Shown here: positions 1-64,000 of the stretch, in pieces
How the letters are laid out: every line of letters starts with the position of its first letter
Position numbering within the stretch: the first letter of the stretch is position 1
NCBI GenBank assembly: GCA_033398695.1
Contig: CM065819.1
Location: 8,729,501-8,793,500, forward strand
Source: Orobanche coerulescens
Taxonomy: Eukaryota > Streptophyta > Magnoliopsida > Lamiales > Orobanchaceae
Length of the DNA stretch: 64,000 bases
Direction of reading: 5' to 3'
Notes under the pieces: model-generated
What the model was told of the DNA's origin: nothing
What the model saw: the letters and a program-made list of their open reading frames with translations, nothing else
Database searches by the model: none
Made by a program: the position numbers and the translations under genes

Positions 1-2
1 GT

Positions 3-1765
3 GGCCCAGCAAAGGGTCTGGCGCTTGACTCGTACGTAAGTAAGCATGGCCGTTATGAGATTCCTCTAGACAGACACGGCCGACCGGTGATGTCTTCTGA
101 CGCTGCGGCGTCATATAGCCGTAATGTTGGCTTTGTCATTCGGGACAGAGTCCCCGTTTTGTGGCCCGATTGGGGGGATGTGCCGCAGTGCGTGAAGGAT
201 GCTTTGAATAATACTATGTCGGTAAGTTAATAAATATTTAATAAGTGTTTTTTAATCAACACGTAGTTCTTGAAAATGCAATATGTGATGTTTTTAAATT
301 ATTGCGTATTTATGCTGTTCATAGGTGTGGTTTGTCATTCCCGACTCTCTACTACGTACTTGGTGTGACGAGGTGCAGCCTACCAAGTAAGTTATTTTAA
401 TTTATTTTGTATCTACATTGTTTGCGTAATTTTTTTCTTACGAATGATATATGTTGTGCAACGTGTGTTGTAGGTACAAATCTTGGAAAAATGAGATGCA
501 CATGTTCTGGACAGCCTGGGGTGATACCCGAGAGGCTACCCCGGAAGAATTAAAGTTCCGGGAGTACGAGTGGAAGTGGCTACGCGCCCATTTTCGCGAC
601 CCAGAGTTCATGGTATGACTAAAATACCCTCATTTCATTCTTCCTCTTTCAGATTTTATTTTCTTGAATTCTAAATATAAACTCCATTTTTTTAAATTAA
701 TGTTTCAGAATATAAAAAATACTTGAAGTTCCGATTTTTTTAAATTAGAAACAATCGGAACTTCAGGTATTTTTTTAAATTCTGGAATATTATTAATATT
801 AAAAAATCAGAATTTTTTTATTCAAAAGCTAGAATATTATTTTCCATAAAATAAATAAAAATATGAATATTGTATTTTATTTATTAAAAAGATGCTAGTA
901 TTTAATAAAAAATAATAATATTTCAGCTTTTATTTTTTTTGAATTCTAAATATAAACTCGATTCTAAATAATATTTTTTTGAAGGCGACTAGCTTGACCA
1001 ACACGACCAATCTTGCTGGTCTGACTGACCATCACAGTCTGGGTTCCCGGTCGTTAGCCAGAGTTGCGCACGAGGCCATTTTTTCTGATTCGTTGGACGC
1101 ATTTGCCTACGTGACTCAGAAAGCATTTCCGAACCGTCCCGAGGAGCATGTAAGTCTTTTTTTATTTTATTTTAGTAATAAAATAAATGCCTTTGTATCA
1201 TACTTTTATTGATATTCAAATATTTATTTTCATATTAACTTAGGAGCGTGTTCGGGTGGAGTCTCGAGAGGATGCTTGCCGAGATTGCTCGGGAGCAAGA
1301 TCCGGACTTAGCGAGATCGACTCGATTCTCGCCATCGGGATGATCGATCCTGCCGATCCTTATGTTCGTGCTAGGGTGTGGGGTACCGTCTACCCTCCTA
1401 GAGGTAGTCGGCACCGCACTAAGATGATGGGAGCCGAGGGTCACCATCTATTGAAAGATACCCCCGGCTTCCAGTGCCCTCGCGGACGGGATGCACGGAC
1501 TGCCTATCTCGAGGAGCAGTTGAGGGCGGAGAGGGAGCTCCGAGCTGAGAATGAAAGGAGGACTCAGACGCGGTTAGAGAGTTTCCAGAGACAGCAGCAG
1601 GCCATGATGGACTATATGATGACGCTGACTGCACCATTACTCAGCCGGATCACAGTGCACCCGCTCCACCGCCTTCTCTCTTCTGGATGCACCCATCTTC
1701 ACAAACCTCGTGACGAGGATCTAGGGATGGTGGTAATCCTTCTACTACTACATTTCGACATTTAG
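3..1765 (+). CDS. Partial Ptta/En/Spm-type plant transposase gene, last five exons
   Basis: An open frame runs through five exons joined at consensus GT-AG sites: 3-221, 325-386, 474-612, 985-1149 and 1244-1765, with donors GTAAGT at 222, 387 and 1150. Codon phase is preserved across each junction, which argues for real introns. The product includes a W-rich segment (exons 2-3), a segment with SRSLARVAHEAIF like the 'GSKSFARLREE' core of the Ptta/En/Spm transposase family, and a Glu/Arg/Gln-rich probable coiled coil (RAERELRAENERR) in the last exon. By position it is the second, TNPA-like, gene of CACTA-1; such proteins bind the subterminal repeats. The 5' end is outside the window. The last ~40 residues look unusual, so the terminal frame may be shifted. 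Confidence 0.65.
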
Positions 1766-2058
1766 ATGATTTTGGCAGTGGATTGTAGTTGTGTTGTTGT
1801 AGTACTCTTGTATATTTATATTTATGTTACAATTGTGTAAGTGATTTTATTGACGCTACTAGTATGTTGATGAGATTAATGTTCTTGAATGTGTTGTGCG
1901 TTGTGATGCATATAATGTTGGGCATATTATTAATGGTATTAGTTGAATGTGTTGCGCGTTGATTGTTGTTGATAATGAGAGTCGGTGTATAAAAATTGCA
2001 GTAAAAATACAGTTTTGGGATCCCAAAATCAATTAAATTTTTTTATTAAAAAGGGTTT

Positions 2059-2540
2059 TAGCCGATTTACATATAATACGGTCGTCGGCTAAAGTAATTT
2101 TTTTTAAAAGGGTTTTAGCCGACGACATATAAGACGGTCGTCGGCTAAAGTAATTTAATTTTTTTTTAAAAAAAGGGTTTTATCCGACGACCTATTAGAC
2201 GGTCGTCGGCTAAATTAATTTAATTTTTTTTTTAAAAAATGGTTTTAGCCGATGACATATAAGACGGTCGTCGGCTAAACTCTATTTTTTTTTAAAAACC
2301 GGTTTTAGACGACCGACTTGTTAAGGTCGTCGGTTAATTTTTTTTTCCAAACAGGTTTAGCCGACGACCGTGTAGTAGTGGTCGGCTAATCGTTGAACTT
2401 TAGCCGACGACTGCAAAAAAGTCGTCGGCTAAACCTTGGCCGACGAATATCGGCCGACGGTTTTTTAGCCGACGGCTGGCATGATTAGCCGACGACTTTG
2501 GGGTTTAGCCGACCACTTTAAGTCGTCGGCTAAAGTCTGA
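2059..2540. repeat. CACTA-1 subterminal inverted-repeat array
   Basis: The motif TAGCCGACGAC and its reverse complement GTCGTCGGCTA alternate repeatedly, separated by T-rich spacers. Within each inverted pair the start-to-start distance is 20-22 bases: 2059/2081, 2116/2137, 2181/2202, 2246/2267, 2306/2326 and 2358/2378. Toward the end (2400-2540) the copies become denser. In En/Spm elements such subterminal motifs are the binding sites of the TNPA protein. Confidence 0.8.
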
Positions 2541-2552
2541 TTTTTGGTAGTG
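2541..2552. repeat. CACTA-1 right terminal inverted repeat
   Basis: TTTTTGGTAGTG reads CACTACCAAAAA on the other strand. It sits directly after the subterminal array and marks the transposon boundary. Confidence 0.8.
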
Positions 2553-2645
2553 ACATACTTGATTGGACATTTCGGTGTAATGTGGAATGGCTTGACATTT
2601 GATGATTATGAGCTGTGTCGTGTCGATGTGTGTGTGTGTGTTCCA

Positions 2646-3015
2646 GGTAGGGTCTGACGAGGCCTCTGGAGTTCGGTACATGATGTGTACGAACCAGGTG
2701 TGTGTTCCAGGTAGGGTCTGACGATGCCTCTGGAGTTCGGTACATGATGTGTACGAACAAGGTGTGTGATCCAGGTAGGGTCTGACGAGACCTCTGGAGT
2801 TCGGTACATGATGTGTACGAATAATGTTTGTGGCCGGGTAGGGTCCGTTGAGGCCTCCGGAGTTCGGTACATGATGTGTACGAATAGTGTGTGTGGTCCA
2901 GGTACGGTCCGTCGAAGCCTCCGGAGTTCGGTACATGATGTGTACGAACAGTGTGTGTGGTCCGGGTAAGGTCCGTCGAGGCCTCCGGAGTTCGGTACAT
3001 GATGTGTACGAATAA
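2646..3015. repeat. Six-copy 64-bp tandem repeat in the G LTR
   Basis: Units start at 2646, 2710, 2774, 2837, 2901 and 2965 (period 64, once 63). Each contains GGAGTTCGGTACATGATG followed by TGTACGAA; the GTACA...TGTAC arms form a 5-bp stem in every unit. The absence of stops in the repeat creates long spurious open frames on the minus strand (2505-3071), which are not genes. Confidence 0.9.
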
Positions 3016-3324
3016 TGATCGTGTAGCAGTGATTGTCTGGGTAACATTTTAAATATGGGTCTCGGACTCATAATGATATATTATCTATTGAAACGAGAAT
3101 CAGGCTAAGGCCCTAATATTTACGAAAAGGTTTTGTAAATTGGGACTCGAGGTCCAAAAGAATTTCTGCTTTAAAAATCCCCGAGATGATGTGTTCCTTT
3201 TCAAATATCTCTTACTTGAGTTCGAAATTCTAAAATTTCTCGGGAACATTTTGATAATTGATTTCCGTATTAAATTCGTAGTTGCTATTTACTTGTTGCA
3301 TTTCGTATCGTTTTATACTTGCAC

Positions 3325-3369
3325 TAGTAAAATAGTGGAGTTTTACTAACCCCCGAGTAATCGGGGGGT
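3325..3369 (+). other. Tandem double hairpin in G LTR copy 1
   Basis: TAGTAAAA pairs with TTTTACTA across an 8-base loop, directly followed by ACCCCCGA-GTAA-TCGGGGGGT, a second stem. Copy 2 has the same structure at 4141-4185 with loop changes. Equivalent positions in the LTRs of A, B, D and E keep the two stems with different sequence. Confidence 0.6.
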
Positions 3370-3742
3370 GGATGTCCTGCTCGCATCCGGTACATGCAGT
3401 TCGGGGAGCAATCACAGATTGGCACAAGGGGATGACGAGTGCGATACTAATCGATAGACGAGAGTAGGTAGAGTTTGGTTGTCTTGTTAGAGTTGATTCG
3501 GTCTCCGTCAGATTGTGTTTCGACCCCTGTGTGGGTAATGTTGTTAGTCAGTTATGTTGATAGAGTTGTGTGACCTCATCGGTCTGTGTGTTTATGTGTA
3601 AGTGACCTTAACGGTCTGTATTATTATATTGTTTGACCCTGGCCGGGCAAGCATTTGGTTGTTTATGGATGTTTAACCTGGTAGATCCTTGCGGAAAGGG
3701 TCTACGGCGTGTAATATTCCCATACGGTTTTGGGGGTGTTAC

Positions 3743-4347
3743 AGGTTGTTGAACCTACGGAGACACGTGACAGTGGATCACGGTGTCATGAGCATGAATA
3801 TTTTCAAATCAAAGTTCTTTTAAGGAAAAGTTTTATGAAAATGAATGTTGGACCGAGTCCTAAGCTTGAATAAATGTTTCCCGTATTGTAAACTGCTGAG
3901 ATATGAAACAAGATTTGGGTTAAGGCCCTAAAGTTTTTCGAAAGGTTTTGTGAATCAGGACTTGAGGTCTTAGAGGTTTTGAAAATCTAAAAATTCCCGA
4001 GATGCTAATTTTATTTTCGAATGCTTCATAGCTTATCTTCCCTTGTGAAAACCTCCCGGGAATATTTTGATACTTGATTATTATATTAGATTCACGATTA
4101 TTATTTGCTTGTTACATTTCGTATGATTTGATACTTGCACTAGTAAAACAGTGGAGTTTTACTAACCCCCGAGTAATCAGGGGGTGGATATCTGTATTGC
4201 GTCCAGGTACATGCAGATTCAAGGGAGCAGTCACAGGATTGGCACAAGAGGATGATGAGCTGCGATACTAATCATGAGTCGAGAGTTGTTTTGATTTTTG
4301 TTGTGTTGTCAGAGTTGATTTCAGTCTTCCGCTGTATTGTATTTCGA
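3743..4347 (+). mobile_element. LTR of gypsy family G, copy 2, left part
   Basis: This stretch is homologous to copy 1 from the AAGGCCCTAA segment onward. It is interrupted at 4347 by element A and continues at 13929. The exact left start of this LTR copy is not clear. The last five bases (TTCGA, 4343-4347) are the target duplication of element A. Confidence 0.6.
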
Positions 4348-4499
4348 TGTAATACCCGAGATTTCTGATATGTATTTGGGAACTTGTGATATTGTAATTG
4401 TTGCACTTTAATCTGAGTATTATTCTCCGTATCTCATAGTCCGGTGTTGTTGAGCGTATGATTTCATGAATGTGATATAAAATTGTGATTCTGCGCATG

Positions 4500-4814
4500 T
4501 AGCGCACGCTATCGGCTATGTGTAGCGTACACTAACATGGATCCATAGCGCACGCTACAAAGGAACATTAGCGCACGCTATGCGTGGTCAATATGATTGA
4601 GACGTGTGGTAGGTGAGATCAGGCCGGGGATCTTGGTCGGATTGTGTCGGGATGAACCTGGACGGCTTTCGGGAAAAGCCAAGTCAACTCCTTAGCGCAC
4701 GCTACTGGCATGTGAATAGCGCACGCTAAGTGCTGAGTACAGTGAAGTCAGTAAGACGTTAGCGCACGCTACGAGTATGGACTAGCGCGCGCTAATAACC
4801 ATTTTCTATAAATA
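4500..4814 (+). promoter_or_regulatory. Element A U3 promoter: eight TAGCGCACGCTA sites plus TATA box
   Basis: Near-palindromes of the form TAGCGYRCGCTA start at 4500, 4523, 4546, 4569, 4693, 4717, 4760 and 4783. The first four are spaced exactly 23 bp; the two later pairs are spaced 24 and 23 bp. A TATAAATA box follows at 4807-4814, 13 bases after the last site, so the array occupies the enhancer position of the LTR promoter. The 3' LTR repeats this, with its TATA at 12005-12012. The binding factor is unknown. Confidence 0.7.
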
Positions 4815-5493
4815 GGACAGCATCCTTTTCGTATTTTCAGTCTTTTCTCTTCCAACATCCGAATCCTTATACTTAGAGTATTAGTCTCTACATCCTAAAC
4901 ACTTCCTATCAGCATCCTAGCTCGTGTTGAAGATTTTAGATCATTGAGGATTGGTGTTCAAGCCTTCGACGTTGGATTGCTTCGATTTCCTCCTTGTTCT
5001 TCACTACTTTGAGGTAGGTGATTCTTCACCAATATTAGTCGTGTTCTAAAGGACGTTTGATCATGCTTATCTAGTCAGTTAGATTCGTTAATAGTCGATC
5101 ATCATGTGTTAAAAAGATATTTTCAACGTTTCGGCACTTATTCATCGTATAATCCTTTGAACCTTTTTAGTGTTGGACTCCTAAACGTATTCATGTATTT
5201 TCAAAACTGTTTATGACCAGTATGGGGAGAACATCAAGTTCTTATGTTTTGACATGATAGAATCATACGTTTGGGACATGAAATGGATTGGACTTAGGAT
5301 GTTTCTTGAAGATCAAAGATGAATTATGGTGTTGTGATGATTATACGTACCCTTGTATCTTGTAGTCGTTTAATCAATAACAAACCGTATGAGCATGATA
5401 TACACTGAGATGTCTTGTATTAACACTGAGGATTTCATGAGTTTTCATCACCTTTAGCTCAAGTTTTACCCAGTAGTGACTGCCATGCACGAT

Positions 5494-5705
5494 TAGCGCA
5501 CGCTAAGATGTATATATTAACGTGCGCTATCGGGAACGAGTAACGCGGCGCTTACGTTGGATACATAACGACGTTATATCATCGAGCACGGCAATGGTCG
5601 CTCAGAGAAGATCACAAGATACGGCTAGCGCACGCTAAACTCGGTCATTTGCGTACGTTAGCGGTAGCTTAGCGCACGTTACGTATCGTACGTTGCGCGC
5701 GCTAA
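5494..5705 (+). repeat. Second palindrome array in the element A LTR
   Basis: Further TAGCGCACGCTA-type sites occur downstream of the TATA box at 5494, 5518, 5541, 5626 and 5670, with more degenerate forms such as GCGCGCGCTAAT near 5694. The first steps are again 24 and 23 bp. This part differs unusually strongly between the two LTRs of the same element (compare 12715-12905). Confidence 0.7.
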
Positions 5706-6079
5706 TTAGTTCGAGTAATTCATTTTTAGAGCTTGCGGTCGTTAATCGGATTATTAGACGTCGCATTTACTTGAGGGGAATTCTTTATTATTTCTTAGGT
5801 CCGAGCCTTGCATAGGGGACGATCGAGGCGCGGCATACGGACGCGTGTCATTTGTTGGAGTATTTCCATTCTTGCCATTTTCGAGGCAAGTATCATATGT
5901 CGAGTTCGATTTATATTGAAACTTGAATCATGCTTGTGGTTTTGTTCATATTGTCGAATATGATATGTATTTCTGTAAATTCTCGTGGTATTCGTTGTTA
6001 ATTGTTCGTATTGATGAACATATTGAAATGCATATATGTGTGCATAATTGATTGATTTATGGTATAAATGATCCGAGGG

Positions 6080-6255
6080 GATCATGAGGATCTATGCTGA
6101 GGGCGCTGGATCGAATGTCCACCATGCGTTGGTCCGACGGGATCATCATGGGGATCTATGCTGAGGGCGCTGGATCGCTGGACGGGTTTTCCACCATGCG
6201 TTGGTTCGACGGGATCATCATGGGGATCTATACCAAGGGCGCTGGATCGCTGGAT
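6080..6255 (+). repeat. LTR minisatellite, about three copies of 61-72 bp
   Basis: GATCATCATGGGGATCTATG followed by GAGGGCGCTGGATCG and CCACCATGCGTTGGT repeats with starts near 6080, 6141 and 6213. Related two-copy versions occur in B (19397-19545) and an analogous repeat lies at the same LTR position in D. Confidence 0.8.
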
Positions 6256-6371
6256 TACCCTGTACTGTGTTGATGGAATCGTGAGGATTCGCATCGTTGG
6301 ATTCCGGTGACGGAAGTCCATTTTGCATGTTTTATGATGCACTGATGATTTATGTATTATAATACTTGTAC

Positions 6372-6401
6372 TAGCATTGTTTTGCTAACCCCTTTGGGGG
6401 T
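6372..6401 (+). other. Tandem double hairpin in the element A LTR
   Basis: TAGCA-TTGTTT-TGCTA is followed immediately by ACCCC-TTT-GGGGGT. The same structure is at 13570-13599 in the 3' LTR. It lies downstream of the promoter and so should be transcribed. Confidence 0.6.
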
Positions 6402-6669
6402 GGACATTGTTTTGATGTTCAGGTAGCCGAGGAGCGGGGAAGCAACCACGCATCAAGCAGAGACGATGAAATGGCTCAGTGATGTGGTTGATGTTTATTG
6501 TTATTGTGATTTGTCTTCTTGGTTCATTTAGTACTCGAGTACGTCTGTTTTAATAATGTTATTTCGATATGGTTGTATAAGTTAACTCATTTGATCGGTT
6601 GAATCATATCTGTATTTGAACTTCAGTTGTACGATTGGATTATATTTACAATTCTTTTAAATTAGCCTT

Positions 6670-6694
6670 GTAAATCCTTACTTAAAGGGTTTAC
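6670..6694 (+). other. Terminal hairpin near the element A LTR 3' end
   Basis: GTAAATCC (6670-6677) pairs with GGGTTTAC (6687-6694), with one G-T wobble. ACGGCGCTGTAAT and the LTR end follow. Homologous hairpins with different paired bases are in B (20004-20028), G (3681-3705), D (41838-41859) and C (41091-41113). Confidence 0.55.
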
Positions 6695-6737
6695 GGCGCT
6701 GTAATTATTCCGAATATCTCGGGGTGTTACAGAATAT

Positions 6738-6749
6738 GGTATCGGAGCT
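6738..6749 (+). other. Primer binding site, initiator tRNA-Met
   Basis: TGGTATCGGAGC lies six bases past the 5' LTR and differs by one base from the standard TGGTATCAGAGC that pairs with plant initiator tRNA-Met. Element B has the perfect form. Confidence 0.85.
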
Positions 6750-6860
6750 AAGATTCATGGATATCTTGGCAGTCGGGTTAGTTGGGTCTGTTTACGTTAT
6801 TTGATTATTGGTCGTTCGTAACATCACTGCTGAGCCAGCATCGTCGTGTGGACCGTGGTT

Positions 6861-6971
6861 GTAAGTTTCCTAAATCTCAAATACTACCATTTTATTTAAT
6901 TCATGTTTGTGAACATTGATAGATGTACTTTTAGTAAGTTTGCCCTCGATATTGAGTATTTGTGTTTACAG
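6861..6971 (+). other. Possible leader intron just before gag (element A)
   Basis: A consensus donor GTAAGT at 6861 and a pyrimidine-rich acceptor TGTGTTTACAG ending at 6971 bracket 111 bases. The gag ATG follows one base later (AG|T-ATG). The same donor context (GGTT|GTAAGT) and acceptor-to-ATG distance recur in B and D, which suggests a real spliced leader. No transcript evidence is available. Confidence 0.5.
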
Positions 6972-6972
6972 T

Positions 6973-9900
6973 ATGTTGAGAGGAGGTCGTGGACGCGGAC
7001 GTGGAAACGCGAGACAAGAAGATTCGGTGTCTACCCCAGAAATAACCGCTAGCCGAACGGATTCCCATTCCGGGGGACAACAGGGATCAGCAAATAATAA
7101 TGCAGATCCTAACGTGCCGGGAGTGCTTCAGCAGGTGGTTGCCCAGATAAACCAGTTTGCTCAAGTTGTGGATCGCATGCAGACGGCGATGGGACAGCAG
7201 CATAACGTGGATAATGGGATCACTGGCTGAAGGAATTAGAAAAGATTTTTGCGGGGATTAACTGTCCCAACGACAGAAAGGTTCCGGTCGCCCAGTATCT
7301 TCTGACAGGGGAGGCTTTCGACTGGTGGGAGGCCATTCGACCGGAGGAGCATAATGTTGACCGGACGGAATTCAAATTAATGATGGAAGCGCAGTATTGT
7401 CCTCGCCCAGTTAGAGAGGCCCGAGTTCGGGAGTTTTTCTCACCACAAAATTCAGAAGCATCTGTGACGGACGTGATTAAGACTTTTAATCACCAGCTGA
7501 CTTATGTGCGCCACTTGGTCAGGACCGAGGCGGAGAGGATTTTTCATTTTGACATGCGAATGAAGCCGGAAATTCAGCAATATATGTTCGGATTTGAATG
7601 TACCACTTTACGACAGTATCAGGACAAGGCGTTGGCCTATGATATGAAGGAGGCAACAGTAGAGAAATCGACGGAAGCAAAGAAGCAGAGAGTGGCTGGC
7701 AACTTCACGGAGAATAAGAGTAGTGGGCCTCGCAAGGGCCAGTCCTCTTTTCATTCATCTAGGAGGCCTCCGCATCCTTCTCGAGGAGGAAAGAAGTTCC
7801 GGGCAGCACCAACCGTTTCAGACGCAGGGAAGAAATGTTATAACTGTGGAAAAGCAGGGCATATTTGACGTGACTGTTTCGCGCCTGCTGTGACCTGTTT
7901 CGAGTGTGGACATGAAGGACATCGCGCAACATTTTGTGGGAATGCGACGAGATCTTTTGGCACTCGCACTCCTGTACCGGTTCCGAAGGACACTAGTGTA
8001 AACCAGACGCAGCAGAGCGGTTTCCCGCAGCAGAATGTTGGGAAGAGAGAGGCATCCAGCGTTGGGTCCGTTCCTCTGCGTATTTACGAGATGAAGAAGG
8101 ATGATCAAAACACAGCTGTTGCATCAGGTACGATTCAGATCCTTTTGCAACCAGTTAGTGTCTTGTTCGATTCGGGAGCTATGCATTCTTTTATATCTTT
8201 GAACTGTGTTAATCGTTTGAAAATCTCGTGCTTGTATAATTGTGAACCTTATGTTGTGGGTTTACCGAGCGGAGAGAAAATTGTGGGAACCCTAGAAGCT
8301 AGGGATTTTCCAGTATCTATAGGAGGGAGAGATTGGCTATCGAATCTTATTGTAGTTGACATCTACGGTGACGATTTAATTCTCGGAGACGATTGGCTCA
8401 ACCTTCATGGAGCTGTTCTGAATTACCGAAAGAGAGTTATTTCTATCATTGCTGATGACGGATCTGAACACTTACTCCGAGGATGGAGACCGGGAAGCTC
8501 GGGAAAATTGGTCAAAGCAATGAAAGCCGTGAAATTACTGAAGTAGGGATGTCATGGACTTTGGTGCTATGCCATGAGGAAAGAGGAAGGAATAGAGCTC
8601 TCATCGATTCCAGTTGTGAATGAATTCTCCGACGTATTTCCTGACGAACTACCTGGGTTACCTCCGCAGAGAGAGGTGGAATTCACTATCGAATTAGAGC
8701 CTGGAGCCGCTCCTATTTCCAGAGCACCATACCGCATGGCGCCAACCGAGATGTATGAACTCAAGAAGCAACTGGAGGAATTGTCACAGAAGGGTTATAT
8801 TCAACCTAGCGTTTCTCCTTGGGGAGCGCCCGTTATCTTTGTCCGAAAGAAAGACGGATCCCTCCGATTGTGTATTGATTACAGGGAGCTCAACAAGATG
8901 ACGATCAAGAATAAGTATCCTATAACTCGGATCGACGACTTGTTTGATCAACTGCAAGGGTCAAGGGTATTCTCGAAGATTGACTTGCGATCAGGATACC
9001 ATCAGTTAAGAATTAAGGAATCGGATGTACCGAAGTCTGCTTTCAGGTCCCGGTACGGGCATTATGAATTTGTAGTTATGCCATTTGGACTTACCAATGC
9101 TCCTGCGGTATTCATGCAATTGATGAATCGGGTATTCTCAGAATACTTGGATAAATTTGTGGTCGTCTTCATTGATGACATCTTGATATATTCTAAGGAC
9201 GCATAGGAGCATGCTGAACATTTGCGTGTGGTTTTGAGCACCTTGAGGAAGGAACAACTGTATGCAAAGCTTTCCAAATGCGAGTTCTGGCTTAGGGAAG
9301 TAACTTTCCTTGGGCCTGTGATATCAGCTGATGGAGTTCAGGTGGACCCGAAGAAAGTCGAAGCAATCTTGGAATGGGAAGTTCCTAGTAACGTGAAAGA
9401 AGTCCAGAGTTTCATAGGACTTGCTGGATATTATCGCCGCTTTGTAGAGGGATTTTCCAAAATTGCTCGTCCGCTCACTCAGCTGTTGCAGAAAACTCAA
9501 AAGTTCACGTGGGATGAGAAGTGCCAGGCTGGTTTTGACGAACTTAAGAGGAGACTGACGACAGCACCTATATTAGCGCTACCAGAGGGAACTGATGGAT
9601 TCATGGTTTACAGCGACGCTTCAAATCAGGGTCTGGGATGTGTGTTGATGCAAAAGGATTTGGTGATTGCCTATGCTTCTCGGCAATTGAAACCGTATGA
9701 GGTTAATTACCCAACTCATGATCTGGAGCTAGCAGCTGTGGTCTTTGCCTTGAAAATTTGGCGACACTATTTGTACGGCACTCGTTGCCAGATCTTTACA
9801 GATCATAAGAGCCTCAAATACATTTTCAGCCAGAAAGAATTAAACATGAGGCAGAGAAGGTGGCTGGAATTGATCAAGGATTACGACTTAGAGATTCTCT

Positions 9901-11510
9901 ATCATCCGGGGAAAGCAAACGTAGTAGCCGATGCTTTGAGCCGTAAACCTGTTTCTCTTCGAGTGTTGGAAGCACTTACATCCCAAACCAGCATTCAGCG
10001 GGAACTGATCCGCGAAGGGATTGAAGTATGGGCACCAGGAATCCAAGGGCAACTATATGTGATGGAACTGACTTCATCACTAGTCGAGGAGATCAAATCT
10101 AAGCAGTTGAACGATTCTCTGATCCTTCGGTTATGTGACGAAGTAAAGAAAGGAAAGGCCCCAGGATTCGTGATTCAAGATGATGGAGTTCTGAGATTTC
10201 AGAGTCGATTTTGCGTTCCCGACGATGATGGTTTGAGACGGACAATTCTGAAGGAAGCTCACAGCGCGCCCTATTCTATTCACCCGGGCAGAAGTAAAAT
10301 GTATAAAGATCTTAAACAAAACTTCTGGTGGGGGAATATGAAGAAGGACGTAGCAGAGTACGTTTCAAAGTGTTTCACTTGTCAGCAGGTTAAGATTGAA
10401 CATCAGCGACCTGCCGGAATGTTAAAGCCGCTTCCGATCCCTGAGTGGAAGTGGGAGGATATCTCGATGGATTTCATCACCAGTATGCCAAGGACTAGAA
10501 CGGGAATGAACATGATTTGTGTTATAGTTGATCGACTAACCAAGTCGGCTCATTTCCTAGGAATTAAAGATACGTGGGGACCCGAGAGATTAGCGCGAGT
10601 ATTTATTGCAGAGATAGTCAGATTGCATGGGACGCCGAAGACCATTATTTCGGATCGAGATGGTCGTTTCGTGTCGCACTTCTGGAAGGCAGTTCATAGG
10701 GCTTTGGGGACTGAGCTCAACTTTAGCACGACTTATCATCCCCAAACGGACGGTCAGTCCGAAAGGACTATACAAACAGTAGAAGACATGCTTAGAGCCT
10801 GTGCTTTGGATTGGTCAACTGATTGGGAAGTTCATTTGCCATTGATTGAATTCACCTACAATAATAGTTGGCATGCTTCTATCAAGATGGCACCATTTGA
10901 AGCTTTGCACGGGAGAAGATGTCGATCACCCCTGTGCTGGGATGATTCTTCGGACTTGATCGGGACAGAACCGGAATTGATAGTTCAGACTCAAGAGAAG
11001 ATAGCTTTGATTCGGGAAAGACTTTTGACTGCCCAGAGTCGACAGAAGTCTTATGCAGACGTACGTCGTCGCCCTCTAGAGTTCGACGTCGGGGACCATG
11101 TACTATTGAAGGTGTCTCCTACACGAGGGATTTTCCATTTTGGGAGGAGAAGTAAGCTAAGTCCGAGATATATCGGGCCATTTGAGGTCTTAGAGAGAGT
11201 TGGGGATTTAGCATACAGGTTGGCTTTACCACCATCACTGAGTCACGTTCACAATATGTTTCACGTATCCCAATTGCGGAAGTATGTACCAGATCCCAGT
11301 CACGTCATTGATTTCGACGAGATCAAGATAGCTAATGATGGCACCTTCGAAGAGAGACCAATCAAGATACTTGAGAGTCGGATCAAACAATTGAGAAATA
11401 AACCAATACACTAGGTTAAAGTACAATGGTCACGACATGGAGCTGAAGAGGCCACTTGGGAAACAGAGGACAGTATGAAGGTTAGATATCCAGAGTTGTT
11501 TTCATCTTAA
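6973..11510 (+). pseudogene. Element A gag-pol polyprotein, broken
   Basis: Gag starts at the ATG at 6973 with an Arg/Gly-rich N-terminus (MLRGGRGRGRGN). A deletion near 7205, judged against element B, shifts the frame. Two CX2CX4HX4C zinc knuckles follow (about 7837-7877 and 7897-7938). The retropepsin motif is DSGA at 8169; RT has FIDDILIYS near 9166-9195; RNase H begins at VYSDAS near 9604. Integrase has its HHCC zinc site (about 10260-10384) and the D-D-35-E set, with the glutamate in GQSERT near 10760. The C-terminus has a chromodomain-like WSRHG...EEATWE tail. In-frame stops are at 7866, 8544, 9204 and 11412; the natural stop is 11508-11510. Between the stops the frame is well kept, so decay is recent. 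Confidence 0.92.
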
Positions 11511-11533
11511 GTTTCGGGACGAAACTTTGTTTT

Positions 11534-11545
11534 AGGGAGGAAGGA
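11534..11545 (+). other. Polypurine tract, element A
   Basis: AGGGAGGAAGGA directly abuts the 3' LTR, as needed for plus-strand priming. The conserved TTTCGGGACGAAACT stretch of these elements lies just upstream. Confidence 0.85.
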
Positions 11546-13928
11546 TGTAATACCCGAGATTTCTGATATGTATTTGGGAACTTGTGATATTGTAATTGTT
11601 GCACTTTAATCTGAGTATTATTCTCCGTATCTCATAGTCCGGTGTTGTTGAGCATATGATTTCATGAATGTGATATAAAATTGTGATTCTGCGCATGTAG
11701 CGCACGCTATCGGCTATGTGTAGCGTACGCTAAGATGGATCCATAGCGCACGCTACAAAGGAACATTAGTGCACGCTATGCGTGGTCAATATGATTGAGA
11801 CGTGTGGTAGGTGAGATCAGGCCGGGGATCTTGGTCGGATTGTGTCGGGATGAACCTGGACGGCTTTCGGGAAAAGCCAAGTCAACTCCTTAGCACACGC
11901 TACTGGCATGTGAATAGCGCATGCTAAGTGCTGAGTACAGTGAAGTCAGTAAGATGTTAGCGCACGCTACGAGTATGGACTAGCGCGCGCTAATAACCAT
12001 TTTCTATAAATAGGACAGCATCCTTTTCGTATTTTCAGTCTTTTCTCTTCCAACATCCGAATCCTTATACTTAGAGTATTACTCTCTACATCCTAAACAC
12101 TTCCTATCAGCATCCTAGCTCGTGTTGAAGATTGTAGATCATTGAGGATTGGTGTTCAAGCCTTCGACGTTGGATTGCTTCGATTTCCTCCTTGTTCTTC
12201 ACTACTTTGAGGTAGGTGATTCTTCACTAATATTAGTAGTGTTCTAGAGGACGTTTTGTCATGCTTATCTAGTCAGTTAGATTCGTTAATAGTCGATCAT
12301 CATGTGTTAAAAGGATATTTTCGATGTTTCGGCACTTATTCATCGTATAATCCTTTGAACCTTTTTAGTGTTGGACTCCTAAACGTATTCATGTATCTTC
12401 AAAACTGTTTATGACCAGTATGGGGAGAACATCAAGTTCTTATGTTTTGACATGATAGAATCATACGTTTGGGACATGAAATGGATTGGACTTAGGATGT
12501 TTCTTGAAGATCAAAGATGAATTATGGTGTTGTGATGATTATACGTACCCTTGTATCTTGTAGTCGTTTAATCAATAACAAACCGTATGAGCATAATATA
12601 CACTGATATGGCTTGTATTAACATTGAGGATTTCATGAGTTTTCATCACCTTTAGCTCAAGTTTTACCCAGTAGTGACTGCCATGCACGATTAGCGCACG
12701 CTAAGATGTATATATTAACGTGCGCTATCGGGAACGAGTAACGTGCGCTACGTTGGATACGTAACGTACGTTATATCATCGAGCACGATACCGGCATTGC
12801 TCAGAAGATCACAAGGCTAATAGCGACGCTAAACACGGTCATTTGCGTGCGTTAGGCAGGCTTAGCGCACGTTACGTATAGTACGTAGCGCGCGCTAAGT
12901 AGTTCAGGCAGAATTCATTTTTAGAGCTTGCGGTCGTTAACTGGATTATTAGACGTTCGTACGACTTGAGGGGAATTCTTTATTATTTCTTAGGTCCGAG
13001 CCTTGCATAGGGGACGATCGAGGGGCGGCGGCATACGGACGCGTGTCATTTGTTGGAGTATTTCCATTCTTGCCATTTTCGAGGCAAGTATCATATGTCG
13101 AGTTCGATTTATATTGAAACTTGAATCATGCTTGTGGTTTTGTTCATATTGTCGAATATGATTTGTATTTCTGTAAATTCTCGTGGTATTCGTTGTTAAT
13201 TGTTCGTATTGATGAACATATTGAAATGCATATATGTGTGCATAATTGATTGATTTATGGTATAAATGATCCGAGGGGATCATGAGGATCTATGCTGAGG
13301 GCGCTGGATCGAATGTCCACCATGCGTTGGTCCGACGGGATCATCATGGGGATCTATGCTGAGGGCGCTGGATCGCTGGACGGGTTTTCCACCATGCGTT
13401 GGTTCGACGGGATCATCATGGGGATCTATACCAAGGGCGCTGGATCGCTGGATTACCCTGTACTGTGTTGATGGAATCGTGAGGATTCGCATCGTTGGAT
13501 TCTGGTGACGGAAGTCCGTTTTGCATGTTTTATGATGCACTGATGATTTATGTATTATGATACTTGTACTAGCATTGTTTTGCTAACCCCTTTGGGGGTG
13601 GACATTGTTTTGATGTTCAGGTAGCCGAGGAGCGGGGAAGCAACCACAGTACCGACAAAACGATGAAATGGCTCAGTGATGTGGTTGATGTTTATTGTTA
13701 TTCTGATTTGTCTTCTTGGTTCATTTAGTACTCGAGTACGTCTGTTTTAATAATGTCATTTCGATATGGTTGTATAAGTTAACTCATTTGATCGGTTGAA
13801 TCAAATCTGTATTTGAACTTCAGTTGTACGATTGGATTATATTTACAATTCTTTTAAATTAGCCTTGTAAATCCTTACTTAAAGGGTTTACGACGCTGTA
13901 ATTATTCCGAATATCTTGGGGTGTTACA
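11546..13928 (+). repeat. Element A 3' LTR (2383 bp)
   Basis: Nearly identical to 4348-6731, with the same promoter array (TATA 12005-12012), minisatellite and hairpins. Differences are concentrated at 12715-12905 (second palindrome array) and 13645-13667. Confidence 0.95.
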
Positions 13929-14155
13929 TTCGACCCCTGTGTGTGTAATGTTATTTAAGTCAGTTTTGTCGATTGGGTTGTGTGACCTCATCGGTCGGTG
14001 TATTCACGTGTAAGTGACCATATCGGTCTGTATCATTTTATTGTTTGACCCTGGCTGGGCATGCATCTGGTTGTTTATGGATGTTTAGCCTGGTAGATCC
14101 TCGTGGAAAGGGTCTACAGCGTGTAATATTCCCATATGGTTTTGGGGGGTGTTAC
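13929..14155 (+). mobile_element. LTR of gypsy family G, copy 2, right part
   Basis: It resumes copy 2 after element A, starting with the duplicated TTCGA, and ends GGGGGGTGTTACA at 14155. It aligns with 3519-3742 of copy 1, including the GTAGATCC...GGGTCTAC hairpin. Confidence 0.75.
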
Positions 14156-14214
14156 ATCTGATCCCCGTGGTCATTAGCACCACGGTTACGACCACAACCT
14201 CTGCCCCTCGGCAT
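14156..14214 (-). pseudogene. Gag N-terminal scrap of another gypsy element (H)
   Basis: On the minus strand an ATG at 14214 opens an Arg/Gly-rich start, MPRGRGCGRNRG, like the gag starts of A, B and D. It has the same AG|T-ATG context. It is cut after about 19 codons by the G LTR. Confidence 0.55.
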
Positions 14215-14613
14215 ACTAACAAGCAACAACCTATCGCAACGAAAGATCATAACACATACCAAAGATATTCACATCTCCGTCTTCAATCAAACACAATGAA
14301 ATCATATATACATTATGATTTAATTCAAACTAGAGCACAATATACAAAATATTATCCCGACAATTTACATTTAAAATATCATTGCTATATGAACTATAAT
14401 TGAAATGAAATTAAAGTCATTCATTATATCAAAACCACCTTCTGTACGGTCCCGCGCCGGAACCCACCAAGTTGAAAATCATTTTCAAAAACATTCAAAA
14501 ATGCTAAAAAGGCCGATGACGGTAATACTTTTCAAATACTCACCAAAGCCATTTTCCAAATACCAAATACCATCATAAAAAAATACCATTTGAAATTACA
14601 AGGCGAAGACGCC
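14215..14613. other. AT-rich stretch without recognised features
   Basis: It probably contains the leader of the minus-strand gag scrap (H). A GTGAGT on the minus strand near 14548-14553 could be a splice donor. Otherwise nothing is recognised; the plus-strand open frame at 14149-14403 crosses the LTR boundary and is not considered coding. Confidence 0.4.
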
Positions 14614-16246
14614 TGATAAGTGTCAGTTTTATACACTTATCCATGGTTTGTATCGATAAATTTCACCCATAATTGTGCTAGTCTACTCGTTTTTTGCTTT
14701 TAATTAATTAGTTTTTAATAATTTTATTTTTATCGGATGATGATGTAAATCTAGTCTTAATCGGATTGAATTACTGATTTATTCAAGAAATAACATGTTT
14801 ATAAAATATTCACTTTGTTGAATTTTTATGTATTCATGTTGTAGGGCTTTCCGAGACGAGTTCGGCAGTCTTTCCGGATTCAAAATCAGAGTTATATATC
14901 AAAAGTTATCATCCGAAGAAGATTTGGGGCAAAAACGCAAAGTCTGAGAAAATCTGGGCATAAAATGAAGTCTGAAACTCTATACGGGCGTAACATCATA
15001 ACATACGGGCGTAACTCACAAGACATAAAGCCGTAGCCTACTTACGGCCGTAACTCATGTATATTACGGCCGTAAGTCATCCAAGTTACGGCCGTAACTC
15101 CTGACTGTTACGGCCGTAACTCTTGGCAGATTGTGATCATTTGTATAATTTTTTATACTTTTGGTCTATTATTGAGGGGATGGCTGGCATTGATCCGATC
15201 TAATGTAATAATGCTGGAGTTTTGGAGCTATTAGATGACTTTAGGTGTATAAATAGACCCCTTAGATCCTTCATCATTCATCATTCATCTTATAATTTTT
15301 CCACTTTTTGTAATATTTTCTTTTTGTGTGAAGAACACACTTGTGTTCTTGAGTGATTTGTGTTAGTGTGGTATAGCATATGTTGTTCAGAGAGTTTATT
15401 GCTCCTTTCTCCTTTATCTACTAAGGGAGTTAGGATCAATTCTGTCTCTTGTTCAACTAATAATGACCACTCAAACTTGTATTATGTATATTAAACCCTT
15501 CATGGGCTAAGTTACCTTAGTTGGGATTATAAACAAGGTTAGTCACGTTATTTAAGTTTGTATAAAGATCTATTGTGAATTACTTATTATTGTGTGTGAT
15601 TTTCATTATTTTAACAATCTTTATTTATTTGGCCAATAAATAACGATATTTATGGTCTTCATATGTTTCGAAAGAAAATATGTTTGATTAGATCAAATGA
15701 TCTTCACTCTAAGTTGTTCTAGGGGATAGAAATATACCTCTAGACCTTAGATGATTCTTTGAGTTATTTTCATAAATCCTAATGCTATGTATTGAAGCCA
15801 ATCAACATAGAAATATAGTGGATTGATTCAATATATAAGGGGCGTTTTATAGTTCGAAAGAGAAACCGTCTTTTTAAGGAAAATCGAATCTACACAACAT
15901 AATAAGTAAATTCATCTTATGATCTCCTATACATCTTCTATAACTAATGACGAACTAAGTTTGTAATCCCAACTATTTCATTTTATCATTAATCAATCTA
16001 TTATTGTTGCAATCTTTTTATTTCCTTAAAATATTAGAACTATTATTGCATTTTCTTTGCAATTATTAAACCAAACTCTTTAATTGTGTGTTTCACTCAT
16101 ATTAGTATCTATAAAAATAAACTAATAGTGTATAATTATAATTATAACCAAACTTCCTCGTGGGATCGATAAACCGGACTCAAAAAGTCCACTTACTACT
16201 TGATACGATATCGTGCACTTGCGATAGTTACACTAAGAACGTGTCA
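14614..16246 (+). repeat. Tat-like LTR (5' or solo)
   Basis: It starts TGATAAGTGTCAG (or at TGTCAG, 14621) and ends GTGTCA, followed at once by a spacer and the tRNA-Asp primer site, which fixes its 3' boundary. It contains a promoter with TATAAATA at 15248-15255 and a four-copy palindrome array. No second copy is in the window, so LTR divergence cannot be estimated. Confidence 0.75.
14982..15255 (+). promoter_or_regulatory. Tat-like LTR promoter: TTACGGCCGTAA array at exact 22-bp period, plus TATA
   Basis: Four perfect 12-bp palindromes TTACGGCCGTAA start at 15042, 15064, 15086 and 15108, each separated by a non-conserved 10-bp spacer. Two imperfect copies (ATACGGGCGTAA) precede at 14982 and 15003. 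A TATAAATA box follows at 15248-15255. Confidence 0.7.
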
Positions 16247-16252
16247 AGTTTT

Positions 16253-16270
16253 TGGCGCCGTTGCCGGGGA
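16253..16270 (+). other. Primer binding site, tRNA-Asp
   Basis: TGGCGCCGTTGCCGGGGA is the 18-base complement of the plant tRNA-Asp 3' end and is characteristic of the Tat/Athila lineages. It sits six bases after the LTR end. Confidence 0.9.
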
Positions 16271-16477
16271 AGTATAAGTGTTATTTTTGAAATCTTACAT
16301 TGTAAACTATTTTTATAGATACAAATTTCTCGACGTTGTAACTTAGTACTCAATTGTGTTTGTCCGGTCAAGTGGCGGATAACGGTACTCCGTGACTATT
16401 AAAGTCGGATTTTTCAGTTTCCCACAACAACTGATATTTGTAGATATTTTATCCTTTTTCATTTTATTTTTTTTATC
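16271..16477 (+). other. Untranslated leader of the Tat-like unit
   Basis: AT-rich sequence between the primer site and the first ATG, with no gag-like frame and no motif I recognise. Confidence 0.5.
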
Positions 16478-17101
16478 ATGGAAGAAACTTTGAATAAAAT
16501 TGACAAAAGATTTCCCTTTCTAGGCAAAAATGTCATTTTAAAAATTTACAAGGCAAGGCTTGAAAGGATGAGGTTGCTTATGAATAAAAGCATACCTTTT
16601 GATATTCGATTCATAATTGAAGCCAAAATAAGAATAGCAGGTGAATTCACAGAAACACCAACTAGATTTTTACCAGGGCTTGGAAAAAGTTCATATGCCA
16701 AGAAATGACGAGCAAAGATGATAGCCGTTTGCTATAAATGTGCTAGATGGAACTGTAATTTAAAATGTCGGTCTTTAGGAATTCCATCTACAAACAGAGA
16801 AGATAAAATTCAATTCATTAAGGATGGTCTGAATAAAGAGAATCCAGATAATATCGAAATTTCTCTTGACACGCATCCTAGTGGACTCATACATTACAGA
16901 ATTCGATGTTTGTGGAATAAATTCAAACCAGAATATGAACAACGTCTTGGGAATCTGACGTTAAAAGATCCTGTTTGCCAATTTGTAAGAAAATTGGATG
17001 GTAAGCTTCTCCCCGACTCATTGAAGGCGTTTAGGCCGTTTCTGAACGTAAAATCAGAGGAAGATGTGAGCCACAATCACAACTACTGTACATACATGTG
17101 A
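16478..17101 (+). pseudogene. Small basic Cys-cluster protein, one in-frame stop; function unknown
   Basis: One frame from the ATG at 16478 to 17101 is split by a TGA at 16706-16708. The first 76 codons are Lys/Arg-rich and end in a basic patch (KSSYAKK). Just after the stop is a compact cysteine cluster, CYKCARWNCNLKC, then a GIPSTN...FIKDGL segment and about 85 further residues with no known motif. A basic patch directly before a Cys cluster, followed by a G-I-x-x-N...F-I-x-x-G pattern, recalls the cysteine-rich nucleic-acid-binding proteins of betaflexiviruses. The Cys spacing (CX2CX4CX3C) does not match them, so this is only a weak lead. It sits between the tRNA-Asp primer site and the LOG-like ORF, where gag would normally be. 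Confidence 0.4.
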
Positions 17102-17244
17102 GTATCTTTTATTTTTGTCGTATAGTGAGATTTTCTGAATAAAAAAATGTGATACGCGATAAATGCTCATTATTCTATTGAGTAGTTGGAGCGCAATCAA
17201 CGCAATCACAAACTTGTTAAACAATTTTTACCTTCTTTTTCTTC

Positions 17245-17252
17245 TATAAATA
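17245..17252 (+). promoter_or_regulatory. TATA box upstream of the LOG-like ORF
   Basis: TATAAATA lies 80 bases before the LOG ATG, in sequence without any upstream ATG in frame. This is a plausible gene promoter and suggests the ORF could have its own transcription start. Confidence 0.45.
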
Positions 17253-17331
17253 AACATTGTGCTTGTTTCTTTCATCCATCCCTCAAACTTGTACTTTTCT
17301 CTTTTTCTCTCTATAATATTTCTTTTCAAAA

Positions 17332-17693
17332 ATGGAGTCATCATCTTCAACAAAAAAATTTAGCACAGTGTGCATTTTTGGTGGAGCTAGTTATGTAAAA
17401 GAGGCTTGCTTTACTGAAGCAGCCCACAACTTGGGGCGTACCTTAGGAGAAAAATGCATTCATGTAGTTTACGGAGGAGGAAGTCTAGGATTAATGGGAC
17501 GAGCTGCTGCTTCTGCCTATATGGAAGGAGTAAGAGTGTTGGGAATAATTCCAAAATCTCTGGCTGAAAGTAAAATCACCGGGGCAACTATTGGAGATGA
17601 GTTTAGATCTGTAAATATGCAAGATCGCATAACTCACATGATAAATAATTCTGGCACCTTTATCACCCTTCCCGGTGGTTTTGGCACTATTGA
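17332..17693 (+). pseudogene. LOG-like cytokinin riboside 5'-monophosphate phosphoribohydrolase, N-terminal part
   Basis: LOG enzymes release active cytokinin bases from their nucleotide precursors in the cytosol. Residues 1-120 include a Rossmann-type start (TVCIFGGAS, where typical LOGs have CVFCGS), YGGGSLGLMG at 47-56 and PGGFGTI at 114-120. Arg99 matches the catalytic Arg position, but the Lys that normally follows it is Ile (QDRI rather than HQRK). No intron interrupts the frame, whereas plant LOG genes usually have several. Element B is inserted after the Ile120 codon, within ATT-GA|G. The rest continues at 27370. Together the two parts give about 209 residues, the family's normal length, with no other break. 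A retrocopy or retrotransposon-captured gene is likely. Confidence 0.85.
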
Positions 17694-17848
17694 TGTAATA
17701 TCCGGATTTATTACGGTGTATTTCATCTGTATTCAAACCCTGTATTATTCGGATTTGTGGTTTTGATTATTGGAGTATGATATTTCTTGCATTGATATCA
17801 TTGTACATAAGTATAGAAACATGCAAAATTTCTCATGCAAACTCATGA

Positions 17849-18101
17849 TAGCGCACGCTAAGAATGTATCTTAACGCGCGCTATCGGGCTACTATTAGCG
17901 CACGCTATGCAGATAGGAGTTGCGTGCGCTAAGATCTCAATTGTTGAGTGGGACGGCTAGCACATGCGCCAGCCGAGACATGGGTCCGGATAAGATTCCC
18001 GCGGACGAGCCCGGACAATTCTGAAGTCAACCATTATTAGCGCACGCTAAGGAATGCTTAGTAGCGTGTGCTAACTTGTTAAAATGCAGAATATTATAAA
18101 T
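17849..18101 (+). promoter_or_regulatory. Element B U3 promoter: palindrome array plus TATA
   Basis: TAGCGCACGCTA-type sites start at 17849, 17872, 17896 and 17920 (steps 23, 24, 24) and at 18038 and 18062 (step 24). TATAAAT is at 18095-18101. The 3' LTR copy has its TATA at 25399-25405. Confidence 0.7.
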
Positions 18102-18927
18102 GGGACAACAACCGTTTTGGCTTTCATTTCTTTCGCCAATTCTTCATCCTTGAGAGTTCAGAGAGCTGAAATAATCCTCCTACACACTTAGAACACATCT
18201 TGTTGGTGTTTGTATATTGGTTATCACTTGGGAGTAACCATTGAAGTGGAATAGCACCTTGGAGTGGCATACAACCAACCGGAGTTGGATTCTACCTTAC
18301 AGTTTAGTGATTTTCACTATATTAAGGTATGTTCAATCTATCTCCAGACTTAGAGTTGGATTCTAACGATTTGGATGATCATGTTAACGAGATATGGATT
18401 TTCATAGATGAATTATCCAAAGTATATCATGTTTGGAATATTGAGATGATTAAGCCTTAAGTACCTTGATTATGATCATCATGATTCGAATCTTATTACA
18501 TTGAACAAAGTAAAGGAAGCTTCTATCATTGGTAAATCCGAATCTAGTAGATGACTTCATAACAATCATGGACTTGACCTTAACATCATTATTGTTAGAT
18601 AAATCTAAGGGATTGATCATGGAAGGATTTATCTAGTATAGATGGAATGTTAAACAACTTCAGCATGATAATATTGATTGATGTAAAGGTGTTGATATCA
18701 ACCGTTAAGCCTTTCGAATTATCGTATGAAGATTTGTAGTCGAAATGGAATATGGTTTTATATGGTATGCATATCCTTGAATCGGAAGTTGTTGTTATCT
18801 GTAAAAATCATTCATCAGAGTATGAACATGATATTCATGGAGGTAACATGAATTATCACGGAAGATTTCATTGTTTTGATCATAATGAGAACGGTTTACT
18901 GCCCAGCAGTAAACTGCCATGCATAGA

Positions 18928-19142
18928 TAGCGCATGCTAAGCTATTAATATTTAACGTGCGCTATCGAGCACGAGTTAGCGTACGCTACGTTTGGTACGT
19001 AACGTACGCTAGGCCATCGAGCAGTCGATCGGCGATCGGTGAAATCTTGACCATACATAGTTAGCGTACGCTAGGCTTTGTTGTTTGCGTGCGCTATCGA
19101 GCAGACTTAACGCACGCTACACAGAGTACTTAGCGTGCGCTA
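18928..19142 (+). repeat. Second palindrome array in the element B LTR
   Basis: Sites TAGCGCATGCTA (18928), TAACGTGCGCTA (18953), TAGCGTACGCTA (18977) and TAACGTACGCTA (19000) step by 25, 24 and 23 bp, with further copies to TAGCGTGCGCTA ending at 19142. It lies about 850 bp downstream of the TATA box. Confidence 0.7.
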
Positions 19143-19682
19143 AGCAGTTCAGGCAGATTGCATTTTATGAACTTTTGGCTGTAAACCGAATTGTTAAACA
19201 TTCGTAAGACGTGAGATAAATCCTATATCATTTCTTTTGTTAAGGTTTGGTCTCGTTACGTGATTGATTGAGGAGGACGACCTTCGAGTGTTCATATTCG
19301 TGGAAGTGTTGTTCTTGTCTTCAAATCGAGGCAAGTACTTTATTTGTTTTATGTATTGATGTTATACATATTGTCGTGCATGTATGTCGTTGTTGAATGT
19401 CCACCTCGTGTTGGTCCGACGGGATCATCGGGGGATCTATGCTAGCGTGCGCTGGATCATCGGACGGGTTTTTTCACCACGGGTTGGTCTGACGGGATCA
19501 TCGTGGGTTCTAGGCAGTGAACGCTGGATCGACGGAATTACCATGTGTATGTTATGATATCATGTTGTGATTATCAGTTGTGCATGTCATTCTTGAGTTT
19601 CTCGTAGGAGAAGACTCGTTGGTATTTTTCTTGTCGTTTACGTTATTCGTGAGATATGAATAATATGTTGTGGTACTTGTAC

Positions 19683-19712
19683 TAGCATCGTTGTGCTAAC
19701 CCCTTCGGGGGT
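19683..19712 (+). other. Tandem double hairpin in the element B LTR
   Basis: TAGCA-TCGTTG-TGCTA followed by ACCCC-TTC-GGGGGT; the second loop is a TTC instead of the TTT of element A. The 3' LTR copy is at 26989-27018. Confidence 0.6.
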
Positions 19713-20003
19713 GAACATTTTGTTTATGTTCAGGATCCAGGAGAGCGGGAAAACAGCCACTGGAGCTGCATGACGACGAGGGTGCAGAGTGATGTTTCGG
19801 CCGGGTTTATTTATCTGTGTTTATTCGTTATTTCAATAAGTACTCGAGTACGAAGTCATTTGTGATGGATTTGAATTTAGTGATGTGTTATTGAGTTCCT
19901 GTTGAACAATTGTACTTTCAGTATTTGGTAAGAACTGTTGTATCTTAAATCCGTTATTTCCATTCGTTAGTACCCTTTAATGTCTGTTCAATTCTTCAGC
20001 CTT

Positions 20004-20028
20004 GTAAATCCTTATGTAAAGGATTTAC
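20004..20028 (+). other. Terminal hairpin of the element B LTR
   Basis: GTAAATCC (20004-20011) pairs perfectly with GGATTTAC (20021-20028). ACGGCGCTGTAATATTCC and the LTR end follow. Confidence 0.55.
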
Positions 20029-20071
20029 GGCGCTGTAATATTCCTGAATATATCGGGGGTGTTACAGAATA

Positions 20072-20083
20072 TGGTATCAGAGC
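20072..20083 (+). other. Primer binding site, initiator tRNA-Met (perfect)
   Basis: TGGTATCAGAGC, five bases after the 5' LTR, is the exact initiator tRNA-Met complement. Confidence 0.92.
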
Positions 20084-20198
20084 TAATATTATGGATATCT
20101 TGGCCGTTGGGTTAAAATAGGGGTCAGTTATGTCTTTTGAGGTAACCGGCCGTGAATGACATCACTGCACTGCCTACGTCTTCATGCGAACGGTGGTT

Positions 20199-20300
20199 GT
20201 AAGTTCCTAAACTCTATCTCGTTCTTTACATGTTGTGTCTATTTATACTCGAATATTATAACGATGCTGTTTCCTGTATATTGAGTATTTATTCTTACAG
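20199..20300 (+). other. Possible leader intron just before gag (element B)
   Basis: Donor GGTT|GTAAGT at 20199 and acceptor ATTCTTACAG ending at 20300; the gag ATG is at 20302, again one base after AG. Confidence 0.5.
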
Positions 20301-20301
20301 T

Positions 20302-23300
20302 ATGTTGAGAGGCGGACGTGGACGTGGTCGCGGTCGTGGACGCGGACGAAGAAATGCTGAAAGGGAAGCGTCGCCTTCTAATCAGGCCAGTCATAGCTCA
20401 GGTGAGCCGCAACGATCTATTAATAACGAACCAGATCGTGCTGTACCAGAGATCCTTCGTCAAGTGGTGAACCAGATGACTCAGTTCGCCCAGGTCGTGG
20501 ACCAAATGCAAGTGGCGGTGGGACTACAGCAGGGAGAAAGACAGCAAGGGATCCCAGACATGGGAAATCGAGGTGACCGGTGGCTGCAAGAGGTGGCGAA
20601 GATGCAACCACCCAAATTCGACGATATTTCTGAGACTCCCACCTGGGATCATTGGTTGAAAGAACTGGAGAAAATCTTTGCCTAATTAAGCGCCTGCAAT
20701 AGGAGAGCCTCTATCGCTCAATATTTTCTGATAGGGGAAGCGTCCGAATGGTGGGAAGCCATCCGGCCTGTAGACCATGATGCTGATTGGACAGAGTTTA
20801 GATTGATGATGGAAGCTCAGTATTACCCTCGTCCTGTAAGGGAAGCCAAATTTCGGGAGTTTTTCTCCGCTTAGCCTTCTGATGTGCCAGTATCCCAGGC
20901 GATTAAGACGTTTAACCAGCAACTGGCATTTGTTCGACATCTAGTCAGAACAGATGCAGAAATGATGATCCATTTCGATATGAGAATGAAACCAGAAATC
21001 CAGAGGTACATGTCCGGATTTGAATGTACCACACTCCGTCAATACCAGGATAAGGCGTTGGCGTATGAGATCAAGGAAGCAGCTATGGAGAAATTTTCGG
21101 AATCAAGAAACAGAAAGTCTCTGGTACTTTTACAGAGCACAAGAACAGCGGGCCCCGTAAGGCCCAATCATCCTTTCACTCTTTCAAGAAACCTCCGCAC
21201 CCAGTTAGGAGCGGAAAGAACTTCGGAGCGACATCAACTATTACTGATGTTACCAGGAAATGCTTTAACTGCGCCCAGACGGGGCATTATCGATGGAATT
21301 GCCCCCTTCCTGACGTGACTTGTTTTGATTGTGGACGAGAGGGACATCGGGCAGTGTTTTGTGAAGAGGCTGCAAAGTCTTTTAGAGCCCGTACACCACA
21401 GCCAGTCCAGAAGGAAGCTAGTATCCAACAGACGCAGCAAAGTGTTCAGATGCCTCAGAATTTTGGCCGCGGACGAGGCAGAGGACAATGGGACCGAAAG
21501 GGGATATCGAGTGCCGGATCTGCTCCCTCACGTCTGTACGAGATGAGGAGGACAGACGATCGATGTCATTGCTGCGTCAGTCTTGTCCAGATCCTTTCCC
21601 AGCCAGTTAGCGTTTTATTCGATACAGGAGCTACACATTCTTTTATATCTTTGTCTTGTGTAAATCGTTTGAATAATTCCGGTTTTCATACTTGTGAACC
21701 TTATGTTGTTGGTTTACCGAGTGGAGAGAGGATTGTCGGAAACTTAGAAACTAGAAATTTCCCTATATCATTTGGAGGCAGAGAGTGGCTCTCAAATCTG
21801 ATCGTGATAGAAATGCATGGAGACGACCTAATACTCGGAGACGATTGGCTTAGTCGATATGGAGCAATTGTAAACTACCGAAGGAGGAATATCTCGTTGA
21901 TCGCTGACGATGGTTCCGAAATATTGTTCGAGGGGTGGAAACCGGGAAGCTCAGGGAAATTGATCAAGGCGATGAAAGCTGTCAGATTGTTGAAACAGGG
22001 CTGTATCGGGTACTGGTGTTACACAATGAAGAAAGAAGACGAAATTGTGGAACTATCATCCATTCCTGTTGTGAACGAATTTCCAGATGTATTTCCTGAC
22101 GAGTTACCTGGACTACCTCCACGAAGGGATGTGGAATTTACCATTGAGCTGGAACCCGGAGCTACACCAATTTCTAAGGCGCCGTATTGTATGGCACCTA
22201 CTGAGATGTACGAACTGAAGAAGCAGCTGGAGGAGTTACTGGACAAGGTCTATATTCAGCCAAGCGTTTCACCCTGGGGAGCGCCAGTTCTTTTTTTCCG
22301 AAAGAAGGATGGATCGCTCCGACTGTGTATTGACTATCGAGAGCTGAACAAGATGACGATTAAGAACAAGTATCCGTTGCCACGGATTGATGATCTGTTT
22401 GACCAGTTGCAAGGGGCAACATTATTTTCTAAAATCGATCTGAGATCAGGGTATCATCAGCTGAGGATTAAGGAATCTGACGTTCCGAAATCAGCATTCA
22501 GAACTCGCTACGGACATTATGAGTTTGTAGTAATGCCGTTTGGTCTCACTAATGCACCTGCTATATTTATGCAATTGATGAACCGTGTGTTCATTGAATT
22601 TTTGGATAAATTTGTGGTCGTGTTCATTGATGACATTCTGGTGTATTCTAAGAGCCCGGAAGAACATGCGCAGCATTTGCGGATTGTATTGGAACTTTTG
22701 AGAAACGAGCAATTGTACGCCAAACTTTCTAAGTGCGAATTCTGGCTAGAGGAAGTAATGTTCCTCGGCCATGTGGTGTCAGCTAAAGGAGTCCGAGTAG
22801 ATCCTCATAAGATCGAAGCAATTATGGATTGGAAGCCTCCAAAGAACGCGAAAGAAGTCCGAAGCTTCTTAGGACTTGCTGGATATTATCGTCGATTCGT
22901 GGAAGGGTTTTCTAAAATCTCCCGCCCACTTACTCGACTCCTGCAGAAAACTGAAAAGTTTGAGTGGAATGAATTGTGTCAGATTAGCTTTGATGAATTG
23001 GAGAAGAGATTAACGACGGCACCGATTCTATCACTTCCACAGGGAACTGGAGGATTTATAGTTTACAGTGATGCTTCGAACCAAGGACTTGGGTGCGTAT
23101 TGATGCAGAATGATAAGGTGATCGCTTATGCGTCGCGACAGCTGAAACCTTATGAAGTGAATTACCCAACACATGATTTGGAGCTTGCAGCAGTAGTTTT
23201 TGCTTTGAAGATCTGGAGGCATTATCTGTACGGGACTCACTGTCAGATCTTTATGGATCATAAGAGTCTCAAGTACATATTCAATCAGAAGGAGTTGAAC

Positions 23301-24962
23301 ATGCGGCAAAGAAGATGGTTAGAGCTGATCAAGGACTATGACTTGGAGATTTTGTATCATCCAGGCAAAGCAAATGTAGTGGCCGATGCACTTAGCCGCA
23401 AGCCTGTTTCTATTCAGATGCTGGAGACGCTGACCTCCCAACTTAGCCTTCAACGAGAGATGATTCGTGAAGGAATTGAGGTGTGGTTACAAAGATTCCA
23501 AGGACAACTGTGCGTGATGGAGATAACTTCATCATTAACCGAAGGAATCAAATCTAGACAGGCAGATAACCCTTTGATGATTCGGTTACGTGATGAAGTG
23601 ATCAAAGGAAAGGCCCCCGGATTCATAATTCATGATGATGGAGTTTTGAGATTTCAGAACCGACTCTGCGTTCCCGATTTTGATGTTCTGAAACAGACGA
23701 TTATGAAGGAAGCTCACAGTTCGCCCTATTCTATCCACTCGGGCACCAGTAAAATGTATAAGGACCTGAAGCAGAATTTCTGGTGGGGCAACATGAAGAA
23801 AGATGTAGCGGACTATGTTTCGAAATGCTTGACATGTCAGCAGGTTAAGATCGAGCATCAACGGCCTGCCGGAATATTGAAGCCACTCCCGATTCCTGAA
23901 TGGAAGTGGGAGAACATATCGATGGACTTTATCACTAATATGCCGAGAACCAGGACAGGAATGAACATTATTTGGGTGATAGTTGATCGTTTAACCAAAT
24001 TAGCTCATTTCCTTGGCATTAAGGACACATGGGGACCAGAGAAATTGGCGCGAGTATTTATTTCGGAGATAGTTCGATTGCATGGTACGCCGAAAACCAT
24101 TGTTTCTGATCGAGACGGCCATTTTGTGTCTCACTTTTGGAAAGCAGTTCATAAGGCCTTGGGGACCGAATTGAACTTCATCTGACTTATCACCCGCAGA
24201 CTGACGGACAATCTGAGAGAACTATACAAACGGTGGAAGACATGCTAAGGGCCTGTGCCTTAGATTGGTCAAACGATTGGGAAGTTCATCTACCGTTGAT
24301 TGAATTTACCTACAACAATAGTTGGCATGCTTCCATTAAGATGGCACCGTTTGAGGCATTATACGGAAGGAGATGCAGATCGCCCTATCTTTGGGACGAT
24401 TCGTCAGACTTGATCGGAACAGAACCAGAGTTGATCGTGCAGACTCGAGAGAAAATAGCCTTGATTCGTGAAAGGCTGTTGACCGCCCAGTCGCCAGAAA
24501 TCCTACGCAGACGTACGCCGTCGCCCATTGGAGTTCAGTGCTGGAGATCACGTACTTTTGAAGGTTTCTCCTACTCGGGGAATCTTTCGTTTCGGAAGGA
24601 AAGGAAAGCTGAGTCCGAGATATATCGGACCATTTGAGATCCTCGAGAGAGTTGGGGAGTTGGCATACAGATTGGCATTGCCGCCGTCATTGTGCCATGT
24701 TCATAACGTGTTCCACGTATCCCAGTTACGGAGGTATATACGAGATCCCAGTCATATCATTGATTTCGGCGAGATCGAAGTCGCGCAGGATGGGACGTTT
24801 GAAGAAAGACCAGTCAAGATACTCGAGAGTCGAGTTAAGCAGCTGAGGAACTAACCAATCGTTTTGGTCAAAGTTCAGTGGCCACGTCACGGAATGGAAG
24901 AATCCACTTGGGAAACGGAAGTTGATATGAAGTCTAGATATCCCGAGTTATTTTCGTCTTGA
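20302..24962 (+). pseudogene. Element B gag-pol polyprotein, broken
   Basis: Gag opens with a long Arg/Gly run (MLRGGRGRGRGRGRGRR). Stops interrupt gag at 20683 and 20872, and a one-base shift near 21104 changes the frame before two zinc knuckles (about 21262-21303 and 21321-21362). From 21315 a 956-codon frame covers retropepsin (DTGATHS), RT (FIDDILVYS), RNase H and most of integrase including its HHCC site and SDRD. Near 24181 a small deletion shifts the frame just before the catalytic-Glu segment; a second change near 24492 shifts it back. A last stop is at 24852 and the natural stop at 24960-24962. A 21555-21590 stretch reads oddly and may hide two compensating shifts. The chromodomain-like tail is kept. 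Confidence 0.92.
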
Positions 24963-24985
24963 GTTTCGGGACGAAACTCCTTTTT

Positions 24986-24997
24986 AGTAGGAGAGTA
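24986..24997 (+). other. Polypurine tract, element B
   Basis: AGTAGGAGAGTA abuts the 3' LTR start; it has two T interruptions and is less pure than in element A. Confidence 0.7.
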
Positions 24998-27364
24998 TGT
25001 AATATCCGGATTTATTACGGTGTATTTCATCTGTCTTCAAACCCTGTATTATTCGGATTTGTGTTTTTGATTATTGGAGTATGATATTTCTTGCATTGAT
25101 ATCATTGTACATAAGTATAGAAACATGCAAAATTTCTCATGCAAACTCATGATAGCGCACGCTAAGAATGTATCTTAACGCGCGCTATCGGGCTACTATT
25201 AGCGCACGCTATGCAGATAGGAGTTGCGTGCGCTAAGATCTCAATTGTTGAGCGGGACGGCTAGCACATGTGCCAGCCGGGACATGGGTCCGGATAAGAT
25301 TCCCGCGGACGAGCCCAGACAATTCTGAAGTCAACCATTATTAGCGCACGCTAAGGAATGCTTAGTAGCGTGCGCTAACTTGTTAAAATGCAGAATATTA
25401 TAAATGGGACAACAACCGTTTTGGCTTTCATTTCTTTCGCCCATTCTTCATCCTTGAGAGTTCAGAGAGCTGAAATAATCCTCCTACACACTTAGAACAC
25501 ATCTTGTTGGTGTTTGTATATTGGTTATCACTTGGGAGTAACCAATGAAGTGGAATAGCACATTGGAGTGGCATACAACCAACCAGAGTTGGATTCTACC
25601 TTACGGTTCAGTGATTTTCACTATATTAAGGTATGTTCAATCTATCTCCAGACTTAGAGTTGGATTCTAACGATTTGGATGATCATGTTAACGAGATATG
25701 GATTTTCATAGATGAATTATCCAAAGTATATCATGTTTGGAATATTGAGATGATTAAGCCTTAAGTACCTTGATTATGATCATCATGATTCGAATCTTAT
25801 TACATTGAACAAAGTAAAGGAAGCTTCTATCATTGGTAAATCCGAATCTAGTAGATGACTTCATAACAATCATGGACTTGACTTTAACATCATTATTGTT
25901 AGATAAATCTAAGGGATTGATCATGGAAGGATTTATCTAGTATAGATGGAATGTTAAACAACTTCAGCATGATAATATTGATTGATGTAAAGGTGTTGAT
26001 ATCAACCGTTAAGCCTTTCGAATTATTGTATGAAGATTTGTAGTCGAAATGGAATATGGTTTTATATGGTATGCATATCCTTGAATCCGAAGTTGTTGTT
26101 ATCCATAAAAATCATTCATAAGAGTATGAACATGATATTCATGGAGGTAACATAAATTATCACGGAAGATTTCATTGTTTTGATCATGATGAGAACAGTT
26201 TACTGCCCAGCAGTAAACTGCCATGCATAGATAGCGCACGCTAAGCTATTAATATTTAACGTGCGCTATCGAGCACGAGTTAGCGTACGCTACGTTTGGT
26301 ACGTAACGTACGCTAGGCCATCAGACGAGTCAGTCGACTGATCAGTGAAGTACTGACCATACATAGTTAGCGTACGCTAGGCTTTGTTGTTTGCGTGCGC
26401 TATCGAGCAGACTTAACGCACGCTACACAGAGTACTTAGCGTGCGCTAAGCAGTTCAGGCAGATTGCATTTTATGAACTTTTGGTCGTAAATCGAATTGT
26501 TAAACATTCGTACGACGTGAGATAAATCCTATATCATTTCTTTTGTTAAGGTTTGGTCTCGTTACATGATTGATTGAGGAGGACGACCTTCGAGTGTTCA
26601 TATTCGTGGAAGTGTTGTTCTTGTCTTCAAATCGAGGCAAGTACTTTATTTGTTTTATGTATTGATGTTATACATATTGTCGTGCATGTATGTCGTTGTT
26701 GAATGTCCACCTCGTGTTGGTCCGACGGGATCATCGGGGGATCTATGCTAGCGTGCGCTGGATCATCGGACGGGTTTTTCCACCACGGGTTGGTCTGACG
26801 GGATCATCGTGGGTTCTAGGCAGTGAATGCTGGATCGACGGAATTACCATGTGTATGTTATGATATCATGTTGTGATTATCAGTTGTGCATGTCATTCTT
26901 GAGTTTCTCGTAGGAGAAGACTCGTTGGTATTTTTCTTGTCGTTTACGTTATTCGTGAGATATGAATAATATGTTGTGGTACTTGTACTAGCATCGTTGT
27001 GCTAACCCCTTCGGGGGTGAACATTTTGTTTATGTTCAGGATCCAGGAGCGGAAAACAACCACCTGGAGCCGCATGACGACGAGGGTGCAGTGATGTTTC
27101 GGGTTTATTTATCTGTGTTTATTCGTTATTTCAATAAGTACTCGAGTACGAAGTCATTTGTGATGGATTTGAATTTAGTGATGTGTTATTGAGTTCCTGT
27201 TGAACAATTGTACTTTCAGTATTTGGTAAGAACTGTTGTATCTTAAATCCGTTATTTCCATTCGTTAGTACCCTTTAATGTCTGTTCAATTCTCCAGCCT
27301 TGTAAATCCTTATGTAAAGGATTTACGGCGCTGTAATATTCCTGAATATATCGGGGGTGTTACA
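24998..27364 (+). repeat. Element B 3' LTR (2367 bp)
   Basis: It matches the 5' LTR closely. Clusters of small differences lie at 26315-26355 (second palindrome array) and 27035-27105. Confidence 0.95.
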
Positions 27365-27369
27365 ATTGA

Positions 27370-27637
27370 GGAACTTTTTCATTTGGTTACCAGAGCCCAG
27401 CTAAATGTTCAGCAAAAACCAATAGGCCTGCTTAATGTCAATGGTTTCTTTGATGGTTTACTATCTTTCATCGACTACTCTGCTGAAAAAAGTTTTATTT
27501 CCGAGCGTGCTAAACGAATCATAGTCGTTGCAACAACACCAGAAGAACTAATCAAAAAACTCAATGAATTTGTTCCTCAACCAGATCCAGCTCTAGCTAA
27601 AATTGTCTGGATGGAAGATTTTACCATGAGAAAATGA
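27370..27637 (+). pseudogene. LOG-like phosphoribohydrolase, C-terminal part
   Basis: It resumes directly after the duplicated ATTGA with the Glu-Glu pair of the PGGxGTxEE motif (residues 121-122; the first Glu is the catalytic residue in characterised LOGs). The remaining 89 residues match the LOG C-terminal half: the LVTRAQL helix, KPIGLLNVNGFFDGLL, SFIDYSAE and ISERAKRIIVVATTPEELI, ending at a TGA. The frame is intact, so the insertion appears to be the only disabling change. A product from this part alone would lack the nucleotide-binding half. Confidence 0.85.
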
Positions 27638-28561
27638 AAAGTGGATTCATTCCTCTCCCTTTGATAACCCATGTCGGACCTCTTGTATTTTTACTTTCTG
27701 TCATGTGTAATAATCGTGCTAAATGGTGGCAGCTTAAGGAGTTTCTTCTTGATCTCTTGATGCGCATCTATTCGCGATTTATGTATTATTTTATTGCTGT
27801 AATTTTTATTGTTTGTTTTTTTTAATAAAAGCATTGATGACAGCGTAAGGTGACTCTTCGGACTTTCTTGAAGCGCATCTTAAAAATTGTGTTATACTTC
27901 CGAGTATATTTTATTTTCTTTTGTTATTTGCTTAGTATATTTATTCTCTTGCAGATTCTAAATGGCGTTAGCACAAGCATCAACTTTCATTTCAGGGGGT
28001 TTTCTGTTTTCTCACTTGATTTTCATTTCTAAAAACTGAGGACAGTTTTAGTTTCAAGTTTGGGGGTGTTTTGGAACTTGTTTGTTTATTTGGTTTGTTT
28101 TTGAACTATGATTTTTATTTTACTTTGAATCATATGATTGTGGTATGTTTTGATTATTGTAGTGTGTGGTGTGTATTTATTATTTGGCATTGATTTTTGT
28201 TTTTTTAGGTTTAGTGTTTATATATATATATATATATATTATTTTGATTTGTGAGATTTCTAGATCTGACCATAACACCAATAAGTTAGCTATATTCAAG
28301 CTTCTAAAATCGTTTTAAATCGGTTAAAAAATTGTATATTCCAAAATTTTTTGAGCCTTAATATCTCTTTCCAAGCCTTGTAGTTATCATATAAAATCGA
28401 GTCATTCGTTACCGTGAGAAAAGAAGAATCAGTCGGTTGATGAAAAATAGAACTGAAATTTATTTAATTTGTGGAGTTTTGGATTTTTCATGCTTAACTA
28501 ATAAATGATTTTCTGCAAAAATCCTATTCCCAAAAAAATGCTGGAAAAAAAAGGAGTCATT
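27638..28561 (+). other. 3' tail of the Tat-like unit with G-rich tract
   Basis: The tail is T-rich and non-coding. The GAGGACAGTTTTAG...AAGTTTGGGGGTG segment (28036-28067) resembles the sequence preceding the 3' untranslated region in Tat/Athila-type elements; TTTGGGGGTG at 28059-28068 could serve as a purine-rich priming tract. A (TA)n run lies at about 28219-28240. The open frames at 27634-27825 and 27850-28032 are hydrophobic by base composition only. Confidence 0.5.
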
Positions 28562-28857
28562 GGTGAAAAGAGCTACACGTTAGCAAATAACGGTGTGAAA
28601 GCTATCACCTAAAAAAAATGACAAAAAGGAGAAGTGTTGAGCAGCAACAGCTGCCTAATTTTGGGGGTCTTAAAATTGTGCGAAAAATAAAGGACTAACC
28701 ATTGTTGGTGCATAGCTGCCGTCTCACAGAAAAATTGGTGAAAAGAGCTACACGTTAGCAAATAACGGTGTGAAAGCTATCACCTTTTCAAAAAGCTAGA
28801 AATTGTGTTGGTGAGAAGAGCTACAAGTTAGCAAATAACGGTGTGAAAGCTATCACT
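28562..28857 (+). repeat. Three dispersed copies of a 48-bp repeat with inverted ends
   Basis: Copies at 28562-28609, 28737-28784 and 28810-28857. Each starts GGTGAAAAGAGCTACACG and ends AAAGCTATCACC, so GGTGA/TCACC and AGCT/AGCT can pair as an imperfect hairpin. The first two copies are identical; the third has three changes. Confidence 0.85.
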
Positions 28858-28929
28858 AAGGGATGTAGTTTATGAGCAGATCTGAATTAATTAGCGGCTG
28901 AATTTCAATACACTCAATTTCGTGAAAAA

Positions 28930-29622
28930 TCACAATATTTGATAAAGCCAATGAAATTCTTCTTCATATTGAGTCGAAAAATAAACGAGTGATCGAGAGC
29001 AACCATTAAAAGGAGTCGCATGTATCACGAGTGGGAACTTTGCTTCATAAAAAGATCTTGGCAACTTAGCTTCTGGAAACAGCTCCCGAATCAAATCCAA
29101 CAAATCTGAAAATGCAGTATTACTTATTCCATGGGTGCACTTCAATAGGTACATGCAAATGATAAATGACAGCTTTGGAAATATTTTGCAACCAGGGAAC
29201 ACTTCCTGTTTCCCATCTTCAACCAACTTATAAGACCTTTTAGCCCCTGCATTTGCTTGATCTCCAACCCCTTCATGGTTGTTCGGTAACCTGTCTGCCA
29301 CATCTCTATGAATGTCGTACAATAACCGACCAAGATCATCATGGGTGTCATGTGTATTATCTTTAGCCAACCCCTCTAAAACTGACGTCGAGGGTATACC
29401 ATCGTCATTGTAATACCAGTCTTCGGTGCCCGGATCAATCACATTAGCTATCAAATGATTGAAAAATGTCTCTCTACGATGCCAGAAACGATGATAACAT
29501 TCCTTACAAGGACAAGTAATTTGATCTACTATTGCTCGTGTTGTAAATGCTTTATTTAAATAAGCTTCCACACCTTTTTCATATTCATTACTATATTGTA
29601 GGAAATTGGTCCAACTACTCAT
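28930..29622 (-). pseudogene. TNP2-like CACTA transposase, N-terminal fragment
   Basis: A 230-codon frame starts MSSWTNFLQYSNEYEKGV. It contains the transposase-associated domain with its CPCKECYH and RFWHRRETFFNHLI segments, then the TNP2 segment with THGISNTAFSDLLDLIREL, LFPEAKLPRSFYEAK and CSRSLVYF. This is the N-terminal quarter of a protein that normally exceeds 700 residues. The catalytic region is absent because sequence left of 28930 belongs to a different element. Confidence 0.8.
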
Positions 29623-29907
29623 TTCGTCACCTTTATCAAGGTTTAAGAAATTTGTTCTTAGAGATTAAAAACATTAAGATATAATTATATGACATGTGTA
29701 AAATCGGAAATAAAAGTATAATAACTATGTATAGTTTTGCTACAGGAATTTTATTATACGCCAGTTAGGAAAAAATTATCATTATTATAAGTCAGTTGGG
29801 AAAAAAAATTCATTTTCACATACAAATTTCAGATTTTCTTGACAACATAAATATACCTTAACAAATAAATTGTTTACATATTTCAGACACAAAAAGAGTG
29901 CAGCAAA

Positions 29908-30556
29908 GGATAATTAAAAAAATCTTGAGTTCTAGAGCTCATATACTACTGGCTCTAATACTTTGTTTCACGCAACATTATCCATCAGGAAGCTATATCT
30001 GGAAATGCAAGGAGAAGCTCCAAGAGTGGCATGGCACATGATGATTACAAGAAACATTGCTCCTCCTAAGTTCATGTTTATAACTTGGTTGGCTATTATG
30101 AAAAGACTCTCTACCTATGATCGTTTGGTGAAGTTTGGGGTTCAATGTGAGCAAGAATGTTGTCTCTGTTTACAAGAAAATGAGTCCCATAACCATTTGT
30201 TCTTTAAGTGTTCTTTCTCTTCGATGGTGTGGATAAAAATTGCTGATTGGTGTGGGTTGCATACTCATATATATAAATGGCAGGATGAGCTGGAATATAT
30301 GAAGACCCAATGTACAATCAAATCTGGTAAACAGTTCCTTTACAAATTAGTTTTGTCCACAGTGGTGTATTGGCTTTGGAAAGAGAGAAATAGAAGAAAG
30401 TGTTGTGATGAGAGTAGTCCAGTGGAAGAGTGGTAAGGCAATGTCAATTATCCATTGCCACAGTATAGAATTGAGTAGTTTGTTGGATTGTTGGTTGAAT
30501 AGCTTTGCTTACAATGCTTCACTTGGTAATAAAAATCATTCTAATTACCAAAAAAA
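29908..30556 (+). mobile_element. 5'-truncated LINE insertion with poly(A) tail
   Basis: The body ends in a poly(A) run (30550 onward) and is flanked by a 17-bp target duplication, AAAAAGAGTGCAGYAAA, at 29891-29907 and 30557-30573, with one mismatch. It sits inside CACTA-2. This is a standard L1-type target-primed insertion. Confidence 0.85.
29963..30436 (+). pseudogene. LINE ORF2 C-terminal fragment with zf-RVT domain
   Basis: 157 codons match the zinc-binding region at the end of plant LINE reverse transcriptases: PPKFMFITWLAIMKRLSTYDRL, then CCLCLQENESHNHLFFKC (CX2C...HX4C pattern) and a W-rich end. Reverse transcriptase and endonuclease are missing because of 5' truncation. Confidence 0.8.
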
Positions 30557-30573
30557 AAAAAGAGTGCAGTAAA

Positions 30574-31689
30574 CAGTTTTATGATGCACTGTATATAAGT
30601 AACATAAATGTACTACAAATCATGACAACTATTTTAAAACAAGAGATTAAAGGCAGGACGACAACTAAAAAATGAAAACGGAACGACTTTGTATATAAAA
30701 TATAACAAATTTCATTACAACCTAAACACATTCCTCATCTATACCATACATAAATCTAAACCAGATTAGGTCATATCAATTTCTCAGTCTAATAAGCATC
30801 AAACTATTAAGAGTAGTTCATTAAACCAAATTTCTAAATTTAAACAAGTCCAACAAGAGAATCAATTTCTACACAAGAATAAAAACCAAAATTGATAAAA
30901 AAATGAGCAACAGAAACATAAGTTACATAACATAACATACCTTACCAATGTCTGGATTTAACAACCGCAACAATGACCGTGCTATTGAATCCTAAATATT
31001 TATGTGAATTGCAGCAATTAACTTGAACTGAAAAAAAATAGAAAATTAACCATACTGCAGCAATTTCAATCGATACCAATAACAAAAATTAACAAAATAC
31101 TAAATAATAGTACCAATGCTAATAACAACATCAACTCAGGTTTAAATTTCAATCGAATGTTCATAATTAGTGTTAAAAATTAAAACATAAATTCATACAA
31201 ATTGAAAAGGTACGAAAAAGAGGATGAGGATTAGGAAAAAAAATAGAACTTACAAAGATAGTGTCGATTAACAGAAGGAATTCACTTAATCCCCATTTTT
31301 TTCTTCACAGGTCAGAGGAGTTCACCGGGGGGACTAGGGCACTGCGGCTGCAGGGTAACGGGAGTAGAAGAGGGGTATTAATTTTATTCTTTTTGTTTTT
31401 ATTTCTTTTGTTTTAGAAGAGGGGTTGTTTTTGTTCCTTTTGTTTTAGAAGAGGGTATTTTTTTTATTCCTTTTGTTTTTGTATATCTATCTAATATGGG
31501 GTAGTTTTTATTAATTAGATGGACTAAATTTCACTAAAATTTTTGCCACCCAAAATTCTTATCAATCCTTAATTAATTAGTTTTTGTACCAATAAATTAC
31601 CACCAAAATTTCACTAAAATATTTAAACCTTCATTATTAGAGCTAAAATAAGTAAAAGTGAAAGAAATTAAATTTCTATGAATTATATC
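30574..31689. other. Non-coding 5' region of CACTA-2
   Basis: AT-rich sequence without a coding frame. Near 31370-31480 the string TTTTGTTTTAGAAGAGGG is repeated about three times. Nothing else is recognised. Confidence 0.4.
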
Positions 31690-32094
31690 GAATAAAATTG
31701 ATACCCTAAAATGTTACTATTCTTAATATGTTACATTAAGTGATGCATAAAGGTAAATCGAATTTCAATATAAATGATGTAGCAACAAAAAAGAGATACC
31801 TTTAAATGTTACTAATTTTTAAAGTGTTACGTTAAGTGATACATAAAAGTAAATTGAATATGTAACACACAAAAATGATACCTTAAAATATTACCTATTT
31901 TTAAATTGTTACATTAAGTGGTACATAAAGGTAAATTGAATATGGAACACAAAAAGTGATACCTTAAAATGTTACATATTTTAAAAGTGTTACATTAAGT
32001 GATATATAATAATAAAGTGCTACATAATTATTACCCATACATTCGCCAATTTTTAATTATTAAAAGTGGTACCTTTGGGTGTTACATATTCTCA
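31690..32094. repeat. CACTA-2 subterminal repeats
   Basis: GTTACATTAAGTGATACATA followed by AAGGTAAAT recurs about every 80-90 bp (near 31728, 31828, 31908 and 31989), alternating with ATACCTTAAAATGTTAC. The motif is unrelated to that of CACTA-1. Confidence 0.7.
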
Positions 32095-32108
32095 CTTTTC
32101 TACTAGTG
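32095..32108. repeat. CACTA-2 terminal inverted repeat
   Basis: CTTTTCTACTAGTG is the inverse of CACTAGTAGAAAAG. The next base is inside the LTR of element C. Confidence 0.75.
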
Positions 32109-33938
32109 ATTCTTGATGTTTTAATAGTAATGATCGTGTTTATAAGAATCATACTCTTCTTGCTGGACTATTAACATCATTAGGACAATAATAATCATTA
32201 GCTTCTTCGTAGTTAGGTTTGATTGATGGAATTGTTGTCATAAAATGTATTTGAAGACCTTAATGAATGTTAGAATATTAGAGTGATGTTCTTGAACCTA
32301 AGCTAGGTAAATTCATAGATGATGATAGTTGATTCTCCAAGTTAGTAAGGAGTTATAAGGATGGTGTTAATATAAGATAATCTTCATGATTATGATATGG
32401 TCTTGTAACTAAATGAATTTAGTATAACCTTATTGTAGCTTACTATATTCAATCTAAATTTGATGTAGTGATGAAACAAGGTTGTGCAGGTTATCACTTT
32501 CAAACATTAGTGATGTTCTTGGAAAGTTTAAACGATATAAGATGATATTAACAAACATAAATGATTGTTTAACATGTTCTTGATAAATTATTATTCGTAA
32601 GAACCATGCGAATATTTGAGAATATCTTGTAGACCGATCATAAGAATGAATTGAGGTAAATAGAGTTCTTGGAATAGAATTTTGATATCTTGAGATAGTT
32701 GAACTATTCAAATTGAATTTAGGGTGTCGTCTCACTGAATTCGATATCGATGATTATATGGATGTGTTATTGAGTGAAATGTATTTCATTCAAGGTTGAT
32801 TGTTCGAGTAACCGATATTAGTTGAGGACCATCCGTTCTTTCGACAAGGGAGGATTATTCTCGTCTCCGTATTGAGGTAAGTTATCTTGCTTGGTTATAA
32901 TGATGATTGAATTCTTGTGATGGTTATACGTTTCGTGTATATGAAACACTTATGAATCTGTGATTCTTAGTTCAATTTTCTTCTTGATGATGTTTCGTTT
33001 TTCACCATGGGATTGCATTCCCAAGTTCATCGCTTTTGAATCATTGATCTCGTTGATCCTTATTGTCACTTCAGTGAGTTACTTGATCCTTAATTGGATA
33101 TGTGATTTATTGAATTCATTGTCATGTTGTATCGTGACATATCTGGAATCATATCTGCGTGCCGATTGGTTATTTTGTAGGATTTTTAGCCAGACACATA
33201 TAGTCATGCATGGATGTTTCCATATTAGACTGTCCACACGCGACGTAGTTCGTGAGGCTAATTAGGTATATTGTCACATATATATTCTGGATTCCGTATA
33301 TGGGGTGGACATGTGCACGAACACATTTCCGTATCGGCTGTACTGTGATGTCCATCTTGAGCCTTATTGGTTGATTGTTCATAGTCCATGTATGATTAGA
33401 TATGTTCGACGGTTTGTGACTGATTGTTCATACGCCCGAGGGGTATGTTCAATAGTCGGGATGTTTTCTTTGCGTTCTAATATATGTGAATTGTATAATG
33501 TCCGGAGAATCATTTATCATGTATATTTGAACCTGTGGTTTGGGCTAAATACTTGTGTTGTATTTTAGGTCGAGGCAAAGGCAAGGCACGTGAAGAGCAT
33601 GGTGACAGCGAAGGGTTCGAAGGATACTAGTTCGGGGCCCCCAAGTCTTTTGTTCTCCGGTTATGTTCAAAATGTGTAATGTTATTTTTCCGCTTCATTT
33701 AAACTATTGTTCGATTGTATTATTATTTGAAGTATATTCCATCTCCATATGGTTTATACTTGTATTTGGATCCTATGTACATTAAGGCCAATGGCCATAC
33801 TATTTATAAGCTCCTAATCGGAGTAATGACTATTTATTGTGGTTCGGTATCACACATTTAATCTGTATTTTGGTATCGCCTGATGGGTCCCAGTGTGGGA
33901 TCCACGGCACTGTAATAGCCGCCTTTTGGGGTGTTACA
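32109..33938 (+). repeat. Element C 5' LTR, missing its first 911 bp
   Basis: It aligns end to end with 39318-41146. The missing part contains the palindrome array and TATA box, so this LTR has no recognisable promoter. Open frames at 32960-33568 have counterparts in the 3' LTR and are not genes. Confidence 0.9.
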
Positions 33939-33943
33939 GAAGA

Positions 33944-33954
33944 TGGTATCGGAG
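33944..33954 (+). other. Primer binding site, initiator tRNA-Met (degenerate)
   Basis: TGGTATCGGAG follows the LTR end after five bases; the next bases (AGTC) depart from the tRNA complement. Confidence 0.7.
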
Positions 33955-34387
33955 AGTCATTTTATCTTTAAGAGTGGTTGTGAAATGAACTAGTATCGAG
34001 AGACCTTCGTGTCACGTGTGACCTGTGCAAGCGCCTGACCCTACGAGCCAAATAGGATATGTACGTTATGAGCCCTGATTTAATTACTAGCATGATATTG
34101 ATAACGGAATGGATCTCTTTGTTGATCTTCATATTTCGGGGATCTATACTAGGATTTATCTAATTGATATTTCAATGTAAATTCTGGATTGATTATGTGA
34201 TTGAAATTGTTCGACTCAAAATCAATATGATATTCTGTGTGGCACTCGTAGTGTCAATAATTTATTATAAACTGTTTCTTGAATATGTAGTTCCATGTTG
34301 CTATTAACTTAGCATGACTTTTGATTGGTCATAAAAGACGGTCATGAAATGTACTTATGGTTATCATTATTGTTTGATTCTTTCAGT

Positions 34388-37300
34388 ATGGAAAGAAATC
34401 TGAGAGGCCGTGGCAGAGGGGGACGAGGCCGCGGAAGAGGCCGAATCCCAAGACCATGAGCCAACAGGCGTTTGAATGTGGAGCAGAGTTCTATAGGCAG
34501 TGATTCGCCTTCTAGGGACCAATCGCACCACACTGGACGCGAGGATGCGCATGTCGATCCTTACGTTGTTATACAGGGCATGATGGCTCAGATGACCCAT
34601 ATGGGTTAATTGATGGAAGCTATGCAGAGAGATACTACTGGACAGCAGCAGGGGCCTCATCCACCACCTCTTGTGCACGGCGGACCCGTGAGTCGGATAA
34701 TCAGCGACATCTCTCACCAGCGACCCCCGACTTTTGAAGGCTCCTCTGAGCCTGATGATATTGTTTATTGGATTGAACACTTTGAGAAATTATTCGAGAT
34801 GGTGGACTGCCCAGAAGAGAATCTCGTCTCCGTAGCAGCTTACTATCTTAGCAAGGGCGCCCACACTTGGTGGCTTTCAGTGAGGCCAGCTGATGGTGTA
34901 TATACTTGGGAGGAATTTAAAAACATCATGTTAAACCGTTACTATCCAGGGCCACTCCGTGAGGCCAAGTTATCAGAATTGCTGAACCCAGACCCGTATG
35001 AAGACGATGATGTACTATCTGTTGCCGAGAAATTTCAGGCACTTCTTCCTTTCGCCTCGTTGATTGTCCGAACGGAGGCCGATAAGATCAAATATTTTCT
35101 CAAGAAGCTTAAACCCCAAATGAGAATGCAACTCTTGAATCACCACTGCATGACCCTGCCGGAGTTCATCGAGAAAGCACTGGAATATGAACTTACTGCA
35201 AAAGAGATTTCCAAGAAGCAACCACAGTCCTCCAACAAGAGATCCAGGAATCAGAACCAAACTGCCAGTAATCGGGGGACGTTCAGGAAGCCCCAGTCAG
35301 TACCGAATCCTTCTGAACGACCACCCATGGCATCGAAGCCATTCGGATCGCACTCTCGAGCGGTCAGCTCATCTGTTGTGTGCTATAACTATGGGTACCA
35401 GGTGCACATCAGCTCCAAATGCCCGAAGCCAGCCGTCGCATGCCATACTTGTGGGAAGAACGGGCATCGTGCTCTTTATTGCATGAATGGACTGGGACGT
35501 GATCCAGTAGCATCTCATGTTCTAGTTCAGTCTTCTGTCCAGGACCGTGTACCTCCGTCCACTTTTTATCAGACTACCGAGGCGAATAGAGGGATGGGCC
35601 ATGGAAACCAAAATGGTACATCTGGTGCCGGAGCTGCAAAACCTAGGATTTACGAGATGAAAAAGGCCGACGATCCCGAAGCCAATATGATTGCAAGTAC
35701 TTTCGAGATCCGATCTCAGCCCATTTGTGTTCTTTTTGATACTGGTGCTTCACACTCCTTTTTATCTGCTTCTTGTTTGAGTCGTTTTCAATTAGATCAT
35801 GTTACCAATTGTGAACCTTATGTAATTAGTCTACCCGATGGTAGAAGAATTGTTGGGAATTGTTAAGTGCAGAAATGTCCGATTCGCATGAACGACCGTG
35901 AGTGGTTGTCAAACTAAATTGTGGTCGATTTACCTAAACATGATGTAATCTTGGGTATCGATTGGATATATCATCATGATGCCATACTTAGCGTCCGCAA
36001 GCAGATAGTGACCGTCACATCTGACGATGGTGTTGAGTATATTTTCCAGGGTGATAATACCAGCCGTTCCAGGAGAGTCATCACCGCTATGAAAGCAGTG
36101 AAACTGCTTAATCAAGGGTGTATTGGTTATTGGTGTTACATGGCCAAAATAGCGGATCGACCAGTTGAATTGGACGATATTCTGGTAGTCCTAGACTACC
36201 CAGATGTATTCCCAGACAAGTTGCCAGGCTTACCTCCACATCGAGAGGTAGAGTTTACTATTGAATTAGAGCCAAGTACGTCCCCACTTTCGAAAGCACC
36301 ATATCGTATGGATCCGATCGAGATGCAGGAGTTGAAGAACCAGCTCGAGGAGTTAACTGATAAGGTCTATATTCGACCTAGTGCATCCCCTTGGGGAGCA
36401 CCAGTGCTATTTGTATGGAAGAAAGATGGATCTCTGCGATTGTGTATTGACTACCGTGAGCTGAACAGGGTAACCATCAAGAACAAATATCCATTGCCTC
36501 GTCTTGATGATTTTCTGGATCAACTTCAGGGAGCTGCTATTTTTTCTAAGATCGACTTCAGATCCGGGTATCATCAGTTGAGGTTTCGAGAGTTTGACAT
36601 TTCGAAGACCGCTTTTTGTAGTTGCTATGGGCAATATTAGTTCGTAGTGATGCCTTTTGGACTGACTAATGCACTAGTTGTATTCATGGAGTTGATGAAT
36701 CCGGTTTTAATTAATTATCTGGATCACTTTGTAGTCATTTTTATTGACGACATTCTGATTTACTCTCGTGACCATGAAGAGCATGAACGTCATCTCCATC
36801 AAGTTCTCGATGCGTTGAGGTGGGAACAGCTTTATGGGAAGTTTTCCAAATGTGAGTTCTGGATGCCTGAGATTATTTTTCTTGGGCATGTGATATCAGC
36901 TAAAGGGATGAGAGTAGACCCACAGAATACCGAAGCTATCCAAGACTGGCTACCTCCGAAGAACGTGAAGGAAGTTCGAAGTTTTCTGGGTCTAGCAGGT
37001 TATTACCTACAGTTCGTGGAAGGTTTTTCCAAGATTGCACAACTGATGAATAACCTGTTGAGGAAGGATAAGTATTTGTGGTCAGAGGCATGTCAGCAAA
37101 GTTTTGATGAACTCAAGATTCAATTGATTTCAGCACCTGTTTTGGTTCTACCAATAGGAATAGAAGGATTCGTAGTGTATAGTGACGCGACGAGATAGGG
37201 CCTTGGATGTGTGTTGTTGCAGGAAGGGAAAGTGATTGCCTATGCACCGAGACAATTACGACCCTGAGAGAGGCCCATGCTACCCCATACTCCATTCACC

Positions 37301-38370
37301 CGGGGTCTAGCAAGATGTATAAGGATTTGAGGCAATGTTATTGGTGGGGGAATATGAAATGTGAAGTTGCAGAGTTTGTTTCGAGATGTTTAACCTGTCA
37401 GCAGATTAAGATTGAGCATCAGCGACCCGCAAAAATGCTGAAACCGCTCCCTATTCCTGAGTAGAAATGGGAGGACATATCGATGGATTTTATCACTAGC
37501 TTGCCAACGAGTCGTCGAGGGATGAATACAATTTGGATGATTGTGGACCATATAACCAAGATATCCCACTTTTTGGAGATTAAAGACATATGGGGACCCG
37601 AGAGATTGGCCCCACTGTTTATTTAAGAGATTGTAAGGTTACATGGTACCCCCAAGAGTATTGTATCGGATCGTGACGAGCGATTCATGTCACACTTCTG
37701 GAAAGCAATTCACCGTGTGATGGGTTCACAGTTGAACTTTAATACGACATTTCATATGCAGACTGATGGTCATTCTGAAAGGACTATCCAAACTCTAGAG
37801 GATATGTTGAGGGCGTGCGCTCTTGATTGGAAGGACGATTGGAAGCCCAACTGCCTTTGGTGGAATTCACTTATAATAATAGTTGCCACGCTTCGATTCA
37901 GATGGCACCTTATGAAGCACTGTATGGCCGTCATTGTAGGTCTCTTTTGTGTTGGGATGACATGTTTGAATCTTTGGGTACGGAACCTGATATGTTGTTA
38001 GCAGCCTATGAGAAGCCGACAAAAGTCTTACGCACGGCCGTTTGAAGTTTTGGAATGAGTAGGCAATCTGGCCTATCGTATGGCATTGCCTCCAGCTCTG
38101 AGTCAGATCCATAATGTGTTTTATGACTCCCAGTTGAGGAAATATGTTGCTGATCTGAGTCATATACTTCAGTTCAATGAGATCAATATAGCGGAGGATC
38201 ATTCCTACGAGGAGCGTCCCGTACAGATACTTGAGAGAACGATTAAACAATTGCGGAACAAGATGATTCCCCTACTGAAGGTCCAGTGGTCACGACACGG
38301 AGTCGAGGAGGCTACATGGGAGACGGAGAGCAACATGTGAGAGAGGTATCCCGAGTTGTTTACCCCTTAG
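34388..38370 (+). pseudogene. Element C gag-pol polyprotein, heavily broken
   Basis: The ATG at 34388 follows TTTCAG|T, the same acceptor-like context as in A, B and D, and starts an Arg/Gly-rich gag. Stops occur at 34457, 34606, 35864, 35915, 36638, 37196 and later. The first zinc knuckle has lost a cysteine (CYNYGYQVH, about 35380) while the second is intact (CHTCGKNGHRALYC). Retropepsin keeps DTGASHS; RT keeps [10 protein letters not shown] deletion near 37255 removes the end of RNase H and the following spacer, roughly 560 bp relative to element A. Integrase is split by stops and by a second deletion near 38035. The final stop is 38368-38370. Confidence 0.9.
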
Positions 38371-38406
38371 TTTCGAGGATGAAACTCCTTTTAAGGGGGG
38401 AGAGTA

Positions 38407-41146
38407 TGTAATATCCGACAGTAATTTCTTATCTACTGTTGTATTATTCGGATAATTTGAGTATCGTTGTAATCATGTTACATTTAGTTAATATTTATTG
38501 ATATCGAGATATATAAGAATAGACTTGGTTATAACTCTCATTCGCATTGTGGTTGATTTCTTGACGTTGTGTAGATTGTTACATTTTTAGGCTAGATTTT
38601 CCGTGTTTAACGTACGCTAAGGCTTTAACCTAACGTATGCTAATTCATTAGCTTTACATACGTAATGGAAAGCTTGTTAGGCACGTAATTCTTGGAATCT
38701 TATCTGATCTCACTTTCGGCCTGGGGGGCCGGACCTGATCTAGATAAATGGCCTTTTCGAGGCAGCCAAGTTGACATATATTACGTACGTAATGCTGAAG
38801 CCATAACACACATAATGATGATGGTGTTTTGAGGCAGTAGCCTATGGAGGCAGATTACGTACGTAACATTTCCGGCATAGCGTACACAAAGGGGTTAATG
38901 TACGTTATCTTCATGTGGTAACGTACGTAACGAGTTGTGCAGTTTATAAAAAGACAGTTGTGTCTTTCATTTGCACGTCCAAACTACGATTTTTCTCTCC
39001 AACAATTGTCTCTATGCCTTACTAGACCGACCTTACTCCCTTCCAACTTGTGTTTGAGCCTTGCATTTGGGATTGGAGCTTGTTGATTGGAAGTTTAGAG
39101 TTGTTCTTGAAGCTTGGAGTGTATTCTTGTGGTTTTGGTGATTTGTTCTTCGTTTTCGAAGGTATGTTGTGCGATTCTACTCTATATTTTCGTAGTTATG
39201 ATGTTAGTGATATGGTATGCTACACCTAGTGTTGAATTAATCAAGTAAAACATGTTTGTAGTTAAGCTTTTTAACACTTATTGATGAATGTGGTAATTAA
39301 GGGTTTGGAATGAAGATATTCTTATGTTTTAATGGTAATGATCATGTTTATAAGAATCATACTCTTCTTGCTGGACTATTAACATCATTAGGATAATAAT
39401 AATCATTAGCTTCTTCGTAGTTAAGTTTGATTGATAGAATTGTTGTCATAAAATGTATTAGAACACCTTGATGAATGTTAGAAGATTAGAGTGATGTTAT
39501 TGATCCTAAGCTAGGTGAATTCATAGATGATGATAGTTGATTCTCCAAGTTAGTAAGGGGTTGTAAGGATGGTGTTAATATGAGATAATCTTCATGATTA
39601 TGATATGGTCTTGTAACTAAATGAATTTAGTATAACCTTATTGTAGCTTACTATATTCAATCTAAATTTGATGTAGTGATGGAACAAGGCTGTGCAGATT
39701 ATCACTTTCAAACATTAGTGATGTTCTTGGAAAGTTTGAATGATATAAGATGATATTAACGAACATACATGATTTTTTAACATGTTCTTGATAAATTCTT
39801 ATTCATAAGAACCATTTGAATATTTGGGAATATCTTGTATACCGATCATAAGAATGAATTGAGGTAAATAGATTTCTTGGAATATAATTTTGATATCTTG
39901 AGATATTTGAACTATTCAAATTGAATTTAGGGTGTCGTCTCACTGAATTTGATATCTATGATTATATGGATGTGTTATTGAGTGAAATATATTTCATTCA
40001 AGGTTGATTGTTTGAGTAACCGATATTAGTCGAGGACTGTCCGTTCATTCGACAAAGGAGGATTATTATCGTCTCCGTATTGAGGCAAGTTATCTTGCTT
40101 GGTTATAATGATGATTGAATTCTTGTGATGGTTATACGTTTCATGTATATTAAACACTTATGAATCTGTGATTCGTAGTTCGATATTGTTCTTGATGATG
40201 TTCCGTTTTCACCATGGGATTGCATTCCCAAGTTCATCACTTTTGAATCGTTGATCGCATTGATCCTCATTGTCACTTCGGTGAGTTTATTGATCCTTAA
40301 TTGGATATGTGATTTATTGAATTCGTTGTCATGTTGTATCGTGACATATTTGGAATCATATCTGCGTACCGATTGGTTATTGTGAGGCTTTTTAGCCAGA
40401 CACATATATAGTCATACGTGGATGTTTCCATATTAGACTGTGCACACGAGACATAGTCCGTGAGGCTAATTAGGTACATTGTCACACATATATTCTGGAT
40501 TCCGTATACGGGGTGGACATGTACACATATACATTTCCGGATCGGGCGTACTGTGATGTCCATTTTGAGCCTTATTGTTTGATTGTTCATAGTCCATGTA
40601 TGATTGGATATGTTTGACGGTTTGTGACTGATTGTTCATATGCCCGAGGGGTATGTTCAATAGTCGGGATGTTTTTTTTGAGGTCTATTATATGTGAATT
40701 GTATAATGTCTGGAGAATCATTTATCATGTATATCTGACCATGTGGTTCGGGCGAAATACTTGTGCTGTATTTTAGGTCGAGGCAAAGGCAAGGCATGGG
40801 AAGAGCATGGTGATGGCGAAGGGTTCGAAGGATACTAGTTCGGGGGTCCCAAGTCTTTTATTGTCCGGTTATGTTCAAACTGTGTAATGTTATTTTTCCG
40901 CTTCATTTAAACTATTGTCCGATTATGTTATTATTTGAAGTATATTCCATCTCCATATGGTTTATACTTGTATTTGGATCCTGTGTACGTTAAGGTCATT
41001 GGCCATACTATTTATAAACTCGTAATCGGAGTAATGAATATTTATTGTGGTTCGGTATCACACAGTTAATCTATATTTTGGTATCGCCTGGTGGGTCCCA
41101 GTGTGGGGTCCACGACACTGTAATAGCCATATTTTGGGGTGTTACA
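38407..41146 (+). repeat. Element C 3' LTR (2740 bp)
   Basis: It starts TGTAATATCCGAC and ends GGGGTGTTACA. It carries the full promoter region that the 5' copy lacks, and a terminal hairpin at 41091-41113 formed by GTGGGTCC and GGGTCCAC with G-U wobbles. Confidence 0.92.
38608..38951 (+). promoter_or_regulatory. Element C U3 promoter: ACGTACGT-type palindromes in 23-bp steps, plus TATA
   Basis: Sites start at 38608, 38631 and 38654 (steps 23, 23), then in pairs 38781/38804, 38855/38878 and 38896/38919, each 23 bp apart. The consensus is TTACGTACGTAA with variants such as TAACGTACGCTA. TATAAAA follows at 38945-38951. Confidence 0.65.
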
Positions 41147-41800
41147 GTTGTAACGATCATGGTGCACTTAGAACTTGGATAAGATGAGTTTACTTGCATA
41201 ATAACGAGAATCATAAGTGGGATTAACTTAGAATTCGGTTGAATGTACTTACCTTGGTATGAGTTCGTTTCGATAACCGAAACGTGTATAAGAATTGATG
41301 GGCAGAATTAGAATGTGGTTTGTGACGTTTTGAATATACTGAAATCCGTAGACATCAACATGTTATCCCCGTTACGATCCTTCGTTTCGCATGTAGTATG
41401 GTATTCGTTCGACGTAATATGCTTTAAGTAATTAACCGGGAATCGGCCGTATGATAATAACTAGTTCGTTCACTTGTTAGAACGTTTAACATGTTCGTGC
41501 GATAGACTTGTTACGTAATTTGAGTTTATCGTTATTTCATTTTGTGTAAGGTTCGAGGTTTGCGAACGGTTGATCGAAGGAGCGGCCTTTGAGTTTGTTG
41601 AAGTTGTTGAAGTATTTATTTCTTGTCGTCTTTCTAAGGAAAGTACTTTAATTATGTTTTATGTATTGATGTTATACATGTTGTCATGCATATGTGTCGT
41701 CGTTGTATGTCCACCTCGTGTTGGTCCGACAGAATCATCTTGGGATCTATGCTAGCGTGCGCTGGATCATTGGACAGGATTTTTCACCTCTTGTTGGTCC
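41147..41800 (+). mobile_element. LTR of gypsy family E, left part
   Basis: From about 41550 it resembles the downstream half of the B LTR (GTACTTTAATTATG, CACCTCGTGTTGGTCCGAC, GCTAGCGTGCGCTGGATCAT). It is split at GGTCC (41796-41800) by element D and continues at 61443. Its true left end is not defined; element C abuts it. The region 41147-41550 has no motif I recognise. Confidence 0.7.
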
Positions 41801-42172
41801 TGTAACACCCCAATTCACAAATGGGACATTACATGCCGTAGAACCCCCGTGAGGTCTACCAGGCTAACTCATGACTCGTAAACCACAAAGATATCCCAAA
41901 AGGTGCATTCAAAAAGTAAATAAGGCCGTGGCCCCGGCCAAAACATTTTAACGGAGTACATGAAGTATATGTTAAATACCAATTCATCGCCCACGCAGGG
42001 GACTTAAACCAAGTTGAAAAATAAACAGTCTAACTCCAATACTCGACAAATGCAATGCCAAAAAATAAAAATACAGACTCGAGCCACATCATCATGCCAG
42101 CCCATCCTTTGTGTGCGCGTCCCGCGCCTGCTCCTCAGCCTTCCCGGTACCTGAAATGCATAAGACGCATTT

Positions 42173-42205
42173 CCCCCATTTAAGGGGTTAGCATTCGAAT
42201 AGCTA
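42173..42205 (-). other. Tandem double hairpin in the element D LTR
   Basis: On the minus strand, TAGC-T-ATTCGAAT-GCTA is followed by ACCCCTTAAATGGGGG. The other LTR (59651-59684) has one change in the first stem (C to A). Structure corresponds to those in A, B, E and G. Confidence 0.55.
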
Positions 42206-42370
42206 GTGCAAGTACACAATTACACAACATTATATATATACACGATTCAACGCAAACAAATCATTAGGAAAAGTCATTTTAAAAATCAATATTCCGGAAT
42301 ATCACATTTACACCAAAACAATATATCATCAAGCTTTCCACATCACAATTATCCACGTTTGGTAACTCGC

Positions 42371-42570
42371 GACCGTACCCATTAGTATCGGCCCCCAAAG
42401 GTTCCGTCGGACCGTCCCCAGGTGAGAAACCACTTACGCGGCCGTAACCATTAGTATCGGCCCCCAGAGGTCCCGTCGAACCTTCCCCAGGTGGAAGAAC
42501 ATCAACGCACGCACCCAAGTCCACTTCCGTGGCCGTACCCATTAGTATCGGCCCCCAGAGGCCCCATGCC
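42371..42570 (-). repeat. LTR minisatellite of element D, three copies
   Basis: CCGTACCCATTAGTATCGGC followed by CCCCAGAGG recurs at about 42372, 42441 and 42532. It creates the spurious 97-codon minus-strand frames at 42279-42572 and 59757-60050. Confidence 0.8.
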
Positions 42571-43205
42571 ATCCACAGGTGGAAGAGTAACCATCACAAT
42601 CGTTCAATAAACTAGTTTACATCATTCGCATCAAAACCGTACACACATAATGAAGTATAATACATGTACTTGCCTTGGATAATACGACGCGAAGGAAACG
42701 ATGAAGGAATAGGTTTCGGTCCGAACAATCCTCTCAAATCCGACCCTAACACAATAATGATATACAACCAATCTCAACATCATGAATACGAAGAAATTCA
42801 TCCTAGTTCTACCCGTTGGGACAATTCATCGAACAACACGAGTGCATAGGGAGTTGAAATCGGTCAATGGTGTAATAACGGGATTTCATCCCATCCAATA
42901 ACAAGGGAATCAAGGATCACGAGTAAACTATCGAAATCTAACAACAACTTCGGTTAAATCGGATTAAAAGGCAAGATTACCACCAAACCCTCCCCAAATT
43001 CATACTAGGGTTATAGGAGATCTTACCTTGATTCAAAGCCGAACAATAGATGATTTGGTGTTGTGGTGTTGATATGATGCTAAGTTATACTTCCCAAACG
43101 GTGTTTGGATGAAAATCTGATGAACCCTCGCCTTGGAAAATCGCCCCGACGTGAAGAAGAAAAGAGGAATGAGAAAATGAGTGAATTTCGCTGGAAAAAA
43201 AACAC

Positions 43206-43469
43206 AGTTATAGGTTGACTTCTTTGTGTGCCGCGGCCCAGCCGAAGTGTGCCGCGGCACAGGGCCAAAAATTGCGCCCAGTGATCGGCAGACCGCTCTG
43301 TGTGCCGCGGCCCAGCAGAAGTGTGCCGCGGCATAGGGCCAAAACTGCGCCCAGTGACTCGGCAGTGTGCCGCGGCCCTACCGGCATGTGCCGTGGCACA
43401 CGGTACAGACTACTCGTCCAGAAACTGGACAATGTGTGTGCCGCGGCGCACATTACTTGGGCCGCGGCT
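43206..43469 (-). promoter_or_regulatory. Element D U3 promoter: four 21-bp-spaced pairs of GTGCCGCGGCAC, plus TATA-like box
   Basis: Eight TGTGCCGCGGCACA-type sites start (plus-strand coordinates) at 43227/43248, 43301/43322, 43366/43387 and 43437/43458, every pair exactly 21 bp apart. On the minus strand a TATAA-like box (CCTATAACTG, 43207-43216) lies just downstream of the array. The 5' LTR copy shows the same pairs, for example 60704/60725 and 60778/60799. Confidence 0.7.
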
Positions 43470-43970
43470 CACAACCCCCTTGGGTCCCAAAATGATGAAA
43501 AAAGATCCGGGAAGAGAATAAAAGCAATAAGAATCGATATTTGGGAAACAATAACACGAAATGGAAGTACAGAAACCCCAAAACGGTCCGAGGTACACAA
43601 CCAAAATCGAACAAGGAACAAATTCCCTAAACTTATAGGAAATTACAAAAACGGCCCAAACATCCGAAAATCACGATACAATGTCGGATTAACAATCCGA
43701 AACTCACAACACGCTCTACTCAACCATACGAACTCATGGAAATAGGAAAATGATGAAGTCAAACGAGTTTAACGAGAATCGAATACACAAGCGATAAAAT
43801 ATAACTCAAGATGAAATTACGTAAAAACATCGTCGAGACTCATCCCAACGGAGAAACTCCAAGAACAAAATAGATTCAGAATTCCAAAACAGTGCCAAGC
43901 GATTTGTCCGAAACGAATATACACTGAAAATAGAAATTACCAAAAATAGAAAACACGGATATCACATTAT

Positions 43971-43985
43971 CTCCCCCTAAAAATA
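43971..43985 (-). other. Polypurine tract, element D
   Basis: CTCCCCCTAAAAATA on the plus strand, purine-rich on the minus strand, five bases from the 3' LTR. Confidence 0.75.
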
Positions 43986-44001
43986 AGTTTCGTCCCGAAA
44001 C

Positions 44002-47000
44002 TTACAACACGAATAACTCGGGGTATCTCGATCTCATACTCTCTTCCGTCTCCCATGTGGCTTCCTCAGACCCATGCCTCGACCATTGCACTTTAACCAA
44101 AGGAATGGTTTTGTGCCTGAGTTGCTTCACCCGACGCTCTAAGATCTGAATCGACCTCTCCTCGAAGGTAATGTCGGGCCCCAACTCGATCTCTCCAAAA
44201 TCAATAATATGGCTAGGGTCTGGTACGTACTTCCTAAGCTGGGAAACATGAAATACGTTATGCACGTGTCTCAGGGACGGCGGCAAACCTAACCGATATG
44301 CAAGCTCTCCAACTCTCTCTAGAATCTAGAACGGCCCAATAAATCTCGGACTAAGTTTACCCTTCCGACCGAAGCGGTAAACTCCCCGTGTCGGCGACAC
44401 CTTAAGCAACACATGGTCTCCCACCTCAAACTCCAACAGTCGGCGACGAGTATCGGCATAAGACTTCTGTCGGCTCTGGGCCGTCACCAATCTATCACGA
44501 ATCAGGGCAATCTTCTCTCTCGACTCAACTACCATATCGGGCTCGGTACCAATCAGCTCAGACGCATCATCCCAACACAACGGCGATCTGCACCTCCTCC
44601 CACACAATGCCTCGAATGGTGCCATTTTGATCGAGGCATGCCAACTATTGTTGTATGTGCACTCGATCAACGGCAAGTGCGACTCCCAATCATCCTTCCA
44701 ATCTAAGGTACATGCTCTCAACATATCCTCCAACGTCTGGATCGTCCGTTATGACTGTCCGTCAGTCTGAGGATGGTAAGACGTACTGAGTCTCAACTCA
44801 GTCCCCAAAGCTCGATGAACCGCCTGCCAAAAATGTGATACAAACCGACCATCTCGATCTGAAACAATACTCCTAGGAGTCCCATGCAATCTCACGATCT
44901 CTGCAATAAACACTCGCGCTAGCCTCTCCGGTCCCCAAGTGTCCTTAATACCCAGGAAATGAGCTGATTTGGTTAGTCGATCAACAATAACCCAAATCAT
45001 GTTCATTCCAGTCCGAGTCCTAGGCATCCCGGTAATGAAATCCATGGAGATGTCTTCCCATTTCCATTCCGGAATGGGAAGTGGTCGTAGCAACCCCGCG
45101 GGCCGCTGATGCTCAATCTTAACCTTCTGACAGGTCAAACACTTCGCCACAAACTCGCTAACATCCGATTTCAAATTACTCCACCAATAGTTACTCCTCA
45201 CATCCTTGTACATTTTGCTCGTACCAGGATGTATGGAATAAGGCGTAGTATGAGCCTCACTCAAAATCTTCTGTCTCAGCTCAAAAACATTCGGTACACA
45301 TAGTCTGCCACGAAATCTCAAAACTCCATCATCCTGAACCACAAATCCAGGGGCTTTGCCCTTCCTCACATCCTCCCTCAGCTGGACCAAAAACGAATCA
45401 TCATATTGTTTCTCCTTTATATCGTCAGTCAAGGACGAAGTGATCTCCAACGCACATAACTGACCCTGAACTCCCTGAACCCAAACCTCGATATTCTGAC
45501 AAATAAAATCCCTCCGGATCCTACTCTGTGGTGTAAGTACCTCTAACATCTGTAACGCCACCGGCTTTCGGCTCAATGCATCAGCCACTACGTTAGCCTT
45601 ACCCGGATGAAAAAATATCTCGAGGTCGTAATATTTAATTAGCTCCAACCACCTTCGCTGTCTCATGTTCAACTCTTTTTGACTTAAGATATACTTCCAA
45701 CTCTTGTGATCCGTAAATATCTTACACGACGACCGCAGATAACTCCAAATCGTGCGTGGGGTAATTCGCCTCATACGGTTTCAACGGGCGGGACGCATAA
45801 GCAATAACCCTATCTCTCTGCATCAAAACGCATCTGAGTCCGAGGCACGAAGCATCACTATATACCACGAAATCTTCGTTCCCCTGAGGCAATGCTAACA
45901 CGGGTGCGGTAGTCGTCTCTTCAACTCGTCAAAACTATTCTGTCTGTCTGCGGTCCACTCGAATTTCTGAGTCTTCTGGAGCAACTGAGTGAGCGGTTTA
46001 GCAATCCTAGAAAATCCCTCAACAAATCGGCGGTAATAGCCGGCAAGACCCAGAAAACTTCTCACCTCCTTCACATTCTTAGGCGGCTCCCAAGCCAACA
46101 CTGCCTCTATCTTCTGCGGATCTACCCGAACTCCCTCTGCTGAAATCACATGCCTGAGGAACATCACTTCCTCGAGCCAAAACTCACACTTAGAGAACTT
46201 CGCATACAACTGCTCAGCTCTCAAAATGTCTAAAACAATCCAGAGATGTAAGGCGTTCTCCTCCCGACTCCGTGAATAGATCAGAATGTCATCGATAAAG
46301 ACGACTACGTATTTGTCCATATACTCAATAAAAACTTTGTTCATCAACTGCATGAACACTGCTGGGGCATTGGTTAGCCCGAAAGGCATAACTACAAACT
46401 CGTAATGGCCATATCTCGTCCGAAAGGCAGCTTTCGGTATATCGCTGTCCCGAATCCTCAACTGGTAGTAGCCCGATCGCAAGTCAATCTTCGAAAAGAC
46501 TGACGCCCCCTGAAGCTGATCAAACAAGTCGTCAATTCAGGGCAAAAGGTATTTATTTTTGATGGTCAACTTGTTTAATTCTCGATAATCGATGCACAAA
46601 CGAAGCGATCCATCCTTCTTCTTAACAAAAAGTACAGGCGCACCCCAAGGCGATGCGCTCGGTCGAATATACCCTTTATCTAACAAATCTCCCAACTGAT
46701 TCTTCAACTCTAGCATCTCCGACGGTGCCATACGGTACGGTGCTCGAGAAATAGGGGCCATATTCGGCTCAAGATCAATAGGAAACTCCACCTCTCGATG
46801 TGGTGGTAATCCCGGCAAGTCATCCGGAAATACGTCGGGATACTCGCTAACAACTGGAATCGAAGATATGTCTACCCCACCACCTTCCGCCTGCAGGGCG
46901 CAACACCAGTAGCCGACACAACCCTGGTTCAGAAGTTTCATCGCCTTCAAGGCGCTAATCACACTCCCCGATCTACCCGGCTTACAACCGATGAGAGTAT

Positions 47001-48234
47001 GCTCGGTGCCATCCTCGGCCACTATCGAGATGCTTCGAGTCCGATAGTTCATAATAGCACCGTGACGATTCAACCAATCATCCTCGAGGATCAAATCCTC
47101 ACCTTTAAGGTCTATAACAATGAGATTCGAGGGCCAATCTCGGATCCCAATCCTCACTGGGCAATCCCTAACCTCCCGGTCCCCAACCATACGATCCCCG
47201 CTGGGCGTACCCACTACAAACGGCTCACACTCAAACAAGCAGTCAAAACCAATACGACTAACACAATCCGAAGCAATAAAGGAATGGGTAGCACCCGAAT
47301 CAAAAAGCACTGAAACTGGATGAGTAAGGATCTGAGTGGTACCTGACGCCACTGGAACGTCTGCCTCCTCTGTGCGCCTCATCTGATACAATCGGGGGTG
47401 AACTGAACCCGAACTCGACGCTGTACGGCGATCCGGCTGACCCCGACCCCTACCACGGCCCGAACTCTGCGGAACATGAGTAGCTGGAGTGCTGTGATCC
47501 CTCTGATCGGCGGTGGTAGTCGGAACTCTAGCGGCCCTGGTGGCCCTCTCACAATGAGCTGCCCGATGCCCGGTCTGTCCGCAAGTAAAGCAAGTAACTA
47601 ACGGAAATGGGCAATCCTTCATAACGTGCTCGGGCTGACTGCAATTAAAACAAACTCTCCCGCCAGGTGCCACAGACTGGACCGAACGGTTACCCTGGGA
47701 TCCACCGGCCTGATGAAACGGCCTCTTCCCAGGTGTAGGAGCAGAACGAGACCTCGAAAACTATCCACCTTTATCGGTCGAGAGCCCGCCGGTAGTCTTC
47801 TGCTTCTTAGCTTCCGAAACCGACTCTGATTCCGGGATAGCCATATCGATCGCCAGAGCATGATCCTGGTATTCCTTCAATGTGGCACACATGAGCAGTG
47901 CCATACTCTGCCTGATATGCGGCTTCATGCGCATATTGAAGTAATGGATTTTATCGGCCTCCGTCCTCACCTGATCTTTCACAAAACCCAACTGCTGATT
48001 GTAAGAGATAATGGCCTGCGAAATCGGTACATCCTCAGGTGTGGCAGTGAAGAACTCCACGATTCTGCATTCTTTGACTGGCGGCGGACAATATTCTGCT
48101 TCCATAGCAGCCCTGAACTCTTCCCAAGTAGCTCTACGGTCTCGGGGCGCAACGGCCTCCCACCATTCCGCAGCTTCCTTATCCAGGAGGTACTGGGCAA
48201 TATGTACCCTCCTGTCTTCAGGACAAGCTACGGC
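44002..48234 (-). pseudogene. Element D gag (rest) and pol, broken
   Basis: It reads leftward from the F insertion. The gag core is followed by a stop at 47761 and two zinc knuckles ([28 protein letters not shown], about 47655-47550). Retropepsin keeps DSGATHS and RT keeps FIDDILIYS. Further stops are at 46537, 44749 and 44326. There is a one-base shift near 45905 and a deletion near 45730 removing part of RNase H. The stop at 44749 replaces the catalytic glutamate codon of integrase (GQS-stop-RT, where A has GQSERT). The C-terminus keeps the chromodomain-like WSRHG...EEATWE tail and ends at 44002. Confidence 0.92.
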
Positions 48235-51087
48235 TGTAACACCCGAATCCGAAAAGGTCCAAAATGTAACATTATGGTGACAATCAGAAATACTAACGCA
48301 AGCGAAAGACTTTAATATAAAATAAATACTCAGTCAAATAAATCAACGACTGCCAAAGTATCATCTCGACAAAGTCTCAATGAAAGAAATAATCCAAAAC
48401 ATAAGTATGAAATGAAATAAAGTTCCAAAATGCTAAATCTTAAAATACTCCATAAATGGGAATCTAAACATGGATAGGTCCTCTAGCTCCTACTCTCAAC
48501 GCTCATGCCCAGCATCCCGCTTATTTCCTGCCGCAGAGAAAAGAAAATGCGGCTGAGCTAACGCTCAGTGAACAGATATAAATAATGAGAGGTAGTAAGC
48601 ATGAAAGAATAGTGAATGAATCCAAGAAAACCTGCTGAACAAGATGTCGAAGGAATTACGGAACAAACAATGAAAGAGTCAAAACTTAAACAAAGGGAAA
48701 TGTGGACGGATGTCAAGCATAAACAAGGAAAATGCCCAAGTAACAAACAAATAACAAATCGTACAAAGGAGTCTAGCTCTCCACATGTACTAATGTGAAA
48801 TGGGGTGTATTGCACACACAGAAGTCCATTCACCAAATTCTAAACATAACTGAGTACCTAGGATGCATCCATACGCTCCCTGCAAAACAGATATACATAT
48901 GCCAAGTTCTAGACTAAGCATACATACAATATACACGGGCCAAGTGCGCTATAGCAATATAAACAAATGGGAACGCCGTGGACAAAGTCACACCTCCACA
49001 GATAGTGTCAATACCATTGGTGCATCAATGGCAAGGTCATGGAACCCCCATGACTGGTTAAACAAATATGGGCAACATAAATAGGCAAATGATGTATATA
49101 ATAATCGTGAGGGACAATTTCTAATTGTCCATTAAGATGATGACTATGGAAATGAGTATAGCATCAAGAAATAATCAAACGAACAACAAAGCAAATAAGG
49201 ATCAATAGCATCGAATAACCAACATCGAGAAGAATAAAGTCATGAGAAACTCTTACTGAAAGAGGGCGGAATATCTGTACCTTAGGAAATGAAAGCAAAT
49301 AAGAAAATGAACACAAGGAAAGGTGGATCACTCCTTCTCCACTGAATCTACACAAAATTATAATCATACATAACTTATACGTTCACTAAAATCATAACGG
49401 ATTCATTACTCCAAAGTCACTTATTAATAGGTTAAGGGTTTTACATGTGAATCTCGTTCCATTTTCTTATGATTTTTAAATTATGACAATTAAGGTTCTA
49501 AGATTTTACAATTTTTTACTAGTGATTACCACATGAGTTAAGCACCTCCCCAAATTTTTCTAGATTTTATTTCTAAGCGTAAGTATCATTTCAAAAATCG
49601 TTTTCCCAAACCTATCCAGAAACTGTACTGCAGGTATACCCCAAAAGTTTTGCATTTATCAACATAGTTAAACCTTTCAGAAAAATCTACAAAAATTACA
49701 GTAAGTCCCTGATAACTTAGATATTACCTCTGTAAAAATAGAGCTCTCAACTCTTTATAGATTTGACATGAAAAATCTCACAATTCTCCTGAAATAATTC
49801 TCTGAAAACACTGCTTTGACATATGATGACATAAAATTCAGAAACATGCCCAAATAAACTCCAATTCACTCCAAACTAATTGGATGAGTTAGTAGTCTCT
49901 TTAAACTTAGTTTTGGACTCAAGAAACTCAGAAAAACTCTTGGGTATCATCAAGATTCACCCTGCTCAAAACGACTCTAATATTCTGTAAACACAGTTTT
50001 GACATATCGTCTCATAAAATTCAAAAATCGGACTAAATCAAACTCAAATCCATCCAAACTAATTGGAATACTTTACTAAGACCCTAAACTGAGTTTTAGA
50101 GCAAAAATCCCGAATAGAACCTTTATGAAACTCGTTGTGTGATGCATACAAATTCGACTATCAAAACTGTCCCAATCAAAACATCCACATAAACCCTAAT
50201 TCTTTTTACCCTTTTTAACCCGATGTATATAAGAGTAAAATATATGTTTTATACAGATTAATTCATCATAAACACACCCCAAAACCCTTCATACGAACCA
50301 ACCAAGATTAACACAATGTAATTCCATTCGACACACATAATATAGGATTACTCGGTTTATGATCTTATGTGACAAGTTTTCATCCATAAACTTATCATAA
50401 TGAAACCAAAAGATTAGACATGCATGTTTTACGTCTATAAAACCTATCATCTGAATCAATAAACACAAAAACGACTATGGTTACCTCTGGTCGAATTAAG
50501 AGGGACGGATCAAGAACAAACGAAACAAAACTACAATTCTCGGAATGAGACCACGGTCGCGATCAACCCAAACAAGAACCACCAAGACTTCCTTTGCCTT
50601 CCTTCTCCTTGATCTTGAGCCGAATATTTTGAGAGAGAATTTCAAGTAATCTGATTGTATGTGTGTGTATTTGTTTGTTGTATGTCATATGGGGAATGAG
50701 AGTGGAAGAAGAAACGCATATTTTTATATAGGGAAGCTTAGGAGGAGCGTACAATATAATCATGAGGTTTTTAATTGTGATTGATTTCTTAGTTAATACA
50801 TATGGCGTTAGATGAGAGTTGATGGCCCAAATTTATGGGCTTGAAATCTTCTTTGATTGCATCCAAAAACGTATGATGCTCTTTTATTTTAGGGAATTAG
50901 ATTTGTAACAATTATTTAATTTGTATACTTACTTAAGTTAGTTTAATTAAGTTATATATACTAATGTTTATTTAAATGTATTTATTTGGTACACATAAGC
51001 TAAAGTTTTTATTTTATCAATAATTCACCAACTTATAAAAATTCAAATTTAACCCCAATTTAGAAATTCAGATTTTTGGGTTTTACA
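48235..51087 (-). repeat. Element F 3' LTR (2853 bp)
   Basis: It differs from 55817-58669 by scattered single-base changes only. A TATATAAAAA box reads on the minus strand at 50721-50730 (58303-58312 in the other copy). Small frames at 48558-49367 recur in the other LTR and are not genes. Confidence 0.95.
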
Positions 51088-51157
51088 ACCCTTCCCCTCT
51101 ACAAGAAAATTTTCGTCCTCGAAAATTGAAATGAACATGAAATGAAGATGTACCAGA

Positions 51158-54100
51158 CTACGAAAAGAAATGAGGATAACTTGTTCGCATCGATTCCTCG
51201 GTCTCCCAGGTTGCTTCACGCTCTGGGTGATTCTTCCAAAGAATCTTAACAAATGGAATGACTTTGTTTCTCATGACTCTTTCCTGACGGTCTAAAATAG
51301 CCTCAGGTTCTTCAACAAATGATAAGTCATCACGGATCTGATCCAACGGATATGAAACCACATGGAGCGGATGATAATTGTAGCCTCTAAGAAGAGACAC
51401 ATGAAAAACATCATGCACATGAGATAGCTGAGGAGGTAACGCCAACCGATACGAAACTTCACCAACACGCTCTAAGATTTCAAATGGCCCGATGAAACGC
51501 GGACTCAACTTCCCCTTAATACCAAAGCGTTTAACACCTCTACACGGTGATACCTTAAGGAAGACGTGATCCCCAACATTAAATGCTAGGTCCTTCCAAT
51601 GACGATCTGCATAACTCTTTTGTCGTGCTATTGCTTCTTTGAGTTTCTCCTTAGCTATAGCAACCTTCTCGTTAGTTACCGCAATCAGTTCAGGACCCTC
51701 GATAAGTCTTTCCCCAACTTCGTTCCAACAGATAGGTGCTCTACACTTCCGTCCATATAATAGTTCAAACGGGGCACCTTTGATACTGGCATGCCAACTG
51801 TTGTTATAAGCAAACTCCACCAGACATAAGTATTCATCCCAATTACCCGTCCATTCGAGAGCACAAGACCTCAGCATATCTTCAAAAGTCTGAATTGTTC
51901 GTTCAGTCTGACCATCTGTCTGAGGGTGAAAAGCCGTGCTAAACTTAAGTCTAGTTCCTCACGCCTTTTGCAAACCCTTCCAGAAACGAGAAGTAAAACG
52001 CGGATCTCTATCGGATACAATAGCTGCAGGTGTACCATGTAGTCGAACAATCTCTTGTCTAAAAATCTCTGCCAACCTGCTAATTGGATAATCTTTACGA
52101 ATAGGCAAAAAGTGAGCTGACTTGGTTAAACGATCAACCACAACCCAAATAGCATCATGCTTCTTCTGTGTGCGAGGTAATCCTGTCACAAAGTCCATGG
52201 AAATTTGATCCCACTTCCAAGTAGGAATATCCAAAGGCTGTAAAAGACCACTAGGACGTTGATGCTCAATCTTCACTTGCTGACATGTCAAACACTTGGC
52301 CACAAATGTAGCCACATCCTGCTTCATCCCATTCCACCAGAAGTTCTGTTTCAAATCTCTATACATCTTGGTTGAACCAGGATGAATAGTGAACGGAGAA
52401 CTGTGTGCTTGCACAACACAGCTTCCCGAATAGAAGAATCGTTAGGAACACACAAACGATCACCATACCATACAATTCCGTCACCATCAACACGAAATTC
52501 CGTCTGTTTACCTTCCTCCAAGTTCTGAATTATAGACCACAATTCACCATCGTCCTTCTGAGCTTCCTTAACCCGAAGTATAAGGTTAGGTTCAACCTTC
52601 AAACTCGCCCAATAACCATCATACCCACGAACACATAGTTCTACCTCCATAAGTTCCAAGTCGTTGATAATCTTTGGTGCGATATCAAGACTAGCCAGAA
52701 TTCCAGACTTCCTACTAAGAGCATCAGCAACAACATTCGCCTTGCCTGGATGATACTGGATGTTCGCGTCGTAATCCTTAAGAAGTTCCAACCAACGCCT
52801 TTGTCTCATATTCAGATCCTTCTGAGTAAAGATATACTTGAGGCTCTTATGATCAGTGAAGATGTCACATGTCTCTCCATATAGATAATGCCTCCAAATT
52901 TTCAGGGCAAACACCACCGCTGCCAACTCTAAATCATGAGTGGGATAATTGGTTTCATAAGGTTTCAGCTGTCTCGATGCATATGCGATAACCTTTCCAT
53001 GTTGCATCAGTACACATCCAAGACCTTTCTTTGAAGCATCACTGTAGATTTGGTAACCACCGGATCCAGAAGGTAAAGTAAGTATAGGGGCAGAAACTAA
53101 TCTCTTCTTAAGTTCCTCAAAACTCTTCTCCCGTTCTTCATCCCAGACAAATTTCTCACCTTTCCTCATAAGTTTGGTCAACGCTAAGGCCAAGCGTGAG
53201 AATCCTTCCACAAATCTCCTATAATAACCCGCAAGACCCAAGAAACTTCTAACTTCTGTCACAGTCGTCGGTCTCGGCCATTTAGTGATAGCCTCGACCT
53301 TTGCAGGATCCATGGTAATACCATCTACAGATACGATGTGACCCAAGAATGCCACCTGTCCCAACCAGAATTCACACTTCGAAAACTTAGCATACAGCTT
53401 CTTCTGACGTAAAGTCTCCAACACAATACGAAGATGCTCTTCGTGTTCCTTCTTCATTTTCGAATAAACAAGGATGTCGTCAATGAATACAATAACGAAT
53501 TTGTCCAAGAATTCGTGGAAGACACGATTCATTAAATCCATGAACACAGCTGGAGCATTGGTTAAACCAAACGGCATCACCAAGAATTCATAATGGCCAT
53601 ACCGAGTACGGAATGCAGTCTTAGGGACATCTTGCTCCTTCACCCTTAGTTGATGATAGCCAGATCTCAGATCAATCTTGGAAAAGAACTTCGCACCTTG
53701 GAGTTGATCAAAAAGGTCGTCGATGCGAGGTAACGGGTAACGGTTTCTGATCATGATACGATTCAACTCACGGTAGTCAATACACAGTCTCATACTACCA
53801 TCCTTCTTCTTCACAAATAGTACTGGAGCACCCCATGGAGATACACTCGGCCGAATGAATCCACGTTCCAAAAGTTCTTGAAGTTGATCCTTCAATTCCT
53901 TCAACTCAATAGGAGCCATACGATAAGGAGCTTTCGAAATAGGTTCAGCACCAGGAATTAACTCAATGCTGAATTCAACTTCACGTTCAGGAGGTATTCC
54001 CGGAAGCTCTTCTGGAAATACATCAGAAAAATCTCGGACAACAGGATGATTCTCAAGGCGAGGTTCATCCACAGAAGTATCCTTGATGGAAGCTAGGTAA

Positions 54101-55658
54101 CCCTCACAACCGTGTGAGATCAAGGTACGTGCTTTCAAAGCCGAAATGATTTTCATAGACTTAACAGGTCGAGAACCCTGATAAATGAATTCGGGATTAC
54201 TGAGGTCACCAAAGATGACACGTTTGGTATGACAGTCAATCGTGGCTCGATGTTCCGTCAACCAATCCATGCCTAGAATGATATCGAAGTCGCACATCTC
54301 CAAAGGAAAAAGATTGGCAGAACGAATTTTGTCGTCAAAACGTAAGGGACAGTTCTTAAATTCATGGCTAATAATTACTTGATTCTTCATAGGGGTGGAT
54401 ATAGATAAGGCATAGTCAAGTAATGTAGATGGGATTGTAATATGATTAGCAAATGAAACAGATACCACGGAATGAGTTGCACCAGTATCAAATAAGACAA
54501 AAACAGCTCGACCAAACATATATAAGGTTCCCGTAACGGTACCTGCAGCAGTCGCCGCCTGATCTCTGGTCAAAGCAAACACCCGACCTTTAGCAGCTGG
54601 CTGTTTCCCATTTCCCTTTCCATTATTCTTAGGACATTCACGAGCTTGATGTCCTACTACACCACAAGAAAAGCAACCTCCAGTGACTCTGTGACACGGT
54701 TTTCCTGGATGCAGCTTCCCACATGTAGCACATGGGGGAGAAGTAGCCTGATCAGGAAGCCTCTTCTGATTAGAAGGACCAGAACCGGACCCAGACCCAG
54801 AAGCACGGTTGAAATGCTGACCACGGTCACGCCCAAACCTCTGACTGTTATCACCCCGTCTATCATAGTTTCTCTGATCCTGCACCTTCGGGGTATTGAC
54901 TGGAGTAGATGACAAAGCCGGTCGAATCCTGTCACCTTCTCTGTTCCTCTTATTATTGTTCTTGGACCTCTCTCGAAGAATCTCAATGTTACGAGCTGCG
55001 TTCGCCACATGGGCGACATCTGTGAACTCTGTGTTCACAATACCATCAAGAATCCAATCGTTCAACGCCCATTTAAAATTCTTGGCCTGTTCTTCATGTG
55101 TACCAGCCTTAGCCCCCAAAAACCCAGCCAAACGAAGGAATCTCTTCATGAACTCACCAGTAGATTCATCCTCCAACTGACGGATAGTATGGTACTCACG
55201 TTCATACTTTTGCTGTTCTGATCTAGGGAAGTACTGCAGAAAGAAAGCATCACGAAACTCCTGCCAAGTCATAGTAGCAACAAAAACATCTCCACCCTTA
55301 GCCTGCTTGAATGCCTTCCACCAACTCAAGGCATCACCCTCCAGCTTATAGCTAGCCAGCCTAGCTTTGAATTCATCCGCACAACCTAACACCTCGAAAA
55401 TCTTCTCCACATGCGCAATCCGGTTCTCGGCATCGATGGAGTATTAGCAGTGCTGAATGATTTGGGTTTTGCTTCCAAACGCTCTAGCCAAACATGCATA
55501 GTGGGGAACATCCCCACCGTAACCACCGAAGTCCTGTCGGCGAATCTCGTTAGTAATCCTGGCGGTGAGATCCGGTAACAAGGCTTGAACAAAGAATAAA
55601 CAGCGTTAAAAGCGGCTTCATCACTTCCGGATGAGGTAGTAGTACGAGTGTTCACCAT
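51158..55658 (-). pseudogene. Element F gag-pol polyprotein, nearly intact
   Basis: The start is MVNTRTTTSSGSDEAA at 55658. A frameshift near 55435 separates the first ~75 codons from a 1019-codon frame. That frame has the gag core ([12 protein letters not shown]), [13 protein letters not shown] plus a CX2CX4HX4C knuckle (about 54676-54635), retropepsin DTGATHS (about 54490), [11 protein letters not shown] (about 53485-53460) and RNase H IYSDAS (about 53050). A second frameshift near 52410 falls at the start of integrase, and a stop at 51959 lies between the second Asp (SDRD) and the Glu of the D-D-35-E triad. The tail holds a [10 protein letters not shown] segment and a chromodomain-like [10 protein letters not shown] end. 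Its gag is unlike that of A-D, so it is a different chromovirus branch. Confidence 0.93.
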
Positions 55659-55800
55659 CTAAAAAATCAATAAACGAAGCAGTGAAGACAAGATTAGAGG
55701 CTAAGATCAAAATGTAAAGGAAAACGGTTAAAGCAGAAAGAAGCCTAATGTCTACCCAATCCTCACAGGTCATAACCTAAGCTCTACAGGTCGAACCTAG

Positions 55801-55812
55801 GCTCTGATACCA
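55801..55812 (-). other. Primer binding site of element F, initiator tRNA-Met (perfect)
   Basis: GCTCTGATACCA on the plus strand is TGGTATCAGAGC on the minus strand, four bases inside the 5' LTR. Confidence 0.92.
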
Positions 55813-55816
55813 TAAT

Positions 55817-58669
55817 TGTAACACCCGAATCCGAAAAGGTCCAAAATGTAACATTATGGTGACAATCAGAAATACTAACGCAAGCGAAAGACTTTAATAT
55901 AAAATAAATACTCAGTCAAATAAATCAACGACTGCCAAAGTATCATCTCGACAAAGTCTCAATGAAAGAAATAATCCAAAACATAAGTCTGAAATGAAAT
56001 AAAGTTCCAAAATGCTAAATCTTAAAATACTCCATAAATGGGAATCTAAACATGGATAGGTCCTCTAGCTCCTACTCTCAACGCTCATGCCCAGCATCCC
56101 GCTTATTTCCTGCCGCAGAGAAAATAAAATGCGGCTGAGCTAACGCTCAGTGAACAGATAAAAATAATGAGAGGTAGTAAGCATGAAAGAATAGTGAATG
56201 AATCCAAGAAAACCTGCTGAACAAGATGTCGAAGGAATTACGGAACAAACAATGAAAGAGTCAAAACTTAAACAAAGGGAAATGTGGACGGATGTCAAGC
56301 ATAAACAAGGAAAATGCCCAAGTAACAAACAAATAACAAATCGTACAAAGGAGTCTAGCTCTCCACATGTACTAATGTGAAATGGGGTGTATTGCACACA
56401 CACAAGTCCATTCACCAAATTCTAAACATAACTGAGTACCTAGGATGCATCCATACGCTCCCTGCAAAACAGATATACATATGCCAAGTTCTAGACTAAG
56501 CATACATACAATATACACGGGCCAAGTGCGCTATAGCAATATAAACAAATGGGAACGCCGTGGACAAAGTCACACCTCCACAGATAGTGTCAATACCATT
56601 GGTGCATCAATGGCAAGGTCATGGAACCCCCATGACTGGTTAAACAAATATGGGCAACATAAATAGGCAAATGATGTATATAATAATCGTGAGGGACAAT
56701 TTCTAATTGTCCATTAAGATGATGACTATGGAAATGAGTATAGCATCAAGAAATAATCAAACGAACAACAAAGCAAATAAGGATCAATAGCATCGAATAA
56801 CCAACATCGAGAAGAATAAAGTCATGAGAAACTCTTACTGAAAGAGGGCGGAATATCTGTACCTTAGGAAATGAAAGCAAATAAGAAAATGAACACAAGG
56901 AAAGGTGGATCACTCCTTCTCCACTGAATCTACACAAAATTATAATCATACATTACTTATACGTTCACTAAAATCATAATGGATTCATTACTCCAAAGTC
57001 ACTTATTAATAGGTTAAGGGTTTTACATGTGAATCTGGTTCCATTTTCTTATGATTTTTAAAGTATAACAATTAAGATTCTGAGATTTTACAATTTTTTA
57101 CTAGTGATTACCACATGAGTTAAGCACCTCCCCAAATTTTTCTAGATTTTATTTCTAAGTGTAAGTATCATTTCAAAAATCGTTTTCCCAAACCTATCTA
57201 GAAACTGTACTGCAGGTATACCCCAAAAGTTTTGCATTTATCAACATAGTTAAACCTTTCAAAAAAATCTACAAAAATTACAGTAAGTCCCTGATAACTT
57301 ACATATTACCTCTGTAAAAATAGAGCTCTCAACTCTTTATAGATTTGACATGAAAAATCTCACAAGTCGCCTGAAATAATTTTCTGAAAACACTGCTTTG
57401 ACATATGATGACATAAAATTCAGAAACATGCACAAATAAACTCCAATTCACTCCAAACTAATTGGATCAGTTAGTAGTCTCTTTAAACTTAGTTTTGGAC
57501 TCAAGAAACTCAGAAAAACTCTTGGGTATCATTAAGATTCACCCTGCTCAAAACGACTCTAATATTCTGTAAACACAGTTTTGATATATCGTCTCATAAA
57601 ATTCAAAAATCGGACTAAATCAAACTCAAATCCATCCAAACTAATTGGAATACTTTACTAAGACCCTAAACTGAGTTTTAGAGCAAAAATCCCGAATAGA
57701 ACCTTTATGAAACTCGTTGTGTGATGCATACAAATTCGACTATCAAAACTGTCCCAATCAAAACATCCACATAAACCCTAATTCTTTTTACCCTTTTTAA
57801 CCCGATGTATATAAGAGTAAAATATATGTTTTATACAGATTAATTCATCATAAACACACCCCAAAACCCTTCATACGAACCAACCAAGATTAACACAATG
57901 TAATTCCATTCGACACACATAATATAGGATTACTCGGTTTATGATCTTATGTGACAAGTTTTCATCCATAAACTTATCATAATGAAACCAAAAGATTAGA
58001 CATGCATGTTTTACGTCTATAAAACCTATCATCTGAATCAATAAACACAAAAACGACTATGGTTACCTCTGGTCGAATTAAGAGGGACGGATCAAGAACA
58101 AACGAAACAAAACTACAATTCTCGGAATGAGACCACGATCCGCGATCAACCCAAACAAGAACCACCAAGACTTCCTTTGACTTCCTTCTCCTTGATCTTG
58201 AGCCGAATATTTTGTGAGAGAATTTCAAGTAATCTGATTGTATGTGTGTGTATTTGTTTGTTGTATGTCATATGGGAATGAGAGTGGAAGAAGAAACGCA
58301 TATTTTTATATAGGGAAGCTTAGGAGGAGCGTACAATATAATCATGAGGTTTTTAATTGTGATTGATTTCTTAGTTAATACATATGGCGTTAGATGAGAG
58401 TTGATGGCCCAAATTTATGGGCTTGAAATCTTCTTTGATTGCATCCAAAAACGTATGATGCTCTTTTATTTTAGGGAATTAGATTTGTAACAATTATTTA
58501 ATTTGTATACTTACTTAAGTTAGTTTAATTAAGTTATATATACTAATGTTTATTTAAATGTATTTATTTGGTACACATAAGCTAAAGTTTTTATTTTATC
58601 AATAATTCACCAACTTATAAAAATTCAAATTTAACCCCAATTTAGAAATTCAGATTTTTGGGTTTTACA
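55817..58669 (-). repeat. Element F 5' LTR (2853 bp)
   Basis: Equal in length to the other LTR; the promoter TATA reads at 58303-58312 on the minus strand. Confidence 0.95.
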
Positions 58670-58674
58670 ACGGC

Positions 58675-59019
58675 ATCAAAGGTCCTGGACAACTGAAAGA
58701 GCCAATTCTCCTAACCGAGGGAGTCAGAAGATCCGGAGAAACGAGGAGGGTGCATCTTAGTCACCGACTGAAGCCACATACTAGCTTCCTCTTCAGGTTT
58801 CGGGGGCGGATTCTGGCATCCACCCTGAGCTATCTGAGCAAGCTGGGCTACTAACTGCTGAAGTGGGGCAGTAGCCCCGGCGTCGTCATTGTTACCCGAC
58901 GGTACTGAGTGAGAGGCTGAGTCCGCAGAGGACTGAGAAAGTGAGCCCTCTTCATTATCCGCACCCCGACCATGGCCTCGGCCGCGTTCCCTAGCTGGTC
59001 TACCACGACCTCTCAACAT
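58675..59019 (-). pseudogene. Element D gag, N-terminal part
   Basis: The ATG at 59019 opens MLRGRGRPARERGRGHGRG, like A and B. A stop at 58711 interrupts it. The frame then continues to the F insertion and resumes at 48234 in phase once F and one target copy are removed. Confidence 0.85.
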
Positions 59020-59020
59020 A

Positions 59021-59147
59021 CTAAAGGAAGAATGAAAAGAACAAGATCAGAAAAGATTCACAATTGAGAAAGTTGGTATCACAATTCATAATTCCAAACA
59101 ACGCAAGAAAACGAATTACAGAAATATAAGAGTTCGAGGAGACTTAC
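59021..59147 (-). other. Possible leader intron just before gag (element D)
   Basis: On the minus strand a GGTT|GTAAGT donor starts at 59147 and the acceptor CCTTTAG ends at 59021, one base before the gag ATG. This matches the layout of A and B. Confidence 0.5.
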
Positions 59148-59261
59148 AACCATGGGTCGCACGAAAAGACGGTAGCATGATGATATTAGGCTCAACGACT
59201 GACTCTAATGACGCAACTGACAGACCCAAAAATTTACCGATAGCCTAGGTATTCAAAACCT

Positions 59262-59274
59262 CTCTCCGATACCA
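59262..59274 (-). other. Primer binding site of element D, initiator tRNA-Met (one or two mismatches)
   Basis: On the minus strand TGGTATCGGAGAG follows the LTR by four bases. Confidence 0.8.
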
Positions 59275-59278
59275 TAAA

Positions 59279-61442
59279 TGTAACACCCCAATTCACAAAT
59301 GGGACATTACACGCCGTAGAACCCCCGTGAGGTCTACCAGGCTAACTCATGACTCGTAAACCACAAATATATCCCAAAAGGTGCATTCAAAAAGTAAATA
59401 AGGTTGTGGCCCTGGCCAAAACATTTTAACGGAGTACATGAATCATATGTTAAATACCAATTCATCGCCCACGCAGGGGACTTAAACCAAGTTGAAAAAT
59501 AGACAATCTAACTTCAATACTCGACAAATGCAATGCCAAAACATAAAAATACAGACTCGAGCCACATCATCATGCCAGCCCATCCTTTGTGTGCGCGTCC
59601 CATGCCTGCTCCTCAGCCCTCCCGGTACCTGAAATGCATAAGACGCATTTCCCCCATTTAAGGGGTTAGCATTCGAATAGATAGTGCAAGTACACAATTA
59701 CACAACATTATATACATACACGATTCAACGCAAACAAATCATTAGGAAAAGTCATTTTAAAAATCAATATTCCAGAATATCACATTTACACCAAAACAAT
59801 ATATCATCAAGCTTTCCACATCACAATTATCCACGTTCGGTAACTCGCGACCGTACCCATTAGTATCGGCCCCCAAAGGTCCCGTCGGACCGTCCCCAGG
59901 TGAGAAACCACTTACGCGGCTGTACCCATTAGTATCGGCCCCCAGAGGTCCCGTCGAACCGTCCCCAGGTGGAAGAACATCAACGCACGCACCCAAGTCC
60001 ACTTCCGTGGCCGTACCCATTAGTATCGGCCCCCAGAGGCCCCATGCCATCCCCAGGTGGAAGAGTAACCATCACAATCGTTCAATAAACCAGTTTACAT
60101 CATTCGCATCAAAACCGTACACACATAATGAAATATAATACATGTACTTGCCTTGGATAATACGACGCGAAGGAAACGACGAAGGAATAGGTTTCGGTCC
60201 GACCAATCCTCTCAAATCCGACCCTAACACAATAATGATATACAACCAATCTCAACATCCTGAATACGAAGAAATTCATCCTAGTTCTACCCGTTGGGAT
60301 AATTCATCGAACAACACGAGTGCATAGGGAGTTGAAATCGGTCAACGGTGTAATAACGGGATTTCATCCCATCCAATAACAAGGGAATCAAGGATCACGA
60401 TTAAACTATCGAAATCTAACAAGAACTTCGGTTAAATCGGATTAAAAGGCAAGATTACCACCAAACCCTCCCCAAATTCATACTAGGGTTATAGGAGATC
60501 TTACCTTGATTCAAAGCCGAACAATAGATAATTTGGTGTTGTGGTGATGATATGATGCTAAGTTATACTTCCCAAACGGTGTTTGGATGAAAATCTGATG
60601 AACCCTCGCCTTGGAAATCGCCCCGACGCGAAGAAGAGAAGAGGAATGAGAAAATGAGTGAATTTCAATGGAAGAAAAACACAGTTATAGGTTGACTGCT
60701 TTGTGTGCCGCGGCCCAGCCGAAGTGTGCCGCGGCTCAGGGCCAAAAATTGCGCCCAGTGATCGGCAGACTGCTCTGTGTGCCGCGGCCCAGCAGAAGTG
60801 TGCCGCGGCACAGGGCCAAAACTGCACCAAGTGACTCGGCCGTGTGCCGGGGCCCTGTCGGCATGTTCCGCGGCACACGGTACAGACTACTCGGCCAGAA
60901 ATTGGACAATGTGTGTGCCGCGGCGCACATTCATTGTGCCGCGGCTCATAACCCCCTTGGGTCCCAAAATGATGAAAAAAGATCCGAGAAGAGAATAAAA
61001 GCAATAGGAATCGATATTTGGGAAACAATAACACGAAATGGAAGTACGGAAACCCAAAATGGTCCGAGGTACACAACCAAAATCGAACAAGGAACAAATT
61101 CCCTAAACTTATAGGAAATTAGAAAAACGTCCCAAACATCCGAAAATCACGATACAACGTCGGATTAACAATTCGAAACTCACAACACGCTATACTCAAC
61201 CATACCAACTCATGGAAATAGGAAAATGACGAAGTCGAACGAGTTTAATGAGAATCGAATACACAAGCAATAAAATATAACTCAAGATGAAATTACGTAA
61301 AAACATCGTCGAGACTCATCCCAACGGAGAAACTCCAAGAACAAAATAGATTCAGAATTCCAAAAAAGTGCCAAGCGAGTTGTCCGAAACGAATATACAC
61401 TGAAAATAGAAATTACCAAAAATAGAAAACACGGATATTACA
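59279..61442 (-). repeat. Element D 5' LTR (2164 bp)
   Basis: Near copy of 41801-43966 with the palindrome array at about 60704-60945 and minisatellite at about 59850-60050. Confidence 0.95.
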
Positions 61443-62014
61443 GGTCCGACGAGATCATCTTGGGATCTATGCAGTGGACGCTGGATCAATGGAATTACCA
61501 TGTATATGTTGTATCATGTTGTGGTTATCATGTTGTGTACGGTATTGTGAGTCTTCTCATAGTAGAGACTCGTTATTATTGTTGTCGTTGATGATGTTGT
61601 CTTTGTTCTTTATGAGATGTCGGATAATATGTTGTTGTATAATTATTGTACTTGTACTAGGATTGTTGTGCTAACTCCTTCGGGGGTGGGCATTTGTTTT
61701 ATGTTCAGGATACCGGAGGACGGAGAAACAACCACTAGAGCTGCATGATGACGAGGGTGCAGAGTGATGTTACGGTCAGAAGGTTTTGTCAGTTGTGTTT
61801 TGTTTTAAATAAGTACTCGGGTACGTTGTCGTTGTTGGTCGTATTTGATGTTTATTATCGGGAGTTGTCCGAATTGCATTTTCCGGACCTGTAATGTGTT
61901 AATAAACTTTTTGGTTGATATTTATTATTGCTGTTTTAAATTTCTTAGCCTAGTAAATCCTTATATCAAGGATTTACGGTGTCGTAATAATCCTGAGTAT
62001 CTCGGGGTGTTACA
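61443..62014 (+). mobile_element. LTR of gypsy family E, right part
   Basis: It resumes after the duplicated GGTCC with the minisatellite-like segment, then a double hairpin at 61658-61687 (TAGGA...TGCTA, ACTCC-TTC-GGGGGT) and a terminal hairpin GTAAATCC...GGATTTAC, ending TCGGGGTGTTACA at 62014. No internal region follows, so this looks like a solo LTR or a truncated element. Confidence 0.75.
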
Positions 62015-62202
62015 GTATTCACTTTCCAAATGCCCAATGGAGGATCAATCCACTGCACTCTGCATCACGCACAGGGAGGGGCCAAGGCTGAGAATGATCG
62101 ATCACCAGCATTCCTCACAGTCGAACAAAGGGCCAAAATTCGCCTAACAACACCATAAGGGCTTGTTCTTTCCTGTTTGAATATAAAATTACAACGCATT
62201 TT

Positions 62203-62484
62203 TCATATCAACCAGCAGCCAATTCCAAAAACAGTACGCCAATACGTCCCATTCCCCAGCATTTGGTTAGGCTTTAGGTGGAAAGCAACCGAATTAACCA
62301 AAGGCGTCGAGGGGTCGAAGAACCGAGCAACTTCACTTGAAGGAAGTAAGTAGTTCCATGTATCATGTGCATCATTGCAATCGATGAGTACATGTAAAGT
62401 AGTTTCAGTATGTGTCCCGCACATCGGACACAACTCCGAATCAGAAAGCAAGCATCTACACCTTTCACTATTTGCATATTCCAC
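62203..62484 (-). pseudogene. LINE-type reverse transcriptase zinc-binding (zf-RVT) fragment
   Basis: 94 codons contain RCRCLLSDSELCPMCGTHTE...HVLIDC, a CX2C...HX4C pattern with the ETxxHVLxxC spacing of zf-RVT domains, followed by a DTWNYLL segment. It is cut on both sides and has no start context. Sequence at 62015-62202 shows no recognisable feature. Confidence 0.6.
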
Positions 62485-62967
62485 TAAGGAAATATTTTTA
62501 CCAAAGTTGTTTTTGACCGTAGAATATCAGTGTGAACCAGTAGAGTATTTAAGCTATGTGGTTTTAAAAGGTATCTTATTTTTATTTTGGTTCACAATGA
62601 GTTATTATAAGGAATGAGTAATTTCATGGTAATAGAAAAAGATGATGGAGCTATTGACGTGAACGAGACGTGGATGTAGTGATTTTGAATGGTTGGCTAA
62701 AAGGTAAGATCGACGAGGTTATGGTGAATTTTGACATGAGTTAATATCGTGTACTACCACTATAACTTTGTTAATATTAAAGTTGACTATTTTGTCTATA
62801 CTATTGTTTGAGTATGAGTATATTGATTTTGGTTAAACTAATTTACCTAGAATACGAAATTTGAATCAATCATTTCATATTACTTGAATGAGTTAAACGA
62901 TATTGCGATGACAAAAAGAATTAGTGGAGAATGAGCAAGAGTAAAATTTTGATGAACTACCGGGTCG
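62485..62967. other. AT-rich stretch, probably decayed gypsy pol
   Basis: No open frame or motif is recognised. Its position directly upstream of a pol C-terminus suggests degenerate retrotransposon sequence. Confidence 0.3.
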
Positions 62968-63111
62968 ATTCTGGAACGACAAGTGAAGTTAAGGTTTAGT
63001 GACACGGAGTCGAAGAAGCAATCTGGGAATGGAGGGCAATATGTGGACGCGATTTCATGAGCTTTTCACACCCTAAATTTCGGGATGAAACTTCTTTTTA
63101 GGGGAGAAGGA
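62968..63111 (+). pseudogene. Gypsy element I: pol C-terminal remnant and polypurine tract
   Basis: ILERQVK (from about 62969) and then, in another frame, VKV-stop-stop-HGVEEAIWE match the chromodomain-like ends of A-D. The conserved TTTCGGGATGAAACT and the tract AGGGGAGAAGGA (63100-63111) follow. Confidence 0.65.
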
Positions 63112-63501
63112 TGTGATACCCGTAGTTGATAAACAGAATAATTTGAGATTTTGGGGAATCCTCAAATGTATTTGGTTATTATGCCAGACTTGAGAACTAT
63201 ATCATCCCGCGTTGTTTAGAGTAACGAACCTAAATTTCTGTAATTTTGGAATGTTACTATATATATATATATATAATATTTATACATCGCAAAAAAATAA
63301 AAATTATAATAACTGTAACAACAAAAATTATAATGATAAGTGCATATATATATTATACATGCACTTGTAATATAACGGTATATATATGAAAGAGATCATA
63401 TGAAAACTAATTACCTTGTGAAATCTAGAAACTTTTGTAGGCCATTGATATTAGTGGTCTAACGGTTGTAGATGAGTAGAATTATATGTATTTATGTATT
63501 T

Positions 63502-63574
63502 TTTTATTGCATTATTTGTTGCATATACTAGCGACCAGCTTGATGCAACAAATAATAACAAATATGCAATAAAA
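63502..63574. repeat. Imperfect inverted repeat (hairpin)
   Basis: ATTATTTGTTGCAT (63511-63524) and ATGCAACAAATAAT (63543-63556) pair over 14 bases. Outer arms TTTTATTGCAT and ATGCAATAAAA continue the stem after an 8-base bulge. It could be a small foldback element. Confidence 0.7.
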
Positions 63575-63882
63575 TTACTTAATAATGCAATTGATTTCTA
63601 GATTTCACCATTAAGAATGTTTCCACCATAATCAATACATTCCGATCGTTTAGGAGGGGATTAACTTAAACACACACCACTTAAACACACACCCACCTGG
63701 GAAAACAAAAGGCTGTGCACAGCTTTGGGAAAAAAAAAAGAGGGACGAGAGATAGAGAGGAGAAGGAAGAGAACAGAGAGGATTTTCCTCACTTTCCTCC
63801 CTGCAAATCTCCATCCCCGAGCAGGTAAACTTTTGTAATTCCTATACCAAAATGTTCCTTGCAATGAGTAGAACGTAAATAC

Positions 63883-63944
63883 ATATTTGATTCTACAGAC
63901 CGAGGTTGTAATAATATTTGATTCTACAGACCGAGGTTGTAATA
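63883..63944. repeat. 31-bp direct tandem duplication
   Basis: ATATTTGATTCTACAGACCG followed by AGGTTGTAATA occurs twice in a row, starting at 63883 and 63914. Confidence 0.85.
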
Positions 63945-64000
63945 GCTGGACGGGTCGGGAATCGCCGCTTGTCGTCGGGAGGCCCGTACGACCTTTCCGG

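What the first reader, a model, noticed from the sequence alone, without database searches (positions are those of the whole stretch)
14982..15119. Perfect palindrome TTACGGCCGTAA at an exact 22-bp period in a Tat-like LTR promoter
Four identical 12-bp palindromes start at 15042, 15064, 15086 and 15108. The 10-bp spacers are not conserved, so the motif and its phase are what is maintained. Twenty-two bp is about two turns of B-DNA, which places all sites on one face. The array lies 130-210 bp upstream of the TATA box. It is the cleanest case of a pattern seen in five LTR families here with different palindromes but 21-24 bp spacing. Inference: cooperative binding sites for a dimeric host or element factor, or a chromatin or methylation target.
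Basis: partly seen in the sequence, partly recalled or inferred. Interest (0 to 1): 0.9.

Follow-up and report, generated by a model that had tools for sequence, protein, structure and literature searches.

The report
Palindrome promoter code in plant retrotransposons
In one stretch of plant DNA, five families of retrotransposons carry short mirror-image DNA sites repeated about every 21 to 24 bases, in four of them ending just before a TATA-box-like sequence; they are likely landing sites for a paired host protein that would switch the elements on, much like boxes described earlier in another group of plant retrotransposons.

Summary
Four perfect TTACGGCCGTAA sites lie at exactly 22 bp (15042-15119), with two decayed copies upstream, in the LTR (about 14614-16246) of an element with no gag-pol seen. 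In an unsupervised scan, all 25 similar-dyad pairs closer than 43 bp fall at 21-24 bp; shuffles give 0.38 pairs in all.

The strongest evidence is not this array, whose spacers still show tandem duplication, but its neighbours. In families A, B and C spacers are unrelated while palindrome and step persist. Between related families A and B aligned palindrome columns are 83-90% identical, against 47-66% for the rest. Arrays end 12, 21, 14 and 15 bp before a TATA-like box in A, B, C and D. One consensus, TWRCGNNCGYWA, covers this family and A-C (62 matches, 0.42 expected, 61 in LTRs); D uses another palindrome, E has none.

Best reading: promoter-proximal sites for a dimeric host factor, resembling the palindromic 'RM boxes' of Sirevirus (Ty1/copia) LTRs, here in Ty3/gypsy elements: a new variant of a known kind. 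'Same helical face' is only approximate. RNA hairpins remain a live rival. No copy of these arrays outside the window could be obtained.

The parts
14614..16246 (+). LTR that carries the array (boundaries estimated from TG...CA ends and the PBS; calls used 14614-16248; no second LTR of this family in the window)
   Evidence: sequence; no second copy found by self-comparison
14982..15014 (+). two degenerate copies ATACGGGCGTAA, 21 bp apart
15042..15119 (+). four perfect palindromes TTACGGCCGTAA at 22-bp steps
15248..15255 (+). canonical TATA box TATAAATA, 128 bp after the array
16250..16270 (+). primer-binding-site-like sequence TTTTGGCGCCGTTGCCGGGGA, which I recall as tRNA-Asp type (not tested)
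   Evidence: sequence; identity recalled
16478..17098 (+). first ORF, split by one in-frame stop at 16706; neither piece matches Pfam, but relatives of the second piece match PF01623/PF05515 (carlavirus-type nucleic-acid-binding protein)
17332..17693 (+). N-terminal part of an intronless LONELY GUY-like ORF (PF03641) in the internal region
27365..27637 (+). C-terminal part of the LOG-like ORF, separated by the insertion of element B
4500..4794 (+). family A 5' LTR (4346-6731), promoter array of TAGCGYRCGCTA, 8 copies, ends 12 bp before TATA
5494..5704 (+). family A 5' LTR, second array downstream of TATA
11698..11992 (+). family A 3' LTR (11544-13928), promoter array
12692..12897 (+). family A 3' LTR, second array
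17849..18073 (+). family B 5' LTR (17693-20066), promoter array of 6 copies, ends 21 bp before TATA
18928..19142 (+). family B 5' LTR, second array of 8 copies
25153..25377 (+). family B 3' LTR (24997-27364), promoter array
26232..26448 (+). family B 3' LTR, second array
38608..38930 (+). family C 3' LTR (start estimated, about 38470), array of TTACGTACGTAA-like sites, ends 14 bp before TATA; the copy at 38631 was added by eye
43228..43470 (-). family D LTR (41801-43966), array of GTGCCGCGGCAC-type sites in four pairs 21 bp apart, ends 15 bp before a weaker TATA
60705..60947 (-). family D other LTR (59279-61442), same array

Best explanation
The 15042-15119 array is likely a promoter-proximal activator region: repeated sites predicted to bind a dimeric host DNA-binding protein side by side, about two helical turns apart, upstream of the LTR's TATA box. 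Shown: the sites, their 20-25 bp steps, their near-exclusive place in LTRs, their closeness to a TATA-like box in four of five families, their conservation between families A and B, and one consensus TWRCGNNCGYWA shared by this element and families A-C. Inferred: that a protein reads them, that it is a host factor, that it works as a dimer or stacked dimers, and that it activates transcription. The steps (21 in D, 22 here, mostly 23-24 in A-C) suggest tolerance in rotational placement, so close packing of neighbouring dimers probably matters as much as helical face. The shared half-site TWRCG/CGYWA in two retrotransposon groups suggests one host factor or factor family used by both; D would use another.
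For: Unsupervised scan: 74 similar-dyad pairs within 120 bp against 0.38 in 60 shuffles; 25 of 25 pairs closer than 43 bp are at 21-24 bp. TWRCGNNCGYWA: 62 matches against 0.42 expected, 61 of 62 in LTRs, which make up 40% of the window; 36 of 40 steps of 60 bp or less are 20-25 bp. TWRCG is already spelled by A, B and C alone, so this element matches out of sample; a random palindrome would do so about 1 time in 256 (my arithmetic, equal base frequencies). Flank identity in A, B, C is 0.24-0.32 against 0.26 by composition. A versus B: aligned palindrome columns 83-90% identical, remaining columns 47-66%. Array end to TATA-like box: 12, 21, 14, 15 bp in A, B, C, D. Gaps between groups are in phase with 10.4-10.5 bp, p about 0.018. 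Precedent: Sirevirus palindromic boxes upstream of TATA (PMC2829016, sections 9 and 19 and passages read).
Against: This array keeps duplicated spacers (0.53 against 0.27) and lies 128 bp from its canonical TATA, unlike the others; D's spacers are also partly alike (0.33-0.37 against 0.25). The two arms of a copy do not co-vary: re-pairing arms at random gives equal or better symmetry in A, B and this family, and in C the observed value is higher but within chance (p=0.30), so strict palindromy is not seen to be selected copy by copy. In the first A/B cluster 34 of 96 of A's palindrome columns fall in gaps. A and B carry a second array about 690-830 bp downstream of TATA, where a promoter role is less obvious. 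Steps of 23-24 bp rotate neighbours by 69-103 degrees. No binding, expression or methylation data; A and B are homologous, so independent cases are few (3 or 4). The consensus was written after seeing the data.
Confidence: 0.58

Rival explanations
1. Structured-RNA or silencing reading: neighbouring palindromes pair with each other into hairpins in the element's RNA, acting as a packaging or regulatory RNA structure, or as a source of small RNAs, as proposed for the clustered palindromes of maize Sireviruses.
For: The 7 array stretches folded do better than shuffles (this one z -7.5, the others -2.1 to -4.8; an LTR control -0.9). Arms of neighbouring copies match each other slightly better than the two arms of one copy in A, B and this family (5.00 v 4.73, 5.20 v 4.71, 5.50 v 5.33 of 6). 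With spacers shuffled, 2 of 13 groups pass 0.05 and 3 more lie at 0.057-0.073. Runs of copies come in twos and fours. Sirevirus palindrome clusters attract small RNAs (Bousios 2016, known to me here only through passages of PMC10760457).
Against: Any palindrome array folds well. With palindromes kept and spacers shuffled, 8 of 13 groups are above 0.1, and with copies permuted only 1 of 13 (D) passes 0.05. Neighbour pairing is not better in C (4.62 v 4.67, 6 of its 8 listed copies used). Hairpins do not require 21-24 bp steps or a place 12-21 bp before TATA.
Confidence: 0.22
2. Leftover of tandem duplication: a 22-bp unit was duplicated by slippage and the palindrome is just its best-kept part, without function.
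For: TRF calls a 22-bp, 3.7-copy repeat, and the 3' flanks of the four perfect copies are still 0.53 identical.
Against: In A, B and C flanks are unrelated but step and palindrome persist; palindromes outlast flanks between A and B; four other families show arrays beside a TATA-like box.
Confidence: 0.12
3. Element-encoded factor: the Cys-rich protein encoded by this element's first ORF family (related to carlavirus proteins, one of which acts as a nuclear transcriptional activator) binds its own LTR array, as VANC proteins bind motif arrays in VANDAL transposons.
For: Most of 16 aligned relatives of that ORF keep a Cys-rich stretch after a basic one, and 3 of 5 scanned pass the curated cut-off of PF01623 and PF05515. 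Chrysanthemum virus B p12 is stated to be a nuclear transcriptional activator (PMC7588395, abstract and passages). VANC precedent: PMC5735166 passages.
Against: Families A-C share the consensus; no such ORF was noticed in them, but they were not searched for it. In this copy the ORF is split by a stop, and its two pieces match no Pfam family. No binding data.
Confidence: 0.05
4. Methylation or chromatin target: the CpG-rich boxes act as a CpG island or as a mark for silencing.
For: CpG observed/expected 1.67 in this array against 0.77 in the rest of the LTR; also higher in C, in B's first array and in the second arrays of A and B.
Against: After insertion CpGs decay alike inside and outside palindromes (12 of 164, 64 of 603, p=0.24); ratio not raised in A's first array or in D.
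Confidence: 0.03

Closest known systems
Sirevirus RM boxes (Bousios et al. 2010, PMC2829016)
   Same: Many copies of a CpG-containing palindrome, sequence differing between elements, clustered in the LTR upstream of a TATA box; this family even has the CGG-CCG core.
   Different: Sireviruses are Ty1/copia; the elements here are Ty3/gypsy. A-C lack CGG-CCG and share TWRCGNNCGYWA. No 21-24 bp step appeared in the sections and passages I read. No env-side boxes were looked for here.
Maize Sirevirus palindromes and small RNAs (Bousios et al. 2016; paper not held, seen only as cited in PMC10760457)
   Same: Palindrome clusters in the LTR cis-region that fold strongly.
   Different: No small-RNA data here; the spacer-shuffle test favours a folding role in only 2 of 13 groups.
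VANC-binding motif arrays of VANDAL transposons (PMC5735166)
   Same: Short motifs, reiterated in noncoding DNA, different between related elements.
   Different: Those are DNA transposons with a known element-encoded binder; the word 'palindrom' does not occur in that paper's main text.
Tnt1 repeated boxes in the LTR (recalled; symmetry of box I mentioned in PMC2829016)
   Same: Repeated, partly symmetric activator boxes in an LTR promoter.
   Different: Ty1/copia, different sequence; no comparison run.

Membership tests
Sirevirus RM boxes | palindrome with dyad symmetry, repeated in the LTR | tested here: met
Sirevirus RM boxes | CGG-CCG core signature | tested here: inconclusive
   met by this family (CGGCCG); not met by A, B, C (mostly CGYRCG) nor D (CCGCGG)
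Sirevirus RM boxes | at least 8 copies per element | tested here: inconclusive
   6 copies in the one LTR here (4 perfect); 15 listed in A's 3' LTR, 14 in B's 5' LTR, 8 in C and 8 in D
Sirevirus RM boxes | short distance upstream of a TATA box | tested here: met
   12-21 bp in A-D; 128 bp (or 24 bp to a weak box) here
Sirevirus RM boxes | carried by a Sirevirus (Ty1/copia) element | tested here: not met
   RT-RNaseH-integrase order in B, and RNaseH before integrase in A and D, as in Ty3/gypsy; for C only RT was matched, its pol resembles A's. This element has no pol in the window; its relative L001 has an integrase beside the same ORF
Ty3/gypsy Tat/Athila clade element | tRNA-Asp-type PBS after the LTR | tested here: inconclusive
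   sequence seen; the tRNA assignment is recalled
Ty3/gypsy Tat/Athila clade element | gag-pol between two LTRs | tested here: not met
   no gag-pol seen beside inserted element B, and no second LTR in the window; sequence from 16364 on aligns to the post-integrase part of L001, so this copy looks like a deleted derivative
VANC-type anti-silencing system | element-encoded protein binds the motif | not testable with these tools
   no binding data

The most novel reading that the evidence does not exclude
Unrelated Ty3/gypsy lineages in one plant genome use a common promoter code, TWRCGNNCGYWA dimers stacked about every two turns beside TATA, read by a single factor that gates retrotransposon activity; in this element's lineage that factor may be encoded by the retrotransposon itself, as a captured virus-type zinc-finger activator.
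Probability: 0.12. Interest if true: 0.85.

Novelty: new variant of a known kind. Interest (0 to 1): 0.56.

Why it matters
What switches on plant Ty3/gypsy elements, which often dominate plant genomes, is poorly known (general knowledge, not searched here). A motif and spacing rule that recurs beside TATA in several LTR families gives a direct test: scan LTR libraries for TWRCGNNCGYWA at 21-24 bp steps, then pull down the protein. If one factor reads several lineages, it would be a shared control point for retrotransposon bursts and a source of ready-made enhancers for nearby genes.

Tried and rejected
Other copies of the LTR: the genome search 'own' was tried 13 times with the same request and never answered. 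Array patterns found nothing in viral contigs or genome contigs; family B's pol found no relative in viral contigs; the ORF1 family found none in viral contigs and one plant-like contig in genome contigs, L001, without an LTR that I could see. Protein search with an ORF that runs through family D's array: 56 candidates, 0 at E<=0.001.

Literature (all in one open-access library; subscription papers mostly missing): six motif strings gave 4 papers, unrelated by their listing. Palindrome/Ty3/Athila/LTR/TATA/CpG gave 10 papers, the Sirevirus paper first; of the other nine I looked only at passages of PMC6911290, which concern insertion sites, not LTR promoters. DAP-seq terms gave 0. Broader searches were seen as listings apart from the papers cited. 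So I found no report of palindrome arrays in Ty3/gypsy LTRs, which is not proof of absence. For ORF1: Pfam-name terms with 'retrotransposon' gave 0; carlavirus plus retrotransposon terms gave 200 papers, 12 listed, none opened.

Rejected or weakened: strict same-face claim, CpG protection, and RNA hairpin as sole cause, for reasons in the report.

Full report
What is there. The four perfect palindromes TTACGGCCGTAA at 15042, 15064, 15086 and 15108 are real, with two copies at two mismatches at 14982 and 15003. They lie in an LTR that I place at about 14614-16246 from its TG...CA ends and the primer-binding-site-like sequence after it. No second LTR of this family is in the window. A canonical TATAAATA is 128 bp after the array; a weaker TATAATT is 24 bp after it.

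More than chance. I scanned the whole window for 12-mers with at least 5 of 6 dyad pairs and at least 4 G/C, and counted pairs of similar ones within 120 bp. There are 74 pairs; dinucleotide shuffles of 500-bp blocks give 0.38 on average, at most 2 in 60 shuffles. Of the 74, 25 are closer than 43 bp and all 25 are at 21-24 bp. They lie in this LTR and in those of families A, B and D; family C was picked up with its own consensus, and one C copy (38631) falls outside the 3-mismatch rule and was added by eye. Family E has no array at either threshold tried.

Not just tandem repeats. In this array the flank 3' of the palindromes is 0.53 identical between the four perfect copies (0.39 with all six) against 0.27 by composition, so slippage is a fair account of its exact period. 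D's flanks are also partly alike (0.33-0.37 against 0.25). In A, B and C the flanks are at 0.24-0.32 against 0.26, while the palindromes are at 0.77-0.83 and the step persists. A and B have related LTRs; aligned columns of palindromes called in one family are 83-90% identical in the other, the rest of the same stretches 47-66%. In the first cluster 34 of 96 of A's palindrome columns fall in gaps and the alignment is weak outside the palindromes, so an aligner could slide units there; the second cluster, at 65-66% elsewhere and without gaps in palindromes, is the safer comparison.

Shared motif. A, B and C alone spell T-W-R-C-G / C-G-Y-W-A half-sites; this family's palindrome fits them. TWRCGNNCGYWA has 62 matches in the window against 0.42 in shuffles; 61 of 62 are in LTRs, which cover 40% of the window, and 36 of 40 steps of 60 bp or less are 20-25 bp. 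Family D uses GTGCCGCGGCAC, in pairs 21 bp apart. The consensus was written after seeing the data. I could not name the factor; no motif library was at hand.

Position. The arrays end 12, 21, 14 and 15 bp before a TATA-like box in A, B, C and D (D's box is a weaker match). A and B have a second array about 690-830 bp downstream of TATA, which a simple promoter role does not explain.

Spacing. Short steps in my copy lists average 22.75 bp, range 20-25. With a 10.5-bp helix, 21 is in phase; 22, 23 and 24 are 34, 69 and 103 degrees off. Eleven irregular gaps between groups favour multiples of 10.4-10.5 bp (p about 0.018; about 0.015 if two D gaps are dropped). For this list I left out an 81-bp gap in A's 3' LTR, where a copy is damaged, and used B's 62-bp gap once for both families; with the 81-bp gap kept and 12 gaps the fixed-period test at 10.5 gave p about 0.011. 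I tried ten periods there. I call this suggestive only.

RNA rival. The arrays fold strongly. When palindromes are kept and spacers shuffled, 2 of 13 groups beat the null at 0.05 (A's last group and D), 3 more lie at 0.057-0.073 and 8 are above 0.1; when copies are permuted, 1 of 13 (D) does. Neighbouring copies complement each other slightly better than the two arms of one copy in three of four families tested. Runs of two or more copies are of size 2 or 4 in 17 of 17 cases by my count (one LTR per family), but one of these (A, second cluster) needs an 11-base variant at 12821 to reach four, one (C) includes the copy added by eye, and C has two single copies. This keeps the hairpin rival alive.

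After insertion. Between the two LTRs of A, B and D, CpGs change at 12 of 164 sites inside palindromes and 64 of 603 outside (p=0.24), other sites at 7 of 292 and 119 of 5850. The inserted copies thus decay as methylated DNA would; any constraint would act on active source copies.

The element. After the PBS, the sequence from 16364 on aligns (71% over 779 columns) to L001, where the same region follows a retroviral-type integrase. So this copy appears to lack gag-pol. Its first ORF, split by a stop at 16706, belongs to a plant family (147 of 152 candidates at E<=0.001, best three Orobanche minor, searched with the second piece only). Of five relatives scanned, three pass the curated cut-offs of the carlavirus nucleic-acid-binding families and two fall short; the window's own pieces match none. 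It is followed by an intronless LONELY GUY-like ORF into which element B has inserted, with a 5-bp ATTGA duplication. A LOG-type (YgdH) domain in LTR retrotransposons of Citrus and poplar is reported (PMC9289625, passages). I call the element Tat/Athila-like from its PBS and relatives, partly from recall.

Known kind. Sirevirus LTRs carry palindromic RM boxes upstream of TATA (PMC2829016), which the authors call Sirevirus-specific relative to classic retrotransposons. The present arrays are the same kind of thing in another superfamily, with a different core in families A-D and a narrow step. I therefore call it a new variant of a known kind.

Noticed in passing
16478-17098 (+): ORF split by one stop whose relatives (Orobanche, Populus, Acer, Xanthoceras, Parasponia among others) resemble carlavirus nucleic-acid-binding proteins; in L001 it sits just after a retrotransposon integrase.
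   Followed up: partly
17332-17693 and 27365-27637 (+): Intronless LONELY GUY (cytokinin-activating enzyme) ORF inside the retrotransposon, interrupted by element B with a 5-bp ATTGA duplication; a TATAAA lies at 17245, upstream of its ATG.
   Followed up: partly
5494-5704, 12692-12897, 18928-19142, 26232-26448: Second palindrome array in families A and B about 690-830 bp downstream of the TATA box.
   Followed up: partly
about 28855-32110: Probable CACTA-type transposon on the minus strand (ends judged by eye; transposase-associated domain PF13963 at 28933-29664), with a LINE-type zf-RVT fragment (29936-30433); it seems to interrupt the retrotransposon.
   Followed up: no
28559-28856: Three copies of a roughly 50-70 bp sequence with inverted ends (GGTGAAAAGAGCTAC...GAAAGCTATCACC) in the internal region.
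   Followed up: no
L001: A contig filed in a Candidatus Nomurabacteria MAG encodes a plant-type retrotransposon integrase: likely plant contamination of the bin.
   Followed up: no
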